IMG/VR virus record: IMGVR_UViG_3300033145_000890
Span: 1 to 45,582 of that record
DNA from: a virus
Strand: one strand, 5' to 3'
Length of the DNA stretch: 45,582 bases
Shown here one piece after another: positions 1-45,582 of the stretch; position 1 is the first letter of the stretch, and each line of letters opens with the position of its first letter. The notes under the pieces were generated by a model. That model ran no database searches. It saw only the letters and a list, made by a program, of their open reading frames with translations, and was not told where the DNA came from. A program made the translations under genes and the position numbers.

Positions 1-114
1 ACCGTGCCTCTGCCCCTGTGATCGGCGTATCACCCTTGATATTGGTTGCCGGGTCCGGTGCGTTGCTCCGTGGTTTTATTGGTGTTGTTAATCGTTGTTT
101 TTCCTGCCCGAGAT
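1..114. repeat. Terminal direct repeat, left copy (circular overlap)
   Basis: Bases 1-114 are identical to 45469-45582. A coding frame (scaffold gene) passes through the junction without interruption once the duplicate is removed. This is what an assembler leaves when it closes a circular or circularly permuted headful genome; 114 bp of true terminal redundancy cannot be excluded from sequence alone. Confidence 0.95.
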
Positions 115-886
115 AGACAGCGGCCTTCATGCCGGATTTATCGGACACCAGTAAGGATTGAAACTTTGCCAGCGCCGCCTTATTCCGGCCAAGGAAATAC
201 ATAACCTTCTCTGAGCCCTCCCCAAGAATCGAAATAACCTGATCAACGATCACGTCACCTAAATTCGGGGTTATGGCTTCGACTGCCTTTCGGACTGTGG
301 TATCAGCGGCCTTGTAAACTTCTGCCGTAATACCGCTTTCGTCAATGAGCTTTTCAGCTCTCTCATAGTGACTATCAACAGCCTCCGTGAGTTGTTCCTG
401 TGCCTGTGCCTGTCCCGCTTTCTGTTGGTCTTCATGCCGGGTTCTATTGATAGCTTCAGTTATCCGGCTCTGGTTATACGTGTCAAAGGCTTCGTCAAAT
501 AGTTCGTCGGTGTCAAAGTCGTCTCTCTTGGGCCGCACCAAAGTTTCTTCCTTTGGTTTGAGTTTCAGGGCATCGTCTCTTTCCCGTTTCAATCTTTCGA
601 TTTCTTCGTCACGGTCCGATATCTGCCCTTTCAGCTTTTTCTTAGTGGCGACAAACTTACCGACAGGCACTTGTTTTGAAGGGTCGTCGGAGTCCTGCTC
701 CCCCTCTTCCTCTTCCTTCATCCATGGTTCTTTGGCGGGTTCAATCGGATTGCCGTCTTCATCGAGCTCAGGCTCTTCTTTTGCTGCCTCAGCTGCGATT
801 CTGGCTGCTTCCTCTTCTGCTGCAATGGCTGCTGCCGCTTCTTCCTCTGCCAATGTTGCTGCTGCTGCTATTTCTTCAGGTGTCAT
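1..886 (-). CDS. Scaffolding protein, N-terminal 295 codons (gene continues at 45365-45582)
   Basis: This open frame starts at ATG 886 with GGAG at 897-900 and runs off the left edge. Joined to 45365-45468 across the circular junction it gives 329 residues, close to P22 scaffold gp8 (303). It is very acidic and Ala/Glu-rich at the start (about residues 1-60), then a long Lys/Glu/Arg helical stretch, and it has a basic helical C-terminus (residues FKKKYAAAD near the end), as expected of scaffolds whose C-terminal helix binds coat protein. It lies between portal-side genes and the coat gene, exactly where P22 gene 8 sits. It would guide procapsid assembly and leave before packaging. Identity rests on position and composition, not on a recognised motif. 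Confidence 0.8.
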   Translation of the reverse strand, partial: MTPEEIAAAATLAEEEAAAAIAAEEEAARIAAEAAKEEPELDEDGNPIEPAKEPWMKEEEEGEQDSDDPSKQVPVGKFVATKKKLKGQISDRDEEIERLKRERDDALKLKPKEETLVRPKRDDFDTDELFDEAFDTYNQSRITEAINRTRHEDQQKAGQAQAQEQLTEAVDSHYERAEKLIDESGITAEVYKAADTTVRKAVEAITPNLGDVIVDQVISILGEGSEKVMYFLGRNKAALAKFQSLLVSDKSGMKAAVYLGQEKQRLTTPIKPRSNAPDPATNIKGDTPITGAEAR

Positions 887-961
887 CTCAGATATTCTCC
901 TTATCTGCAAAGGCTAATCAGGTTCCCCCTGCGGGCTGCGTTTTATCGGGCCGCCTCCGCT

Positions 962-1083
962 TTATTTATTACAACAAGACCAACAAATGTTTTTACCATT
1001 TGCCATCTTAGTGCCGTCATTTAACGTTTTTGTACTTAAAGGATATCCGCATTTACAACATGGTACTGTTTGGATTCCCCCAT
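962..1083 (-). pseudogene. Tiny zinc-ribbon gene, apparently frameshifted
   Basis: A GGAGG site followed by ATG at 1083 opens a frame that stops after 15 codons. The next frame encodes a clean zinc ribbon (CCKCG ... CWSCCNK) ending at the TAA at 962-964 but has no start codon of its own. Adding one G to the run of five G at 1077-1081 would fuse the start to the ribbon and give a 40-residue protein. So this is a natural frameshift, an assembly or sequencing error in a homopolymer, or recoding. It sits between the 91-residue gene and the scaffold gene. Confidence 0.5.
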
Positions 1084-1095
1084 GGCCGCCTCCGC

Positions 1096-1113
1096 GCGCG
1101 GTGTGCGCTGATA
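1096..1113. repeat. 18-bp direct repeat, copy 1
   Basis: The 18 bases here recur exactly at 1493-1510 in the same orientation. The two copies bracket the 91-residue gene at 1159-1434. A shorter 12-base repeat (ggccgcctccgc) also occurs at 949-960 and 1084-1095. Confidence 0.8.
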
Positions 1114-1158
1114 CAGGCTTGATTGTTTCAATACCTATGTTAAATTATATTAACTTGT

Positions 1159-1434
1159 TCATTTCCAAAATTTAATAGCTTCTTGCTTAAACTCATGATT
1201 ATTTTCGAGACTGTACATATCATTTTCATTCATAAGTTCACAATTATGCGCTGCATGGTCAACTAGAAAAGAAACTAAGAGGGCATACCTGAAACTTCTT
1301 TTTTCTATTTCTTTTTCGCTATATTCTAACATTTCTTCTCTTGTCTGTGGTATATTCCCAGCACCCCCCATGTATTTATCTAAATCCCTAAATATTTTAC
1401 AATCATGACATACTACATAGTATAAAGTTCCCAT
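1159..1434 (-). CDS. Hypothetical protein, 91 residues
   Basis: ATG 1434 follows AAGGAG. The product has an early CHDC motif (residues 9-12) and further Cys/His residues around 60-64, then an acidic C-terminus. I do not recognise the family. It lies within the head-gene block between the 148-residue gene and the scaffold, flanked by an 18-bp direct repeat, which suggests a later insertion into the operon. Confidence 0.7.
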   Translation of the reverse strand: MGTLYYVVCHDCKIFRDLDKYMGGAGNIPQTREEMLEYSEKEIEKRSFRYALLVSFLVDHAAHNCELMNENDMYSLENNHEFKQEAIKFWK

Positions 1435-1492
1435 CAGGTTGCTCCTTTTGGTTTTATGGTTTCTTCCTTACGAATTAAAACTACCCTCCATA

Positions 1493-1510
1493 GCGCGGTG
1501 TGCGCTGATA
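1493..1510. repeat. 18-bp direct repeat, copy 2
   Basis: Exact match to 1096-1113. This copy falls just after the end of the 148-residue gene, in a leader that reads as a 12-codon open frame beginning ATG AAC CAA. Confidence 0.8.
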
Positions 1511-1521
1511 TTGGTTCATGG

Positions 1522-1968
1522 TTATTTCTTTAATAGTGTATCAGCTTCTTTTATTAAAGCATCTAAATCTTCTGTTGGATTCGACGGCTTTTTTTCTAAA
1601 ACCTCTTCAAACACCCCGGACTTGAACGGGCTTTTTCCTTCTTTCATCCTCTGTATAGCGTGTTGCGTAGCCTTATGTATTATTCTGGGAGTTGGATCAT
1701 TTCCTTTCAATAACCACTTTATTTCATTCTGATTTAAAGTAGGAACCAAAGCAGGAATAAGTACCTCTTTTCCATCAAAATTAACTCCTATTGATATTTC
1801 AGTAGACACTTTTCCATCCGGTCTTTTTAGTGTCCCTAAAAATCCTGGTCCCTTAGAAGTCCCATCAAGTCGCAAGGTATCTTTATTTTTTTCAACCGAT
1901 TCCGGCAGTGGGGAAAGGTCTTTGAACCACCATTTTTTTAAGCCTTTTAATCCTTCTAAGCCTGCCAT
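1522..1968 (-). CDS. Hypothetical head-region protein, 148 residues
   Basis: The ATG at 1968 lies one base beyond the portal stop, so the two genes are translationally coupled; the longer frame to 2022 would overlap the portal gene. The central part (about residues 40-75) includes DGKEVLIPALVPTL, resembling a small module seen in many phage proteins as a statement of a beta-rich domain before a short helix; the C-terminus is Lys/Glu-rich and helical. Function unknown; position suggests a head or portal accessory protein. Confidence 0.75.
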   Translation of the reverse strand: MAGLEGLKGLKKWWFKDLSPLPESVEKNKDTLRLDGTSKGPGFLGTLKRPDGKVSTEISIGVNFDGKEVLIPALVPTLNQNEIKWLLKGNDPTPRIIHKATQHAIQRMKEGKSPFKSGVFEEVLEKKPSNPTEDLDALIKEADTLLKK

Positions 1969-1969
1969 A

Positions 1970-4138
1970 TTATCCCGTCCTAATCTGCTCAAATAAAGCG
2001 TCGTCGTCCATATCCTCAACATTAACAGGTGTTTGTAATTGTATTACCTTCGCCGTGTTCTCAAGCTGTTCGCCAACCGTCTCAACATCTGTCTTGCGTA
2101 TCTTGGCCCCGGCCTCGTGCGCTGCAACTTCAACTTTCATGCGCTCGGTTTGGGCCTTAAATACATCAACCTGAAGCTTTGACTTTTCGTTAGCATCCTT
2201 GAGCTGCATTTCAATACCATCTTTCTTTACCTTCATAATATCTGCCTGACCCTTAAGCTCCTCAGCCTTTGCCAATACCATCGCCGCATCAGGTTCCGGT
2301 GGTTGCGCCTGGGCCTGGGCCAACAGTTCTTTCTCTTCGTCGGTTTCGGGCGTCTTAATTCCCGACAAAACAAGCTGTTTATTCGCAAATTCCTTCAGGT
2401 CTTCCATTTCCACACCATCAGATAGTTGGATAATCTTTAATTGCATGGCCTTTCGCATGGGATCATCCGGCGCCATGCCTGCAAGGATTGTTTCCAGTCT
2501 ATCCAGGGTCTGTTCTTTCTGGCTGGTATATGACGCTGTGATCCGGCTTGTGACTTCAAACTCTGCCACTCTTAGATCGTTAAGAATGACAAGCTCGCCG
2601 GATTCTTCGTCGACTACCGCCTGCATGACCTCGACTTCTTTTTTTGTTCCGTCTGGTAGCTCGACTTTCTCGTTGCCCGGAACATCGTATATCTCGGACG
2701 CCATGGAAATATATATTTCACCGTCCCGTCTCATTGAGAATTTTTTGTGCTCCTGATAGACCATCGATTGCATGTCAAGACGTGCTTGTAATGCTAAGAC
2801 AGCCTTACCAGATGTGTCAGGGTCCGCAATGTCTTGGGGTAATCCGGGGTTAGCAACTTCCCTAATAGCTCCCGCCGATAATTCAATGGCAGTGGTCAAC
2901 GCAGGGGGTATGTTGACATTCGGCATGGTTGCAATCTGACCGAGAGGAAGCTCATTACCAGCAGCATCAAATCTGTTCTGTAAATAGTAAGGAAAATTGT
3001 TCTCTGCCCCTGACATTTCATACATATGCTCGAAACCAGCAATTTGCTCAGGAAAGAAGATGGGCTTCTCTCTCGGGGACCGTGAAAACATATCTGTAAG
3101 ATAGGAATAAGCAAAGTCTCTCATCCGTTGGGGATCTTTTGCTAATCGAGTAACACCCTCATAAACCTCTTCACCCTCGACAATCGCACGTTCACCGTAC
3201 TCAGGCACCACAGGAATATTACCACCCGCGATCCTCTCCCCGGTTCTTTCATCGCCAACCATATCGCCGTTCAAAATTGCCTCGCCGGAAGCTATGTATT
3301 TCCGCACCTCATAGACTTCAATGGTCTTTTCATCAACGATCTTATAGCCAGCGTCTATCATTTCGTCCATGGCGTTCTTGAGCGCTGATTCTCTTAAAAG
3401 AGTTGTCTCACCGAACGGGTCCGCCAGGGTCAAGACTTTTTCTTTGACTTTTTCCCGGTGATAAAACTCAGCGACATAGATTTTCTTCCCTTCGCCACCA
3501 ATCCACGGGAAAGTATAGGAATGTTCCGGGTGTTTGAAATTAGACGGAGAAATATCTGCATCCTCTTCGCCGGTCAGGTCCTTGACCAACTTTTTATAAC
3601 CGTCCTCAGAATATGCGCTCAGGTGTGAGAAATAATCGGCATCGGACTTGTCTATCCGCTTGGCGTTCGGGTCCCAAAAACCGTTATTATTAGCTTCGTA
3701 CACGGGCCGGCGTACAATCACCTGTTTCTTATTCCCGGTTTTGTTTGACCGATATTTCGTCTCAATGATCCAGGCACCCACGCCACAAACTACAGCTTCC
3801 TGATCTGCAACCGCAAATGCTTCTAATGATGTGTTATGGTTCGCGTCCCTGCGATATAATCCATCTGCAAGCTCCGCAACGTCGTCCGGTGTGCCATTGA
3901 TAGACTCAAAATCGTTCTGCACCGGATTGCTGGCTAAATCTGCAAGTATCTGCTTCCCGGCGCTGCGTATCATGTCGAACTCGCCCCGGTAATCCATCTG
4001 GATATCTGCCAGTAACGTAGCATCCCAGTGAGTCACCCAGTAAAACACCAGATCGTCTGAAGATTTCTCTCGGTTGATCTGGCCGGATGTAAATGCCTTA
4101 TCATGGTATCGCTTTAGGTCTGTTAGTTTCAGTGGCAT
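1970..4138 (-). CDS. Portal protein, P22 gp1-like
   Basis: The 722-residue product matches P22 portal in length (725) and in layout: an N-terminal region rich in Asp/Trp, a wing and stem (about 150-450), and a long C-terminal helical barrel region (about 600-700) rich in Lys, Glu and Gln. Twelve copies would form the DNA-entry ring at one capsid vertex, dock the terminase during packaging and hold the tail. The gene overlaps the large-terminase gene by 10 bases and is followed at once by the 148-residue gene. No truncation or frameshift was seen. Confidence 0.92.
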   Translation of the reverse strand: MPLKLTDLKRYHDKAFTSGQINREKSSDDLVFYWVTHWDATLLADIQMDYRGEFDMIRSAGKQILADLASNPVQNDFESINGTPDDVAELADGLYRRDANHNTSLEAFAVADQEAVVCGVGAWIIETKYRSNKTGNKKQVIVRRPVYEANNNGFWDPNAKRIDKSDADYFSHLSAYSEDGYKKLVKDLTGEEDADISPSNFKHPEHSYTFPWIGGEGKKIYVAEFYHREKVKEKVLTLADPFGETTLLRESALKNAMDEMIDAGYKIVDEKTIEVYEVRKYIASGEAILNGDMVGDERTGERIAGGNIPVVPEYGERAIVEGEEVYEGVTRLAKDPQRMRDFAYSYLTDMFSRSPREKPIFFPEQIAGFEHMYEMSGAENNFPYYLQNRFDAAGNELPLGQIATMPNVNIPPALTTAIELSAGAIREVANPGLPQDIADPDTSGKAVLALQARLDMQSMVYQEHKKFSMRRDGEIYISMASEIYDVPGNEKVELPDGTKKEVEVMQAVVDEESGELVILNDLRVAEFEVTSRITASYTSQKEQTLDRLETILAGMAPDDPMRKAMQLKIIQLSDGVEMEDLKEFANKQLVLSGIKTPETDEEKELLAQAQAQPPEPDAAMVLAKAEELKGQADIMKVKKDGIEMQLKDANEKSKLQVDVFKAQTERMKVEVAAHEAGAKIRKTDVETVGEQLENTAKVIQLQTPVNVEDMDDDALFEQIRTG

Positions 4139-5598
4139 GATCTACGCCTCGGATTTAGTGTGCGTCCCATCGTTTTTATTGGTTTCGGCATCACGAAATT
4201 GACAACGTTTGACTGATGTGGCGTCCGCATTAACATCATAACCGGGTCTGCAAGATTGGGACTCTTGAACTTGAACTTAGTCTTCATCTCCTTTTTGGTA
4301 TACATTTCAAATTTGCCAGCGCCATTCGGCTTAACTGGCATCCGACACAATTCAGAACGCAATGCAGGAAGCAATTTAATGGACGAATCAAACGAAATCA
4401 GATCATCAGGGTTGTGATACTCTCCCTTCTCGACTGCCAAATACGTGCGATATATTCGCCGCCGCAAATCAAGATAATATTGAGCACGTTTATTTCTGAC
4501 TGCATCTTTGGTTGTCTTTTGGTTTTGCACCGGTGCCCCGCCCACAACGGGGTCAAAGATAGCGTCAGGATGATCAGGATCTTCGCTGCCCTTGAACATA
4601 CTAATCACTGTTCCCATTTTCCCATCAAACGCCCTCTTTACTTGCCTATTAAGTCCCACACCCATCCCGTCACAGTCCCACGTAAATGCATCCGAATTGT
4701 GATTGATTGCAAGATCAAGCGCCCAGTCTGCGCCCTCATTTATATCACCATCTGTTTTCTCTTTGATGTCCAGGAAAACTGAACCATGACGAAATGCAAA
4801 GCCTTTGTCGTCCGGGCCCGTGTCAGACGGATCATGGCTTGAAAATCGAATGCCTTCGGGCTTGAATCCTAACTTGATATGAGCGTCAACACAAGCGTCA
4901 AACCACTCGGCCATAATCAGCGCGTCTTCAACCGAATCATTAAACGCACCTTCCCAGATCCAGTCGTATTTTGCCCGTGACAGGTTTTCAAAATCCCATA
5001 TCCGCTGAGGTTCGAGCTCACCATGCCATGGATTATCGCGCCAATTCATCTTGATGATCAGGTGCATGTCATCTTCGTACATTCCCTTTGCATTCAGGTC
5101 AGCAAGAAAAGGCAGAAGGAACCTCTTTGAGAACGGATCCGCCGAACTCTGGGGATTGGCGGTAAAGAATAGCTTGTAGCCGGGAGACCGGAACGTGGGT
5201 ATCACGATATCTATTGTCTCCTGGGAAAATGCGTGCGCCTCTTCTCCCCAGAAATATTTAAAATCTTGATATGATTGGATAGATGATGGGCTCCGGTCCA
5301 GACCTCTGAACCTGATGCCACCGCCGGTTGTACAGTCGATTTTTTGTTTGTCGATGCTGAAACCGGGGGCTGGTATTTTATTGATCAGCCCTTTGAACAG
5401 CTTGTGGACTGATTCGTCAATCGAGTTTTGGTACTCGCGACCACACAACACGTCGGCGCTCTCAGTCTGACACCGCTTGAGCAGTTCCCGGCCGATAGTC
5501 TCTGATTTTGCGCTCGAACGGCCACCGTACAATACGATTATCTTGGCGCCGGTGGTCAGGATTGGCTTGGCGATCCGTGGTATTTGGATGTCTGGCAT
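4129..5598 (-). CDS. Terminase large subunit (packaging ATPase and nuclease)
   Basis: 489 residues. A Walker A-like motif (GGRSSAKSET, about residues 25-34) and a Walker B-like stretch (FKYFWGEEAHAFS, about 110-120) mark the N-terminal ATPase; acidic nuclease residues start around SSHDPSDTG (about residue 255). It would pump DNA into procapsids and cut concatemers at headfuls. Length agrees with P22 gp2 (499). The start overlaps the stop of the upstream 71-residue gene, indicating coupling. Confidence 0.95.
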   Translation of the reverse strand: MPDIQIPRIAKPILTTGAKIIVLYGGRSSAKSETIGRELLKRCQTESADVLCGREYQNSIDESVHKLFKGLINKIPAPGFSIDKQKIDCTTGGGIRFRGLDRSPSSIQSYQDFKYFWGEEAHAFSQETIDIVIPTFRSPGYKLFFTANPQSSADPFSKRFLLPFLADLNAKGMYEDDMHLIIKMNWRDNPWHGELEPQRIWDFENLSRAKYDWIWEGAFNDSVEDALIMAEWFDACVDAHIKLGFKPEGIRFSSHDPSDTGPDDKGFAFRHGSVFLDIKEKTDGDINEGADWALDLAINHNSDAFTWDCDGMGVGLNRQVKRAFDGKMGTVISMFKGSEDPDHPDAIFDPVVGGAPVQNQKTTKDAVRNKRAQYYLDLRRRIYRTYLAVEKGEYHNPDDLISFDSSIKLLPALRSELCRMPVKPNGAGKFEMYTKKEMKTKFKFKSPNLADPVMMLMRTPHQSNVVNFVMPKPIKTMGRTLNPRRRSCH

Positions 5599-5813
5599 TA
5601 TGGCTTTGATACCCTAAAATGTGCTGAAATCCCCCTGTTTAACTCTCTGATACTTACTTGCCTGATTGTTGCTACATTGACAGCCGTTTTAGCTGATGTT
5701 GCTACCTTGGGCTTTGATGTTGCTACCTTGGGCGGCTCATCATCCCATATGTGAGGCTCCCCTAGTCTATGACGGTGGTGGCAAACACTGCATTTTGGTG
5801 CTTGTGTGCTCAC
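5598..5813 (-). CDS. Small Cys/His protein between terminase genes, 71 residues
   Basis: Residues 8-24 contain CSVCHHRHRLGEPHIW, a compact Cys2/His-rich motif likely to bind zinc and seen in other small phage proteins. A short repeat KVATS occurs twice (about 29-41). The gene overlaps both terminase genes by 1-4 bases, so it is part of the packaging operon. Its role is unknown; a DNA- or terminase-binding accessory is one possibility. Confidence 0.75.
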   Translation of the reverse strand: MSTQAPKCSVCHHRHRLGEPHIWDDEPPKVATSKPKVATSAKTAVNVATIRQVSIRELNRGISAHFRVSKP

Positions 5814-6187
5814 TTGCCCCCCTTAGTGTCAATAATCTCTGTCCTCCATATCAAATCCTTGCCGTCCGGGCCTGATATCCGCTTGTTGTCAGTAAAATCA
5901 GCCTCGGACCGGCCCAGGAGCTCGCTGGCTTTGAGCCTGTCGCTATCCTTCTCGGCAGTCTTTAACATCTCAGTCCAAAACTCTTGACGTTCTTCCCTGC
6001 TCATGATGTGTTTATTGTTCCGTTTTTGTTCACGTTTTTTTATTTCCGCGAGTATCCTGTAGTTTCCCACGTTTTGCAACCCTGACCTCTCGGCCTGTAA
6101 ATACCCTGCCTTCCGCGCCGCGCCAGTAGCGTTCCCGTCGTAAAAATCTATAAATCTCTGTTGCTTGGTAGTAAATTTAGCTCTCAT
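5810..6187 (-). CDS. Terminase small subunit
   Basis: 125 residues. The opening (FTTKQQRFIDFYDGNATGAARKAG) is the N-terminal helix-turn-helix pattern of the phage PBSX/Terminase_2-type small subunits rather than P22 gp3. It would recognise pac and recruit the large subunit. It is the first gene of the leftward late operon. No ribosome-binding site is visible: a TTGACA box lies at 6217-6222 and a TATAGG box at 6195-6200, which would put the transcript start within a few bases of the ATG. Confidence 0.85.
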   Translation of the reverse strand: MRAKFTTKQQRFIDFYDGNATGAARKAGYLQAERSGLQNVGNYRILAEIKKREQKRNNKHIMSREERQEFWTEMLKTAEKDSDRLKASELLGRSEADFTDNKRISGPDGKDLIWRTEIIDTKGGK

Positions 6188-6194
6188 GGCTTAG

Positions 6195-6222
6195 CCTATA
6201 CATATATCACACACTATGTCAA
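6195..6222 (-). promoter_or_regulatory. Candidate leftward late promoter for the packaging/head operon
   Basis: On the minus strand TTGACA (6222-6217) is separated by 16 bases from TATAGG (6200-6195). The spacing and a perfect -35 are good; the -10 is weak at its end, consistent with an activator-dependent or moderate promoter. The predicted start lies near 6188, giving a leaderless or almost leaderless first message. Confidence 0.5.
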
Positions 6223-6425
6223 GAGTTTTTATATATTCACACATTAGAATATAGTTACTCATTTTTGTTTTAATAATTTCAATTAGTTATCTATAAGTGT
6301 TTGATTTTATTAATACTTATTTTTGTACGATTTTTCGCAATTTGTCACTAAATTATTATGTAAACTAATTTATTATATTGTATGTTTTCAATCAATTACA
6401 ACCGAACCGCATTTATTTTGGCACC
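6223..6425. other. AT-rich divergent intergenic region
   Basis: About 200 bases between the leftward terminase operon and the rightward small-gene operon hold no credible gene. The stretch is very AT-rich with many short T and A runs, suiting DNA bending between an upstream activator and the sigma-54-like site at 6426-6442. No clear long palindrome was found in it. Confidence 0.6.
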
Positions 6426-6442
6426 TTGGCACACCTGTTGCA
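6426..6442 (+). promoter_or_regulatory. Sigma-54-type promoter (-24/-12)
   Basis: The bases TTGGCAC then 5 bases then TTGCA match the sigma-54 consensus TGGCAC-N5-TTGCA, with the invariant GG (6428-6429) and GC (6440-6441) exactly ten bases apart. Transcription would begin near 6453, leaving a leader of about 28 bases with AAGGAGG before the ATG at 6481. Sigma-54 promoters need an enhancer-binding ATPase and tie expression to host physiology. An overlapping TTGGCACC precedes it. No sigma-70 box with good spacing competes for the same start. Confidence 0.6.
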
Positions 6443-6480
6443 ATATAAAATAATCAAACAAACCTAAAAGGAGGTACATC

Positions 6481-6645
6481 ATGAATCAGGTGCAAGAAAT
6501 TATCACACGACACGCAGCAAACAGAGCAGCTATTAGAGCGCAAGGCAATATTGAGAGACGCAGGATCGCAAGAGAGCACCGGCAAAAGCTGGCAAGTATG
6601 AGAATAGAGTTTGGCAAGATCAAAGCAATACTCGACAAATACTAA
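6481..6645 (+). CDS. Small basic helical protein, 54 residues
   Basis: ATG 6481 follows AAAGGAGG with ideal spacing. The product is Arg/Ala/Gln-rich, predicted almost wholly helical, with a basic patch (IERRRIAREHRQK, about residues 24-36), so nucleic-acid binding is plausible. First gene of the sigma-54-like operon. The 24 bases from 6467 through the first codons recur exactly in front of the HNH gene at 43475-44008. No family recognised. Confidence 0.65.
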   Translation: MNQVQEIITRHAANRAAIRAQGNIERRRIAREHRQKLASMRIEFGKIKAILDKY

Positions 6646-6655
6646 CCCCACAACC

Positions 6656-6679
6656 GCCCCGGTCACTCATGGCCGGGGC
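6656..6679 (+). terminator. GC-rich intergenic hairpin 1
   Basis: GCCCCGG (6656-6662) and CCGGGGC (6673-6679) form a 7-bp stem with a 10-base loop containing ACTCATGG. No U tract follows, so it is more likely an RNA-stability or processing element than a full terminator. The same hairpin and loop recur at 8073-8096 and a variant at 7453-7472. Confidence 0.6.
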
Positions 6680-6697
6680 ACGGGAGGGAATGAAAAA

Positions 6698-6910
6698 ATG
6701 GAAAAAGAAAGAACAAAAATGGAATCGGCAGTATATCAAGCAGTTAGTAATGTTATCGGGAGCTGGGACAATCCGACCCATGACGACAGACGCGAAATCG
6801 CAACAACCGCAATACGGATTTTAGACAAAAAACATAAAATTAATTGCGCTCGCGACGACACTAAGGCCGGGGATTATCTGGGTGAAGCCTTGGATTTTTA
6901 CCTTTATTAA
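6698..6910 (+). CDS. Hypothetical protein, 70 residues
   Basis: I chose ATG 6698 because GGGAGG lies about ten bases upstream; the frame is open further left but would read through the hairpin. The product is charged, with helix-forming N-terminus and an acidic aromatic end (EALDFYLY). No motif or family recognised. It belongs to the small-gene rightward operon. Confidence 0.6.
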   Translation: MEKERTKMESAVYQAVSNVIGSWDNPTHDDRREIATTAIRILDKKHKINCARDDTKAGDYLGEALDFYLY

Positions 6911-7000
6911 TTTTTGAACTCGCCCTTGACTTGGTATGTTTGAGTCAATGGCGGTCTTGAGGGATTAATTAATAAAATTAATAACATAGGAGGAACAATC

Positions 7001-7333
7001 ATGGCATGGACAAGCACAGAATGGGCATGTGGACACAAAGGATCAATGCAACTGTACGGCAAAGGATCTGCAAGAGATGCACAGGTAGCACGCGCCGCAG
7101 GAATGGACTGCATGGCTTGCTGGCTAGTCAAACAGTGGGAAAAAGAGGGTGACCCAAGATCCCAGAGAGAAGATCGTTACAAGCTCGCTGCTAATATCGC
7201 TGAGAACAAGGGGAGGCGAATTGATGTGCCGGATATCGTACCCGTAAAAAATAAAAAAGAAAACCCACTTGCTAAATTTTCGGATCAAGAACTTTTGGCG
7301 GAAATTGAAAATCGCAAAAACAATACTCGATAA
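7001..7333 (+). CDS. Small zinc-binding protein, 110 residues
   Basis: ATG 7001 follows AGGAGG. The N-terminal half has the pattern WACGHKGSMQLYGKG (about residues 8-22) and a later CMAC (about 38-41), resembling a compact zinc-binding module found in small bacterial and phage proteins. The C-terminal part is Lys/Glu-rich and helical. Likely a regulatory or nucleic-acid-associated protein; function is not known. Its last bases and the following spacer partly repeat the end of the 6481 gene (see repeat at 7321). Confidence 0.7.
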   Translation: MAWTSTEWACGHKGSMQLYGKGSARDAQVARAAGMDCMACWLVKQWEKEGDPRSQREDRYKLAANIAENKGRRIDVPDIVPVKNKKENPLAKFSDQELLAEIENRKNNTR

Positions 7334-7342
7334 ATACCAACC
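7321..7342 (+). repeat. 22-bp imperfect repeat of 6626-6647
   Basis: The bases here match 6626-6647 at 20 of 22 positions (caatactcgaYaaatacYaacc). In the first copy they encode the end of the 54-residue protein; here they are read in another frame and run into spacer. This points to duplication of gene-end modules within the operon. Confidence 0.6.
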
Positions 7343-7371
7343 ACCAACGCCCTAGGCATGGCTAAGATTAC

Positions 7372-7443
7372 ATGAAAAGAATAGCAATGACAGACGGATC
7401 AGAACAATGGTTTGACATCGAAGATGAACTAACACAAGTATAA
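7372..7443 (+). CDS. Very short or truncated gene, 23 residues
   Basis: The peptide contains MTDGSEQWFDIE, which resembles the beginning of longer small phage proteins with a DGS-WFD motif, but a TAA ends it after 23 residues. No convincing ribosome-binding site is seen. Either a remnant of a longer gene or a genuine micropeptide. Confidence 0.35.
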   Translation: MKRIAMTDGSEQWFDIEDELTQV

Positions 7444-7452
7444 GCACAAACC

Positions 7453-7472
7453 GCCCCGGCTGAAGCCGGGGC
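7453..7472 (+). terminator. GC-rich intergenic hairpin 2
   Basis: GCCCCGGC (7453-7460) and GCCGGGGC (7465-7472) form a perfect 8-bp stem closed by TGAA. No U tract follows. It is a variant of the hairpins at 6656 and 8073 and immediately precedes the GGAGGG site of the next gene. Confidence 0.6.
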
Positions 7473-7488
7473 AGAGGAGGGTTAAAAC

Positions 7489-7737
7489 ATGACAAAGTCA
7501 GAATACATCAAACAACACCCAAAATCATTTTTGGCTGAGGCATTAACATCTGCAAACTGGCCAAACAACACAGAAATTTGCCTTGTCAGCGGCCTCAACG
7601 CACCCTGGAACAAAAACTCAAACCTTTACAAGGCTTTGCAAGGCACGAGCGGAGAGTATGTTGTGGGTGGCCACCTGAAAAGGGGCACAGAGGGCTGGCA
7701 TTACGCAATAAAAAAAACAATTAACAAGGGAGCATAA
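7489..7737 (+). CDS. Hypothetical protein, 82 residues
   Basis: ATG 7489 follows GGAGGG. The product has a mid-region of Trp/Asn/Gly-rich sequence and ends basic; no membrane segment or Cys cluster. No family recognised. It ends where the next small gene begins (stop and ATG nearly abut), so the genes are co-translated. Confidence 0.65.
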   Translation: MTKSEYIKQHPKSFLAEALTSANWPNNTEICLVSGLNAPWNKNSNLYKALQGTSGEYVVGGHLKRGTEGWHYAIKKTINKGA

Positions 7738-7866
7738 ATGATTAAAGTATATTTAGCAGTATTTGTCAAGATGTTTTATGGTGTTTTTCTTTTAATAGCA
7801 GGACTTTACACCGCCTGGGTGATCTACGGCGGACTAAAATTAGCGGAGGTGATATGCAAATTATAG
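7738..7866 (+). CDS. Small membrane protein, 42 residues
   Basis: AGGGAG lies upstream of ATG 7738. Almost the whole product is hydrophobic (FYGVFLLIAGLYTAWVIYGG), predicting one inner-membrane helix. Its end overlaps the start of the next gene by 13 bases. Such early phage micro-membrane proteins often alter the host envelope, but no function can be assigned. Confidence 0.6.
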   Translation: MIKVYLAVFVKMFYGVFLLIAGLYTAWVIYGGLKLAEVICKL

Positions 7867-8063
7867 GGTTTGAGAAATTAACATGGCAAACATGGAGGCC
7901 GAGATCGGCAGAAGATTTCCCATGCATGATCTGCCACAAAAATTTAGCAACGCACCGACTAAAGTGCCAACTCAACAAGGTGGCCCGGCTAAACCTGGTC
8001 GTGTGCTTTTATTGCGCTCGACTGGAACCAGCTGAAATATTAACTAAGATTAAAGAACCTTAA
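7854..8063 (+). CDS. Small four-Cys zinc-binding protein, 69 residues
   Basis: ATG 7854 follows GCGGAGGTG. CMIC (about 24-27) and CFYC (about 51-54) form a two-knuckle zinc-binding pattern about 24 residues apart. Last gene of the rightward sigma-54-like operon, followed by hairpin 3. Function unknown; a transcription or nuclease modulator is possible. Confidence 0.65.
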   Translation: MQIIGFEKLTWQTWRPRSAEDFPCMICHKNLATHRLKCQLNKVARLNLVVCFYCARLEPAEILTKIKEP

Positions 8064-8072
8064 CCCACAACC

Positions 8073-8096
8073 GCCCCGGTCACTCATGGCCGGGGC
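8073..8096 (+). terminator. GC-rich hairpin 3 between convergent operons
   Basis: Same stem and loop as 6656-6679 (GCCCCGG ... CCGGGGC with an identical 10-base loop). It lies between the end of the rightward operon (8063) and the end of the leftward one (8100), where a terminator is expected, though no U tract is present. Confidence 0.6.
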
Positions 8097-8099
8097 TCA

Positions 8100-8327
8100 T
8101 CAACTATCTCCGTAAAAGTCTTTTAGGTTTTTTGTTAGTCCATCGTAGAGCTTTATTCCGTCCGGGTGCATTTTTTCGCGAGATGCAATAAATGTTCTGG
8201 CGTGGTTCAAGGTGGTAAGGATTTCATCTATCACAGCTTCTGGTATAACTCTTACTTTTCGAAAATATTGTGTTGATGCTAAAAAGTCTGGCGGGTTAAC
8301 GCCTGTTTTTGTTACTTTTTTCATCAT
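8100..8327 (-). CDS. Hypothetical protein, 75 residues
   Basis: Begins with two Met codons directly overlapping the upstream stop (GGATGATG), with GAGG in the preceding gene. The product is basic at the N-terminus and predicted helical afterwards. Last gene of the leftward accessory operon. No family recognised. Confidence 0.6.
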   Translation of the reverse strand: MMKKVTKTGVNPPDFLASTQYFRKVRVIPEAVIDEILTTLNHARTFIASREKMHPDGIKLYDGLTKNLKDFYGDS

Positions 8328-8560
8328 CCCTCACTTTCGGCAGCGGGCAATTTAATCTGATTATTGTAATATGCGTTCAGTAATTTGGCGCATAGCTCAC
8401 AGTCACTTTTTGCACCGTGAGACACAAAACCGGCCTCTGATGCACGGACGTTATTTGTTGCCAAAATGTATTCTTTACCGTCCTCATCAACTCCGAAATC
8501 GGCAAGCCACCAATTTTCGCCCCTATTATTCTGTGTGTCAGCTTTAAAGTAGGTTCGCAT
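8324..8560 (-). CDS. Conserved small protein, 78 residues (paralogue of 16031-16420)
   Basis: ATG 8560 overlaps the HNH stop (TAATG). The core WWLADFGVDEDGKEYILATNN and the end KLLNAYYNNQIKL match the C-terminal half of the 129-residue protein at 16031-16420 nearly residue for residue. It reads like a compact alpha/beta domain. Function unknown; two copies in one phage suggest an interchangeable accessory domain. Confidence 0.7.
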   Translation of the reverse strand: MRTYFKADTQNNRGENWWLADFGVDEDGKEYILATNNVRASEAGFVSHGAKSDCELCAKLLNAYYNNQIKLPAAESEG

Positions 8561-8841
8561 TAGCCTTTTTCCCCGAAATGCTCCCGTAAAATATGACATC
8601 GGAAACACAAAATTCTCACGTTCTCCCGGCTATCATCCCCGCCGGACCCCTTTGATTTAATATGAGCTAAATGGGCGGTATTGAATACCGTATCTCCATC
8701 CAATCTAATCCAATGCTTACATTCAGCGCATCGCCCGTGCTGTTCTTTCCATACTTGTTTTCTGAGCTTTGACCACTCGACAGCGGAAAGCTTGATTCTC
8801 TTATGCTTTGGTTGTGGGCTTGGTTTTGTTAGGGAGTACAT
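8560..8841 (-). CDS. HNH endonuclease, 93 residues
   Basis: Cys pairs CAEC (about 38-41) and CFRC (about 79-82) hold a beta-beta-alpha metal site, with the HNH core around AHLAHIKSKGSGG (about 58-70) and a downstream Asn in DSRENVRIL. Short free-standing HNH enzymes of this type are common in phages, often near packaging or replication genes. It overlaps the next gene by 1 base. The final domain length is usual for a stand-alone HNH. Confidence 0.8.
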   Translation of the reverse strand: MYSLTKPSPQPKHKRIKLSAVEWSKLRKQVWKEQHGRCAECKHWIRLDGDTVFNTAHLAHIKSKGSGGDDSRENVRILCFRCHILREHFGEKG

Positions 8842-9060
8842 TTATTTATACCACCCATGTCCGTCACTGATAGCCCGCCCCTGTAATTTAGGGTTAAATA
8901 TCCTATGCGCTCTTGGTAGCATATGATAATGATTAGGACATAATAGTAAATTAGACTTGCGGTCTTTCACGGTTGTACCGTCACAATTAACCCTCATGCC
9001 GTTTAGTTTAAAATATGCTGACCGTTTGAAATTTTTAAACCTTGAATGACTGCCTACCAT
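8842..9060 (-). CDS. Hypothetical protein, 72 residues
   Basis: AGGAGGGAGT precedes ATG 9060. Contains CPNHYHMLP near residue 41 and an earlier Cys in RVNCDG, so metal binding or an HNH-like relic is possible, but key residues cannot be confirmed. Ends directly before the HNH gene (8841), with which it may form a pair. Confidence 0.6.
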   Translation of the reverse strand: MVGSHSRFKNFKRSAYFKLNGMRVNCDGTTVKDRKSNLLLCPNHYHMLPRAHRIFNPKLQGRAISDGHGWYK

Positions 9061-9068
9061 ACTCCCTC

Positions 9069-9530
9069 CTATATAAACTGTAAGTATCTATAAACCATCT
9101 CTTCCATTTGTTCCGGGGTCATATTTTCGTGACCGTAAATAGATCCAATAAAGATGTCAATCGTACCCTTGAACAGGTTGTTAAATTCCGCATCCCCCAT
9201 TTTCGCAAACGAAATGCTATCCGCTTGCTCGGTCCATGTTCCATCAAGGTTGAACACCGTTTCAGAATACCCACATAGCTTTGCAATTGTCTTCCTAAAT
9301 TTGGTAAAGTTCTTTATCGGAGTTACGCTTTCAACGTTAGAAACCGGGTTCCAATTATCGAATCCTATTTTAAGCAGAGCGAAGTATTTTTTGTGAAATC
9401 CATAGTTCCGAATTTTAATTGCCTTAACTCGGATACCATCACCAATCTTATTTCTTTTATCCCAACTTTCTGCTTCGGGATCATCAAGCATGTAGGTTTG
9501 GGATCTGATTTTAACGATGGTTGTCTCCAT
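9069..9530 (-). CDS. DUF1367 family protein
   Basis: 153 residues. The segment IRNYGFHKKYFALLKIGFDNW (about 40-60, quoted in part) is the hallmark of DUF1367, a phage family in replication/recombination neighbourhoods thought to act on DNA; biochemical role is not settled. Good GGAG upstream. The start overlaps the 45-residue gene upstream by 20 bases. Confidence 0.8.
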   Translation of the reverse strand: METTIVKIRSQTYMLDDPEAESWDKRNKIGDGIRVKAIKIRNYGFHKKYFALLKIGFDNWNPVSNVESVTPIKNFTKFRKTIAKLCGYSETVFNLDGTWTEQADSISFAKMGDAEFNNLFKGTIDIFIGSIYGHENMTPEQMEEMVYRYLQFI

Positions 9531-9648
9531 TTTTCTCCTTCACCGGATGCAAAATCCTATACTCTTTCCATCCTATCATCCGATCATGGGTCCACTGCGC
9601 ATACCATTTCTCTGCATTGACAGGTTCTCTTTTTATGGATAGAGTCAT
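9511..9648 (-). CDS. Small protein, 45 residues
   Basis: ATG 9648 opens a 45-codon frame that overlaps the DUF1367 start; the overlap carries that gene's ribosome-binding site. The product is rich in Trp, His and Lys. GGTGAT lies upstream. No family recognised. Confidence 0.5.
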   Translation of the reverse strand: MTLSIKREPVNAEKWYAQWTHDRMIGWKEYRILHPVKEKNGDNHR

Positions 9649-9670
9649 GGTATCACCATTACGTATTGAG

Positions 9671-9931
9671 TTAAACCGAAACGTCTTCCTTTTCGGATTT
9701 CAACGACTTGTTAGTTTTCGTTGTTGATAATAAACCTAAAAGGTGCCGAATAAGCGTTCTTGTGTTCCATGGGTTTGCTTCCCATTTTCCATTCCATCGA
9801 GCTTCAACCATTATGCCACCAGTAATTTTTCCTGGCTCAGCGCTAAAAACACGATATGCTTCCGGCAAATCATCGTGGCCGGTGAAATCTGGGTGATCTT
9901 TTGGTAATTCCCATTCAAATATTTTTTTCAT
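9671..9931 (-). CDS. Hypothetical protein, 86 residues
   Basis: ATG 9931 follows AGGAGC; the frame is open further upstream but without a better site. The N-terminus (KIFEWELPKDHPD) is acidic and aromatic and the C-terminus Lys-rich. No family recognised. Confidence 0.6.
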   Translation of the reverse strand: MKKIFEWELPKDHPDFTGHDDLPEAYRVFSAEPGKITGGIMVEARWNGKWEANPWNTRTLIRHLLGLLSTTKTNKSLKSEKEDVSV

Positions 9932-9997
9932 ACGAGCTCCTAAGAAAACTAACAGTGAGATAAGCGGAAAGATTTCCACCTATCAATATAACAAGGG

Positions 9998-10162
9998 CTA
10001 CTCCAGTGGCCCCTCGGTCTTGTCGGTATATTTTTCAGGGCAACATCCGAGCTCGTACAAACGACATATTTTAATCCCGTTGCCCGAGAATGGCACAAAA
10101 CATTCCCTATCATAGCATTCTTCTTCCCGGACTTGGTATTTCTTCTTTTCTCGCTTTTTCAT
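9998..10162 (-). CDS. Small Cys-rich protein, 54 residues
   Basis: Strong AAGGAGG site before ATG 10162. Five Cys residues (about positions 16, 21, 33, 40, 41) follow a basic N-terminus (MKKREKKK), suggesting a zinc- or disulphide-stabilised domain. Overlooked easily because of its size. The 66 bases after its stop (9932-9997) hold nothing recognisable. Confidence 0.6.
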   Translation of the reverse strand: MKKREKKKYQVREEECYDRECFVPFSGNGIKICRLYELGCCPEKYTDKTEGPLE

Positions 10163-10192
10163 CCCCCTACCTCCTTTGCTTTTGTACCATAT

Positions 10193-10609
10193 TTACCTCA
10201 TTTCTGTCCAACAACCGTGCTCTGGAAAAGTGTCACCCCCATGGGGTGCATACCGGATCTCATCACGAAAGCAATCCTGTTTAAATTCAAACTCGTCACA
10301 ATTTTTACAATTCATCTTGAAATCAGGGTCATGTATAGCCCTGTCCAGACATCCAAGATATTTCGCGCAATGCAAGACCGCCCAGCTCCGGTCATGGTGA
10401 ATATGGCTGGTTGGTCCTGAGCTTTTTCGATAAACTGTCTTATTGTGCTGCTGACAACCGCATGAATTATTATCGTTTGGCCTTCGTCTTAAAACTATCG
10501 CTCCACAAAATGAGCATTTATATTCCCCTAGGTATTGCCAATATGTATTCCCGTTGGGCGCTGTTCTTAATATCTTTCCTGCATTTTTATCTATTAAGTC
10601 TAATGACAT
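10193..10609 (-). CDS. Cys-rich zinc-binding protein, 138 residues
   Basis: An N-terminal zinc ribbon (CSFCGAIVLRRR ... SCGCQQH, about 32-55) resembles ribbons found beside phage HNH and AP2-like domains. A second Cys cluster (CNKNCDEF-like, CKNC about residue 101) follows. Likely DNA- or RNA-binding. No catalytic HNH motif is visible. It lies 3 bases after the DUF1064 gene. Confidence 0.6.
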   Translation of the reverse strand: MSLDLIDKNAGKILRTAPNGNTYWQYLGEYKCSFCGAIVLRRRPNDNNSCGCQQHNKTVYRKSSGPTSHIHHDRSWAVLHCAKYLGCLDRAIHDPDFKMNCKNCDEFEFKQDCFRDEIRYAPHGGDTFPEHGCWTEMR

Positions 10610-10611
10610 GA

Positions 10612-10917
10612 TTACCTCTCGATTATCTCTACGGGATACAGCGCTTCAACCATTTTCTTGTTTCTGATATATCCCTTTGTTTTCTTGCCTTTTACATCTA
10701 TAAATTCAACATTCCCGTCTTCATAGAACACCTGGAAGTCTGCTGAGTATGTCACTCTTCCGGGTAGATCAAACTTGGGTTGTCGAAGGAAAAACAAAAC
10801 TGTCCCACATTTTTCAAGCAGTTTTAATTGATCATAATATCGAGCTTCTTTAGCACTTCTAAATTTCAGTCCATCTCTCACAGTTATTATATTTTTGAAT
10901 TTGTGTTGGATTCTCAT
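10612..10917 (-). CDS. DUF1064 family nuclease-like protein
   Basis: 101 residues. FRSAKEARYYDQLKLLEK (about 19-36), QPKFDL, TYSADFQVFYEDG and VEFIDVKGKKT follow the DUF1064 pattern, a small PD-(D/E)XK-fold family of phages linked to Holliday-junction resolution. The D..EF-D-K residues of the active centre (ADF, EFIDVKGK) are present. Likely helps resolve branched replication intermediates before packaging. The start overlaps the next upstream gene's end. Confidence 0.8.
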   Translation of the reverse strand: MRIQHKFKNIITVRDGLKFRSAKEARYYDQLKLLEKCGTVLFFLRQPKFDLPGRVTYSADFQVFYEDGNVEFIDVKGKKTKGYIRNKKMVEALYPVEIIER

Positions 10918-11117
10918 GTTTCAATATCCCATTTTATCTCTCGCTCACACCAGGGACAGTATTTAAACGATCTAAATAGACAACGATGCGAATAGTTTTT
11001 ATATAAACGAACAGCTTTTTTCCAGCCCTCACACCGCATGACAGAATCGCACACCACACTTTCGGGACTCATATCGTAGCGTATGGCTTCAATTAGCTTC
11101 TCTGCTTTTTTTTTCAT
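10914..11117 (-). CDS. Small Cys protein, 67 residues
   Basis: Coupled to the upstream gene by ATGA overlap, with GGAGGGAG before the start. It has four Cys (about 23, 29, 46 and CPWC at 54-57), ending with CPWCEREIKW, which looks like a zinc knuckle. Helical N-terminus. No family recognised. Confidence 0.6.
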   Translation of the reverse strand: MKKKAEKLIEAIRYDMSPESVVCDSVMRCEGWKKAVRLYKNYSHRCLFRSFKYCPWCEREIKWDIET

Positions 11118-11248
11118 GGCTCCCTCCGATCACGCCCGGATCTGCGTTGTTTAATCCGCCGGCCATCTGTGTAAATACACTTCCTGCGCTCTAAAAACGG
11201 CATGACTTTACCGCCAACGCGTCTTTCTTTAACTCGCCTATCGTCCAT
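11114..11248 (-). CDS. Small Arg-rich protein with RRSGRDRR motif, 44 residues
   Basis: ATG 11248 follows GAGGAGGG. The product is almost a third Arg/Lys, with KVMPFLERRK and RRSGRDRR; a related 49-residue protein (ERRGGIPVMPH ... RRSGEDRR) is encoded at 13384-13533. Both are likely nucleic-acid or metal/phosphate-binding small proteins, but no function is known. Missed by ordinary length cut-offs. Confidence 0.6.
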   Translation of the reverse strand: MDDRRVKERRVGGKVMPFLERRKCIYTDGRRIKQRRSGRDRREP

Positions 11249-11441
11249 TATTACCCTCCTCTATAGCACCAACGATTAGCGCTAAAATGTCATTGCGTGC
11301 CCCGGCTAATGAATTCGCCCTTTCCCACTGGATTTGATATTCATCCCGGCTCTTTTTCAACCCCCGAAACAATAAAAAACACATGCAGAACCATCCGAAT
11401 ATACCGCAACAAAAACCTAAACCGAATAATAGCCATGTCAT
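11238..11441 (-). CDS. Membrane-anchored coiled-coil protein, 67 residues
   Basis: A hydrophobic N-terminal helix (LLFGLGFCCGIFGWFCMCFL, residues 4-23) is followed by a charged helical tail. One inner-membrane segment with a cytoplasmic tail is predicted. Overlaps both neighbours by a few bases. It could be an envelope modifier; a spanin role is unlikely here, away from the lysis genes. Confidence 0.6.
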   Translation of the reverse strand: MTWLLFGLGFCCGIFGWFCMCFLLFRGLKKSRDEYQIQWERANSLAGARNDILALIVGAIEEGNNGR

Positions 11442-11728
11442 TTTGCCGCCTCCTTCCGTACTCTCAATTTTTTTCTTATTAAGTGTATTTTCCCCTCAAT
11501 CATATTAAAGTTGGAATGATACCCTTTCCATTCAGGGTAAAGCTCATATAATAACTTCCAAAATTTATCTCTGGAATCACTTAGAGCAGCAGAAAAATAA
11601 TCTAAACCCATCTCTGCATGTTCGCGCTGTTTTAAGAGTTCATCCAAAAGCCTTTTTTCCATTTCCGTTACGAAAAATTCACTGCCTGACAAATCAACTT
11701 CTTTTGATTTTGTTTTTTTCTTTATCAT
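11438..11728 (-). CDS. Hypothetical helical protein, 96 residues
   Basis: GGAG before ATG 11728. Entirely charged/helical with Lys-rich ends; no Cys motif or membrane segment. Directly follows the 126-residue membrane protein and precedes the 67-residue one, all overlapping or abutting, so the three are co-expressed. Confidence 0.6.
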   Translation of the reverse strand: MIKKKTKSKEVDLSGSEFFVTEMEKRLLDELLKQREHAEMGLDYFSAALSDSRDKFWKLLYELYPEWKGYHSNFNMIEGKIHLIRKKLRVRKEAAK

Positions 11729-12109
11729 TTATTCTCCTTTTTTAACAATTCCCTTTTTCATTTTAACCGGCTTGAAGAACTCTTTCTTACTCTTGATATA
11801 TTCTTCAAGTGCTTCAAAATCAAGTACCTGGCTCGGCGATGCGACAAGCATGAAAAGTTTGTCAAACTTGCAAGCCACACGGTATTCCCCTTCCCGGGTC
11901 TCGATATATTTATCAAGTTCCTTTGCCCTTGTCTGCCAGGTGTCGCGGCTATCTGTTAGCTCTGCGATCTCAACCCTCAGTTCTGGAATTCGCCAACCGG
12001 TATTGAAAATTCCATTGACAATAAAAAAAACACAGATAATAAAAACACCAATGCCGATGATAACTTTTACTCGATCCCATATTATTTCTTTGATGATTAG
12101 TTCATCCAT
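11729..12109 (-). CDS. Membrane-anchored coiled-coil protein, 126 residues
   Basis: AAGGAGG precedes ATG 12109. One membrane helix (VIIGIGVFIICVFFIVNGIF, about 16-35) is followed by a heptad-like region (ELRVEIAELTDSRDTW...) and a Lys-rich C-terminus. The fold resembles i-spanin-like or superinfection-related small membrane proteins, but position in the accessory block argues against lysis. Confidence 0.6.
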   Translation of the reverse strand: MDELIIKEIIWDRVKVIIGIGVFIICVFFIVNGIFNTGWRIPELRVEIAELTDSRDTWQTRAKELDKYIETREGEYRVACKFDKLFMLVASPSQVLDFEALEEYIKSKKEFFKPVKMKKGIVKKGE

Positions 12110-12122
12110 TCAGACCTCCTTA

Positions 12123-12188
12123 TCATGCTAATAAGCTGTAAATATAACCCCTTACCTTACAATTTTCTGCTGCTTCTTGTATTTTCAT
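12123..12188 (-). CDS. Very short open frame, 21 residues
   Basis: GGAGG precedes ATG 12188, giving MKIQEAAENCKVRGYIYSLL and one more residue. A perfect ribosome-binding site argues that it is translated, perhaps as a leader for the membrane gene at 12109. It may also be a truncated remnant. Confidence 0.4.
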   Translation of the reverse strand: MKIQEAAENCKVRGYIYSLLA

Positions 12189-12288
12189 GATCCTCCTTTA
12201 TGGCCTGGGCGTAGAAAGCCTTTTTATGAGATAGTCCTTTAATCACATATTAGCCTTTATGCAGACAAAAAATAGTGTTGTATCCGAA

Positions 12289-12862
12289 TTAAATTAATAA
12301 TTTTGGCTGAAAATGCTTCTTTAGTTTTGCCCCTTTTACTTTGTTCTGCTCAGCCCACATGGGTTGTAGATTCTTTAATGCCCAGCACCGTTTAAAATCA
12401 GTATGCTCCGGTTTCGTATAATTAAATACTGACTTTGGGATCTCGTGGTCTATGTGCCATTTACCATAATTATCCCATGACATACCGTCCTTAAACTGTT
12501 TTTCTAAATGCTTTTTTAACTCATTAAGAGAATAACCGACCAATTTTTCCCAATTGCGATCATTTTTATTACCATTTAACGCTTTATAAATAGCCCTTGA
12601 TATACTTTTATTCAATCTGTATTGTGAGCTTTCTCTTTTTTTTCTGTCTTTTTCCCTTGCACGCTCCTTAACTTCTGATCGTTGCCCGTATTCTTTCCAA
12701 TATTCTTTTTGATATTCTTTTGCTTTATTTTTAGCATATGGGCGTTCCCTATATTTCTTTAAGTATATTTTTTTTTGATTCTTTGTTTACTTCTCGATAA
12801 GCCTTCCTCATCTCTTTAACTTCAGGTCGGCTTTCATATTCTTTAGAATATTCTGTTCGCAT
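12289..12862 (-). pseudogene. HNH endonuclease, split by a frameshift in a run of nine A
   Basis: An ATG at 12862 opens a frame with tyrosine/lysine repeats (EYSKEYESRPEVKEMRK) that stops soon after a run of nine A on the coding strand (12768-12776). Dropping one A joins it to the downstream frame (RERPYAKNKAKEYQKEY...) and then to an HNH domain (WHIDHEIPKSVFNY, KNLQPMWAEQNKVKG), for 190 residues in all. This is the usual domain order of free-standing phage HNH homing enzymes. So it is inactivated, misassembled in a homopolymer, or uses slippage; the A run is a natural slippage site. It sits directly behind the candidate small RNA. Confidence 0.7.
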
Positions 12863-12867
12863 TCAAT

Positions 12868-12904
12868 AAAAAAAGCCCCGCAAGATTCTTCCTCTTGAAG
12901 GGCT
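12868..12904 (-). terminator. Intrinsic terminator
   Basis: On the minus strand AGCCC-TT-CAAGA pairs with TCTTG-CG-GGGCT around a 7-base loop and is followed by seven T (12874-12868). This is a textbook rho-independent terminator, ending the small RNA that starts near 12967. It lies only a few bases before the HNH start codon. Confidence 0.8.
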
Positions 12905-12967
12905 TTTGATCATTTGGGGCAGACAAGACCGTAACCAGCGGCTTTACCTCTCGGTAAATACCCCAAA
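12868..12967 (-). ncRNA. Candidate small structured RNA, about 100 nt
   Basis: The stretch has its own promoter (12974-13002) and terminator (12868-12904). Its 5' half folds as a three-way junction: outer stem GGGGTA/TGCCCC (12959-12964 with 12916-12921), a hairpin TTTACC-GAGA-GGTAAA with a GNRA tetraloop, and a hairpin CCG-CTGGTTA-CGG. No open frame of significance fills it. The outer-stem strand GCCCC could alternatively pair with GGGGC of the terminator, so switch-like behaviour is possible. It does not match tRNA or any riboswitch I know. Confidence 0.6.
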
Positions 12968-12973
12968 AATATA

Positions 12974-13002
12974 ATACTATTATCATTGGTTAAACTTGTC
13001 AT
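12974..13002 (-). promoter_or_regulatory. Promoter for the candidate small RNA
   Basis: On the minus strand ATGACA (13002-12997), 17 bases, TAGTAT (12979-12974). Expected start is about 12967, a few bases before the GGGG that opens the RNA's outer stem. Confidence 0.6.
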
Positions 13003-13034
13003 ACTCAGAATATTAAACCACAATCCAAAGAATG

Positions 13035-13355
13035 TCAATCATTTTTTATCCTGGATGGATTTTTAGGCGGAATATATGCTTTCCTGTTGCCTTTTTTATC
13101 ATAGATATTGGCGCCGCCGTTTCGTTTATGCACGATATAACCCGCTGCATTCCCTTGATTATCCCTGACAATCCTATCATTTCCATATCTTTGTGGGCTA
13201 TTATCCCAGTTGTTCGGGCTATTATCCCAGTTAGATGAAGAATTTTCCCAGTTGCTTGCTGAATTTTCCCAGTTATTCGGGCTTGAGTTCCAGTCCTGCG
13301 CCAACACCAAAATTGGCAACGATAATAATACAATGATAATACATAGCTTTTTCAT
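13035..13355 (-). CDS. Exported repeat protein with signal peptide, 106 residues
   Basis: The N-terminus (MKKLCIIIVLLSLPILVLAQ) is a typical Sec signal peptide, cleaved after the Ala. It is followed by five or so imperfect 7-9-residue repeats with the core NNWENS / NNWDNSP (about 25-62) and a GIYD/GYI-type end (NIYDKKGNRKAYIPP). A similar NSPYNWENS repeat family occurs in secreted proteins of Gram-negative bacteria and their phages. It would act in the periplasm or outside the cell. Good GGGGG/AAAG upstream of ATG 13355. It is the only exported protein encoded in the early leftward block. Confidence 0.75.
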   Translation of the reverse strand: MKKLCIIIVLLSLPILVLAQDWNSSPNNWENSASNWENSSSNWDNSPNNWDNSPQRYGNDRIVRDNQGNAAGYIVHKRNGGANIYDKKGNRKAYIPPKNPSRIKND

Positions 13356-13383
13356 TTTATCCCCCTTTCTGGAAAATATAATC

Positions 13384-13533
13384 TCAGTTTGTCGATCCCC
13401 GTCTGTCCTCCCCGGATCGTCTCACAACAACCCGCCGTTCTATATATTTCCGCCGGCCAGATTCGCCACGGCGTTCCATATGAGGCATTACCGGGATACC
13501 GCCACGTCTTTCACCTTTTCGTCTATTTTGCAT
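13384..13533 (-). CDS. Small Arg-rich protein with RRSGEDRR motif, 49 residues
   Basis: ATG 13533 opens 49 codons with NRRKGERRGGIPVMP and RRSGEDRRG. It is a paralogue in style of the 44-residue protein at 11114-11248. Its start overlaps the end of the 37-residue gene upstream. No function is known. Confidence 0.6.
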   Translation of the reverse strand: MQNRRKGERRGGIPVMPHMERRGESGRRKYIERRVVVRRSGEDRRGSTN

Positions 13534-13636
13534 TTTTCTGCCCCTGCAAAACTATAATTGCATTGATAACCCAATCGGCTAAAATGGGTTCAATCTCACC
13601 TTCTTTGGGTTTTTTGGGTTTATTTGTTTTGTTCAT
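13523..13636 (-). CDS. Small protein, 37 residues
   Basis: GAGAGGTAG precedes ATG 13636. The product starts with Lys/Pro (KTNKPKKPKEGE) and ends with an amphipathic helix. It overlaps the upstream ATPase gene end and the following Arg-rich gene, so it is coupled to both. Confidence 0.5.
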   Translation of the reverse strand: MNKTNKPKKPKEGEIEPILADWVINAIIVLQGQKNAK

Positions 13637-14519
13637 CTACCTCTCGCCTCCAACCATACTTATCAATAATCTGATAGCCCCCGTGGATTTTAAAGTTTTT
13701 TATTAGTCCTCTTGGATTAACCGCAGGATCACGCCTATTCTTACCCACCGTGATCTTGACACGCTCATAATCCAACGCTAATGCAAGCCGGGTAACCTCC
13801 ATTGATCGCCAACCACCAAGTCCGGTATCTTGCCCCGGATTTTTCTGTAGGCAGACGATAGCAACCGCACCTTTAAGACGGTCATGGATGGCTTTTAATT
13901 TCTTTCCAATCACATAAAATTCATCGTGGATCTCAAGGAAATCAATTATATTTAGCTTGCCAATACCCGGAAATATAACCTCCTCGAAATTATCAGCTCG
14001 TTCATATGCGTGAAAGCTCCACTGGTCTAATCCGACATCAGGCCACTTGTTCAGTCGCTTTTTTAACTCCCCGGCTCCCATTTCAGAATTAAAATAGTGA
14101 ATATCCATCCGATGACGATTTTCTTTAATGACATTAAGACACAGGCAGGTCTTTCCAGAATCTTTGGCTCCGGCAAACATAATTATATTTCCATCATATA
14201 TTTCAACCAAATCGGAAATATCAAAAGGCAGCCATATATCCACAGGCGATTCATCGGCATTTATAAAGTCCATTTCAATTAATTCTCTTTCCGGTCTTTT
14301 ATAACAACCTCGCCTGGCTCCGTGTCGTTCAAGATAACCCATCTTGACCAGCTTCTCGAACTTCTCGGTCATTATAAAACGTTCTTCTGTGTCAACGGTA
14401 TAGTCAGATACAGAAAACCAGCCAGGCGCAGAATTTACCCAGTCAAGAACGTGAGCGATATTGTCAAGCAATTTGCTTTTGCTCATGTCTAGTTCTATAG
14501 GTGGTCTATTTCCCATCAT
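13620..14519 (-). CDS. RecA/DnaB-superfamily ATPase, probable replication helicase or loader
   Basis: 299 residues from ATG 14519 (GGGAGG nine bases upstream; a second Met follows directly). An N-terminal winged-helix-like region (about 1-85) is followed by a P-loop MFAGAKDSGKTCLCLN (about 112-127). A hydrophobic strand with acidic end (KAIHDRLKGAVAIVCLQKN) is the likely Walker B side. The fold resembles phage KaiC/RadA/DnaB-like single-ATPase-domain proteins that work with a replication initiator. It overlaps the initiator gene by 14 bases, as DnaB/DnaC-like partners do in other phages. Exact role (helicase, loader or regulator) is inferred. Confidence 0.75.
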   Translation of the reverse strand: MMGNRPPIELDMSKSKLLDNIAHVLDWVNSAPGWFSVSDYTVDTEERFIMTEKFEKLVKMGYLERHGARRGCYKRPERELIEMDFINADESPVDIWLPFDISDLVEIYDGNIIMFAGAKDSGKTCLCLNVIKENRHRMDIHYFNSEMGAGELKKRLNKWPDVGLDQWSFHAYERADNFEEVIFPGIGKLNIIDFLEIHDEFYVIGKKLKAIHDRLKGAVAIVCLQKNPGQDTGLGGWRSMEVTRLALALDYERVKITVGKNRRDPAVNPRGLIKNFKIHGGYQIIDKYGWRREVDEQNK

Positions 14520-15486
14520 ATTCAAGAGCCTCCCTGCCAATTAGAATTTTTTTGCTTGGTTTTGCGTCCGTCTCGTTTAAATAGCCTTCAAACTTAGTTC
14601 CAAAAAGCGTCTGAGGTCTGAGATAGTCCACCATGTTCGGGTCTGTTCGCCACTTCTCGCTTTTTCTGTCAATTACCGCCTGAAAATCAGCAAGGGTAAA
14701 TCCCTGGTTAATTCGTGCCTTAATGAGTCTTTGAGTTTCTTTGGAGGTATGCCGGAAGTTTTTATTTGTTTTATTGTTAAGGTAAGAAATGATTTTTTGA
14801 TATGGATAGTCGAGCTTTTTACTCGACAAAGAGGTTTTTTCTTTACTCTTATCTGCTTCTGCTTCTGCTTTTGCTTTTGCTTCTGGTTGGTCGGGTAGTC
14901 CGCACAATGACGCCGGTATGACGTCAGGTAGTCCAAACTTAATTAAATTAAGCAAGTAATCATTCGGTTTATACCACTCTCTATTGATTCTATATTCTTG
15001 AAATAATTTATGTAATTCTTTCTCTTGGGTTTTTGTTCCATCAAAATGCGAAAGAAGTTTTGGTTCATTTGGCATGGCTGTTTTCAAACTATTTAGCCTT
15101 GCCCACGGGTTTTTAGAAAATCCGATTTTTATTGATTTTTCATATTCAATAAAATAAATTTTTCCATCTTCTTCACCATCATTAAGGCCATTGTCTTGCT
15201 CAAAACTATTACCACCGACGAAACCTAATTCTTGAAGATTCTCCAAATCGGGTGGCTCTTCAAGGAAGCAAAGCCTTTGAATAAGTTTGGCATCGTTTGG
15301 AACCTTACCATCTTTGTCGGCAGCCAATAACCACATAGCAACAAGACGCCCTTTTTCTGCATCTGAAAGGGATACCCATTCAGGATTTCTCATTAAACGG
15401 CGGTGTATTTTTATCCAAGGTGGCTGTCCCCTGTCTGCTCTATACGTCTGCCATTTATTCCAGTTGGTTATTTTAAGATATTCCAT
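14506..15486 (-). CDS. Replication initiator with an inserted GIY-YIG-type (T5orf172/MUG113) domain
   Basis: 326 residues from ATG 15486. Residues 1-95 are a typical phage replisome-organiser N-domain (WIKIHRRLMRNPEWVSLSDAE). Residues about 108-185 are a T5orf172/MUG113-type GIY-YIG domain: KIYFIEYEKSIKIGFS (catalytic Tyr-Phe-Ile and Lys-Ile-Gly), NPWARLNSLKTAMP and EKELHKLFQEYRINREWY. A Lys/Ala/Glu linker leads to a C-terminal DnaT/Phg_2220_C-like domain (about 230-310) with RINQGFTLADFQAVIDRKSEKW. Such an in-frame nuclease domain inside a replication protein is unusual. It lies next to the ATPase partner and under the HTH promoter. Confidence 0.8.
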   Translation of the reverse strand: MEYLKITNWNKWQTYRADRGQPPWIKIHRRLMRNPEWVSLSDAEKGRLVAMWLLAADKDGKVPNDAKLIQRLCFLEEPPDLENLQELGFVGGNSFEQDNGLNDGEEDGKIYFIEYEKSIKIGFSKNPWARLNSLKTAMPNEPKLLSHFDGTKTQEKELHKLFQEYRINREWYKPNDYLLNLIKFGLPDVIPASLCGLPDQPEAKAKAEAEADKSKEKTSLSSKKLDYPYQKIISYLNNKTNKNFRHTSKETQRLIKARINQGFTLADFQAVIDRKSEKWRTDPNMVDYLRPQTLFGTKFEGYLNETDAKPSKKILIGREALEYDGK

Positions 15487-15625
15487 TTGCAAACTTTATC
15501 TGTAAATGCTTAATTAGAATATCAATAATAAAACCACCCGGGCACCCCTCATCTGTAAGCGCACTTGCAACCGACTTGAAACGGTCGATCTCTTTAATTG
15601 TTATCTTCAACGTATCTTTTTCCAT
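15473..15625 (-). CDS. Small protein upstream of the initiator, 50 residues
   Basis: A strong AGGAGG precedes ATG 15625 and the end overlaps the initiator start by 14 bases, so it is translationally coupled. It contains a short amphipathic N-terminus and a Cys-Pro-Gly-Gly turn. The initiator has no ribosome-binding site of its own, so coupling through this gene is probably how it is translated. Confidence 0.65.
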   Translation of the reverse strand: MEKDTLKITIKEIDRFKSVASALTDEGCPGGFIIDILIKHLQIKFANGIS

Positions 15626-15648
15626 TTTAAACCTCCTCTAAAAACAGC

Positions 15649-15716
15649 AAAGGGATATATAAGGCGAGGAGGCAGCCCCTTCCCAATCATAGCGATTGAT
15701 CCTTATATATCCCTTT
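15649..15716. promoter_or_regulatory. Perfect 16-bp inverted repeat in the replication-gene leader
   Basis: AAAGGGATATATAAGG (15649-15664) is the exact reverse complement of 15701-15716. The 36-base interior holds a second small stem (CAATC/GATTG). It lies just upstream of the AGGAGG of the 50-residue gene. It could be an operator pair, a stable leader hairpin or part of an origin. No terminator U tract is present. Confidence 0.7.
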
Positions 15717-15800
15717 TCTACTTTTAAATTGATTTTGATCTCTGCCTCGATCATTAGATTTTTACCTCAGATTCATATAAAGCACGATAAAAATTGAATG

Positions 15801-16016
15801 TCAATATTTATTATACCCCTCTTCAGTCAACTGAGTCCACCTTGCCATGTTTCCAGAAATACCGCCGAATATTAATTTCGATTTCCAAGGCCACGTAGCA
15901 GGATCTTCGGCGTGATAATAACACTGGCCGGTATGATTATAAATCGATAACGGCTTGCCGCATATCTTACATTTTTTTCTTTTGCAAATCTTTGCGTCTC
16001 TGACTTGATGTTTCAT
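15801..16016 (-). CDS. Zinc-finger protein, 71 residues
   Basis: Strong GGGGG/AGC before ATG 16016. CKICGKPLSIYNHTGQCYYH (about 16-35) is a Cys2-CysHis zinc-binding module with the pattern CGKPLS-YN-C-H that recurs in small phage transcription or regulatory proteins. The C-terminal half is Trp-rich. A role in early regulation is likely but not proven. Confidence 0.7.
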   Translation of the reverse strand: MKHQVRDAKICKRKKCKICGKPLSIYNHTGQCYYHAEDPATWPWKSKLIFGGISGNMARWTQLTEEGYNKY

Positions 16017-16030
16017 AGCTCCCCCACATC

Positions 16031-16420
16031 TTACAATTTTATCTGATTATTGTGGTAAAGGTTCAGAAGTTTTGCCACCAGCTCAGCATCAGCTTTTGCG
16101 CCCTCGGAATAACAAGCAAATTCGTCGCAGTACATGTTATTCGACGTTAAAATGTATTCCGTGTCGTCATCAGTCTCTGTCCCGAAATTAGCAACAAACC
16201 AATTTTTACCTATGTTTTTTATGTTATCAACAATGAATATCTCTCGGTATTTTTTGGGCATACCCCTTATCTCTGTTTCAAACACCGGGCATGAGCGGTA
16301 CCACCACATACCGGGACACCATCCACGACCTACAAGACCCAGTCCATAGACACAATCAAGCCATTGGCATTTTAGTCTGCACTGCATCTGATTTTTTTTG
16401 CATGTCCAGTGGATTCTCAT
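16031..16420 (-). CDS. Cys-rich N-domain fused to conserved small domain, 129 residues
   Basis: AAAGGATG precedes ATG 16420. Residues 1-55 hold about six Cys and many Trp (CKKNQMQCRLKC, WCPGMWWYRSC). Residues about 65-129 match the 78-residue protein at 8324-8560 (WFVANFGTETDDDTEYILTS, AKLLNLYHNNQIKL). The shared domain thus occurs alone and fused to a zinc-binding head in one genome. Function unknown. Confidence 0.7.
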   Translation of the reverse strand: MRIHWTCKKNQMQCRLKCQWLDCVYGLGLVGRGWCPGMWWYRSCPVFETEIRGMPKKYREIFIVDNIKNIGKNWFVANFGTETDDDTEYILTSNNMYCDEFACYSEGAKADAELVAKLLNLYHNNQIKL

Positions 16421-16482
16421 AAGATTTCATCCTTTGACTAGATAACAATTAGTTGAGTTGCGAAGCCAACTCTAGCGCATGG

Positions 16483-16668
16483 TTATTTTATAAGATCTCT
16501 GGGGGGGATCTGTAATATCCTGCCAATGGGTTCGGCACCCCTTAGACTCTCTGATCGTAACCAGTAATTAACCAATTGCTGAGATGTTCCAATCTGCTCG
16601 GATAACCACTTTTGAGATCTGCCTATTCTTTCAAGCTCGCTTATGATTTTTTCAATATTTAATTTCAT
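16483..16668 (-). CDS. Small helix-turn-helix repressor-like protein, 61 residues
   Basis: Residues about 14-40 (IGRSQKWLSEQIGTSQQLVNYWL) form a Cro/CI-type HTH (XRE family). It is short for a CI-type repressor and lacks a C-terminal oligomerisation or cleavage domain, so it is Cro-sized. The ATG at 16668 has no ribosome-binding site, and the promoter at 16676-16704 would start the message at about the ATG itself, i.e. leaderless, as for lambda cI from PRM. It probably binds the TGTCAACAAAA half-sites. Confidence 0.75.
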   Translation of the reverse strand: MKLNIEKIISELERIGRSQKWLSEQIGTSQQLVNYWLRSESLRGAEPIGRILQIPPRDLIK

Positions 16669-16675
16669 ACTTGCT

Positions 16676-16704
16676 ATTCTATTTTTTATTTTTTAAAATG
16701 TCAA
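16676..16704 (-). promoter_or_regulatory. Leftward promoter of the HTH gene
   Basis: Minus strand TTGACA (16704-16699), 17 bases, TAGAAT (16681-16676): near-perfect sigma-70. It mirrors the rightward promoter base for base in its boxes. Confidence 0.8.
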
Positions 16705-16745
16705 CAAAATAATTTTATTGTTGTATCAAAAGATTTTTGTTGACA
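16699..16745. promoter_or_regulatory. Operator: paired TGTCAACAAAA half-sites
   Basis: TGTCAACAAAA at 16699-16709 and its exact reverse complement TTTTGTTGACA at 16735-16745 overlap the -35 boxes of both divergent promoters. A single regulator bound here could silence or balance both directions; the HTH protein is the obvious candidate. Confidence 0.75.
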
Positions 16746-16768
16746 AACCGAAATATATTCTTTAGAAT
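16740..16768 (+). promoter_or_regulatory. Rightward promoter of the recombination/methylation operon
   Basis: TTGACA (16740-16745), 17 bases, TAGAAT (16763-16768). The expected start is near 16775, with GGAG at 16784-16788 and ATG 16798. Confidence 0.85.
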
Positions 16769-16797
16769 ACAAGAAAACGTCAAAGGAGAATCAAGAA

Positions 16798-16905
16798 ATG
16801 GCAATTCACAGATTTTACGAAACACACCCAAATTGTAACCGATGTGAACTTTACGGCTCGAAATACACATCAATGAAGATAGCCGAATTTATGGGTGAGC
16901 TATAA
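16798..16905 (+). CDS. Small protein with CNRC motif, 35 residues
   Basis: First gene of the rightward operon, with AAAGGAG upstream. It has CNRC near residue 13 and a helical end. Position is that of cro in lambdoid phages, but no HTH is visible. Its stop overlaps the next start (TAATG). Confidence 0.55.
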   Translation: MAIHRFYETHPNCNRCELYGSKYTSMKIAEFMGEL

Positions 16906-17108
16906 TGTTCGGACAGTCAAAAATCAACTACATGACAAGATTAAAAAACGCTGATATCGCCGTTCTAAGGGCGGCGTTGGAAGAATATACTTAACCTCAC
17001 GCCAATGGTTCTCCGGTTGGACATCAATTAATTGAACAGTCTTTACCTGGCAGAATCAATGCGGTGGAATCAGTTGACAGGCCCGTGGTGCGTATCGGGG
17101 TAACTTAA
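16905..17108 (+). pseudogene. Short gene interrupted by an in-frame TAA
   Basis: The frame from ATG 16905 gives 29 residues ending ALEEYT and a TAA at 16992-16994. The same frame continues without another stop for 37 codons (PHANGSPVGHQLIEQSL ... RPVVRIGV) to TAA 17106-17108. Both halves look protein-like, so this is either a nonsense-broken 67-codon gene or a readthrough product. Coupled to the 35-residue gene upstream. Confidence 0.45.
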
Positions 17109-17142
17109 CAACATATAAAATCGGCAAAAAAGGGGATGGTGT

Positions 17143-17493
17143 ATGGATGAAAGGCAATCATGTGATGTTGTAATTAATGGAATTGAATATGTGCGCAGAG
17201 AAACAATTACAGAAAATTATGTGATTGTTCGTACATGTTCAGCCGGGGTGTTTGCCGGGAATTTAATGGGCCGAAACGGAAAAGAAGTGGTTCTGAATAA
17301 TGCTCGGCGCATTTGGTATTGGAAAGGGGCGGCGTCTTTATCTCAATTGGCTATGGAAGGAACTTCAGACCCAGACAATTGTAAATTTCCATGCGAGGTT
17401 GCAGAAATAACATTAACCGAAGCCATTGAAATTATTCCATGTACCAAAAAAGCAGAAAAGAGTATTAGAGAGGTTTTGATATGGAAAAAGTAA
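17143..17493 (+). CDS. DUF6948-type protein, 116 residues
   Basis: The pattern RTCSAGVFAGNLMGRNGKEV followed by ARRIWYWKGAASLSQLAMEG and TLTEAIEIIPC fits a conserved phage domain recorded as DUF6948. No function is known. GGGG before ATG 17143. The end overlaps the Gly-Ser-Tyr repeat gene by 13 bases. Confidence 0.65.
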   Translation: MDERQSCDVVINGIEYVRRETITENYVIVRTCSAGVFAGNLMGRNGKEVVLNNARRIWYWKGAASLSQLAMEGTSDPDNCKFPCEVAEITLTEAIEIIPCTKKAEKSIREVLIWKK

Positions 17494-17765
17494 TGTGCAA
17501 CAGTTCCGGCTCCAGCGATGGCTCCGGCTCCAGCGACGGCTCCGGCTCTGGCGACGGCTCCGGCTACGGCTCCGGCTCTGGCTACGGCTCCGGCTACGGC
17601 GACGGCTCCGGCTCCAGCGACGGCTCCGGCTACGGCTCCGGCTCTGGCTACGGCTCCGGCTACGGCGACGGCTACGGCTACGGCGACGGCTACGGCTCCG
17701 GCTACGGCTCCGGCTCTGGCTACGGCTCCGGCTCCGGCTACGGCGACGGCTACGGCTCCGGCTAA
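17481..17765 (+). CDS. Gly-Ser/Tyr/Asp dipeptide-repeat protein, 94 residues
   Basis: AGAGG lies before ATG 17481. After MEKVMCNSS the protein is an unbroken array of XG dipeptides with X = Ser, Tyr or Asp (e.g. GSGYGSGYGDGSG). This comes from a hexanucleotide tandem repeat of ggctcc/ggctac/gacggc. Similar low-complexity Gly-rich proteins occur in other phages; function is unknown. All three forward frames are open across the array. It stops exactly as the repeat ends. Confidence 0.55.
   Translation: MEKVMCNSSGSSDGSGSSDGSGSGDGSGYGSGSGYGSGYGDGSGSSDGSGYGSGSGYGSGYGDGYGYGDGYGSGYGSGSGYGSGSGYGDGYGSG
17499..17764 (+). repeat. Hexanucleotide tandem repeat (ggctcc/ggctac/ggcgac)
   Basis: About 44 imperfect copies of a 6-base unit, GC-rich against an AT-rich genome. 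Because the unit is a multiple of three, copy-number changes keep the reading frame. Slippage during replication is likely. Confidence 0.85.
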
Positions 17766-17937
17766 TTGCAGCTTAACAATTTGGCAAGCCGAGGAATACC
17801 GGGCGGCGATCAGCAAAAAGTGCTCACATTGCCACGCCGATGAAGTTGGCCCACCTGAAAATGGTGCTAAAAGGTATCGGTTACTGGCTGCCCGGATTCA
17901 CAAAGAGAGGGGGTGGTTTTATGTTTGTCAATGGTAA
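17518..17937 (+). CDS. Alternative frame: Ala/Pro/Thr linker then Cys-His domain, 139 residues
   Basis: From ATG 17518 the third frame reads the repeat as an Ala-Pro-Thr chain and continues past it into a normal-looking domain (TIWQAEEYRAAISKKCSHC, ending KERGWFYVCQW) with CSHCHADE. The domain itself has no start codon after the repeat, so it is made from this weak start, by frameshifting inside the repeat, or is a remnant. I cannot tell which frame is used. Confidence 0.35.
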   Translation: MAPAPATAPALATAPATAPALATAPATATAPAPATAPATAPALATAPATATATATATATAPATAPALATAPAPATATATAPANCSLTIWQAEEYRAAISKKCSHCHADEVGPPENGAKRYRLLAARIHKERGWFYVCQW

Positions 17938-17982
17938 CACCCGGTAGATAAAAAAAAGCTGTTAAAAACGTAATTTGGACCT

Positions 17983-18021
17983 GTGGCGGTTGCTCTTTAC
18001 CAGAATCGGAGCAACCGCCAC
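17983..18021 (+). terminator. Strong 13-bp hairpin
   Basis: GTGGCGGTTGCTC (17983-17995) pairs perfectly with 18009-18021 around a 13-base loop. Only TTTC follows, so termination would be partial; the next gene's GGGAGGG lies right behind it. It may attenuate the operon or protect the upstream message. Confidence 0.65.
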
Positions 18022-18038
18022 TTTCAAAGGGAGGGATT

Positions 18039-18209
18039 GTGGATAAAATAGATTTGGTGCAAAAAATAGGAAATGAAGTTTGCGACAACTGTGGACCCAG
18101 TAGAGATTGTGGACTCGACTATACCGAATGTGAACGCATAGACCATGCCATTTTTTTGGTTGATGAATATTTAGGACAAGACGAAAAGGGCACAACCGAA
18201 AAGGACTAA
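18039..18209 (+). CDS. Small Cys-rich protein with GTG start, 56 residues
   Basis: AAAGGGAGGG precedes GTG 18039. CDNCG (about 15-19), RDCG (about 22-25) and TECE make a likely zinc-binding cluster, followed by a helical acidic end. No family recognised. Confidence 0.6.
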   Translation: MDKIDLVQKIGNEVCDNCGPSRDCGLDYTECERIDHAIFLVDEYLGQDEKGTTEKD

Positions 18210-18211
18210 CC

Positions 18212-18298
18212 ATGTTTAAAAAATTCATCCTAAATTTATTGTTTATATTTTTCTGTGCTTACTACGGGCTTATTGTGGCTGTGTGGATGGGGGCGTGA
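18212..18298 (+). CDS. Small membrane protein, 28 residues
   Basis: One hydrophobic helix (FILNLLFIFFCAYYGLIVAV). It is two bases behind the preceding stop and its TGA overlaps the next ATG, which argues for real translation in a chain of micro-genes. Confidence 0.5.
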   Translation: MFKKFILNLLFIFFCAYYGLIVAVWMGA

Positions 18299-18435
18299 TG
18301 TATTGCGACATATGCGATTTGCCAACTAATATTTTATTCCCGATTGAACGTTCCGACTATTTTCGTCAGGTATGCCAGGAGTGTTACCTGGCATTTTTAG
18401 AGTGTGAGGAAGAGGAGGAGAAATCCGATGAATGA
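18298..18435 (+). CDS. Small zinc-ribbon protein, 45 residues
   Basis: CDIC at 3-6 and CQEC at 26-29 make a compact zinc ribbon, with an acidic tail (ECEEEEEKSDE). The tail codons supply the GGAGGAG ribosome-binding site of the ERF gene. Coupled on both sides by overlaps. Confidence 0.6.
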   Translation: MYCDICDLPTNILFPIERSDYFRQVCQECYLAFLECEEEEEKSDE

Positions 18436-19246
18436 AGTATCAAAGGACGTTGAAAAATTTGAAGATCGGGGCGACATCCCCAGCGCTGTTGTTATCAGTG
18501 ATCCAAATTCACCGGCAGCGTTGACAAGGTTGGCCCTGTCTTGTGGTCAGAGCTTGGCCGACATTGAAAAGATGCTTGAGCTTCAAATTAAGTATGAAGA
18601 AAACGAGGCCAGGAAAGCCTATTTTGATGCTGTCGCTAATTTTAAAGCCGAGGCCCCCCGGGTTACTAAAGACAAGTACAATAAATGGTTTGAGTCTTGG
18701 TACACATCTCTTGGCAATTTACTTGATACATACAACCCTATTCTTGGGAAACATGGCTTATCAATATCGTTTCCAATTCTCTCGGTGCCCGAACAAGCGA
18801 AAGGATCTATGACGGTTGAGTGTAAACTTTCTCATGCAATGGGTCACAGCGAGTCTATCAGCATGACATCGCCAATAGATCAAGCGGCTATTGGTAAATC
18901 AAGTGGCCAGCGGTCAAGGACTCCTATCCAAGATATCAAAACAACGTTCACTTATTTAAGGTCAGCAACGTGTGAAGCTATTTTGGGTGTAGCAGGCAGC
19001 GAAGCCGGATCAGCGGATAATGATGGAAACACTACCAGGAAGCAACCGGAAGTCAAATGTATCAACGAAGCTCAGGTCAAAACAATCGAAAGCTTGATGA
19101 TCAGGACAGACATAAACACAAAAGTCTTTTTTAAATCCCTGAAAGTAATCGAGATTAAAGAGCTACCGGCGAAGGGTTTTAGCGGCGCCATGAACATTCT
19201 GAACGCACGACTAAAGAATATGAGACAGCCGGGAGAAGAGGGTTGA
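18428..19246 (+). CDS. erf: ERF-family single-strand annealing protein
   Basis: 272 residues from ATG 18428 (GGAGG upstream). Residues about 45-190 follow the ERF superfamily: long N-terminal helix, KDKYNKWFESWYTSLGNLL and the conserved LLDTYNPILGKHGLSISF and RSRTPIQDIKTTFTYLRSA region. Such proteins anneal complementary strands during phage recombination, circularising permuted P22-like genomes. The C-terminal part (about 200-272) is a helical tail. It precedes an exonuclease gene, its usual partner. Confidence 0.88.
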   Translation: MNEVSKDVEKFEDRGDIPSAVVISDPNSPAALTRLALSCGQSLADIEKMLELQIKYEENEARKAYFDAVANFKAEAPRVTKDKYNKWFESWYTSLGNLLDTYNPILGKHGLSISFPILSVPEQAKGSMTVECKLSHAMGHSESISMTSPIDQAAIGKSSGQRSRTPIQDIKTTFTYLRSATCEAILGVAGSEAGSADNDGNTTRKQPEVKCINEAQVKTIESLMIRTDINTKVFFKSLKVIEIKELPAKGFSGAMNILNARLKNMRQPGEEG

Positions 19247-19857
19247 TAGTTATAGATTGCGAACAATATTCACCCATTTGGTGGGCCGAGCATATCAAGA
19301 AACCCACGGCCTCGAATTTCAATAAAATCGTTGGCACAAAAGGAAATCCGTCTAAATCCGCAGAGGCTTATATGTATCAGCTCGCAATTGAAAACATAAC
19401 CAACGAATACGCCGGGAAAGAATTTCAAGGTGCGGCTATGAAAAGGGGGCTTAAACTCGAACCGGAAGCGAGAGACATTTTTTCTCTTATGATGGTTATG
19501 GAAGTCAGGCAAGTGGGTATGATTTATGCAGACGAACAAAAGAAATACTCTGCATCACCTGATGGTTTGATGGAAAACACGGGCCTTGAAATATATTGCC
19601 CTGAATCTGCATCGGCTGGATATTGTTTTACGCATCCAGACAAGGCGATAAAACACGCGAAAAAGTTCCAACAAATCCAGGGAACTATGTTTATAGGTGG
19701 ATTCCAGACATATTATTTCATGTGTTACTACCCGAAAATGCCGCCGCTTATTTTGAAAGTTGGGCGGGATGAAAAGTTCATTGCGGCGTTGGCGGCAGAG
19801 CTTGGCGAGTTTGTTGATGATCTCGTAAAATTGGTTAGAAAATTAAAGGGGGAATAA
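19243..19857 (+). CDS. YqaJ/lambda-exonuclease-like recombination nuclease
   Basis: 204 residues with a TTG start at 19243 that overlaps the ERF stop; no other start is available for 40 codons. The N-terminus (SPIWWAEHIKKPTASNF) and RGLKLEPEARDIFS fit YqaJ-type exonucleases. The acidic motif is SPDGLMENTGLEIYCP, where relatives usually have GL-EIKCP: the catalytic Lys appears as Tyr. If that is not a subfamily feature, activity would be lost. It works with ERF to give 3' strands for annealing. Its end is two bases before the next gene. Confidence 0.7.
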   Translation: MIVIDCEQYSPIWWAEHIKKPTASNFNKIVGTKGNPSKSAEAYMYQLAIENITNEYAGKEFQGAAMKRGLKLEPEARDIFSLMMVMEVRQVGMIYADEQKKYSASPDGLMENTGLEIYCPESASAGYCFTHPDKAIKHAKKFQQIQGTMFIGGFQTYYFMCYYPKMPPLILKVGRDEKFIAALAAELGEFVDDLVKLVRKLKGE

Positions 19858-19858
19858 A

Positions 19859-20998
19859 GTGGCAAAGAAGAAAGCAGAAAACACACAGATTGTAAAATAC
19901 AGCGTAGCAGAAGCCGAGATTGCCAAGATGTCAGCAATCTATATGGACTTGGTAATAACTGACCTTGAAGACAAGGAACAATTCAATCAGGTTAGGGATG
20001 CTCGATTAGTTGTGAAGGGTAAAAGGGTAGCGGTTGAGAAAGAGCGCAAGGATCTCAAATCTGAGGCTTTGAAGTGGGGCAAAAAGGTAGATGGTAAGGC
20101 AAAACTCTTGTTTGGGTTGTTAGAACCCATCGAAACCCACCTTCAGGCTGAAGAAAACAAAGTAAAAGCCGAACAGGAGCGAATTGAGGCTGAAGAAGCT
20201 GAAAAGGAGCGCATAAAAAATCAGTTCAGAGTTAATGAACTTTTCAAGGTCGGATGTGTCCTGCCCTTCATAGAAATCGCCACCAAATCGGACGAAGAAT
20301 ATGCCGATCTTTTGCAGGGCAAGACTCAGGAGTTTGAAGCGGAGCAGGAGAAAAAAGAGAAGGGAGAGGCTGACAGAAAAGCCGAAGAAGCGCGTTTAAC
20401 GAAACAGAAAGAAGAGCAGGATGCCGAATCCGAACGATTAGCCAAAGCCAAGGCTGAACAGGAAGCCATAAATGAAAAGATCGAAAAGGACCGTATTAAA
20501 CTTGCAGATCAAAAACGAGACATGAGAGTACAAATGTTGATCAGCACAGGGCTATATCTCAAAGGGGAACAGTTTATCTACGATGACATTTTTGTGACCT
20601 GGGAAGAGCTCGTGGGAATGCCAGACTATGACTTTGCAGAACTTATTAGCACATTAAAGGTTGATATTGAAAACCGCAAGGATAAAGACCGGATCGCAAA
20701 AGAAGAAGCCGACAAGAAAGCGGCTGAAGAGGTCGAGGCTCAAGCCAAAAAGGATGCAGAGGATAATGCACTTGAAAAGAAAAATGCAGAGGAAACGGTA
20801 CTCAGGGACGCTGAAGAGGAAAAACGGCAGAAGGCATTGAAACCGATAAAGGACAGGATACATGATTATGCTGATGACTTATTAAAAGAGACCCCCCCGG
20901 TTTTTAAAGATCCCGTAGCGACGGCACTAATGACGTGGACGCAGGAGAAACTTTTTGAGCTTATAACGGAAATAAAAGAAAAAGCCGAGGCACTATAG
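19859..20998 (+). CDS. Coiled-coil recombination-associated protein, 379 residues
   Basis: GTG start at 19859 with AAAGGGGG upstream. Residues 20-110 are helical, then long Glu/Lys/Ala coiled coil (about 100-230 and 270-340) with a short globular stretch near 220-260 and a DUF1351-like end. Such proteins often sit by ERF/exonuclease genes in phages. A structural or partner role for recombination is inferred only from place and shape. Confidence 0.6.
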   Translation: MAKKKAENTQIVKYSVAEAEIAKMSAIYMDLVITDLEDKEQFNQVRDARLVVKGKRVAVEKERKDLKSEALKWGKKVDGKAKLLFGLLEPIETHLQAEENKVKAEQERIEAEEAEKERIKNQFRVNELFKVGCVLPFIEIATKSDEEYADLLQGKTQEFEAEQEKKEKGEADRKAEEARLTKQKEEQDAESERLAKAKAEQEAINEKIEKDRIKLADQKRDMRVQMLISTGLYLKGEQFIYDDIFVTWEELVGMPDYDFAELISTLKVDIENRKDKDRIAKEEADKKAAEEVEAQAKKDAEDNALEKKNAEETVLRDAEEEKRQKALKPIKDRIHDYADDLLKETPPVFKDPVATALMTWTQEKLFELITEIKEKAEAL

Positions 20999-21040
20999 CG
21001 GAAATTTTTCCGTCTATCACACTGTTCGGCATAAAACGTT

Positions 21041-21301
21041 ATGACCAAAAAGATACAATCAGCAAAATCGTGGATTGGAAAGAGGGTTGAGGCTCGCCAA
21101 GATAGTGGTTGGGGAACGCTATCTGGATATACCGGAATCGTGCAAGAAGATACCGGGCGGTCGATGGAAGAGGGTTGGTTTTCTTTTATCCCCGATGATG
21201 GAAAATATCCGGAAGGAATACTGGCTCATACACAGGAATTTTTTGCACCAAATGCCGAACAAGTCGTTTCAGTGGATGCCGAAAAAGCCCGGCACCGCTG
21301 A
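21041..21301 (+). CDS. Hypothetical protein, 86 residues
   Basis: Compact protein with aromatic and Gly/Asp-rich centre (GWGTLSGYTGIVQED, GWFSFIPDDGKYPEG), suggesting a small beta barrel (SH3-like). No good ribosome-binding site. A frame inside it starting at 21075 is a shadow. No family recognised. Confidence 0.6.
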   Translation: MTKKIQSAKSWIGKRVEARQDSGWGTLSGYTGIVQEDTGRSMEEGWFSFIPDDGKYPEGILAHTQEFFAPNAEQVVSVDAEKARHR

Positions 21302-21345
21302 AATCAGCGTTATACCCTGGAGAAAAACGCATTTTCATTAATCAA

Positions 21346-22485
21346 ATGAAAAAAATACTAACACACGGTGAACTTTTTGCAGGCATTTCTGGTTTCGGTC
21401 TTGGGTTTGAAAAGGCCGGAATCAAAACAAAATGGATGGTTGAAAAGGATTTAAACTGCCAAAAAGTTTTGAGATATCACTATCCCGAAATTAAATTGCT
21501 TTCGGATGTTGAAAAGTGTGGAGTCCATAACCTTGAACCAGTTGATATAATATCTTTTGGAAGTCCATGCCAAGACATGAGCGTTGCCGGACAGCGTGCT
21601 GGCATACAGGGTGAAAGATCTGGTCTATTTTTTGAAGCAACTCGCATAATAAAAGAAATGAGGGATAAATATGGAAGTCCAATTTTTGCTATTTGGGAAA
21701 ACGTCCCTGGAGCATTCAGTTCAAACGGTGGGGACGATTTCGGTAGCGTTCTCGCAGAAATGGCGAACATCGGGGCGTTGGACATCGCATGGACAGTGTT
21801 GGACTCGCAATATTTCGGAGTGGCGCAACGACGCCGCCGTGTGTTCCTTGTCGCAGATTTTGGAGGAAAACGTTCCGAGCAAATTTTATTTGAGTCCGAA
21901 AGCTTGTGCCGGAATCCTGCGGAGGGCAGAAAAACGGGGGAAGGAACTGCCGCTGGTGTTGTTCCAAGCCTTAATGCAAGTGGCCGGGGAGTTAGTCGCG
22001 CCGGCGAGAGTCGAGGACAAGACCCTGTAGTAGCTTGCCTTAGAAGTGGTGGTGGAGTGCCGAGTTCAAGAGGAGAGCATTTAATGGCTATCCCAGATAT
22101 TGCAATGGCTTTAACCGTAAGGGATTGCAAGGGTGCTGACAGCGATACAAAAGAGGGGCATTTGATTATCCAACAAGTCCAATGGGCTTCAGGCGCTGGA
22201 AACTGCGGAGTTATGAAACAAGGCGACAAAACAGCAGCTTTAAATTATGCAACAGATCCCAATCAAAATATAGTTCAATCAAATATGTTGGTCAGGAGGC
22301 TAACCCCAAGAGAGTGTGAAAGACTCCAAGGATTCCCTGACGATTTTACACGATATGGCATTGATAACAACAGAAACAAGGTCGAAATATCTGACACACA
22401 AAGGTATAAAATGATGGGAAATGCGGTTACGGTGAGCGTGCCCGAATGGATTGGAAAGAGGATAATTAAGCACGGGGAATCCTGA
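21346..22485 (+). CDS. DNA (cytosine-5) methyltransferase
   Basis: 379 residues. All main motifs are present in order: FAGISGFGLGFEKAG (I), GSPCQDMS with the catalytic Cys (IV), ENVPGAFSS (VI), QRRRRVFLVA (VIII), a variable target region (about 180-320), RRLTPRECERLQGFPDD (IX) and GNAVTVSVPEW (X). It methylates C5 of cytosine, probably to protect phage DNA from host restriction. No companion restriction gene is nearby. It is followed closely by a second methyltransferase. Confidence 0.92.
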   Translation: MKKILTHGELFAGISGFGLGFEKAGIKTKWMVEKDLNCQKVLRYHYPEIKLLSDVEKCGVHNLEPVDIISFGSPCQDMSVAGQRAGIQGERSGLFFEATRIIKEMRDKYGSPIFAIWENVPGAFSSNGGDDFGSVLAEMANIGALDIAWTVLDSQYFGVAQRRRRVFLVADFGGKRSEQILFESESLCRNPAEGRKTGEGTAAGVVPSLNASGRGVSRAGESRGQDPVVACLRSGGGVPSSRGEHLMAIPDIAMALTVRDCKGADSDTKEGHLIIQQVQWASGAGNCGVMKQGDKTAALNYATDPNQNIVQSNMLVRRLTPRECERLQGFPDDFTRYGIDNNRNKVEISDTQRYKMMGNAVTVSVPEWIGKRIIKHGES

Positions 22486-22535
22486 AACCAAACAACTAAG
22501 GAGCAACAATGGAACTGGGATAGAGGTAAGTTGAT

Positions 22536-22649
22536 ATGAAACCATACTGGCAACAAGACGGAAATAAGATTTATCAAGGACACGTTTTAGACGTGCTAAA
22601 GGAGATGCCGGAGGCGAGTGTTCACTGTGTTGTGACCTCGCCTCCATAA
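22536..22649 (+). CDS. Second DNA methyltransferase, N-terminal fragment before in-frame TAA
   Basis: Frame from ATG 22536 gives 37 residues (KIYQGHVLDVLKEMPEASV) ending TSPP, then TAA 22647-22649. The expected catalytic motif is SPPYWGLRDY. Here SPP and YWGLRDY are separated by exactly nine bases (TAA GTG CTT). Without these nine bases the gene would be whole. See the next entry. Confidence 0.75.
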   Translation: MKPYWQQDGNKIYQGHVLDVLKEMPEASVHCVVTSPP

Positions 22650-24410
22650 GTGCTTTACTGGGGCCTTAGAGACTATCAATTACCACCTATGATTTGGGAT
22701 TCTGAGCCGCCTGATGTTTGTGAAGGTGGGCGGGATCATATTTGGGGGGATGAAAACATCAAAGCCTATGTACCTAAAAGAGATCATGACGGAGCTAATG
22801 GTTTTAGCGACACAAGAGGAACGGAACCATCAAGGGCGGGTTTTGTTACTGAATTGAAACAAGGTCAATTCTGCCAAGTTTGCGGAGCATGGCGGGGATG
22901 CCTAGGCCTTGAGCCCACACCTGAGCTATTTATTAAACACATGGTCGAAATCTTCCGTGAGGTACGCAGGGTTTTGAGAAGCGATGGAAGTTGCTGGCTT
23001 AATTTAGGTGACTCGATGCAAAAAAAACAGCTTCAAATGATCCCTGCCCGTGTTGCCCTTGCGCTTCAGGCCGATGGCTGGTGGCTACGGTCTGCAATGC
23101 CATGGGTAAAAAGGAGCGCGATGCCAGAAAGCTGTTCAGACCGTCCGGCGAGTGCATTGGAGTATATGTTTCTGCTTACAAAATCGGCCAAGTATTATTT
23201 TGATATGCAGGCGATACGGAAAGAGCATAAACCGGAAAGTACGGAAAGATATAAACATAACTTTAACCGTGAGAAAATAAGCGGTTCTGGATATGTAATG
23301 GCAGATAGTTACAGTTCTGTTTATGGCAACCCTTCAGGCCGCAACTTCCGCAATACCGACCTATTCTTTGAATCCCTTGAACCGCCGTTTGGGGCTATTT
23401 TTGCCGGTGATGAACTTGTGGGTTTGGACATTAACCCGAAGGGATTTTCTGAAGCGCATTTTGCAACATTTCCGCCGAGGTTGCCGGAGGTTGCTATCTT
23501 TGCCGGAACGAGTGAAAAAGGATGCTGTGCTGAGTGTGGTGCTCCATGGGAGAGAAAAAAGGTTGACAAACATACTGACAGTTGCGATACTGATAGTTAT
23601 GAAAACAAAGCAATGCAAAGTGTGTCTGAAGCCGAAACCGATCAATCAATTTCGACCCCCAACCCGAAAGACATGCAATCAATGTGCGGCCAAGCAACGC
23701 ATATTGGATTGGTGGGCAAACAGAGAACAGAACCTGGCGAAAGGGAAGCTATACAGGGATACCAACAAGAAAAAAGTGAGGGTAAAGAAAAAAAGATATT
23801 CCCAAACGGATCAGGGCCGAAAGAATATGAGAGCGGGATGCAATCGGTATTATCAGAAACTAACGGGGACGGAAGAGGGCAGGAAGAAGGTCAGGGAAAA
23901 GTCTCGGAAATATTCAAAGACGGAGAAAGGCCAAATCAACGGAAGAATCAGATGCAGTCGGAGAAGGGCACTTTTGGTGGGAGCAATAGGAAACTTTTCA
24001 GCCGACGACTGGATAAATATACTGAGGAAACAGAAAAACAAGTGCCATTATTGTCAAAAACAATTCAATCAGAAAAGACTCCCCACGATAGACCATGTAA
24101 TACCTCTAACGAAGGGCGGAAACCACGACAAGACGAATATAGTGGCGGCTTGCCGTCCGTGCAATTCAAAGAAGTGGAACCGTCTCTTGTAAAATCCAAA
24201 ACAACCGGCTGGAAACCCATCTGTAAATGCAACACCGATAAAAAACCTTGCACCATACTTGACCCCTTCGGCGGGGCCATGACAACGGCAATCGTAGCGC
24301 ATAAGCACAATAGAAATTTTATTATGATTGAGCTATCAAAGAAATATATTGACAATATTGGAATACCGAGAATTGAAAATGAGACAAGACAACTAAAATT
24401 ATTCAGTTAA
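22650..24410 (+). CDS. Second DNA methyltransferase (N4-cytosine or N6-adenine), main body
   Basis: 586 residues if translation restarts at the GTG directly behind the TAA. It holds YWGLRDY, the core helix region (ACRVALALQADGWWLRSAMPWVKRSAMPESC-like, about 130-160), a Cys ribbon (GCCAECGAPW, about 290), the closing motif TTGWKPICKCN and DPFGGAMTTAI (the AdoMet-binding FxGxG), and a clamp-type tail QLKLF. Order and motifs fit the permuted beta class. The stretch between the ribbon and GWKPICKC is about 200 residues, far longer than usual, and contains an HNH gene in another frame. GTG right after the stop allows re-initiation and two-piece assembly; alternatively the gene is dead. Confidence 0.78.
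   Translation: MLYWGLRDYQLPPMIWDSEPPDVCEGGRDHIWGDENIKAYVPKRDHDGANGFSDTRGTEPSRAGFVTELKQGQFCQVCGAWRGCLGLEPTPELFIKHMVEIFREVRRVLRSDGSCWLNLGDSMQKKQLQMIPARVALALQADGWWLRSAMPWVKRSAMPESCSDRPASALEYMFLLTKSAKYYFDMQAIRKEHKPESTERYKHNFNREKISGSGYVMADSYSSVYGNPSGRNFRNTDLFFESLEPPFGAIFAGDELVGLDINPKGFSEAHFATFPPRLPEVAIFAGTSEKGCCAECGAPWERKKVDKHTDSCDTDSYENKAMQSVSEAETDQSISTPNPKDMQSMCGQATHIGLVGKQRTEPGEREAIQGYQQEKSEGKEKKIFPNGSGPKEYESGMQSVLSETNGDGRGQEEGQGKVSEIFKDGERPNQRKNQMQSEKGTFGGSNRKLFSRRLDKYTEETEKQVPLLSKTIQSEKTPHDRPCNTSNEGRKPRQDEYSGGLPSVQFKEVEPSLVKSKTTGWKPICKCNTDKKPCTILDPFGGAMTTAIVAHKHNRNFIMIELSKKYIDNIGIPRIENETRQLKLFS
23599..24192 (+). CDS. HNH endonuclease nested in the methyltransferase gene, other frame
   Basis: 197 residues from ATG 23599. 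An N-terminal zinc ribbon (KQCKVCLKPKPINQF, CNQCAAK), a basic repeat region (Lys/Tyr-rich, about 60-130), then the HNH domain CHYCQKQF ... DHVIPLTKGGNHDKTN ... CRPCNSKKW (about 165-197). It is the standard architecture of phage free-standing HNH enzymes, reading +1 to the methyltransferase, whose frame stays open throughout. No clear ribosome-binding site. It looks like a homing gene inserted into the linker so that the host protein still reads through. Confidence 0.78.
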   Translation: MKTKQCKVCLKPKPINQFRPPTRKTCNQCAAKQRILDWWANREQNLAKGKLYRDTNKKKVRVKKKRYSQTDQGRKNMRAGCNRYYQKLTGTEEGRKKVREKSRKYSKTEKGQINGRIRCSRRRALLVGAIGNFSADDWINILRKQKNKCHYCQKQFNQKRLPTIDHVIPLTKGGNHDKTNIVAACRPCNSKKWNRLL

Positions 24411-24418
24411 GGAGCAAC

Positions 24419-24571
24419 ATGACCCCCGATCAAAAAGCAACATTCGATTGCCTGGAAAGCGTAATCAATGAGCCCCGGCAAGATGGACTGCTCGATACAA
24501 TACGACTCAGCATTCAAAGAGCACAAAGCAGAAATGCTAAAGCCGCCGGAAAAACAGACTTTCTGGTTTAG
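24419..24571 (+). CDS. Small protein behind the methyltransferase, 50 residues
   Basis: GGAG precedes ATG 24419, eight bases behind the methyltransferase stop. Product is helical with CLES and an RQDGLLDTIRLS stretch. No family recognised. Confidence 0.55.
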   Translation: MTPDQKATFDCLESVINEPRQDGLLDTIRLSIQRAQSRNAKAAGKTDFLV

Positions 24572-24629
24572 GTTTTTACAGTTGTTCATAACCCGCGCCT
24601 CCGACAGACGCCGCCGTCCGTGACCCTGT

Positions 24630-24663
24630 GCCTTAATGGCATTTAGCAGGGTGCCATTAAGGC
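24630..24663. repeat. Perfect 12-bp inverted repeat (about 15 bp with a wobble)
   Basis: GCCTTAATGGCA (24630-24641) and its reverse complement (24652-24663) flank a 10-base loop; three more pairs are possible outside. No U tract follows, so it is not a simple terminator. Confidence 0.75.
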
Positions 24664-24769
24664 GCAAGCTGAGTTCTACCAAGCTCCCCTCGATAAGCGG
24701 GTGGCAACTCTCTAATCGCCCATCTCATACGGCACGAGTTGTTTTTTACAGCAAGGGGGGCATGACGGC

Positions 24770-24812
24770 GTAAACCGACCAAGCGACCGAATGGCCAGCT
24801 TGGTCGGTTTAC
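24770..24812. repeat. Perfect 15-bp inverted repeat
   Basis: GTAAACCGACCAAGC (24770-24784) and its reverse complement (24798-24812) flank a 13-base loop. It lies in front of and inside the start of the QLSMFD peptide frame, so a folded message would hide ATG 24791 in the loop. Confidence 0.75.
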
Positions 24813-24901
24813 ATAAACCTTGGATGAAAACCAAACCGGATTACGATCAAATTTTTATTCTGGAAAATGACAAGCCTGTACAGTTGAGCATGTTTGACTA
24901 A
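24791..24901 (+). CDS. Short peptide ending in a beta-clamp-type motif, 36 residues
   Basis: From ATG 24791 the peptide is MASLVGLHKPWMKTKPDYDQ and onward, ending PVQLSMFD. QLSMFD at the extreme C-terminus fits the QL(S/D)LF bacterial sliding-clamp-binding motif; the methyltransferase upstream ends QLKLFS. The frame is open further upstream without an ATG. Could be the tail of a lost protein or a real clamp-binding peptide. Confidence 0.35.
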   Translation: MASLVGLHKPWMKTKPDYDQIFILENDKPVQLSMFD

Positions 24902-24954
24902 AAAAGGCGATTAGCGGTGATTGTGGGGATAACATAAAATAAGCAGGAGGAAAT

Positions 24955-25251
24955 ATGTATCTTGAATTTTGGACAACCCTTATTGTTGTAGCAAAAGAGC
25001 AATCTATAAAAGCGGCGAAATCCCTGAAAGCCAATTGCAATTATGTTGACAATTGGTGCTGGATTTTTGAGGGCGATATCGAATGCCTTGAAGATGATGG
25101 CGTAATATTCAAGACTGTTTCAGAAGGTGCAGTTCCGTGCCTTGGCGATATGTCTAAGGCCGAACTTGTTGAACTTTGCGAAGATGTTTTTGGAGTAAAT
25201 ATTTATAGCCAGTCGTTTAGGGTAATAAATGACGCTGACACGCCAAAATAA
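24955..25251 (+). CDS. Hypothetical protein, 98 residues
   Basis: Strong AGGAGG before ATG 24955. Mostly acidic with scattered Cys (about residues 28, 35, 44, 62, 76) and no obvious zinc pattern. Last gene of the rightward operon, ending five bases from the convergent lysis operon. No family recognised. Confidence 0.65.
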   Translation: MYLEFWTTLIVVAKEQSIKAAKSLKANCNYVDNWCWIFEGDIECLEDDGVIFKTVSEGAVPCLGDMSKAELVELCEDVFGVNIYSQSFRVINDADTPK

Positions 25252-25256
25252 GAAAA

Positions 25257-25502
25257 CTACTTATCAATAATAGCGTCCTTGCCTTCATCTTCTTCAATCG
25301 CATCAATGCTATGATTAGGGTCTATCCTATCTAACCCCCAGTCAATTATTCTCGATACTGGCCGGCGCCATGGTATTTTACCACCGTGTTTGAGCTTCAG
25401 TTTTCCGAGTCGGGAAGAAAAAACCTCATCCGGGTCTCCTCCTAAAAACGTGTTAAATAACTGGTCAATACTAATCAAGACATTTAAAAGATATTTACCC
25501 AT
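25257..25502 (-). CDS. Conserved phage protein near lysis genes, 81 residues
   Basis: LISIDQLFNTFLGGDPDEVF (about 9-28) is the signature of a small protein family common beside phage lysis or tail genes (IDQL-NTLLGG-PDETLSSR). Role unknown. It overlaps the upstream membrane gene by 8 bases and is the last gene of the late operon. Confidence 0.75.
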   Translation of the reverse strand: MGKYLLNVLISIDQLFNTFLGGDPDEVFSSRLGKLKLKHGGKIPWRRPVSRIIDWGLDRIDPNHSIDAIEEDEGKDAIIDK

Positions 25503-25662
25503 TTTTCACCGTTGCCCTGCCTATCGCAATTCCAAACAGTCCCAAAAATGCCTTTTCAGCCAGCGTCATAGCGGATTCTGATACACCCGGGATGGCCATT
25601 GCAGCCACGCAGATCAGCATGACTGAAATAATTACAAGATCTTTGTCGTCATAGTCTTTCAT
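25495..25662 (-). CDS. Small two-helix membrane protein, holin candidate, 55 residues
   Basis: AGAGG precedes ATG 25662. Two hydrophobic segments are visible (LVIISVMLICVAAMAI, about 9-24; EKAFLGLFGIAIGRATV, about 36-52) with a charged N-terminus (MKDYDDKD). Size, topology and place in the lysis cluster fit a small holin. It overlaps both neighbours. Evidence is structural only. Confidence 0.6.
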   Translation of the reverse strand: MKDYDDKDLVIISVMLICVAAMAIPGVSESAMTLAEKAFLGLFGIAIGRATVKNG

Positions 25663-25665
25663 GTT

Positions 25666-26085
25666 TTACCTCTTTATATTCTTGGGCGCGTGAGGCGAAA
25701 CCTTCCATCGAAGCCCAAACAACGGATTGTCCCCCTGGTTTTCGATCTCATCAGCCCAATTAATTACGGATTCGTCTTCACCGTCAAAGGCTGACACTCC
25801 GACATAATACCGACCTTTTACATTGAGTGTCACGGTATAGGATAAACCGGTCAATCCGTCTGCAATCATTGTTGGAGTCGTCTTGTCTGGATCTGTGTCA
25901 GCATTGACCAGGTGTATTCGATACTGAATGGTTCCGGTTATCGGATCGCCGTCAACATCAGTCGTAACGGCACTCCATTCGACAGTAGCTTCATTCGCGT
26001 TGTGAAAGGTAACTTCGGCATTTGCAAAACTTGACATTGCCACCATCGTTAGTAAACAAATAAATAAAGCTATAAACTTTTTCAT
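25666..26085 (-). CDS. Exported fibronectin-III-like protein with signal peptide, 139 residues
   Basis: ATG 26085 is preferred to the TTG six bases upstream because GGAG sits eight bases from it. The first 21 residues are a Sec signal peptide (MKKFIALFICLLTMVAMSSF then ANA). The rest is a beta-sandwich of FN3 type (VTFHNANEATVEWSAV, GTIQYRIHLVNAD, RYYVGVSAFDGE). FN3-type folds in phages bind cell surfaces; here it would be exported. Placed inside the lysis cluster. Confidence 0.78.
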   Translation of the reverse strand: MKKFIALFICLLTMVAMSSFANAEVTFHNANEATVEWSAVTTDVDGDPITGTIQYRIHLVNADTDPDKTTPTMIADGLTGLSYTVTLNVKGRYYVGVSAFDGEDESVINWADEIENQGDNPLFGLRWKVSPHAPKNIKR

Positions 26086-26495
26086 GTCCAACTCTCCTTT
26101 ATTAACAAATGAAACTGTTTGTATCGACCCATTATATCCAGCCAGTTATTAAAGGTCTGGCCTGAACTTAAAACTGCCCTATTATCCTTTAATACTCCAA
26201 TCTCACCACCAAGAATGATACAGCCCTCAGTGTGATCGACTGTGTTGCCTCTGTGAAATAAAATGTTTGACCTACCAGGGACATTTTCAACTTCAAATGT
26301 TGTTGCAAATCTCTGAGATATAATCCTTTGACACTCGTAACATCCGGCAGGAATACAACTTACCCTCTTGACGTTTCCAAATTCGGGAGGTTCCAGGGTC
26401 CAGCAAAATATTTCCGTCTGGATTAAAAGAATCCCGAACATGCCGAACCGGAAATTGTCTTCAAGGCGAATGATTTTTACGAGTGGGTCGATCAT
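26082..26495 (-). CDS. DUF5675 protein, likely endolysin-type domain, 137 residues
   Basis: FCWTLEPPEFGNVKRVSCIPAG (about 31-52, quoted in part), TFEVENVPGRSNILFHRGN and EGCIILGG match DUF5675, a phage family whose conserved His/Cys/Asp residues and lysis-gene setting suggest peptidoglycan cleavage. No signal peptide, so it would need a holin. It overlaps the upstream membrane gene. Confidence 0.7.
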   Translation of the reverse strand: MIDPLVKIIRLEDNFRFGMFGILLIQTEIFCWTLEPPEFGNVKRVSCIPAGCYECQRIISQRFATTFEVENVPGRSNILFHRGNTVDHTEGCIILGGEIGVLKDNRAVLSSGQTFNNWLDIMGRYKQFHLLIKESWT

Positions 26496-26845
26496 TTGCC
26501 ATCATCCTTTTTAAATTCCGCAGCAAATACCGCCAAGCTCTTATCAATCCCGGCAATATTCTTTTTTATTCCGTCAAAATCCTCACTTCCTTTGTCGAGT
26601 CGCTTTTCATGAGAATTCAACACACTTTTATATGTTGCCAAGCGCGAATCAACGCCTGTTTTCCATTTGAAGCACTCTGAAGATCCCAAGACACTGTGAA
26701 CGTCAGGTTGCTCGATTACGGGTTGCTCTTTGGTTTGATTGCCATTTCGATTTTTCAGCCAGTCAAATATGATTCTACCACTAATACCGACTCCGGTTCC
26801 CATGGCCACAAGTCCAACATAATTTATCAGGTTTGGATCACTCAT
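26492..26845 (-). CDS. Membrane-anchored coiled-coil protein, spanin- or holin-like, 117 residues
   Basis: An N-terminal membrane helix (YVGLVAMGTGVGISGRIIFD) is followed by a long hydrophilic helical tail (SVLNSHEKRLDKGSEDF...). This shape suits an i-spanin or accessory holin next to the lysin gene. The start overlaps the 35-residue gene; no family name can be given. Confidence 0.6.
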   Translation of the reverse strand: MSDPNLINYVGLVAMGTGVGISGRIIFDWLKNRNGNQTKEQPVIEQPDVHSVLGSSECFKWKTGVDSRLATYKSVLNSHEKRLDKGSEDFDGIKKNIAGIDKSLAVFAAEFKKDDGK

Positions 26846-26945
26846 TTTTCGCCTCTGTTTGTTGACAGCCCAGGCAGCTCGTATTATTCGCTCTTAGCCA
26901 TCTCGCCCTGGTTGCGAGTCGGTTAGGGCTATCGGTTCCGGGCAT
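26838..26945 (-). CDS. Small protein with CLGC motif, 35 residues
   Basis: From ATG 26945 (shared GGAG with an ATG five bases upstream) the product ends ANNTSCLGCQQTEAKNE and its TGA overlaps the next start. A second frame from ATG 26950 gives only 18 residues. Missed by length filters. Confidence 0.45.
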   Translation of the reverse strand: MPGTDSPNRLATRARWLRANNTSCLGCQQTEAKNE

Positions 26946-26951
26946 TCCATT

Positions 26952-27209
26952 TTAATCTCCAGTTCCGATTTCTACATCAGGCATGTTCATAAACATAATA
27001 CCCAAAGCTTGTTCAACCATTCCCGGTCTGCCTCTACCATCACAAATCATTTCAATATCACCGTCTTTGCTCAATTTGAAAGTAATCATATCATCTTTCT
27101 GAGCTTTTATAGTATAAATGGTTTGATCAGGCAAAATGATTTCTCTTTTCACGGAGCAAGCCATGAGAGATAAACTCAATATAATTATAAGTCCCCATCG
27201 TGCTACCAT
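26952..27209 (-). CDS. Small lipoprotein, o-spanin candidate, 85 residues
   Basis: GGGAGG precedes ATG 27209. The signal peptide ends in the lipobox SLMAC (Cys about 18), so a short lipoprotein would sit in the membrane. It ends DVEIGTGD. Location directly before the lysis genes fits an outer-membrane spanin (Rz1-like), but it lacks the usual proline-rich tail. Confidence 0.65.
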   Translation of the reverse strand: MVARWGLIIILSLSLMACSVKREIILPDQTIYTIKAQKDDMITFKLSKDGDIEMICDGRGRPGMVEQALGIMFMNMPDVEIGTGD

Positions 27210-28024
27210 GAAGACCTCCCTCCACCATAAACTGTGCCATTCACAAGAGCAGCGTTTGTGATTTGTTTTAAAGATATATCATCAATATATACTGTACCAA
27301 CCTGATTCGCTAGCCTAAATCCTATTTCTAAATCAACACACCCCGCTTGAACAAACCAAGCATGGGTAGCTTTGGTATAGTCTGTTCCTACTTCAAGGTC
27401 TGATCCAGAGAAAGGATATGAAGCATGTGTTCTATCATAGGCAAATGTAATTACATACGCACCACTAACACCATCACTTCTAAAATAACCTGAGAAAAGA
27501 ACATACTCTCCTCCAACCGTAGCAACGGGAGTGCCAGTATCATAATTATCAATTTTTACCTCGCCAGGAGAACTTTCAGATACAAATTTAATAGCATAAT
27601 TTCCACTGTTATTTGTTGCGGTAGATTCTGCTCTATGAGTGGCATCATGAATTGCTTTTCTCCAATCAGTCCAAGTATCAGAAGTTCCATCATCGACTTC
27701 AGCACCACTATCAAAATCGTCACCAGTTCCACCAACCTCAAGACTTGTATTAGTTAGAAGCTCACCCCCCAGAGCTGATTCATATATAACCTCATTGTCT
27801 TGAAGGGCATTTATATCTGATATCTGGACTAACTCCAAAATACCAGAAGTGCCATTATCTTTTTCATCCTTAATTACGGCAGCAACTCCAGAGTCCACAC
27901 CTGCTAAAGCATTAGTAGCTGTCCATCCTCCAGCCTGAGCATCAAAGCGGATATATCGTTGTCCACAAAGAGCAGGGATAGAAGTTGCAATTAGTAAAAA
28001 TATGATAATAAGTAATCGTTTCAT
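27203..28024 (-). CDS. Exported beta-sandwich protein with signal peptide, 273 residues
   Basis: The N-terminus (MKRLLIIIFLLIATSIPALC then GQ) is a signal peptide with a Cys near its cleavage point. Residues about 90-255 look like a carbohydrate-binding beta-sandwich (DFDSGAEVDDGTSDTW, SGYFRSDGVSGAYVITF, TVYIDDISLKQIT). GGGAG upstream. A sugar-binding, surface-active protein made as a leader peptide form; downstream of a beta-helix protein in the spike cassette. Confidence 0.75.
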   Translation of the reverse strand: MKRLLIIIFLLIATSIPALCGQRYIRFDAQAGGWTATNALAGVDSGVAAVIKDEKDNGTSGILELVQISDINALQDNEVIYESALGGELLTNTSLEVGGTGDDFDSGAEVDDGTSDTWTDWRKAIHDATHRAESTATNNSGNYAIKFVSESSPGEVKIDNYDTGTPVATVGGEYVLFSGYFRSDGVSGAYVITFAYDRTHASYPFSGSDLEVGTDYTKATHAWFVQAGCVDLEIGFRLANQVGTVYIDDISLKQITNAALVNGTVYGGGRSSW

Positions 28025-28027
28025 TTA

Positions 28028-29872
28028 TCAGCTCCCTTTGTCAGCCCAAATACCATTAATAGAATCGCAGATCCAACAACCATCAAGAGCGACAGTAAAG
28101 TCACTATGGCAGATGATAGATGAATAGATGGGCGAATTTTCACACCAAATTCTGTGACCATCTGTCCCAGTAGGTATACCATCCAATATGACTTGAGTGG
28201 AACCGTCAGGCAGAAGATAAAGATCATGAGCAGCCGCACCAATACCATCTTCAAATTTCACTTTAAGCACACCTTCGGAACCGTCATAAGATGAAATGTC
28301 AGGAAATCCAAATGTAATATCACTCGCACCATCCCAACCCTGAGTAGTAATTAAAGTGTTGGTGACTTCCACTATCGTAAGATCATATATTGGACCAGTA
28401 GAGTCTGTTAATATAGCAGGATATAATCTCCTAAGAGTACCAGAAACAGTAATAACCGGAGGTGTGTCTGCTACGCCAGTCAATAGCCAAGTTGTCGTAC
28501 CTGTAAATATTCTACCATTTCTGAGGATATAGAAATCAATATCAGTATCCGTTGCACTTAAAGCGGTATCAATTATAAGGTTATCATCATCCGTTACAGC
28601 AGTAATGTAGTACAACCCATAATCAGCTGTAGTTGTACCGCCATAAATAAGAACTACATCTCCAATCTGGCAGGTTGTAAGAAAGTCGTCGTCTGCCGCA
28701 CCATCAGATGAGATTGTGGTTGAGGTATTGGATTCACCATCGGTTACGGAGTCTTGCTGAGTTACCCCAAAAAGATTGTAATAGACATTGTTGGCAATAA
28801 TAACTCCATACGGTGTGGTTATTCCATTACTATTTACTTGATTTACACCCAAATAAATAATTCCACCAGTTCCTAATATACTATCACCAACTATGGTATT
28901 ACCGTGAGCATAACTCGTACCTGTAGCTGCAGAAAAATTAGCCCATTCACCATCACCATCAGTAGTAGTTACATTAATAAAATTGTTCATATAATAGGCA
29001 GTATCACCGGAACCTGTAAAAAGCCCGTACATCACACCGGCAGCCCCAACAGCATTTATTATGTTTTCATTGACATAGTTAATAGCGGCATGGGCATAAA
29101 CCGAATATCCCACACTGACGCCAGTATGCTCTGAATCGGTGGTAATTCTATTTTCTATTGCATATAGAATACTGCCAGCACCGGCAACGTGTGCAAGAGC
29201 AGAAGTCATGAATGCGCCGGTAGCGTCCTGATCTAAGACAATTGTATTATCTACACACTCAAATGGATGGGCAGCAGAGTTCCAGATCGCATATACCGCG
29301 CTATCTCCCGTTTGGGTGACGGTGATGGTATTGTTTAAAAGTCTGAAATTACCATCACCAATATTAATACCGTATAAACCAAAAACACTTCCGGCCTTGT
29401 TTTCAACTTCAATAATACAATTTTTAACCGTGTTATAATCGGATGCGCTGTCATTGTTTGACCAGATTACTTCATCATTGGTAGTTTCCGCAGCACTTAA
29501 CGTTGTCTTAAACCCATCTAACGTACAGCCTGAATAGGTGCTAAATGATATGGTTGTACCCTTTCCCTGTGTGATGATAGTATTTTCAGCGGAACCAAAG
29601 GATCTTAGCGTAATGTTATCCCCTGTAAAGGTGACAGCCTCATTGTAAGTTCCTTCTGCTACAATGATGGTATCCCACGCATCAGCGACAGCCATAGCCT
29701 CCCCTATGGTCGTATATTCAGAGGTGGGACATACAAGAAGAATGTTATCACAAAACCCACCTGGGAATACCCAATCTCCACCTGGATCAGGAGCAGGCCC
29801 ACAAATGGCGAATGATTGTACTGGCAATACCAAAAGAAATAAAACAACAAATATAGATAATATCCGCTTCAT
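28028..29872 (-). CDS. Exported beta-helix protein with signal peptide, 614 residues
   Basis: The N-terminus (MKRILSIFVVLFLLVLPVQS then FA) is a Sec signal peptide. The mature start is Cys/Pro/Gly-rich (CGPAPDPGGDWVFPGGFC). Then many short strands (residues about 50-420: YTTIGEAMAVADAW, TVKNCIIEVENK, NRITTDSEHTG) form a right-handed parallel beta-helix of the pectate-lyase type, typical of phage spikes and depolymerases. No catalytic residues can be pinned down. It would be a second spike-like protein. Confidence 0.8.
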   Translation of the reverse strand: MKRILSIFVVLFLLVLPVQSFAICGPAPDPGGDWVFPGGFCDNILLVCPTSEYTTIGEAMAVADAWDTIIVAEGTYNEAVTFTGDNITLRSFGSAENTIITQGKGTTISFSTYSGCTLDGFKTTLSAAETTNDEVIWSNNDSASDYNTVKNCIIEVENKAGSVFGLYGINIGDGNFRLLNNTITVTQTGDSAVYAIWNSAAHPFECVDNTIVLDQDATGAFMTSALAHVAGAGSILYAIENRITTDSEHTGVSVGYSVYAHAAINYVNENIINAVGAAGVMYGLFTGSGDTAYYMNNFINVTTTDGDGEWANFSAATGTSYAHGNTIVGDSILGTGGIIYLGVNQVNSNGITTPYGVIIANNVYYNLFGVTQQDSVTDGESNTSTTISSDGAADDDFLTTCQIGDVVLIYGGTTTADYGLYYITAVTDDDNLIIDTALSATDTDIDFYILRNGRIFTGTTTWLLTGVADTPPVITVSGTLRRLYPAILTDSTGPIYDLTIVEVTNTLITTQGWDGASDITFGFPDISSYDGSEGVLKVKFEDGIGAAAHDLYLLPDGSTQVILDGIPTGTDGHRIWCENSPIYSSIICHSDFTVALDGCWICDSINGIWADKGS

Positions 29873-29880
29873 AATTTCAC

Positions 29881-30396
29881 CTATCTTCTTTCAAAAGTTA
29901 ACCTGACAGTGAACATACCATCAGCGGTGTCTTGATCAATCACTTTTAATGTCAATCGACTCCTAACAGTGGGAAAATAGTTGGTATGGAGACCGGCCCT
30001 TGTAAGAAATAAATTTGGGTAACATGCCCGTTTTAAAGTCGCATGAACCATAAGATATCCGGCATAGGGAGTTGTGGCATTATCCTCGCATCCCAAAAGA
30101 TCCATATCATCTTCATCAAGTAAAAAAATACTCGCTTCATCAGGTTGTGTAGCCCCTGGAATTATCTCTACCCATGTTAAACACCAACCTTTAACTTTCT
30201 CGAAATTGGCCCATGTCATTGTCATGTCGTCACCAGACGGGTTCCCGACACATACATATTCAAGTGTCCGAGTGGGATTAGAGTTCAATCTATCTTCACC
30301 CACGTCTACAACCGTTCCTTGAACAACGCTAGCTGCTTTCACTCCTGTCGGGAATATTAACAGAAGCAATGATACGATAATAATTAATCTTTTCAT
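29881..30396 (-). CDS. Exported Cys-containing protein with signal peptide, 171 residues
   Basis: GGAG precedes ATG 30396. The N-terminus (MKRLIIIVSLLLLIFPTGVK then AA) is a signal peptide. The mature protein has four Cys (about 48, 73, 101, 124) that could form disulphides in the periplasm, and a beta-rich profile. It sits between the spike and the beta-helix protein. No family recognised. Confidence 0.75.
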   Translation of the reverse strand: MKRLIIIVSLLLLIFPTGVKAASVVQGTVVDVGEDRLNSNPTRTLEYVCVGNPSGDDMTMTWANFEKVKGWCLTWVEIIPGATQPDEASIFLLDEDDMDLLGCEDNATTPYAGYLMVHATLKRACYPNLFLTRAGLHTNYFPTVRSRLTLKVIDQDTADGMFTVRLTFERR

Positions 30397-30456
30397 ACTA
30401 GTCTCCTTTATTTGTTTATTAAGTTCCTAAACAACTTATAAATATGGTATTAATGC

Positions 30457-32829
30457 TTATGTATTATCGCTTCTTGCCATTTCATACCATTTTCCATCAG
30501 CCTTTTGAATCAAAGTAAGCGTATCTGTATCAATCATATCAAAATTTACGCTACCATTTAGAAAAATATTTGTACCATCCGTGATAGTTATGGTATGCTC
30601 AGAAATTATTTTTATCTCTTTCCCTTCCACTCCATCATCAAAATGTGTTATTGCTGCTACTCCTCCTGTAAGAAAGAAATTTCCATATAATACCGTGGGT
30701 GTCCCGTCATTTGCCAATGTCAGTGGAATTCCGTGACTTTTTGGTGTTCCTAATTGCATCCATCGACCTCGATCCTTCGAATATACATAGGTTGCTTGAT
30801 CAAAAGAATTTAGTATAACAGATCCCCCTCCTACATTATGGCAACTAGCAGTATGAGGAATAGCAATCGTATTTCCTGCTGCTGAAGTACAAATAATGGT
30901 AATCTTTCGCCCCCTCATAATCGTTGCTTTTGATATAGGGGTTGTAGCATCAAGGGTAATTGCGCTTGCTGCTGTAATATAAACAATCGGAGTGCTTGGA
31001 AGTATTATTTCTCCGGCCAACAAAGTTTGGGGAGCTCCTTCTTGTTTTAAATCATTGGTCATATAGGTATTAAAATTCTTGCCGTCGATTATAAAACCTA
31101 CTTCCTGGTATATAGAATCACCCGACTCCCTTTGATTATCCATATCTGTTGTATTGTTATACAAATCTCCTATGCTAAATCTGTTGGAATTCCGGGTCCC
31201 TCCATCTTCAATTCGAACTCCATATTTACAGTTTTGAATTGTGCCAATTGTCCCCATATTACTAACAACCTGAGTAGCTGACCCATCTTCTCCTATTTGC
31301 AGACCAACCCCATAGCCATCTATTAACATTGGATTGACTATATTTCTAATACCGGCAACCAATAGCCCTATTTTGCTCTCGTCAGTTGTCGCACCTGCAG
31401 CTCTCTCTATTTCCAATCCAGCAATATAATTCAACGCACCCAGCCTAACTCCCCAATCTCCCTGGACCTTCCCCCCAAATACTCTTGTATATTGCAGATC
31501 CATACTCCATATTCCAGCAGTGGCAGGATTTGAGTATGGATTATACATGTAGACTTCCCCAGGTCTATCTACGCCGACATTGACAGATATGGCATGATCT
31601 ACTGAAATGCCTGTGTCTTGTGTCTGGCGTGTAGATACATTACGCATTGTGATATCAAAGGCGTTGCCGATTACTAGTATGCCTTCTTCAGCCGTGTATC
31701 CGACACTAACATATTCCAGCGTAACTTCTCTTAGAAAGCCCCTTGTACCTTCGTAATCTGCGCTACCATCTATTAAGATACCTTCAGCGCATTGATAGTC
31801 AATAGATGGTTGTAGTGTAACATGACCAAGATAAACATTTTCCAAGTTATCAAAGCCATTTGTGTCAGGATCCCACCCAGTTGTTGGATCTCCTCCTATT
31901 TCAATCATTGGTTCTGTATTGCTTCCGGTGTAGGTGAGAATAGCCTGACCCATATCACCAGACCAACGCCCACCACCACCTTGCGAAATACCTTTTAAGC
32001 CACCATTAACTCTTCGCAATTTCAAGGTTGATGTTATGGTACGAGGACCAGTCAGCACTATTTTACCGGTATCAACAGCGTCCTGTAAGTCTGGCCACCA
32101 GATTCCTTTGACATACCTTTCAGATCCAAATCCTACTGTGGTAATACTTGCACCAAATACTTCATACTCACCTACTTCAAAAGGCCCATTTATTGTCAAT
32201 GTTCCAGCACCGTCAAGAATAGCACCATCTTCAATTACAACATTGCAATTGTCAGTTATTTCAATATTTGTCGTGAAAGTATAAGTGGTAGTTGCTGCTC
32301 CTGAATTGTGAGCAAAATATAACGTGGTATTAACAACAGCTCCTACTTCTGCAAGAATATCATATACCGAATTGCCACCCCCGACAGCACCTTGATCCAC
32401 TTCAGTATAATCGGGGAAGTATCGTGAATATGGGGTTGTAAGGGGAGTATAATATAATACAGAAGGGACATAATATGTTTGGACCCCATGAGAATTTAAA
32501 ACTTTTAACGAATAATCACCGTCAACAAGTAGCGTTACTGGAGAACCAGCATATTGTGGTACTCCCCCGGCACTCGTATGAATAGGCTGAGGTACGGCAA
32601 CAATAGTACCATCTTCTTGCTGTACGCTTAATATCTTTTGATTTCCAACTATTTCTGGATCAAGGTCTGGTTTCCCGACATAAATATCAGCACTTGATAG
32701 CGCCCTACCCCTACTTGTATCTGGAAAATATTCGGGTGATAATTTGACGACATTGTAAGCATATGCAAATTGAGATAAAAAGAAAAATATTGCTAAGTAT
32801 AGAATTGTTTTGAAAGATTTTCTTATCAT
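30457..32829 (-). CDS. Tailspike with P22-type head-binding domain and a signal peptide, 790 residues
   Basis: I place the start at ATG 32829, where GGAG lies six bases upstream; the ATG at 32841 has no site. Residues 1-24 are a Sec-type signal peptide (MIRKSFKTILYLAIFFFLSQ then FAYA). The mature N-terminus (YNVVKLSPEYFPDTSRGRAL, ADIYVGKPDLDPEIVGNQ, PQPIHTSAGGVPQYAG, YYVPSVLYYTP) matches the P22 tailspike head-binding domain. The rest is a long beta-helix (about 180-600), then a short C-terminal beta region (about 620-790). It should bind the tail hub and cleave or bind host O-antigen-like sugars. A signal peptide on such a protein is most unusual, since assembly normally occurs in the cytoplasm. 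Confidence 0.88.
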   Translation of the reverse strand: MIRKSFKTILYLAIFFFLSQFAYAYNVVKLSPEYFPDTSRGRALSSADIYVGKPDLDPEIVGNQKILSVQQEDGTIVAVPQPIHTSAGGVPQYAGSPVTLLVDGDYSLKVLNSHGVQTYYVPSVLYYTPLTTPYSRYFPDYTEVDQGAVGGGNSVYDILAEVGAVVNTTLYFAHNSGAATTTYTFTTNIEITDNCNVVIEDGAILDGAGTLTINGPFEVGEYEVFGASITTVGFGSERYVKGIWWPDLQDAVDTGKIVLTGPRTITSTLKLRRVNGGLKGISQGGGGRWSGDMGQAILTYTGSNTEPMIEIGGDPTTGWDPDTNGFDNLENVYLGHVTLQPSIDYQCAEGILIDGSADYEGTRGFLREVTLEYVSVGYTAEEGILVIGNAFDITMRNVSTRQTQDTGISVDHAISVNVGVDRPGEVYMYNPYSNPATAGIWSMDLQYTRVFGGKVQGDWGVRLGALNYIAGLEIERAAGATTDESKIGLLVAGIRNIVNPMLIDGYGVGLQIGEDGSATQVVSNMGTIGTIQNCKYGVRIEDGGTRNSNRFSIGDLYNNTTDMDNQRESGDSIYQEVGFIIDGKNFNTYMTNDLKQEGAPQTLLAGEIILPSTPIVYITAASAITLDATTPISKATIMRGRKITIICTSAAGNTIAIPHTASCHNVGGGSVILNSFDQATYVYSKDRGRWMQLGTPKSHGIPLTLANDGTPTVLYGNFFLTGGVAAITHFDDGVEGKEIKIISEHTITITDGTNIFLNGSVNFDMIDTDTLTLIQKADGKWYEMARSDNT

Positions 32830-32841
32830 GGTTTTCTCCAT

Positions 32842-35181
32842 TTATTGTTGATCTCGTAGTTTATCTTGCGTATAAACTCCGTATTTAAGAAGCTGATGAT
32901 TGACCATTTTTTTAGAGATTTCGGCAGTACAACCCTCTGCCATAGACATTATTGTTTGTGCAAGCTCAGGGTCATATATTGCTCTGCGCATTAATATCTC
33001 GATATCATTTTTAGGGCCTCTTCCTGTCACGTCATAAATTCTTTTTGCAATATTTCTTGAAGCACTATATTTCCAGCCAGCGCCAATTTGGATAAATCCA
33101 AGCTGAGTAATGGATTCTACCAGACTTTTAACCGGCCCTTTTGCACTTTCGGCAATCGTTTGTTCTACCGCAGATAAAAGCTTATGATAATCAGTTAACG
33201 CTTTGATTTTCTTGGGCTCATTTTTATACAACACTTTTATTGCAGGCATATAATCCATAACAATTTGCTTTGCCTTGCCGATATCTTTTATCGGAACTCC
33301 CAGCGGGTCTACATATTTACCCTTCATGGATTCAAAAAGGAAATCTTTGAACGAATCTTTTATTCCTTCTATGGCAGCCTTATTACCCTTGATTCCTGGA
33401 GTATTAAGTAAGTCTTTTGCCACCTTTCGACTGGTCTTTGAGCTTGAAAAGACATTTTTTATAACTTTTTCAACATCACTGTTTAATATTTTTGAAGCGG
33501 TAGTTTTGTTAAATGCTTTTATATTTTTGACTGACACATCTGCTATATGCCCAGAAGCTACAACATCCTTAAATTTATCAAACAACCCATATTTTTGTAA
33601 AACGGATTTATTCTTAAGCAACCATTGTCTTGAAGCCTCTGTTTTTAATGTTCCTTCAGGGGTCAATCTTCCTGTTAAGAGATCCTGTGCGGCATAGTCT
33701 TCTATTAATTTTCCAGACTTGTCTTTTCCAACAGCCCTTATCAAATCATCAGCGGCATCCATGCCCTTTTGTTTAAAAAACCTGCCGGGTATATCTGAGA
33801 ATGGAATCCTATTCCCGGCGATAAGATTTCCGGGCCTTAACACTTCATTAACAGTTCCCTTTCTAAACGTGTCATGATATTTGATAAACGCACTTTTAGC
33901 AGAATTGTATGCGTCAACTATAGATTCATTCCCTGACCTTTCTAGTTGATCCATAGATTCATCAATGCCTTTTCTTAACATTTTAAATCTTCTCGATAGC
34001 TTAAAGTTCGGATTAGCACCCCTTTCAGCGTCACGAATGGCCTCTCCAATTTGGGGCCTCCAGTCATTCCATAATTTTTCAAATGGGATTTCTCCGGGCG
34101 ATTTCTTACCCTTCGGAAATACAGTATCTCGTATTTGTCTTATTATCCCGGTAGGAAGCGTTTCAGGCCCACCCCCTTTTTTCTTGTAATCCACAATGAC
34201 ATTTTTTAATGTTTTCATTAACGATTGTGAAGGAACGGTTGTCTCTGGAATTGATTTATATAGTGTATTAACGTATTTTTTCGCTTTCCCCATCGGCCCT
34301 CTTAATTCTTTGAGAAGTGTCTCTCCAACCTCTTGAGCACCTTGCCCTTGAAGCGATGCCGCTTTTTCAGTTGCTATTTTTACAGCAGCCTCAGATTGTT
34401 TCGAAAGGTTTTGTTCAAATGCTTCCACTCCAGTCCTTGCTTCAGCAGCCGAACCTTTTTTCGCTTGCCCAAACTCAAGGCTTTCCTTATATTCTCCTAA
34501 AAGCTCCTTAGCCCTTTTTATAACCTCTGCTTTATTCAAGGAGGGAGAAAACTTTTTAAGGCGTGCAATAAACTCTTTTACACCTGGAACTTTTTGCCCA
34601 AGCGCCCAAATGCCTTTTAATCCTTTTCCTATTGCTGTAGGAACACCCTGGCCAATCATTTCGTATGTTGCACCTGTACCGATATCTTCAACAGTCTGAG
34701 CAGCCCTTTCTCCAATATCAAGAGGCTCAGACAGGCCCAACCATTCGTCCAATGCTCTTGCCGTGCTTTTACCCATTACATACCCGCCAGTCCCACCAGC
34801 AAGCATTCCGACTGGTCCACCGGGCGCACCAGCGGTACTTCCAACGGTCATCCCTCCCACTTCAAGAGCAGGAGTATAAAATTTTGATAACAATTGTTTT
34901 GTATCTTCAGACATTGGGACACTCGCATCAGGAAGGCCCAGAATATCATACTCAGCGCTTATCATTTCGTCCATATCAAGCTCAGGCTCTTCAGGTAGAG
35001 TTATATGACCACGGCTGACCAATGCGTCAAAAGCCTTTGTTTGGATTTCGTTTAGATTTCCAGATTTATGGCTTTCAATGATTGATTCAATTTCAGTGTC
35101 ACGCATAAATCCTTTTGGTAATTCAGGAGTGCTTTTTTGGATAGTATCACGTACAAATCCTTCTGGTAAGGTTGAAGCCAT
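32842..35181 (-). CDS. DNA ejection protein, gp16-like, 779 residues
   Basis: Between the gp20-like gene and the tailspike, as in P22. The N-terminus has LPEGFVRDT and LPKGFMRDT repeats; a hydrophobic Gly-rich stretch (GGMTVGSTAGAPGGPVGML, about residues 100-120) may insert in membranes; the remainder is helical and Lys-rich. It would be carried in the virion and ejected to help DNA cross the envelope. It overlaps the upstream gene by 1 base. Confidence 0.75.
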   Translation of the reverse strand: MASTLPEGFVRDTIQKSTPELPKGFMRDTEIESIIESHKSGNLNEIQTKAFDALVSRGHITLPEEPELDMDEMISAEYDILGLPDASVPMSEDTKQLLSKFYTPALEVGGMTVGSTAGAPGGPVGMLAGGTGGYVMGKSTARALDEWLGLSEPLDIGERAAQTVEDIGTGATYEMIGQGVPTAIGKGLKGIWALGQKVPGVKEFIARLKKFSPSLNKAEVIKRAKELLGEYKESLEFGQAKKGSAAEARTGVEAFEQNLSKQSEAAVKIATEKAASLQGQGAQEVGETLLKELRGPMGKAKKYVNTLYKSIPETTVPSQSLMKTLKNVIVDYKKKGGGPETLPTGIIRQIRDTVFPKGKKSPGEIPFEKLWNDWRPQIGEAIRDAERGANPNFKLSRRFKMLRKGIDESMDQLERSGNESIVDAYNSAKSAFIKYHDTFRKGTVNEVLRPGNLIAGNRIPFSDIPGRFFKQKGMDAADDLIRAVGKDKSGKLIEDYAAQDLLTGRLTPEGTLKTEASRQWLLKNKSVLQKYGLFDKFKDVVASGHIADVSVKNIKAFNKTTASKILNSDVEKVIKNVFSSSKTSRKVAKDLLNTPGIKGNKAAIEGIKDSFKDFLFESMKGKYVDPLGVPIKDIGKAKQIVMDYMPAIKVLYKNEPKKIKALTDYHKLLSAVEQTIAESAKGPVKSLVESITQLGFIQIGAGWKYSASRNIAKRIYDVTGRGPKNDIEILMRRAIYDPELAQTIMSMAEGCTAEISKKMVNHQLLKYGVYTQDKLRDQQ

Positions 35182-36515
35182 TAGAAATTCTCCCAGTTGC
35201 CGTTTCTAAATATCATTTTAGCGCCTCCTGGTCCGGTAGCGGTATCACCTTCTTCGTCTGACATAGCTGATGTTTTTTGCGGGTATGGCTCTCTTCTTAA
35301 TGCCTCATCTCGTTTTTTAACAACCAGTACCATTTGTTGTATTGCTGCACCCATTTGTTCGGGACTTTGCGCTGTGTTAAGATTGTGCAGTGCTCTCATG
35401 TATTTCGAGTCAGACAATACGCCAGATCCCATCAAGACTCTTTCTGTCTCTGCTATGATGTCGTCTCTTAAATTATTAAAAGCAACAACCTTCGCATCAC
35501 CAGTTTGAAGCCTCCAGGCGTTAATACCCTTATTGAAAATCGGAATCATTCCATTATTTAAAGCTGCCGCCTTTCCTTTTAGCTCTTCAAACAATGGGTC
35601 TATGCCAGCAATCAAAGCAATAGTCCTTAAATTAGCGGAATCCGTTTTATATTTTATGTTAGCTTCTGCATCAATTAGGCTAAAATCAGGTGCAATTTGT
35701 GCAATGAGTCCCGCGATTCTACCTTTTTGACCACCCCTCCTGGATAGCTTATTAAAATCTAACTTTCCATCCACAATGCGCTGTGCCAATATTAAATCAA
35801 GATCCGGGTTGCCACCGGTTGTTTCCTTATCAATAGCTTTTTGGTAATATTCCCGCCTCTTGGAACCTTCTGGAAATTCGTCTAACTTAGTGAATAGCTT
35901 TGTTAGTTTAGTGGGTGCAAACGTTTTGTCAGCTTCCTTGGCCTGTTCTTCGGTTAAAAACCCTTTTTCTATATCATACTGTACTTTACCTGCTTTCGAA
36001 AGGGGCTTGTCCTCATCTTTCTGAGTCGTAATATCTTCATATCGCTTCCATAGTTCTTTATCTGCCAACAATGCAAACTCGCGTTCAACATTCTTTTGGG
36101 CCGTTTCCGGGTCCGATTGGAGCAAAGATTCAAAATTATCGAGCTTGGCCTGTTCTTGCGGATCGATCCCGTCTTGGGCAAACTGATCTCTTAATCTCCC
36201 TAATATTTGGGGAGCTTGTGTAAAATCAGCAGAGGCAGAGAATAAAGCATTTTTATAAGCGTCCGCAGAGCCGCCGGGTAATTGCATTTCTACAATGTCT
36301 TTAATCTTTGAGCCGAGTTCCGGGTATTTCCCGCCCACTGCCCGTATTTTTTTAATATCACCGGACTCAAAAGCCGCTGAAATCTCATCCCGCATTGTCT
36401 GCTCTTTTTGCTCCGCCTTCTTGCGCTCCCCAACTTCTCCCACGGTTTTAGCCAGTCCCATAAGTCCGGGGCCAAAGTCGGTTCCGGGTATAACCGTGAA
36501 TGGATTTTGTGGCAT
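35181..36515 (-). CDS. DNA ejection protein, gp20-like, 444 residues
   Basis: N-terminus FTVIPGTDFGPGLMGLAKTV and a helical Gln/Asp-rich middle fit the P22 gp20-type ejection protein (471). Low hydrophobicity overall, helical bundle-like. Position between the gp7-like gene (and HNH) and the gp16-like gene is that of gene 20. Sequence similarity is weak by eye, so the call rests on order. Confidence 0.65.
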   Translation of the reverse strand: MPQNPFTVIPGTDFGPGLMGLAKTVGEVGERKKAEQKEQTMRDEISAAFESGDIKKIRAVGGKYPELGSKIKDIVEMQLPGGSADAYKNALFSASADFTQAPQILGRLRDQFAQDGIDPQEQAKLDNFESLLQSDPETAQKNVEREFALLADKELWKRYEDITTQKDEDKPLSKAGKVQYDIEKGFLTEEQAKEADKTFAPTKLTKLFTKLDEFPEGSKRREYYQKAIDKETTGGNPDLDLILAQRIVDGKLDFNKLSRRGGQKGRIAGLIAQIAPDFSLIDAEANIKYKTDSANLRTIALIAGIDPLFEELKGKAAALNNGMIPIFNKGINAWRLQTGDAKVVAFNNLRDDIIAETERVLMGSGVLSDSKYMRALHNLNTAQSPEQMGAAIQQMVLVVKKRDEALRREPYPQKTSAMSDEEGDTATGPGGAKMIFRNGNWENF

Positions 36516-37069
36516 TATTGACTCCTTATCAATTTATTTTCCAATGCGTATTTTTTTGCTGGACTTGAATTATCACAATCTTGCCAATTAAGACATTGTT
36601 CGGCGGCAAGTCTCGCCAAAACAGCCTCGTCTTTATTATTATAGCGACCTATTTTCTTATGTTTTTTGTTAGATGTAATATATGCGCACCATTTATTTTC
36701 ATTTGAATCAAAACAAACACCCTTAACTCCAGATTTGTTATCTTTAGGATTACCACAATTCCTCATATTACAAGACTGTGAAACCTCTCTTAGGTTTTTT
36801 ATTCGATTATCTGATGGATTTCTATTTATATGGTCAATACCATTCTCTGGTAAATATCCATGATGATATAACCATGCAAGTCTATGCGCAAAATAGTTTT
36901 TATAGTTAATGCATATCGTAATACGACCACGATTTTTACATCCTGTTATTTTATTGCTTCTGCCAGAAATCCTATTTTTACTTCTTAATTTATACCTGTA
37001 TCTAAAAATGCCTGTTTGTGGATCATAACTTAATAATTCTTTTAATTTCTCTTGCGTAAGCTTTTCCAT
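36515..37069 (-). CDS. HNH homing endonuclease, 184 residues
   Basis: ATG 37069 follows AAGGAGG. The product begins with a small N-domain, then an HNH core AHRLAWLYHHGYLPENGIDH (about 87-106) with INRNPSDNRIKNLREVSQS, and an AP2-like DNA-binding end (SGVKGVCFDSNENKWCAYI). It is a clear relative of the HNH at 43475-44008 (same end AAEQCL-W-D-SSPA-YAL). It splits the gp7-like and gp20-like genes, typical of mobile homing genes. Its ribosome-binding site lies in a hairpin loop. Confidence 0.9.
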   Translation of the reverse strand: MEKLTQEKLKELLSYDPQTGIFRYRYKLRSKNRISGRSNKITGCKNRGRITICINYKNYFAHRLAWLYHHGYLPENGIDHINRNPSDNRIKNLREVSQSCNMRNCGNPKDNKSGVKGVCFDSNENKWCAYITSNKKHKKIGRYNNKDEAVLARLAAEQCLNWQDCDNSSPAKKYALENKLIRSQ

Positions 37070-37089
37070 AATGCCTCCTTTAGCATTAT
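37068..37089 (-). promoter_or_regulatory. Hairpin hiding the start of the HNH gene
   Basis: On the minus strand ATAATGC (37089-37083) pairs with GCATTAT (37074-37068), a perfect 7-bp stem whose 8-base loop holds AAAGGAG and whose 3' arm contains part of the ATG. Translation would require opening the stem. A similar design lies before the other HNH gene at 44002-44055. Confidence 0.65.
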
Positions 37090-37102
37090 CCTTGATTGAT
37101 GT

Positions 37103-37155
37103 GTGCGGAAAGCTGGCAAGGATTTCCAACGATTCGGGGGCTACCCTATCCGCAC
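37103..37155 (-). ncRNA. Candidate three-way-junction leader RNA
   Basis: GTGCGGA (37155-37149 on the minus strand) pairs with TCCGCAC (37109-37103) as a 7-bp outer stem. Inside are a short GGG/CCC hairpin and a second GTTGG/CCAGC hairpin. It fills the spacer between the gp7-like and HNH genes. The overall shape resembles the small RNA at 12868-12967, also beside an HNH gene; no sequence identity is claimed. Confidence 0.4.
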
Positions 37156-37181
37156 TTAAATATCTAACATTATATGATAAA

Positions 37182-38024
37182 TTATTCAACACAAATCTTT
37201 GGTAATATTCCGAGTTTGTCATAAAGAACAAACAACCAACCATCTTTTATGATCACGCAATCTTTTCGTTTAGCATACACCTCATCCGCCATTGCGCCAA
37301 TTGTTTGTCCTGATAATCCAAGACGTTCCGCAATTGAATTCCATTTAAACGAATATATATTAAAACCCTTGTGTGTACATAGTAGTTTAATATTCTTTTT
37401 AAGGCGGCGGTCTGAAAACATTCCTGCTCCATAGGCTGCAACCCCAAGCGTACCAAGGCCCATAAGATTTCCAAAACCCTGCTGAGTTCCGGTCTGTTGT
37501 GCCTGGGCTCCTGCAACTTGACCCTGAGCCAGAGTTTGCCCTATGCCTGATGTTTGTTGAGCGATTTGATTTGCGTTGCTTGATAAGCCTGCCAGACCTG
37601 TTAATCCTTGTAATTGCTGATTGTATGATTGTAAAAGTGCCTGATTCTGAAGTTGAGTATTATAATCGTAAAGATTCCCCTGAACATTCCCGGACCTGAA
37701 ACCTCCGGTCATGGCCGCATTCCTTAGAATCGATTCTTCCCCCATTTCTTGACCACCCATCATGGCTTTATACAAAGGAGATGATATGGCACGGTCTATA
37801 AGTTCCTGTTGATTTCCTGTGCCACCTTCAAGCCCATATAAACCACCAAGACCCTGAAGTGCCCCCTCTCTAAACTGTTGAGGGATTGCCTCTCTTTCTT
37901 TCAGATAGTCAAGTGCTTCTCGTTGATATTTTGCTTGTATATTAGAAGCATCCACCGCAGCATCCGCAGCATCGTCTCCGCCGCCACCAAAAACATCACT
38001 TACAAAATCACTCACGAAACCCAT
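37182..38024 (-). CDS. Virion protein, gp7-like ejection protein with an S74-like end, 280 residues
   Basis: N-terminus is Gly/Asp/Ala-rich; the middle is Gln/Ala/Gly-rich (TQLQNQALLQSYNQQLQGL). The end (FSDRRLKKNIKLLCTHKGF, YAKRKDCVIIKDGWLFVLYD) matches the peptidase S74/intramolecular-chaperone-like signature common at C-termini of phage tail and ejection proteins. Position is that of P22 gene 7. Followed by the HNH homing gene. Confidence 0.75.
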   Translation of the reverse strand: MGFVSDFVSDVFGGGGDDAADAAVDASNIQAKYQREALDYLKEREAIPQQFREGALQGLGGLYGLEGGTGNQQELIDRAISSPLYKAMMGGQEMGEESILRNAAMTGGFRSGNVQGNLYDYNTQLQNQALLQSYNQQLQGLTGLAGLSSNANQIAQQTSGIGQTLAQGQVAGAQAQQTGTQQGFGNLMGLGTLGVAAYGAGMFSDRRLKKNIKLLCTHKGFNIYSFKWNSIAERLGLSGQTIGAMADEVYAKRKDCVIIKDGWLFVLYDKLGILPKICVE

Positions 38025-38359
38025 AATCTACACCTTATAAAAACACTTTTCTTTCCATTAACGATCTTTCTAAATCCGCATCGTTCAAGGATGTGCCCAA
38101 TTTTTGGCAACATAACCTTTGCAATTATCATTTCGCACCAATCGAACATCCAAAATACAAATTCGCACCACTCGTTTATAGCCCGTCTGATCTTAAACAT
38201 CCCCCTTTTATCACTTGCAAAATGACACGGTGCTCCGTTTCCCTGCCTGCATACTGAGAATAAAACCTTACAATCTGGCTCAGTCCACCTAAAAATAAGA
38301 TAATTTTTAGATACTGTGAGTCCGATAAGATCACTGGAGTATGGCTTGAACTTTATCAT
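38012..38359 (-). CDS. gp14-like, GNAT-fold-like virion protein, 115 residues
   Basis: The C-terminal stretch (EMIIAKVMLPKIGHILERCG) resembles the end of the GNAT acetyltransferase fold found in some phage internal proteins (T7 gp13, P22 gp14). Four Cys in the middle are unusual. The order needle-gp14-gp7 agrees with P22. The start overlaps the upstream gene and the end the gp7-like gene. Confidence 0.5.
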   Translation of the reverse strand: MIKFKPYSSDLIGLTVSKNYLIFRWTEPDCKVLFSVCRQGNGAPCHFASDKRGMFKIRRAINEWCEFVFWMFDWCEMIIAKVMLPKIGHILERCGFRKIVNGKKSVFIRCRLWVS

Positions 38360-38688
38360 ACAATCTCCACCACATCTAATGATACTGTTAATTGATCTGC
38401 ACCACCCGCAATAGCACTGATGAAATCCCCTGCATCAAGCACCTGTCCCGCAACTTCTGGGCACTCGTATGTTTCTTTATTACCAATGGGCTTAAGATTA
38501 AGTATTAGGTTAGCTACTCCTGCCGCATCACCACTCGGTACTTTATTAAAACTAATTGTCTGTGCTGTAGTGGTATCATTGGTCACCGTACATTTAAGCA
38601 CCCTCGCCGTAGTATTGGCCGGGCAAGTGTAAAGGGTGGTATCTGCCGCTGGTACTTGCGCTAAATATGCGTTTTTAAGTTCTATCAT
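38356..38688 (-). CDS. Small beta-rich virion protein, 110 residues
   Basis: AGGAG precedes ATG 38688. Beta-strand-rich with DTTLYTCPANTTARVLKCTV and conserved spacing typical of small structural or decoration proteins in phage tail-gene blocks. No confident name. Confidence 0.6.
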   Translation of the reverse strand: MIELKNAYLAQVPAADTTLYTCPANTTARVLKCTVTNDTTTAQTISFNKVPSGDAAGVANLILNLKPIGNKETYECPEVAGQVLDAGDFISAIAGGADQLTVSLDVVEIV

Positions 38689-38696
38689 AATATCTC

Positions 38697-39557
38697 CTAT
38701 GCGTTCATTACATCTATGAGAATTGCTGTAAGATTAAGCGTATCTACTGACAATGTCGGCGTATTAGCATCTATAGTCCTAATTGATACCTCAATATAGT
38801 CATTAGCCGTAAGCTCCAGCATTGCATGACCTGCCTTGGCAAAAAAGTAGTTGGCCTTGGGTGTTTGAAATTCTACCTTGCCATGAGCGGTCTCCGTTCC
38901 GCTTACCCTAATTGTTATTTCCGTGTCATCATCATTAGACGTGTTGCCCCCAGAAAGACCCCATAATATCAGATAGTGACCCGCTGGATAAACTGTGATC
39001 TTCCCATTCCCATCATGTTCCGCATTGTGTAATATACCGTCACCCATATCAGCATCACTAATCGGATACCAAGTATTTTGTACGGCATTGGCTTGAGACC
39101 AGCCGATTCCCGTTCCGTGACAGCATCCGTGGGCTACTGGTGGTCGTATGGTCGGGACACGGTATAGCTCTGTTATCATCTTGACTTTTAAATTATCAAG
39201 ACTTTGCGGAACATTAGAAGGTGCCATATGGATCCGATTAAGGATATCCTCTACCATCCCATCATATGATTTGGGAGATTCCAGGGATAGTAACTTTTTC
39301 TCCAACTCACTGATACGAGATTCAAAATTCTTATTTACGGGCTCTGAAAAAAACAACTTTTTAATATCATTTATAGCAGATTCATAATCGAGATTGTTAT
39401 CTATCTCAACATCAAGTATATTTGCTAAAAGAATAAGGTTATCAAGGATGTTTAGATAATCCTCTACAAGAGCATCCGGCCAGTCAGTAAGACTCTTTAA
39501 ATCAAGAGCACTTAAAGCCAAACCTCTGAGACGTTCTATAGTTTTTGGATCAGGCAT
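38697..39557 (-). CDS. Tail needle-like protein with TNF/C1q-like end, 286 residues
   Basis: Residues 1-120 are helical and coiled-coil-like (FESRISELEKKLLSLES). A short Cys-His turn (GCCHGTGIGWSQ) leads to a beta-sandwich (about 170-286: KITVYPAGHYLILWGLSGG, ANYFFAKAGHAMLELTANDY) of the TNF/C1q-like type. Sf6 needle has a TNF-like knob on a coiled coil, and the gene follows the gp10-like gene, as P22 gene 26 does. So it may plug the tail. Sequence likeness to gp26 itself is not visible. Confidence 0.55.
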   Translation of the reverse strand: MPDPKTIERLRGLALSALDLKSLTDWPDALVEDYLNILDNLILLANILDVEIDNNLDYESAINDIKKLFFSEPVNKNFESRISELEKKLLSLESPKSYDGMVEDILNRIHMAPSNVPQSLDNLKVKMITELYRVPTIRPPVAHGCCHGTGIGWSQANAVQNTWYPISDADMGDGILHNAEHDGNGKITVYPAGHYLILWGLSGGNTSNDDDTEITIRVSGTETAHGKVEFQTPKANYFFAKAGHAMLELTANDYIEVSIRTIDANTPTLSVDTLNLTAILIDVMNA

Positions 39558-40962
39558 ATGTTAACCTCATTAGGGCAAATGCCATTCTTGATTTAGAGAC
39601 TCCCCGGAATCTGAACCCCATCCAACTATTACAAATGCCGAGTCGTCTTAGAATAAAACTCTGGCCGTATTCAGCCGGTGCACCATACTGCATCCAATGC
39701 TCTCCACCCCATATTACCCCATCATATGTCATTGAGATGGCCACCGTCGCGTCAAGGGTCGTGGTATGGCCGGGAATAGTCTCTATTTTTAGTTCATCAA
39801 CAGAGAACGTCTCCAGGTCCACGAGTGGGGTATATAATAACCACTCGGTGATAGCATCATATTGAGTGCTAACCTCGTTATCTAAAACACCTATTTTGGA
39901 TCCTAACCTATCCCCATAAACCCACTTTCCGGATCGAGCATCGAGTATGCCGTTGATTCCCCGATAAATCGTATTTCCTGTACCAGTCTTTAACAGACTC
40001 CATGCAATTTCTTTCCCAAATTCAGCAGCAATAGATTCATTGAAACATAACGTTTCTTCAGGAAGATGAATCAAAATAAATGTAACGTCATTCTCGGTTC
40101 TGCACTCCATCCGCATATCCGACAGTTCCGGTTCGGAATATTTCGCCAAAATCTTATCAATTTCTCGGGTAGAAACTTTTGTAGCACTACCAATACCAAT
40201 AGCATAAACAGATACTGCACCATCTCGATATCCGCCAGTGATATAAAACTTCCCACCTGATTCACACTTTGCATGAGTTGCTACTATTCCGATCTTTTGC
40301 GCTCTTGTCACTACTCGCTGAAATGCAAAATTAGCCGTCGCAACATTAACAAAATATTCAAGAGAATACCGACCAAACACCATGACTTTATTATCTTGGG
40401 TCTTGGCCAGTCCAAGAGACGGGTCAGGCATAAACTCAGCAGTTGCAAACATTAAAGGATCAATACTTGTTTCGTCGGTAAGCTCGGTGTGAAACAGATA
40501 CTCGCCGTCGGTCATGAAATAATAATTATCAACCCAAACCCCATCAATAGGTGATCCAACATCAGCATTAATTACTTGTTGGAATCCACCAATAGGACTA
40601 TAAAGGTAAAAACCACCATCTGCTATAATTCCTTGAGTGTTAAAACTATAGAAATCAATAAGGCGTGCTTGTGAAGCTCCTGGAATATCACCCAATTCCA
40701 CAACAGTCCCATCGACTGCAACTGATATTAGTTTAGTTCCCGATACCCGATAATGGGCAGAAAATCGTTCGTTATAAGTTCCGCCCCGGTCCACACCCTT
40801 TCCGTCCGCTAATTTTGTTAAACCGGGATATCCAATCATGTACCCCTTTGCACCTAAGATATCACGGTTTATCGCGTACATATTGACCGGCAGGGCATCT
40901 CTATAATCGGTTTCTATCCCGATCTTATCGCCTTTTATGAGTGTGATGGGTGCTACTGGCAT
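39550..40962 (-). CDS. Packaged-DNA stabilisation protein, gp10-like (tail hub)
   Basis: 470 residues, P22 gp10 size (472). N-terminus (DYRDALPVNMYAINRDILGA, GYPGLTKLADGKG) and NERFSAHYRVSGTKLISVA follow gp10. It forms the distal tail hub that binds tailspikes and needle. One base of overlap with the gp4-like stop and eight with the needle-like start; matches P22 gene order. Confidence 0.9.
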   Translation of the reverse strand: MPVAPITLIKGDKIGIETDYRDALPVNMYAINRDILGAKGYMIGYPGLTKLADGKGVDRGGTYNERFSAHYRVSGTKLISVAVDGTVVELGDIPGASQARLIDFYSFNTQGIIADGGFYLYSPIGGFQQVINADVGSPIDGVWVDNYYFMTDGEYLFHTELTDETSIDPLMFATAEFMPDPSLGLAKTQDNKVMVFGRYSLEYFVNVATANFAFQRVVTRAQKIGIVATHAKCESGGKFYITGGYRDGAVSVYAIGIGSATKVSTREIDKILAKYSEPELSDMRMECRTENDVTFILIHLPEETLCFNESIAAEFGKEIAWSLLKTGTGNTIYRGINGILDARSGKWVYGDRLGSKIGVLDNEVSTQYDAITEWLLYTPLVDLETFSVDELKIETIPGHTTTLDATVAISMTYDGVIWGGEHWMQYGAPAEYGQSFILRRLGICNSWMGFRFRGVSKSRMAFALMRLTYA

Positions 40963-41696
40963 TAGTCTATATCCGGGCTTTCGGTTACTTCAAAATTGAT
41001 TATTCGTGGCTCGACTCTCCCCGCATCTGTGGTCACGACTATCTTAACTCTTAAATGACCAAATGCGTCCCCGTCGGCCTTTATCTGATAGTCAATATCC
41101 GGGCTGGTGTCAGAGTCGGAAACAATGGTTAATCCGGTGTCAGCTTCAATAGTGTAACTTGCGATTGCCTCACCATCATTTAGGTAGGAGTTGAAGTGCT
41201 GAACAAAATCATCAATGCTACCTTCAATCATTCGATTGGTTGCACAAACATTGGGGGCTTCTGAAACAGGTTCATAAAACTTGCGCCAGCCATAAAGCAG
41301 ACGGTTCCCGGCACCAATGGATTGACGGCTTGAGTATTGAATCTGTCTTGGATTTGCAGTCGAGGAATAGAGAAATGACATTTGAGCAGACGCATTTCTT
41401 GCAAGCATCGGGTCTGGCTGCATCCCTTTGCCAAAATCAGACAGCAACCGCATGGCCAGAATACACTCGAATGAATACCAGAACTTTTTGTCTAATCCGG
41501 ATGGAGAATTAACGTCCGGCTCTTCTTCAAAATAATATCCGGTGCAAACATTGCGGCCCTCAAGTTCGTTTGCCACACCTTCGAGTCGTCTTAAAGCTAA
41601 CACAAGAGCTTCCGGGCCCGGGTCTACGGTTATGCCTGAGATACGCATTTGAGAATACGCCCCGTTAATGATATCAATCTTCAGGTCGTTCGCCAT
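40962..41696 (-). CDS. Tail accessory factor gp4-like with an Ig-like C-domain, 244 residues
   Basis: Residues 1-150 resemble P22 gp4 in layout (DLKIDIINGAYSQMRISGIT ... ARNASAQMSFLYSS). Residues about 160-244 (SYTIEADTGLTIVSDSDTS, VEPRIINFEVTES) are an Ig-like beta domain found in other phage proteins. P22 gp4 is 166 residues, so the extra domain makes this version longer. It seals the portal ring as first tail protein. Confidence 0.82.
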   Translation of the reverse strand: MANDLKIDIINGAYSQMRISGITVDPGPEALVLALRRLEGVANELEGRNVCTGYYFEEEPDVNSPSGLDKKFWYSFECILAMRLLSDFGKGMQPDPMLARNASAQMSFLYSSTANPRQIQYSSRQSIGAGNRLLYGWRKFYEPVSEAPNVCATNRMIEGSIDDFVQHFNSYLNDGEAIASYTIEADTGLTIVSDSDTSPDIDYQIKADGDAFGHLRVKIVVTTDAGRVEPRIINFEVTESPDID

Positions 41697-42057
41697 CTTC
41701 TATTTCCTTCAATTCTTTTTCCAACCGGTCTATGCTTTTGGTGTGCCAGTGACCAATACCAGCAGCTTTTGCTTTCATTCGGATTGCGTTGTAAGCTATT
41801 TCCGCGGCCTCTTCCGGTTCTTCGTTTTCAACTACTTCGAGATCACTGAGGAAACCAGCGGCTTCTTCCGGGGTCTCTTCCTCAGTATCTTCCGTGACTT
41901 CTTCGACTTGTTCTTCAACGACATAACACTCCTCTGGCGAAAGAAACCATCCATCATCTAAAAGATGTAAATATGAAAACGGATTACATACCATTAACTG
42001 GCACGGAATACCTCTGATCTTGGCTGTATTTCCTTTTTTATAAAGTATGATTGCCAT
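41674..42057 (-). CDS. Acidic head-associated protein, 127 residues
   Basis: Start ATG 42057 lies behind AAAGGTG. N-terminal LLDDGWFLSPEEC (about 32-44) resembles short phage domains; a long Glu-rich stretch (about 50-80) follows, then helices. Overlaps the gp4-like start by 23 bases. Role unknown; located between coat-side proteins and the tail. Confidence 0.6.
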   Translation of the reverse strand: MAIILYKKGNTAKIRGIPCQLMVCNPFSYLHLLDDGWFLSPEECYVVEEQVEEVTEDTEEETPEEAAGFLSDLEVVENEEPEEAAEIAYNAIRMKAKAAGIGHWHTKSIDRLEKELKEIEDGERPED

Positions 42058-42075
42058 TTTATCACCTTTGTAATT

Positions 42076-42099
42076 AAGCAGGGACCGAAGCCCCTGCTT
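42076..42099 (-). terminator. UUCG hairpin between late genes
   Basis: On the minus strand AAGCAGGGGC and GTCCCTGCTT make a ten-pair stem (one G-U) closed by a UUCG tetraloop. Only AATT follows, so it would act as a weak attenuator or an RNA end-protector between the beta-helix gene and the gene at 42057. Confidence 0.6.
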
Positions 42100-42117
42100 G
42101 TTAAAATTATCGTTTAG

Positions 42118-43044
42118 TTAGTTGGTTGAGATATCCGGGATAACAATACTAACGCTATTGCCTGTAAGATAATTATTTGATGCATGTGTTAAATCAATGG
42201 TGTATGACTCTGGACTCGTTGCAGCAGCCGCACTAATCATATTGTTATTATACACATTAAAAACACTTGTCGCCCGGGTATCAAGACAAACAGCCGCAAC
42301 TTGGATAAAATTATCTCTTATCACTCCACGGCTTGTTGCCCCAACGACTGTGGCTACGCCAGACACAACAATACCGTCATTCGCTCCACCAACGATTTCA
42401 TTGCCAATTATTTTCATGCCGGAAGCGTCACCAGCACAAATGTCAATAACGTCTCCTGAAAACGCACCTTCAAAAATATTGCCTATAACCTTTGCCATTG
42501 CGTGACCGGTAAATTGAAACGCACTTGGAGCCGTAAATGCCCCCCATGCACCGAGAAAACGGCAAGCAAGAAATTCTATACCTGAACCAGCATTCCCAAG
42601 AGTCATAATATCTAAAGAAGCTCCGGGAAAGAAATTGCAATTAATCCAACGAGTGCCATAATGCTCACCTGTAGGCGTATGATTTCCAAGTATTCCTACA
42701 CCCTGGAATGCATCACACGAGCCAACACCAATAATATCGCATTTGGTAGGAAAAGTTGTAAGATCTTCGTCAAGACGATCACCACATACAAAAATACGGT
42801 TTCGTCTTGCCCACCACCTGTTGCTACTCAGCGCAATGCTGATGTTGCTAGCAGCAATGGCCTCGGCAAGAGTGGTCATGGGAGTGTCTTGATGGGTTCC
42901 TACTTCAGATATCAGTGCATTTCCATCAACAAAATAGTCCTGTGCTCCTGTCGGATTTGCTCCATACATAGACCAGGGTAAGCCTGCAAGATCACTTCTT
43001 GAAACTTGTAATCCAGTGTGAAAAAAATCTCTTTTTCTTGGCAT
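42118..43044 (-). CDS. Beta-helix virion protein near the coat gene, 308 residues
   Basis: Parallel beta-helix signature from about residue 60 to 290: repeated short strands with Asn/Gly turns (NIFEGAFSGDVIDICAGD, KIIGNEIVGGANDGIVVSG). No signal peptide (MPRKRDFFHTGLQVS start). Its place behind the coat gene suggests a head fibre or decoration spike rather than the tailspike. Confidence 0.7.
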   Translation of the reverse strand: MPRKRDFFHTGLQVSRSDLAGLPWSMYGANPTGAQDYFVDGNALISEVGTHQDTPMTTLAEAIAASNISIALSSNRWWARRNRIFVCGDRLDEDLTTFPTKCDIIGVGSCDAFQGVGILGNHTPTGEHYGTRWINCNFFPGASLDIMTLGNAGSGIEFLACRFLGAWGAFTAPSAFQFTGHAMAKVIGNIFEGAFSGDVIDICAGDASGMKIIGNEIVGGANDGIVVSGVATVVGATSRGVIRDNFIQVAAVCLDTRATSVFNVYNNNMISAAAATSPESYTIDLTHASNNYLTGNSVSIVIPDISTN

Positions 43045-43093
43045 TTTGTTATCTCCTCTGTTCAGGGTGGATTATTCCACCGAGTAAGATTGT

Positions 43094-43462
43094 TTAGGTG
43101 TGAGCCGGCGGCCCACCTGTTCCTGTCAGCGACCAGATACGCCATCCAGCAGAATCATCAACATAATACAAAATGGCCTGATCCAACGCATCAGCAAAGA
43201 CAATGGTTGACCAACCTGTTGAAGTTGCCGGTGTCAAAGTTCCATCCCCATTGCCGTCAACTGCAAGGATAATACTCAAGATTTGACCTGGCTTTCCATT
43301 TGCCAAAGTCAAAGCTTCTGCATCACCACCGGTGGTTTTTGAAACGTGCGCATGAGTTACAGGAATCACCAGAGCATCGGCTGCAACAGCAATGGCAAGA
43401 TCCTCTGTGGCATCGTAATCATTCTGATGCAATATTTCTGCAAGTCTAATTATTAGTGACAT
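43094..43462 (-). CDS. Small structural protein, 122 residues
   Basis: GGAGAG precedes ATG 43462. The beta-rich sequence (ALTLANGKPGQILSIILAVD, SAGWRIWSLTGTGGP) is typical of phage decoration-like or structural proteins near the coat gene. No named family. A small GGTGGA/TCCACC hairpin (43066-43081) lies between its stop and the next gene. Confidence 0.65.
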   Translation of the reverse strand: MSLIIRLAEILHQNDYDATEDLAIAVAADALVIPVTHAHVSKTTGGDAEALTLANGKPGQILSIILAVDGNGDGTLTPATSTGWSTIVFADALDQAILYYVDDSAGWRIWSLTGTGGPPAHT

Positions 43463-43474
43463 AACACTCTCCTT

Positions 43475-44008
43475 TCATTTCTTTATAAGTTTGTGTTTCA
43501 ATGCATACCGATATGCAGGACTTGACGAATCGCAAGCTTTCCAATCAAGACATTGTTCGGCAGCTAAACGCGTAAGGACAGCTTCGTCTAAATCGCTGCA
43601 ATCTCCAAGGTTATATAGTGTGTTGTTCACTCTAATACACACCCTGTACTTTCCCATGTGGCCCCCCTTTACAATCCCTTTTACTCCGGTTGTGTTCGTA
43701 CACCAATTTCCGGCATTTCGTTGATTGCATTGTCTGGATACCACCCTTAAGTTTTCAATACGGTTATCATCTCTGTGACGGTTTACATGATCAATTTCAA
43801 GTCCCGACTCAGGCATATATCCATTATGATAAAGCCATATGAGTCTGTGAGCTGGATATTGTTTCCCTTTGTATGTAATAACCCTGTATCCGTTCCGATG
43901 CATAGCACCGGCTGTTTTCCACTTCTTTGTGCCGGATCTTTTGATTTTCCATATAAGGTTTCCGTCTCCACGATAGTCAAAAATCTCTTGAACGGTTTTG
44001 TAATTCAT
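43475..44008 (-). CDS. HNH homing endonuclease, 177 residues
   Basis: HNH core AHRLIWLYHNGYMPESGLEI (about 53-72) with DHVNRHRDDNRIENLRVVSR, then an AP2-like DNA-binding end (GVKGIVKGGHMGKYRVCI). It is a paralogue of 36515-37069. It is inserted between the coat gene and the rest of the head genes. The start codon and GGAGG lie in a hairpin; the leader also shares 24 bases with the sigma-54-type operon's first gene. Confidence 0.9.
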   Translation of the reverse strand: MNYKTVQEIFDYRGDGNLIWKIKRSGTKKWKTAGAMHRNGYRVITYKGKQYPAHRLIWLYHNGYMPESGLEIDHVNRHRDDNRIENLRVVSRQCNQRNAGNWCTNTTGVKGIVKGGHMGKYRVCIRVNNTLYNLGDCSDLDEAVLTRLAAEQCLDWKACDSSSPAYRYALKHKLIKK

Positions 44009-44055
44009 GATGTACCTCCTTTTAGGGTTTCCTGTAGGTTAGTACATCATGAATT
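44002..44055 (-). promoter_or_regulatory. 14-bp hairpin hiding the HNH start codon
   Basis: Bases 44002-44015 (which include the ATG complement) are the exact reverse complement of 44042-44055, a 14-bp stem around 26 bases holding CTAAAAGGAG. A message that starts upstream would hide the ATG in the stem; one that starts inside the loop would not. This is the arrangement known for some phage homing-endonuclease genes, where translation depends on the transcript's 5' end. Confidence 0.75.
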
Positions 44056-44070
44056 TTTAGTCAAGAGAAA

Positions 44071-45351
44071 TTAATACGTCACCGCTACACCACAATTGGC
44101 AGGGTTCTTCACTGTGATACCATACCATGTGAACAATCTGAAACGGAAAGTCATGGTGTCGATATTACCATCATAAACCAGATACATATCCAGACCGTTC
44201 GACATGGTGTCCGTGAGGACTTTCATACCATCATACTGTTTTAGAAGCTCTGCCGGGATCGTGCCGCCGATAACTTCAACCGCTGATTTGTCCCAGAACA
44301 GATTGGTTTTATTGGTAGCATCGATATTGAGCCGGGTAATTGTGGCAGCGTTCAAAATTGCAGTATGGATATTGGCATAAGCCGCTTCAAGGGTCGTGAT
44401 TGCGGCCTGATCCGCTGCCATTACCTTCGGATATACTTTGATATGGGTTGCGTCGGTTATCTCGATCACCGTCCATGTCATGGCCTGATTGGTATTAGTT
44501 TTATCAGCCAATCCAATGGCATTAATATCAACAGCCGTATTCTGCAAAGTGAACTTATCGCCCACGGTTAAAAGGCTCGAATCATTTACGATCAAAGTAC
44601 ATTCACGATAGTCAATATTGGTTACAACGCCGGTTGTTGCATTGACTGACCCCCCGACAGGCACAAATACATGGTCGCCGGTTACGGTTACGGCCGGATC
44701 AGCTCCGCCGGTAATATTCGGCAAAAATGAGCCGGTGAAAACACCGGTAAACCCTGCTATATCATTCCTGAGTTGGCCCGTTCGCAATGTATCGGCGGGT
44801 ATGCCCTGAAGAGTCTGCCGAGCGACGAGGTCCTTGCTGAATAGAAGAGTATCCCGATCATTCAGCAAAAAATATCGTTCAGTAGTTTTTCCTTGCCGTT
44901 CGTTCATAATAGCTTGTGCCTGGGCGATAAACTCATAACCGCTGGTCACGTTGGACCGATAAAACATAGTTCCCTGAACGGCAATGGCCGACGCTATTAA
45001 TCTGTTAAGCTCTGTAGCCTGTTTTCTCTTAGACTCAGCGGCGTTGTTCTGCCAATATTGCTCAGTACGCATATCGTCTGCTCTCATCTTGATGTAGTCA
45101 TTGCTGGGAGTACCGAGCAATGCCGGGTAGGTCTCCTCGATAATGCCTGTTTCCTGACCAGACAGATCCCACCCTGAAATTAACGGACGATGTGGCTCAA
45201 CCGGATACCAAATGAAGTTACCCTGATTCTGCATACCTCCACCGTCCGGCTGATGAAAAGTTGTCATTCCAAGCATGTCCATTTGGTGTTCTTTTGTTTC
45301 CATAGCGCTTTCAAGCATTACACGAGCAATCTTTCCCGTTGATAAACTCAT
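44071..45351 (-). CDS. Major coat protein, P22 gp5-like
   Basis: 426 residues (P22 coat 430). N-terminus (MSLSTGKIARVMLESAMETK) and the general plan fit gp5: HK97-fold body with a beta-barrel I-domain at about 220-330 (TGDHVFVPVGGSVNATTG, RECTLIVNDSSLLTVGDKFTL). 415 copies would form the T=7 shell with scaffold help. It follows the scaffold gene across the circular junction. Confidence 0.93.
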   Translation of the reverse strand: MSLSTGKIARVMLESAMETKEHQMDMLGMTTFHQPDGGGMQNQGNFIWYPVEPHRPLISGWDLSGQETGIIEETYPALLGTPSNDYIKMRADDMRTEQYWQNNAAESKRKQATELNRLIASAIAVQGTMFYRSNVTSGYEFIAQAQAIMNERQGKTTERYFLLNDRDTLLFSKDLVARQTLQGIPADTLRTGQLRNDIAGFTGVFTGSFLPNITGGADPAVTVTGDHVFVPVGGSVNATTGVVTNIDYRECTLIVNDSSLLTVGDKFTLQNTAVDINAIGLADKTNTNQAMTWTVIEITDATHIKVYPKVMAADQAAITTLEAAYANIHTAILNAATITRLNIDATNKTNLFWDKSAVEVIGGTIPAELLKQYDGMKVLTDTMSNGLDMYLVYDGNIDTMTFRFRLFTWYGITVKNPANCGVAVTY

Positions 45352-45364
45352 AATTTATTCCTTT

Positions 45365-45582
45365 CTACCACTTCGAAACATCCACACCTGCGGCCTTGGC
45401 TTCCTTCTTGATGTCGTATGCCAACTGAATATTGTCTTTGGCATCAGCAGCAGCATACTTCTTTTTAAACCGTGCCTCTGCCCCTGTGATCGGCGTATCA
45501 CCCTTGATATTGGTTGCCGGGTCCGGTGCGTTGCTCCGTGGTTTTATTGGTGTTGTTAATCGTTGTTTTTCCTGCCCGAGAT
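45365..45582 (-). CDS. Scaffolding protein, C-terminal part (continues at 1-886)
   Basis: Ends at TAG 45365-45367 after GVDVSKW. Bases 45469-45582 duplicate 1-114, so only 45365-45468 is new sequence. The basic helical end (FKKKYAAADAKDNIQLAYD) is the expected coat-binding part. Reading frame across the junction is exact (990 bases in total). Confidence 0.85.
   Translation of the reverse strand, partial: LGQEKQRLTTPIKPRSNAPDPATNIKGDTPITGAEARFKKKYAAADAKDNIQLAYDIKKEAKAAGVDVSKW
45469..45582. repeat. Terminal direct repeat, right copy
   Basis: Identical to 1-114; see the left copy. Confidence 0.95.

Follow-up and report, generated by a model that had tools for sequence, protein, structure and literature searches.

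A P22-type tailspike and a set of genes next to it in a P22-like podovirus are predicted to be made with Sec signal peptides, and the leader of the spike ends directly in front of its head-binding domain (HBD). The window analysed is the whole 45,582-base IMG/VR virus record IMGVR_UViG_3300033145_000890. Leaders at the same point in the spikes of the window and of nine relatives suggest, as far as sequence can tell, that these spikes pass the cell envelope before joining particles. Assembly of tailed phages is generally placed in the cytoplasm, and we know of no tailed phage for which travel of the spike through the cell envelope before it joins the particle is an established route. If part of the virion does pass through the periplasm, current views of assembly, of surface exposure before lysis and of the ways in which superinfection may be blocked would have to be revised. 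A leader just before the HBD would also be a simple sequence mark for finding such phages.

The late region of the window is P22-like, with coat, scaffold, portal, terminase and gp4-like and gp10-like hub proteins, and the tailspike gene follows gp7-like, gp20-like and gp16-like ejection genes (Table 1). Neither the hub proteins (gp4/gp10 homologues) nor the ejection proteins of the window have leaders. The spike is the sole HBD gene in the window record; no second, leaderless HBD gene was found in the window or in the other leader-bearing contigs, each of which had one HBD gene. As the initial annotation had claimed, the spike begins with a signal peptide ending in AYA right before a P22-type HBD. 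The start at position 32829 is preceded by GGAG, the leader MIRKSFKTILYLAIFFFLSQFAYA is followed by YNVVKL with cleavage predicted in front of YNVV, and the HBD comes immediately afterwards. When the HBD profile was compared with the PDB, it matched the P22 and Sf6 spikes (best E 1.6e-25), and residues 26-129 of the window spike aligned with the P22 spike from the extreme N-terminus of the solved chains. In the AlphaFold model the HBD had a pLDDT of about 95, the leader formed a separate helix (residues 2-20), and the modelled HBD matched the P22 and Sf6 head-binding domains by fold (E about 1e-9 to 1e-8). Matches to solved structures were limited to the HBD, and a Phage_depo_C match in Pfam was sub-threshold. 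There is no in-frame ATG, GTG or TTG between codons 1 and 144; the next such codon is codon 144, past the HBD, so that a leaderless spike containing the HBD could not be made from those starts.

Table 1. Features of the window that bear on predicted export; a slash marks the predicted cleavage site.
Feature	Position	Strand	Description
139-aa protein	25666..26085	-	Predicted Sec leader MKKFIALFICLLTMVAMSSFANA/EVTF, RBS
DUF5675 gene	26082-26495		Part of the run, without leader
Gene	26492-26845		Part of the run, without leader
85-aa predicted lipoprotein	26952..27209	-	Lipobox LMA/C, RBS; beside DUF5675 and small leaderless gene
273-aa companion	27203..28024	-	Predicted Sec leader MKRLLIIIFLLIATSIPALCG/QRYI (or cut after SIPA), RBS; no family found
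614-aa companion	28028..29872	-	Predicted Sec leader MKRILSIFVVLFLLVLPVQSFA/ICGP, RBS
171-aa companion	29881..30396	-	Predicted Sec leader MKRLIIIVSLLLLIFPTGVKA/ASVV, RBS; no family found
P22-type tailspike, 790 aa	30457..32829	-	HBD residues 27-129; PF09008 E 1.5e-15 (Pfam)
Predicted Sec signal peptide of spike	32758..32829	-	24 codons, cleavage AYA/Y
gp16-like ejection protein	32842..35181	-	Directly upstream of spike; phrog_770 E 1.3e-3; without leader
gp10-like head-closure protein	39550..40962	-	phrog_578 E 1.4e-90; without leader; source of backbone tree

Leaders were called by a home-made rule set that considered charge, a hydrophobic core and an A-x-A site or lipobox. Calibration with E. 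coli K-12 proteins gave positive calls for 14 of 24 that are exported, 3 of 39 that lie in the membrane and 3 of the 93 remaining ones; the rule set is therefore specific but misses many true leaders. All six open reading frames for which signal peptides and ribosome-binding sites (RBS) had been proposed were located, each with its RBS, and all six were called. By the rule set the spike leader has the anatomy of a substrate of Sec and leader peptidase I, with a basic n-region, a hydrophobic h-region and an A-x-A c-region. The few other calls in the window were weak, lacked an RBS or were multi-span proteins. Among the structural genes upstream of the spike in related contigs, 6 of 358 were called, four of these in one cluster (L034).

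Relatives were gathered from IMG/VR via the HBD, gp10 and gp7. Of the 45 HBD spikes read, 10 have a leader and 35, cultured phages among them, have none. The leader-bearing spikes lie on ten distinct IMG/VR contigs (the window, L002, L003, L004, L031, L035, L048, L051, L071 and L082). An A-x-A-like site (AYA, AYA, AYA, SFG, CYA, AQA, SIA, ACA, SFA and VLA) precedes the first conserved residue of the HBD by exactly six residues in every one of them, and at thirteen other offsets such a site fits in none to two of the ten. The ten leaders contain two to four K/R residues, no D/E and a hydrophobic core, their pairwise identity has a median of about 35%, and none of them has an RR (Tat) motif. The leader of L082 also contains a possible lipobox, VSGC, which makes its type ambiguous. 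The HBD begins at residue 23-31 in leader-bearing spikes and at residue 2-12 in leaderless ones, for example in L030, which starts with MTAVIRLGPEFF. Given the fixed position of the site, cleavage would thus restore the ordinary P22-type N-terminus. A different start had been named initially as a possible explanation for relatives without a leader; many relatives are indeed leaderless and start where cleavage would leave the N-terminus, which indicates real presence or absence of the leader instead of a mis-called start. The window and L003 are 75% identical over leader and HBD, and the remainder of the spike beyond the HBD differs between relatives; conservation of the HBD would fit continued selection for docking on the tail. 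A genome scan aimed at the host gave a single distant match, on a contig of a Neptunomonas MAG, in which the N-terminus is truncated.

The tailspikes of P22 (gp9), Sf6 (gp14) and HK620 resemble the window spike in having the same PF09008 HBD by sequence and fold, the P22-like late gene order beside the ejection genes and a variable C-terminal part. Known P22-type spikes are leaderless, however, the cultured comparators starting 2-12 residues before the HBD, and it is the leader that sets the window spike apart from them.

The leaders of the spike vary together with those of the following genes. The first same-strand gene of at least 150 aa after the spike encodes a signal peptide in 6 of 6 leader-bearing and in 0 of 9 leaderless genomes, a contrast that is weaker than the raw counts because both groups include related genomes. 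Among all same-strand genes of at least 150 aa after leader-bearing spikes, 13 of 15 have a leader; one of the two exceptions, a 751-aa protein of L002, does have one, and a second hydrophobic stretch deeper in the sequence was the sole reason for its exclusion. In phages of the AH02 group the spikes lack leaders although a tail-fibre-like gene further on carries one, so that leaders are not all-or-none. Taken by sequence, export of the spike and its companions is strongly supported by the ten leaders with a fixed site, the lack of an alternative start in the window and the co-variation with the next gene.

The 171-aa companion had no relatives in the IMG/VR scan and only two marginal phage matches; a 75% identical homologue, located by position, lies directly after the spike in L002. 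Its AlphaFold model was poor (pLDDT 47). The first 345 or so residues of the 614-aa companion are conserved in L002 and the C-terminal part is divergent, and no match was found among phages, PDB or Pfam. The predicted lipoprotein may have a role in lysis instead of adhesion. The FN3 label first given to the 139-aa protein was not borne out, as this protein is Ig-like at best, with a sub-threshold Kre9_KNH match in Pfam.

The initial annotation had interpreted the leaders as a sign that spike and companions are exported, perhaps for disulphide formation, receptor masking or attachment to particles at lysis. Export agrees with the sequence evidence given above, but the cysteine counts do not favour disulphide formation as its reason in the spike: the number of cysteines is not raised in leader-bearing spikes (five in the window and three to seven in the six counted, with no obvious common positions) relative to leaderless ones (0-12). 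Cys 24, 41 and 48 near the mature N-terminus of the 614-aa companion are conserved, and given these residues disulphide formation could apply to that protein. The sequence is compatible with receptor masking as well as with attachment of the spikes to particles at lysis.

On the tree of the gp10 backbone the leader state needs four changes and a single leader-bearing clade is rejected (AU p 9.3e-7); L035, with a leader, and L030, without one, are sisters. On the short HBD tree a single leader clade is not rejected (AU p 0.27). A single gain of the leader was thus rejected on the first tree and not on the second. Together the two trees indicate either repeated gain or loss of the leader or a swapping of leader-bearing spikes between backbones. 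One origin of the leader-bearing HBDs with later swapping between backbones would be compatible with the HBD tree, on which it was not rejected.

The reading that we prefer is that the Sec pathway exports the spike and its companions, which are trimmed, fold in the periplasm and dress the tails at lysis; as a whole this reading stands at about an even chance. The P22-type spike and several adhesin-like companions would be made as Sec precursors, which late in infection would cross the inner membrane and be cut by leader peptidase at the A-x-A site. Each trimmed spike would then start just as an ordinary P22-type spike does. The exported proteins would fold in the periplasm, DNA-filled heads with a leaderless tail hub would form in the cytoplasm, and lysis would join both pools. 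The HBD would dock on the hub, and virions would be dressed at or after lysis. P22 tailspikes are able to join spikeless P22 heads in vitro. We infer translocation, cleavage, folding outside the cytoplasm and docking at lysis from three points: the conserved docking domain points to a use of the spike in virions, the leader points to its passage out of the cytoplasm, and it is at lysis that both pools would naturally meet. Companions resembling virion fibres also count for this route; those of L004 and L003 have short matches to tail-fibre PHROGs (E 1e-7 to 2e-6). Against it, export before attachment must have a cost in periplasmic proteolysis or loss, and conservation of the HBD is no proof that exported copies reach virions. 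The broader idea is put forward tentatively, with slightly less than even confidence: that a group of tailed dsDNA phages sends its receptor-binding proteins via Sec, finishes its virions outside the cytoplasm and switches between routes by gain or loss of leaders on a whole adhesin module.

Spike and companions might instead be mainly free proteins of the periplasm or surface, with attachment to virions secondary or absent. They would then cut or mask the receptor polysaccharide during its synthesis, so that neither superinfecting phages nor the released progeny would be trapped. This main rival is unlikely but deserves serious consideration. The nearest precedent is WceF of Pantoea stewartii, a glycosidase that combines a tailspike fold and a head domain like that of P22 with a Tat leader; it was proposed to act on exopolysaccharide, either in the biofilm or while the polymer is transferred through the periplasm (PMC7949094). 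The window HBD profile reaches the WceF structure 6tgf (E 2e-7; fold match E about 2e-4). Both proteins combine a P22-like head domain with an N-terminal export signal, and WceF demonstrates that a tailspike-like fold can be exported. WceF is, however, a single bacterial protein with a Tat leader, encoded in an exopolysaccharide cluster without phage genes, whereas the window has Sec leaders on a set of proteins in a phage late region. The earlier statement that no described system of this kind was known holds for the literature searched with the exception of WceF, which it did not mention. Several companions have no virion-like match, which also favours a free role. On the other side, the record has no HBD gene besides the leader-bearing spike, without which the virion would be spikeless, and the HBD is kept even though the remainder of the spike varies. 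This argument is weakened by WceF, in which an HBD-like fold persists without a virion.

It is improbable that the leader stays uncleaved and serves in the virion as a hydrophobic N-terminal arm that anchors the spike at the hub or enters the membrane during entry. The leader does adjoin the hub-docking domain, and hydrophobic arms could stabilise such interfaces. However, the identical placement of A-x-A-like sites in 10 of 10 spikes, the low identity between the leaders, the similar leaders on unrelated companion families together with the lipobox on 26952-27209, and the docking of leaderless relatives without such an arm all speak for cleavage. Equally little probability is given to two spike products, a leaderless cytoplasmic one that enters virions, owing to a rarer start or failed targeting, and an exported fraction. 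Inefficient targeting would keep some precursor in the cytoplasm, and in-frame GTG/TTG codons lie close to the border of leader and HBD in several relatives, so that the argument from missing alternative starts is firm for the window only. In the window, however, no ATG, GTG or TTG precedes codon 144, and an uncleaved precursor would still bear its leader.

An artefact of wrong start codons or chance hydrophobic stretches is highly improbable, for although start codons are easily mis-called and the prediction rule is home-made, an RBS stands at the leader start, the window has no later start, ten contigs share the same placement and only 6 of 358 upstream genes were called; for the window it is refuted, barring a non-standard start. 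One mis-called start was probably encountered in Escherichia phage JEP4, whose Tat-like extension was rejected because the annotated start lacks a Shine-Dalgarno sequence and RefSeq relatives start later; its N-terminal stretch shows too little variation for a test.

Virion proteins with Sec leaders are known in the coat proteins pIII and pVIII of filamentous phages, but these phages assemble in the inner membrane without lysis; the window, in contrast, belongs to a tailed dsDNA phage. Lambda Lom is a phage gene with a signal peptide near the tail-fibre genes (PMC12309495), but Lom and other exported phage-encoded proteins of the host surface are not fused to a virion-docking domain, unlike the window spike. 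A full-text literature search of open-access papers turned up no description of a phage spike that carries a leader for export, an absence that carries little weight. Tail-fibre-type repeats with Sec-type leaders occur in two proteins of cultured Pseudomonas phages, AH02 gp17 (leader MKKLIMVLALLSPMCFA, then APYD), read from an internal start with its own RBS, and AF gp25 (leader MKRFLLAMALLPALAFA, then GPSD). Both are annotated as hypothetical, and no description of their export was found in the texts read. They are not P22-type spikes, and the spikes of AH02 and AF are leaderless, unlike that of the window. With these leader-bearing, tail-fibre-like proteins of cultured phages, the idea is testable now.

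The phages L005, L091, L008 and L011 possess leaderless spikes, yet carry a Sec-type leader on a tail-fibre-like protein. Two of these four phages, AH02 (L005) and AF (L091), were cultured on Pseudomonas. In the related contig L034, the product of one gene of the signal-peptide cluster matches Lcl_C (PF07603) with E 5.9e-25 and also weakly resembles a surface adhesin family.

The P22-like spike of Escherichia phage JEP4 has an in-frame upstream extension, MNRRLFFKTIASLSAVIPFSS, and spikes with this extension were also present in about 48 E. coli genomes. The extension resembles a Tat leader. A search for a Shine-Dalgarno sequence for the extended form found none, and the RefSeq annotation of relatives places the spike start later. 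The extension shows little sequence variation.

In the window, the HNH endonuclease ORF with the PF14279 match is fully contained in the methylase gene in a different reading frame, and both frames are open. The two phrog_99 HNH endonuclease genes lie within the structural gene cluster.

Coordinates of the features in the window and in related phages
Feature	Source	Position	Strand	Match or location
Four consecutive signal-peptide genes	L034	5046-7533		between coat region and gp10-like head-closure gene
Spike extension	JEP4 (L023)	2492-2585		
gp17, tail-fibre-like, Sec-type leader	AH02 (L005)	8163-9257		
gp25, tail-fibre-like, Sec-type leader	AF (L091)	5001-6023		
Tail-fibre-like, Sec-type leader	L008	10209-11336		
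Tail-fibre-like, Sec-type leader	L011	6028-7287		
N6/N4 DNA methylase	window	22650-24410	+	PF01555, E 2.3e-30
HNH endonuclease ORF	window	23323-24192	+	PF14279, E 7.5e-14
HNH endonuclease	window	36515-37243	-	phrog_99
HNH endonuclease	window	43475-44008	-	phrog_99
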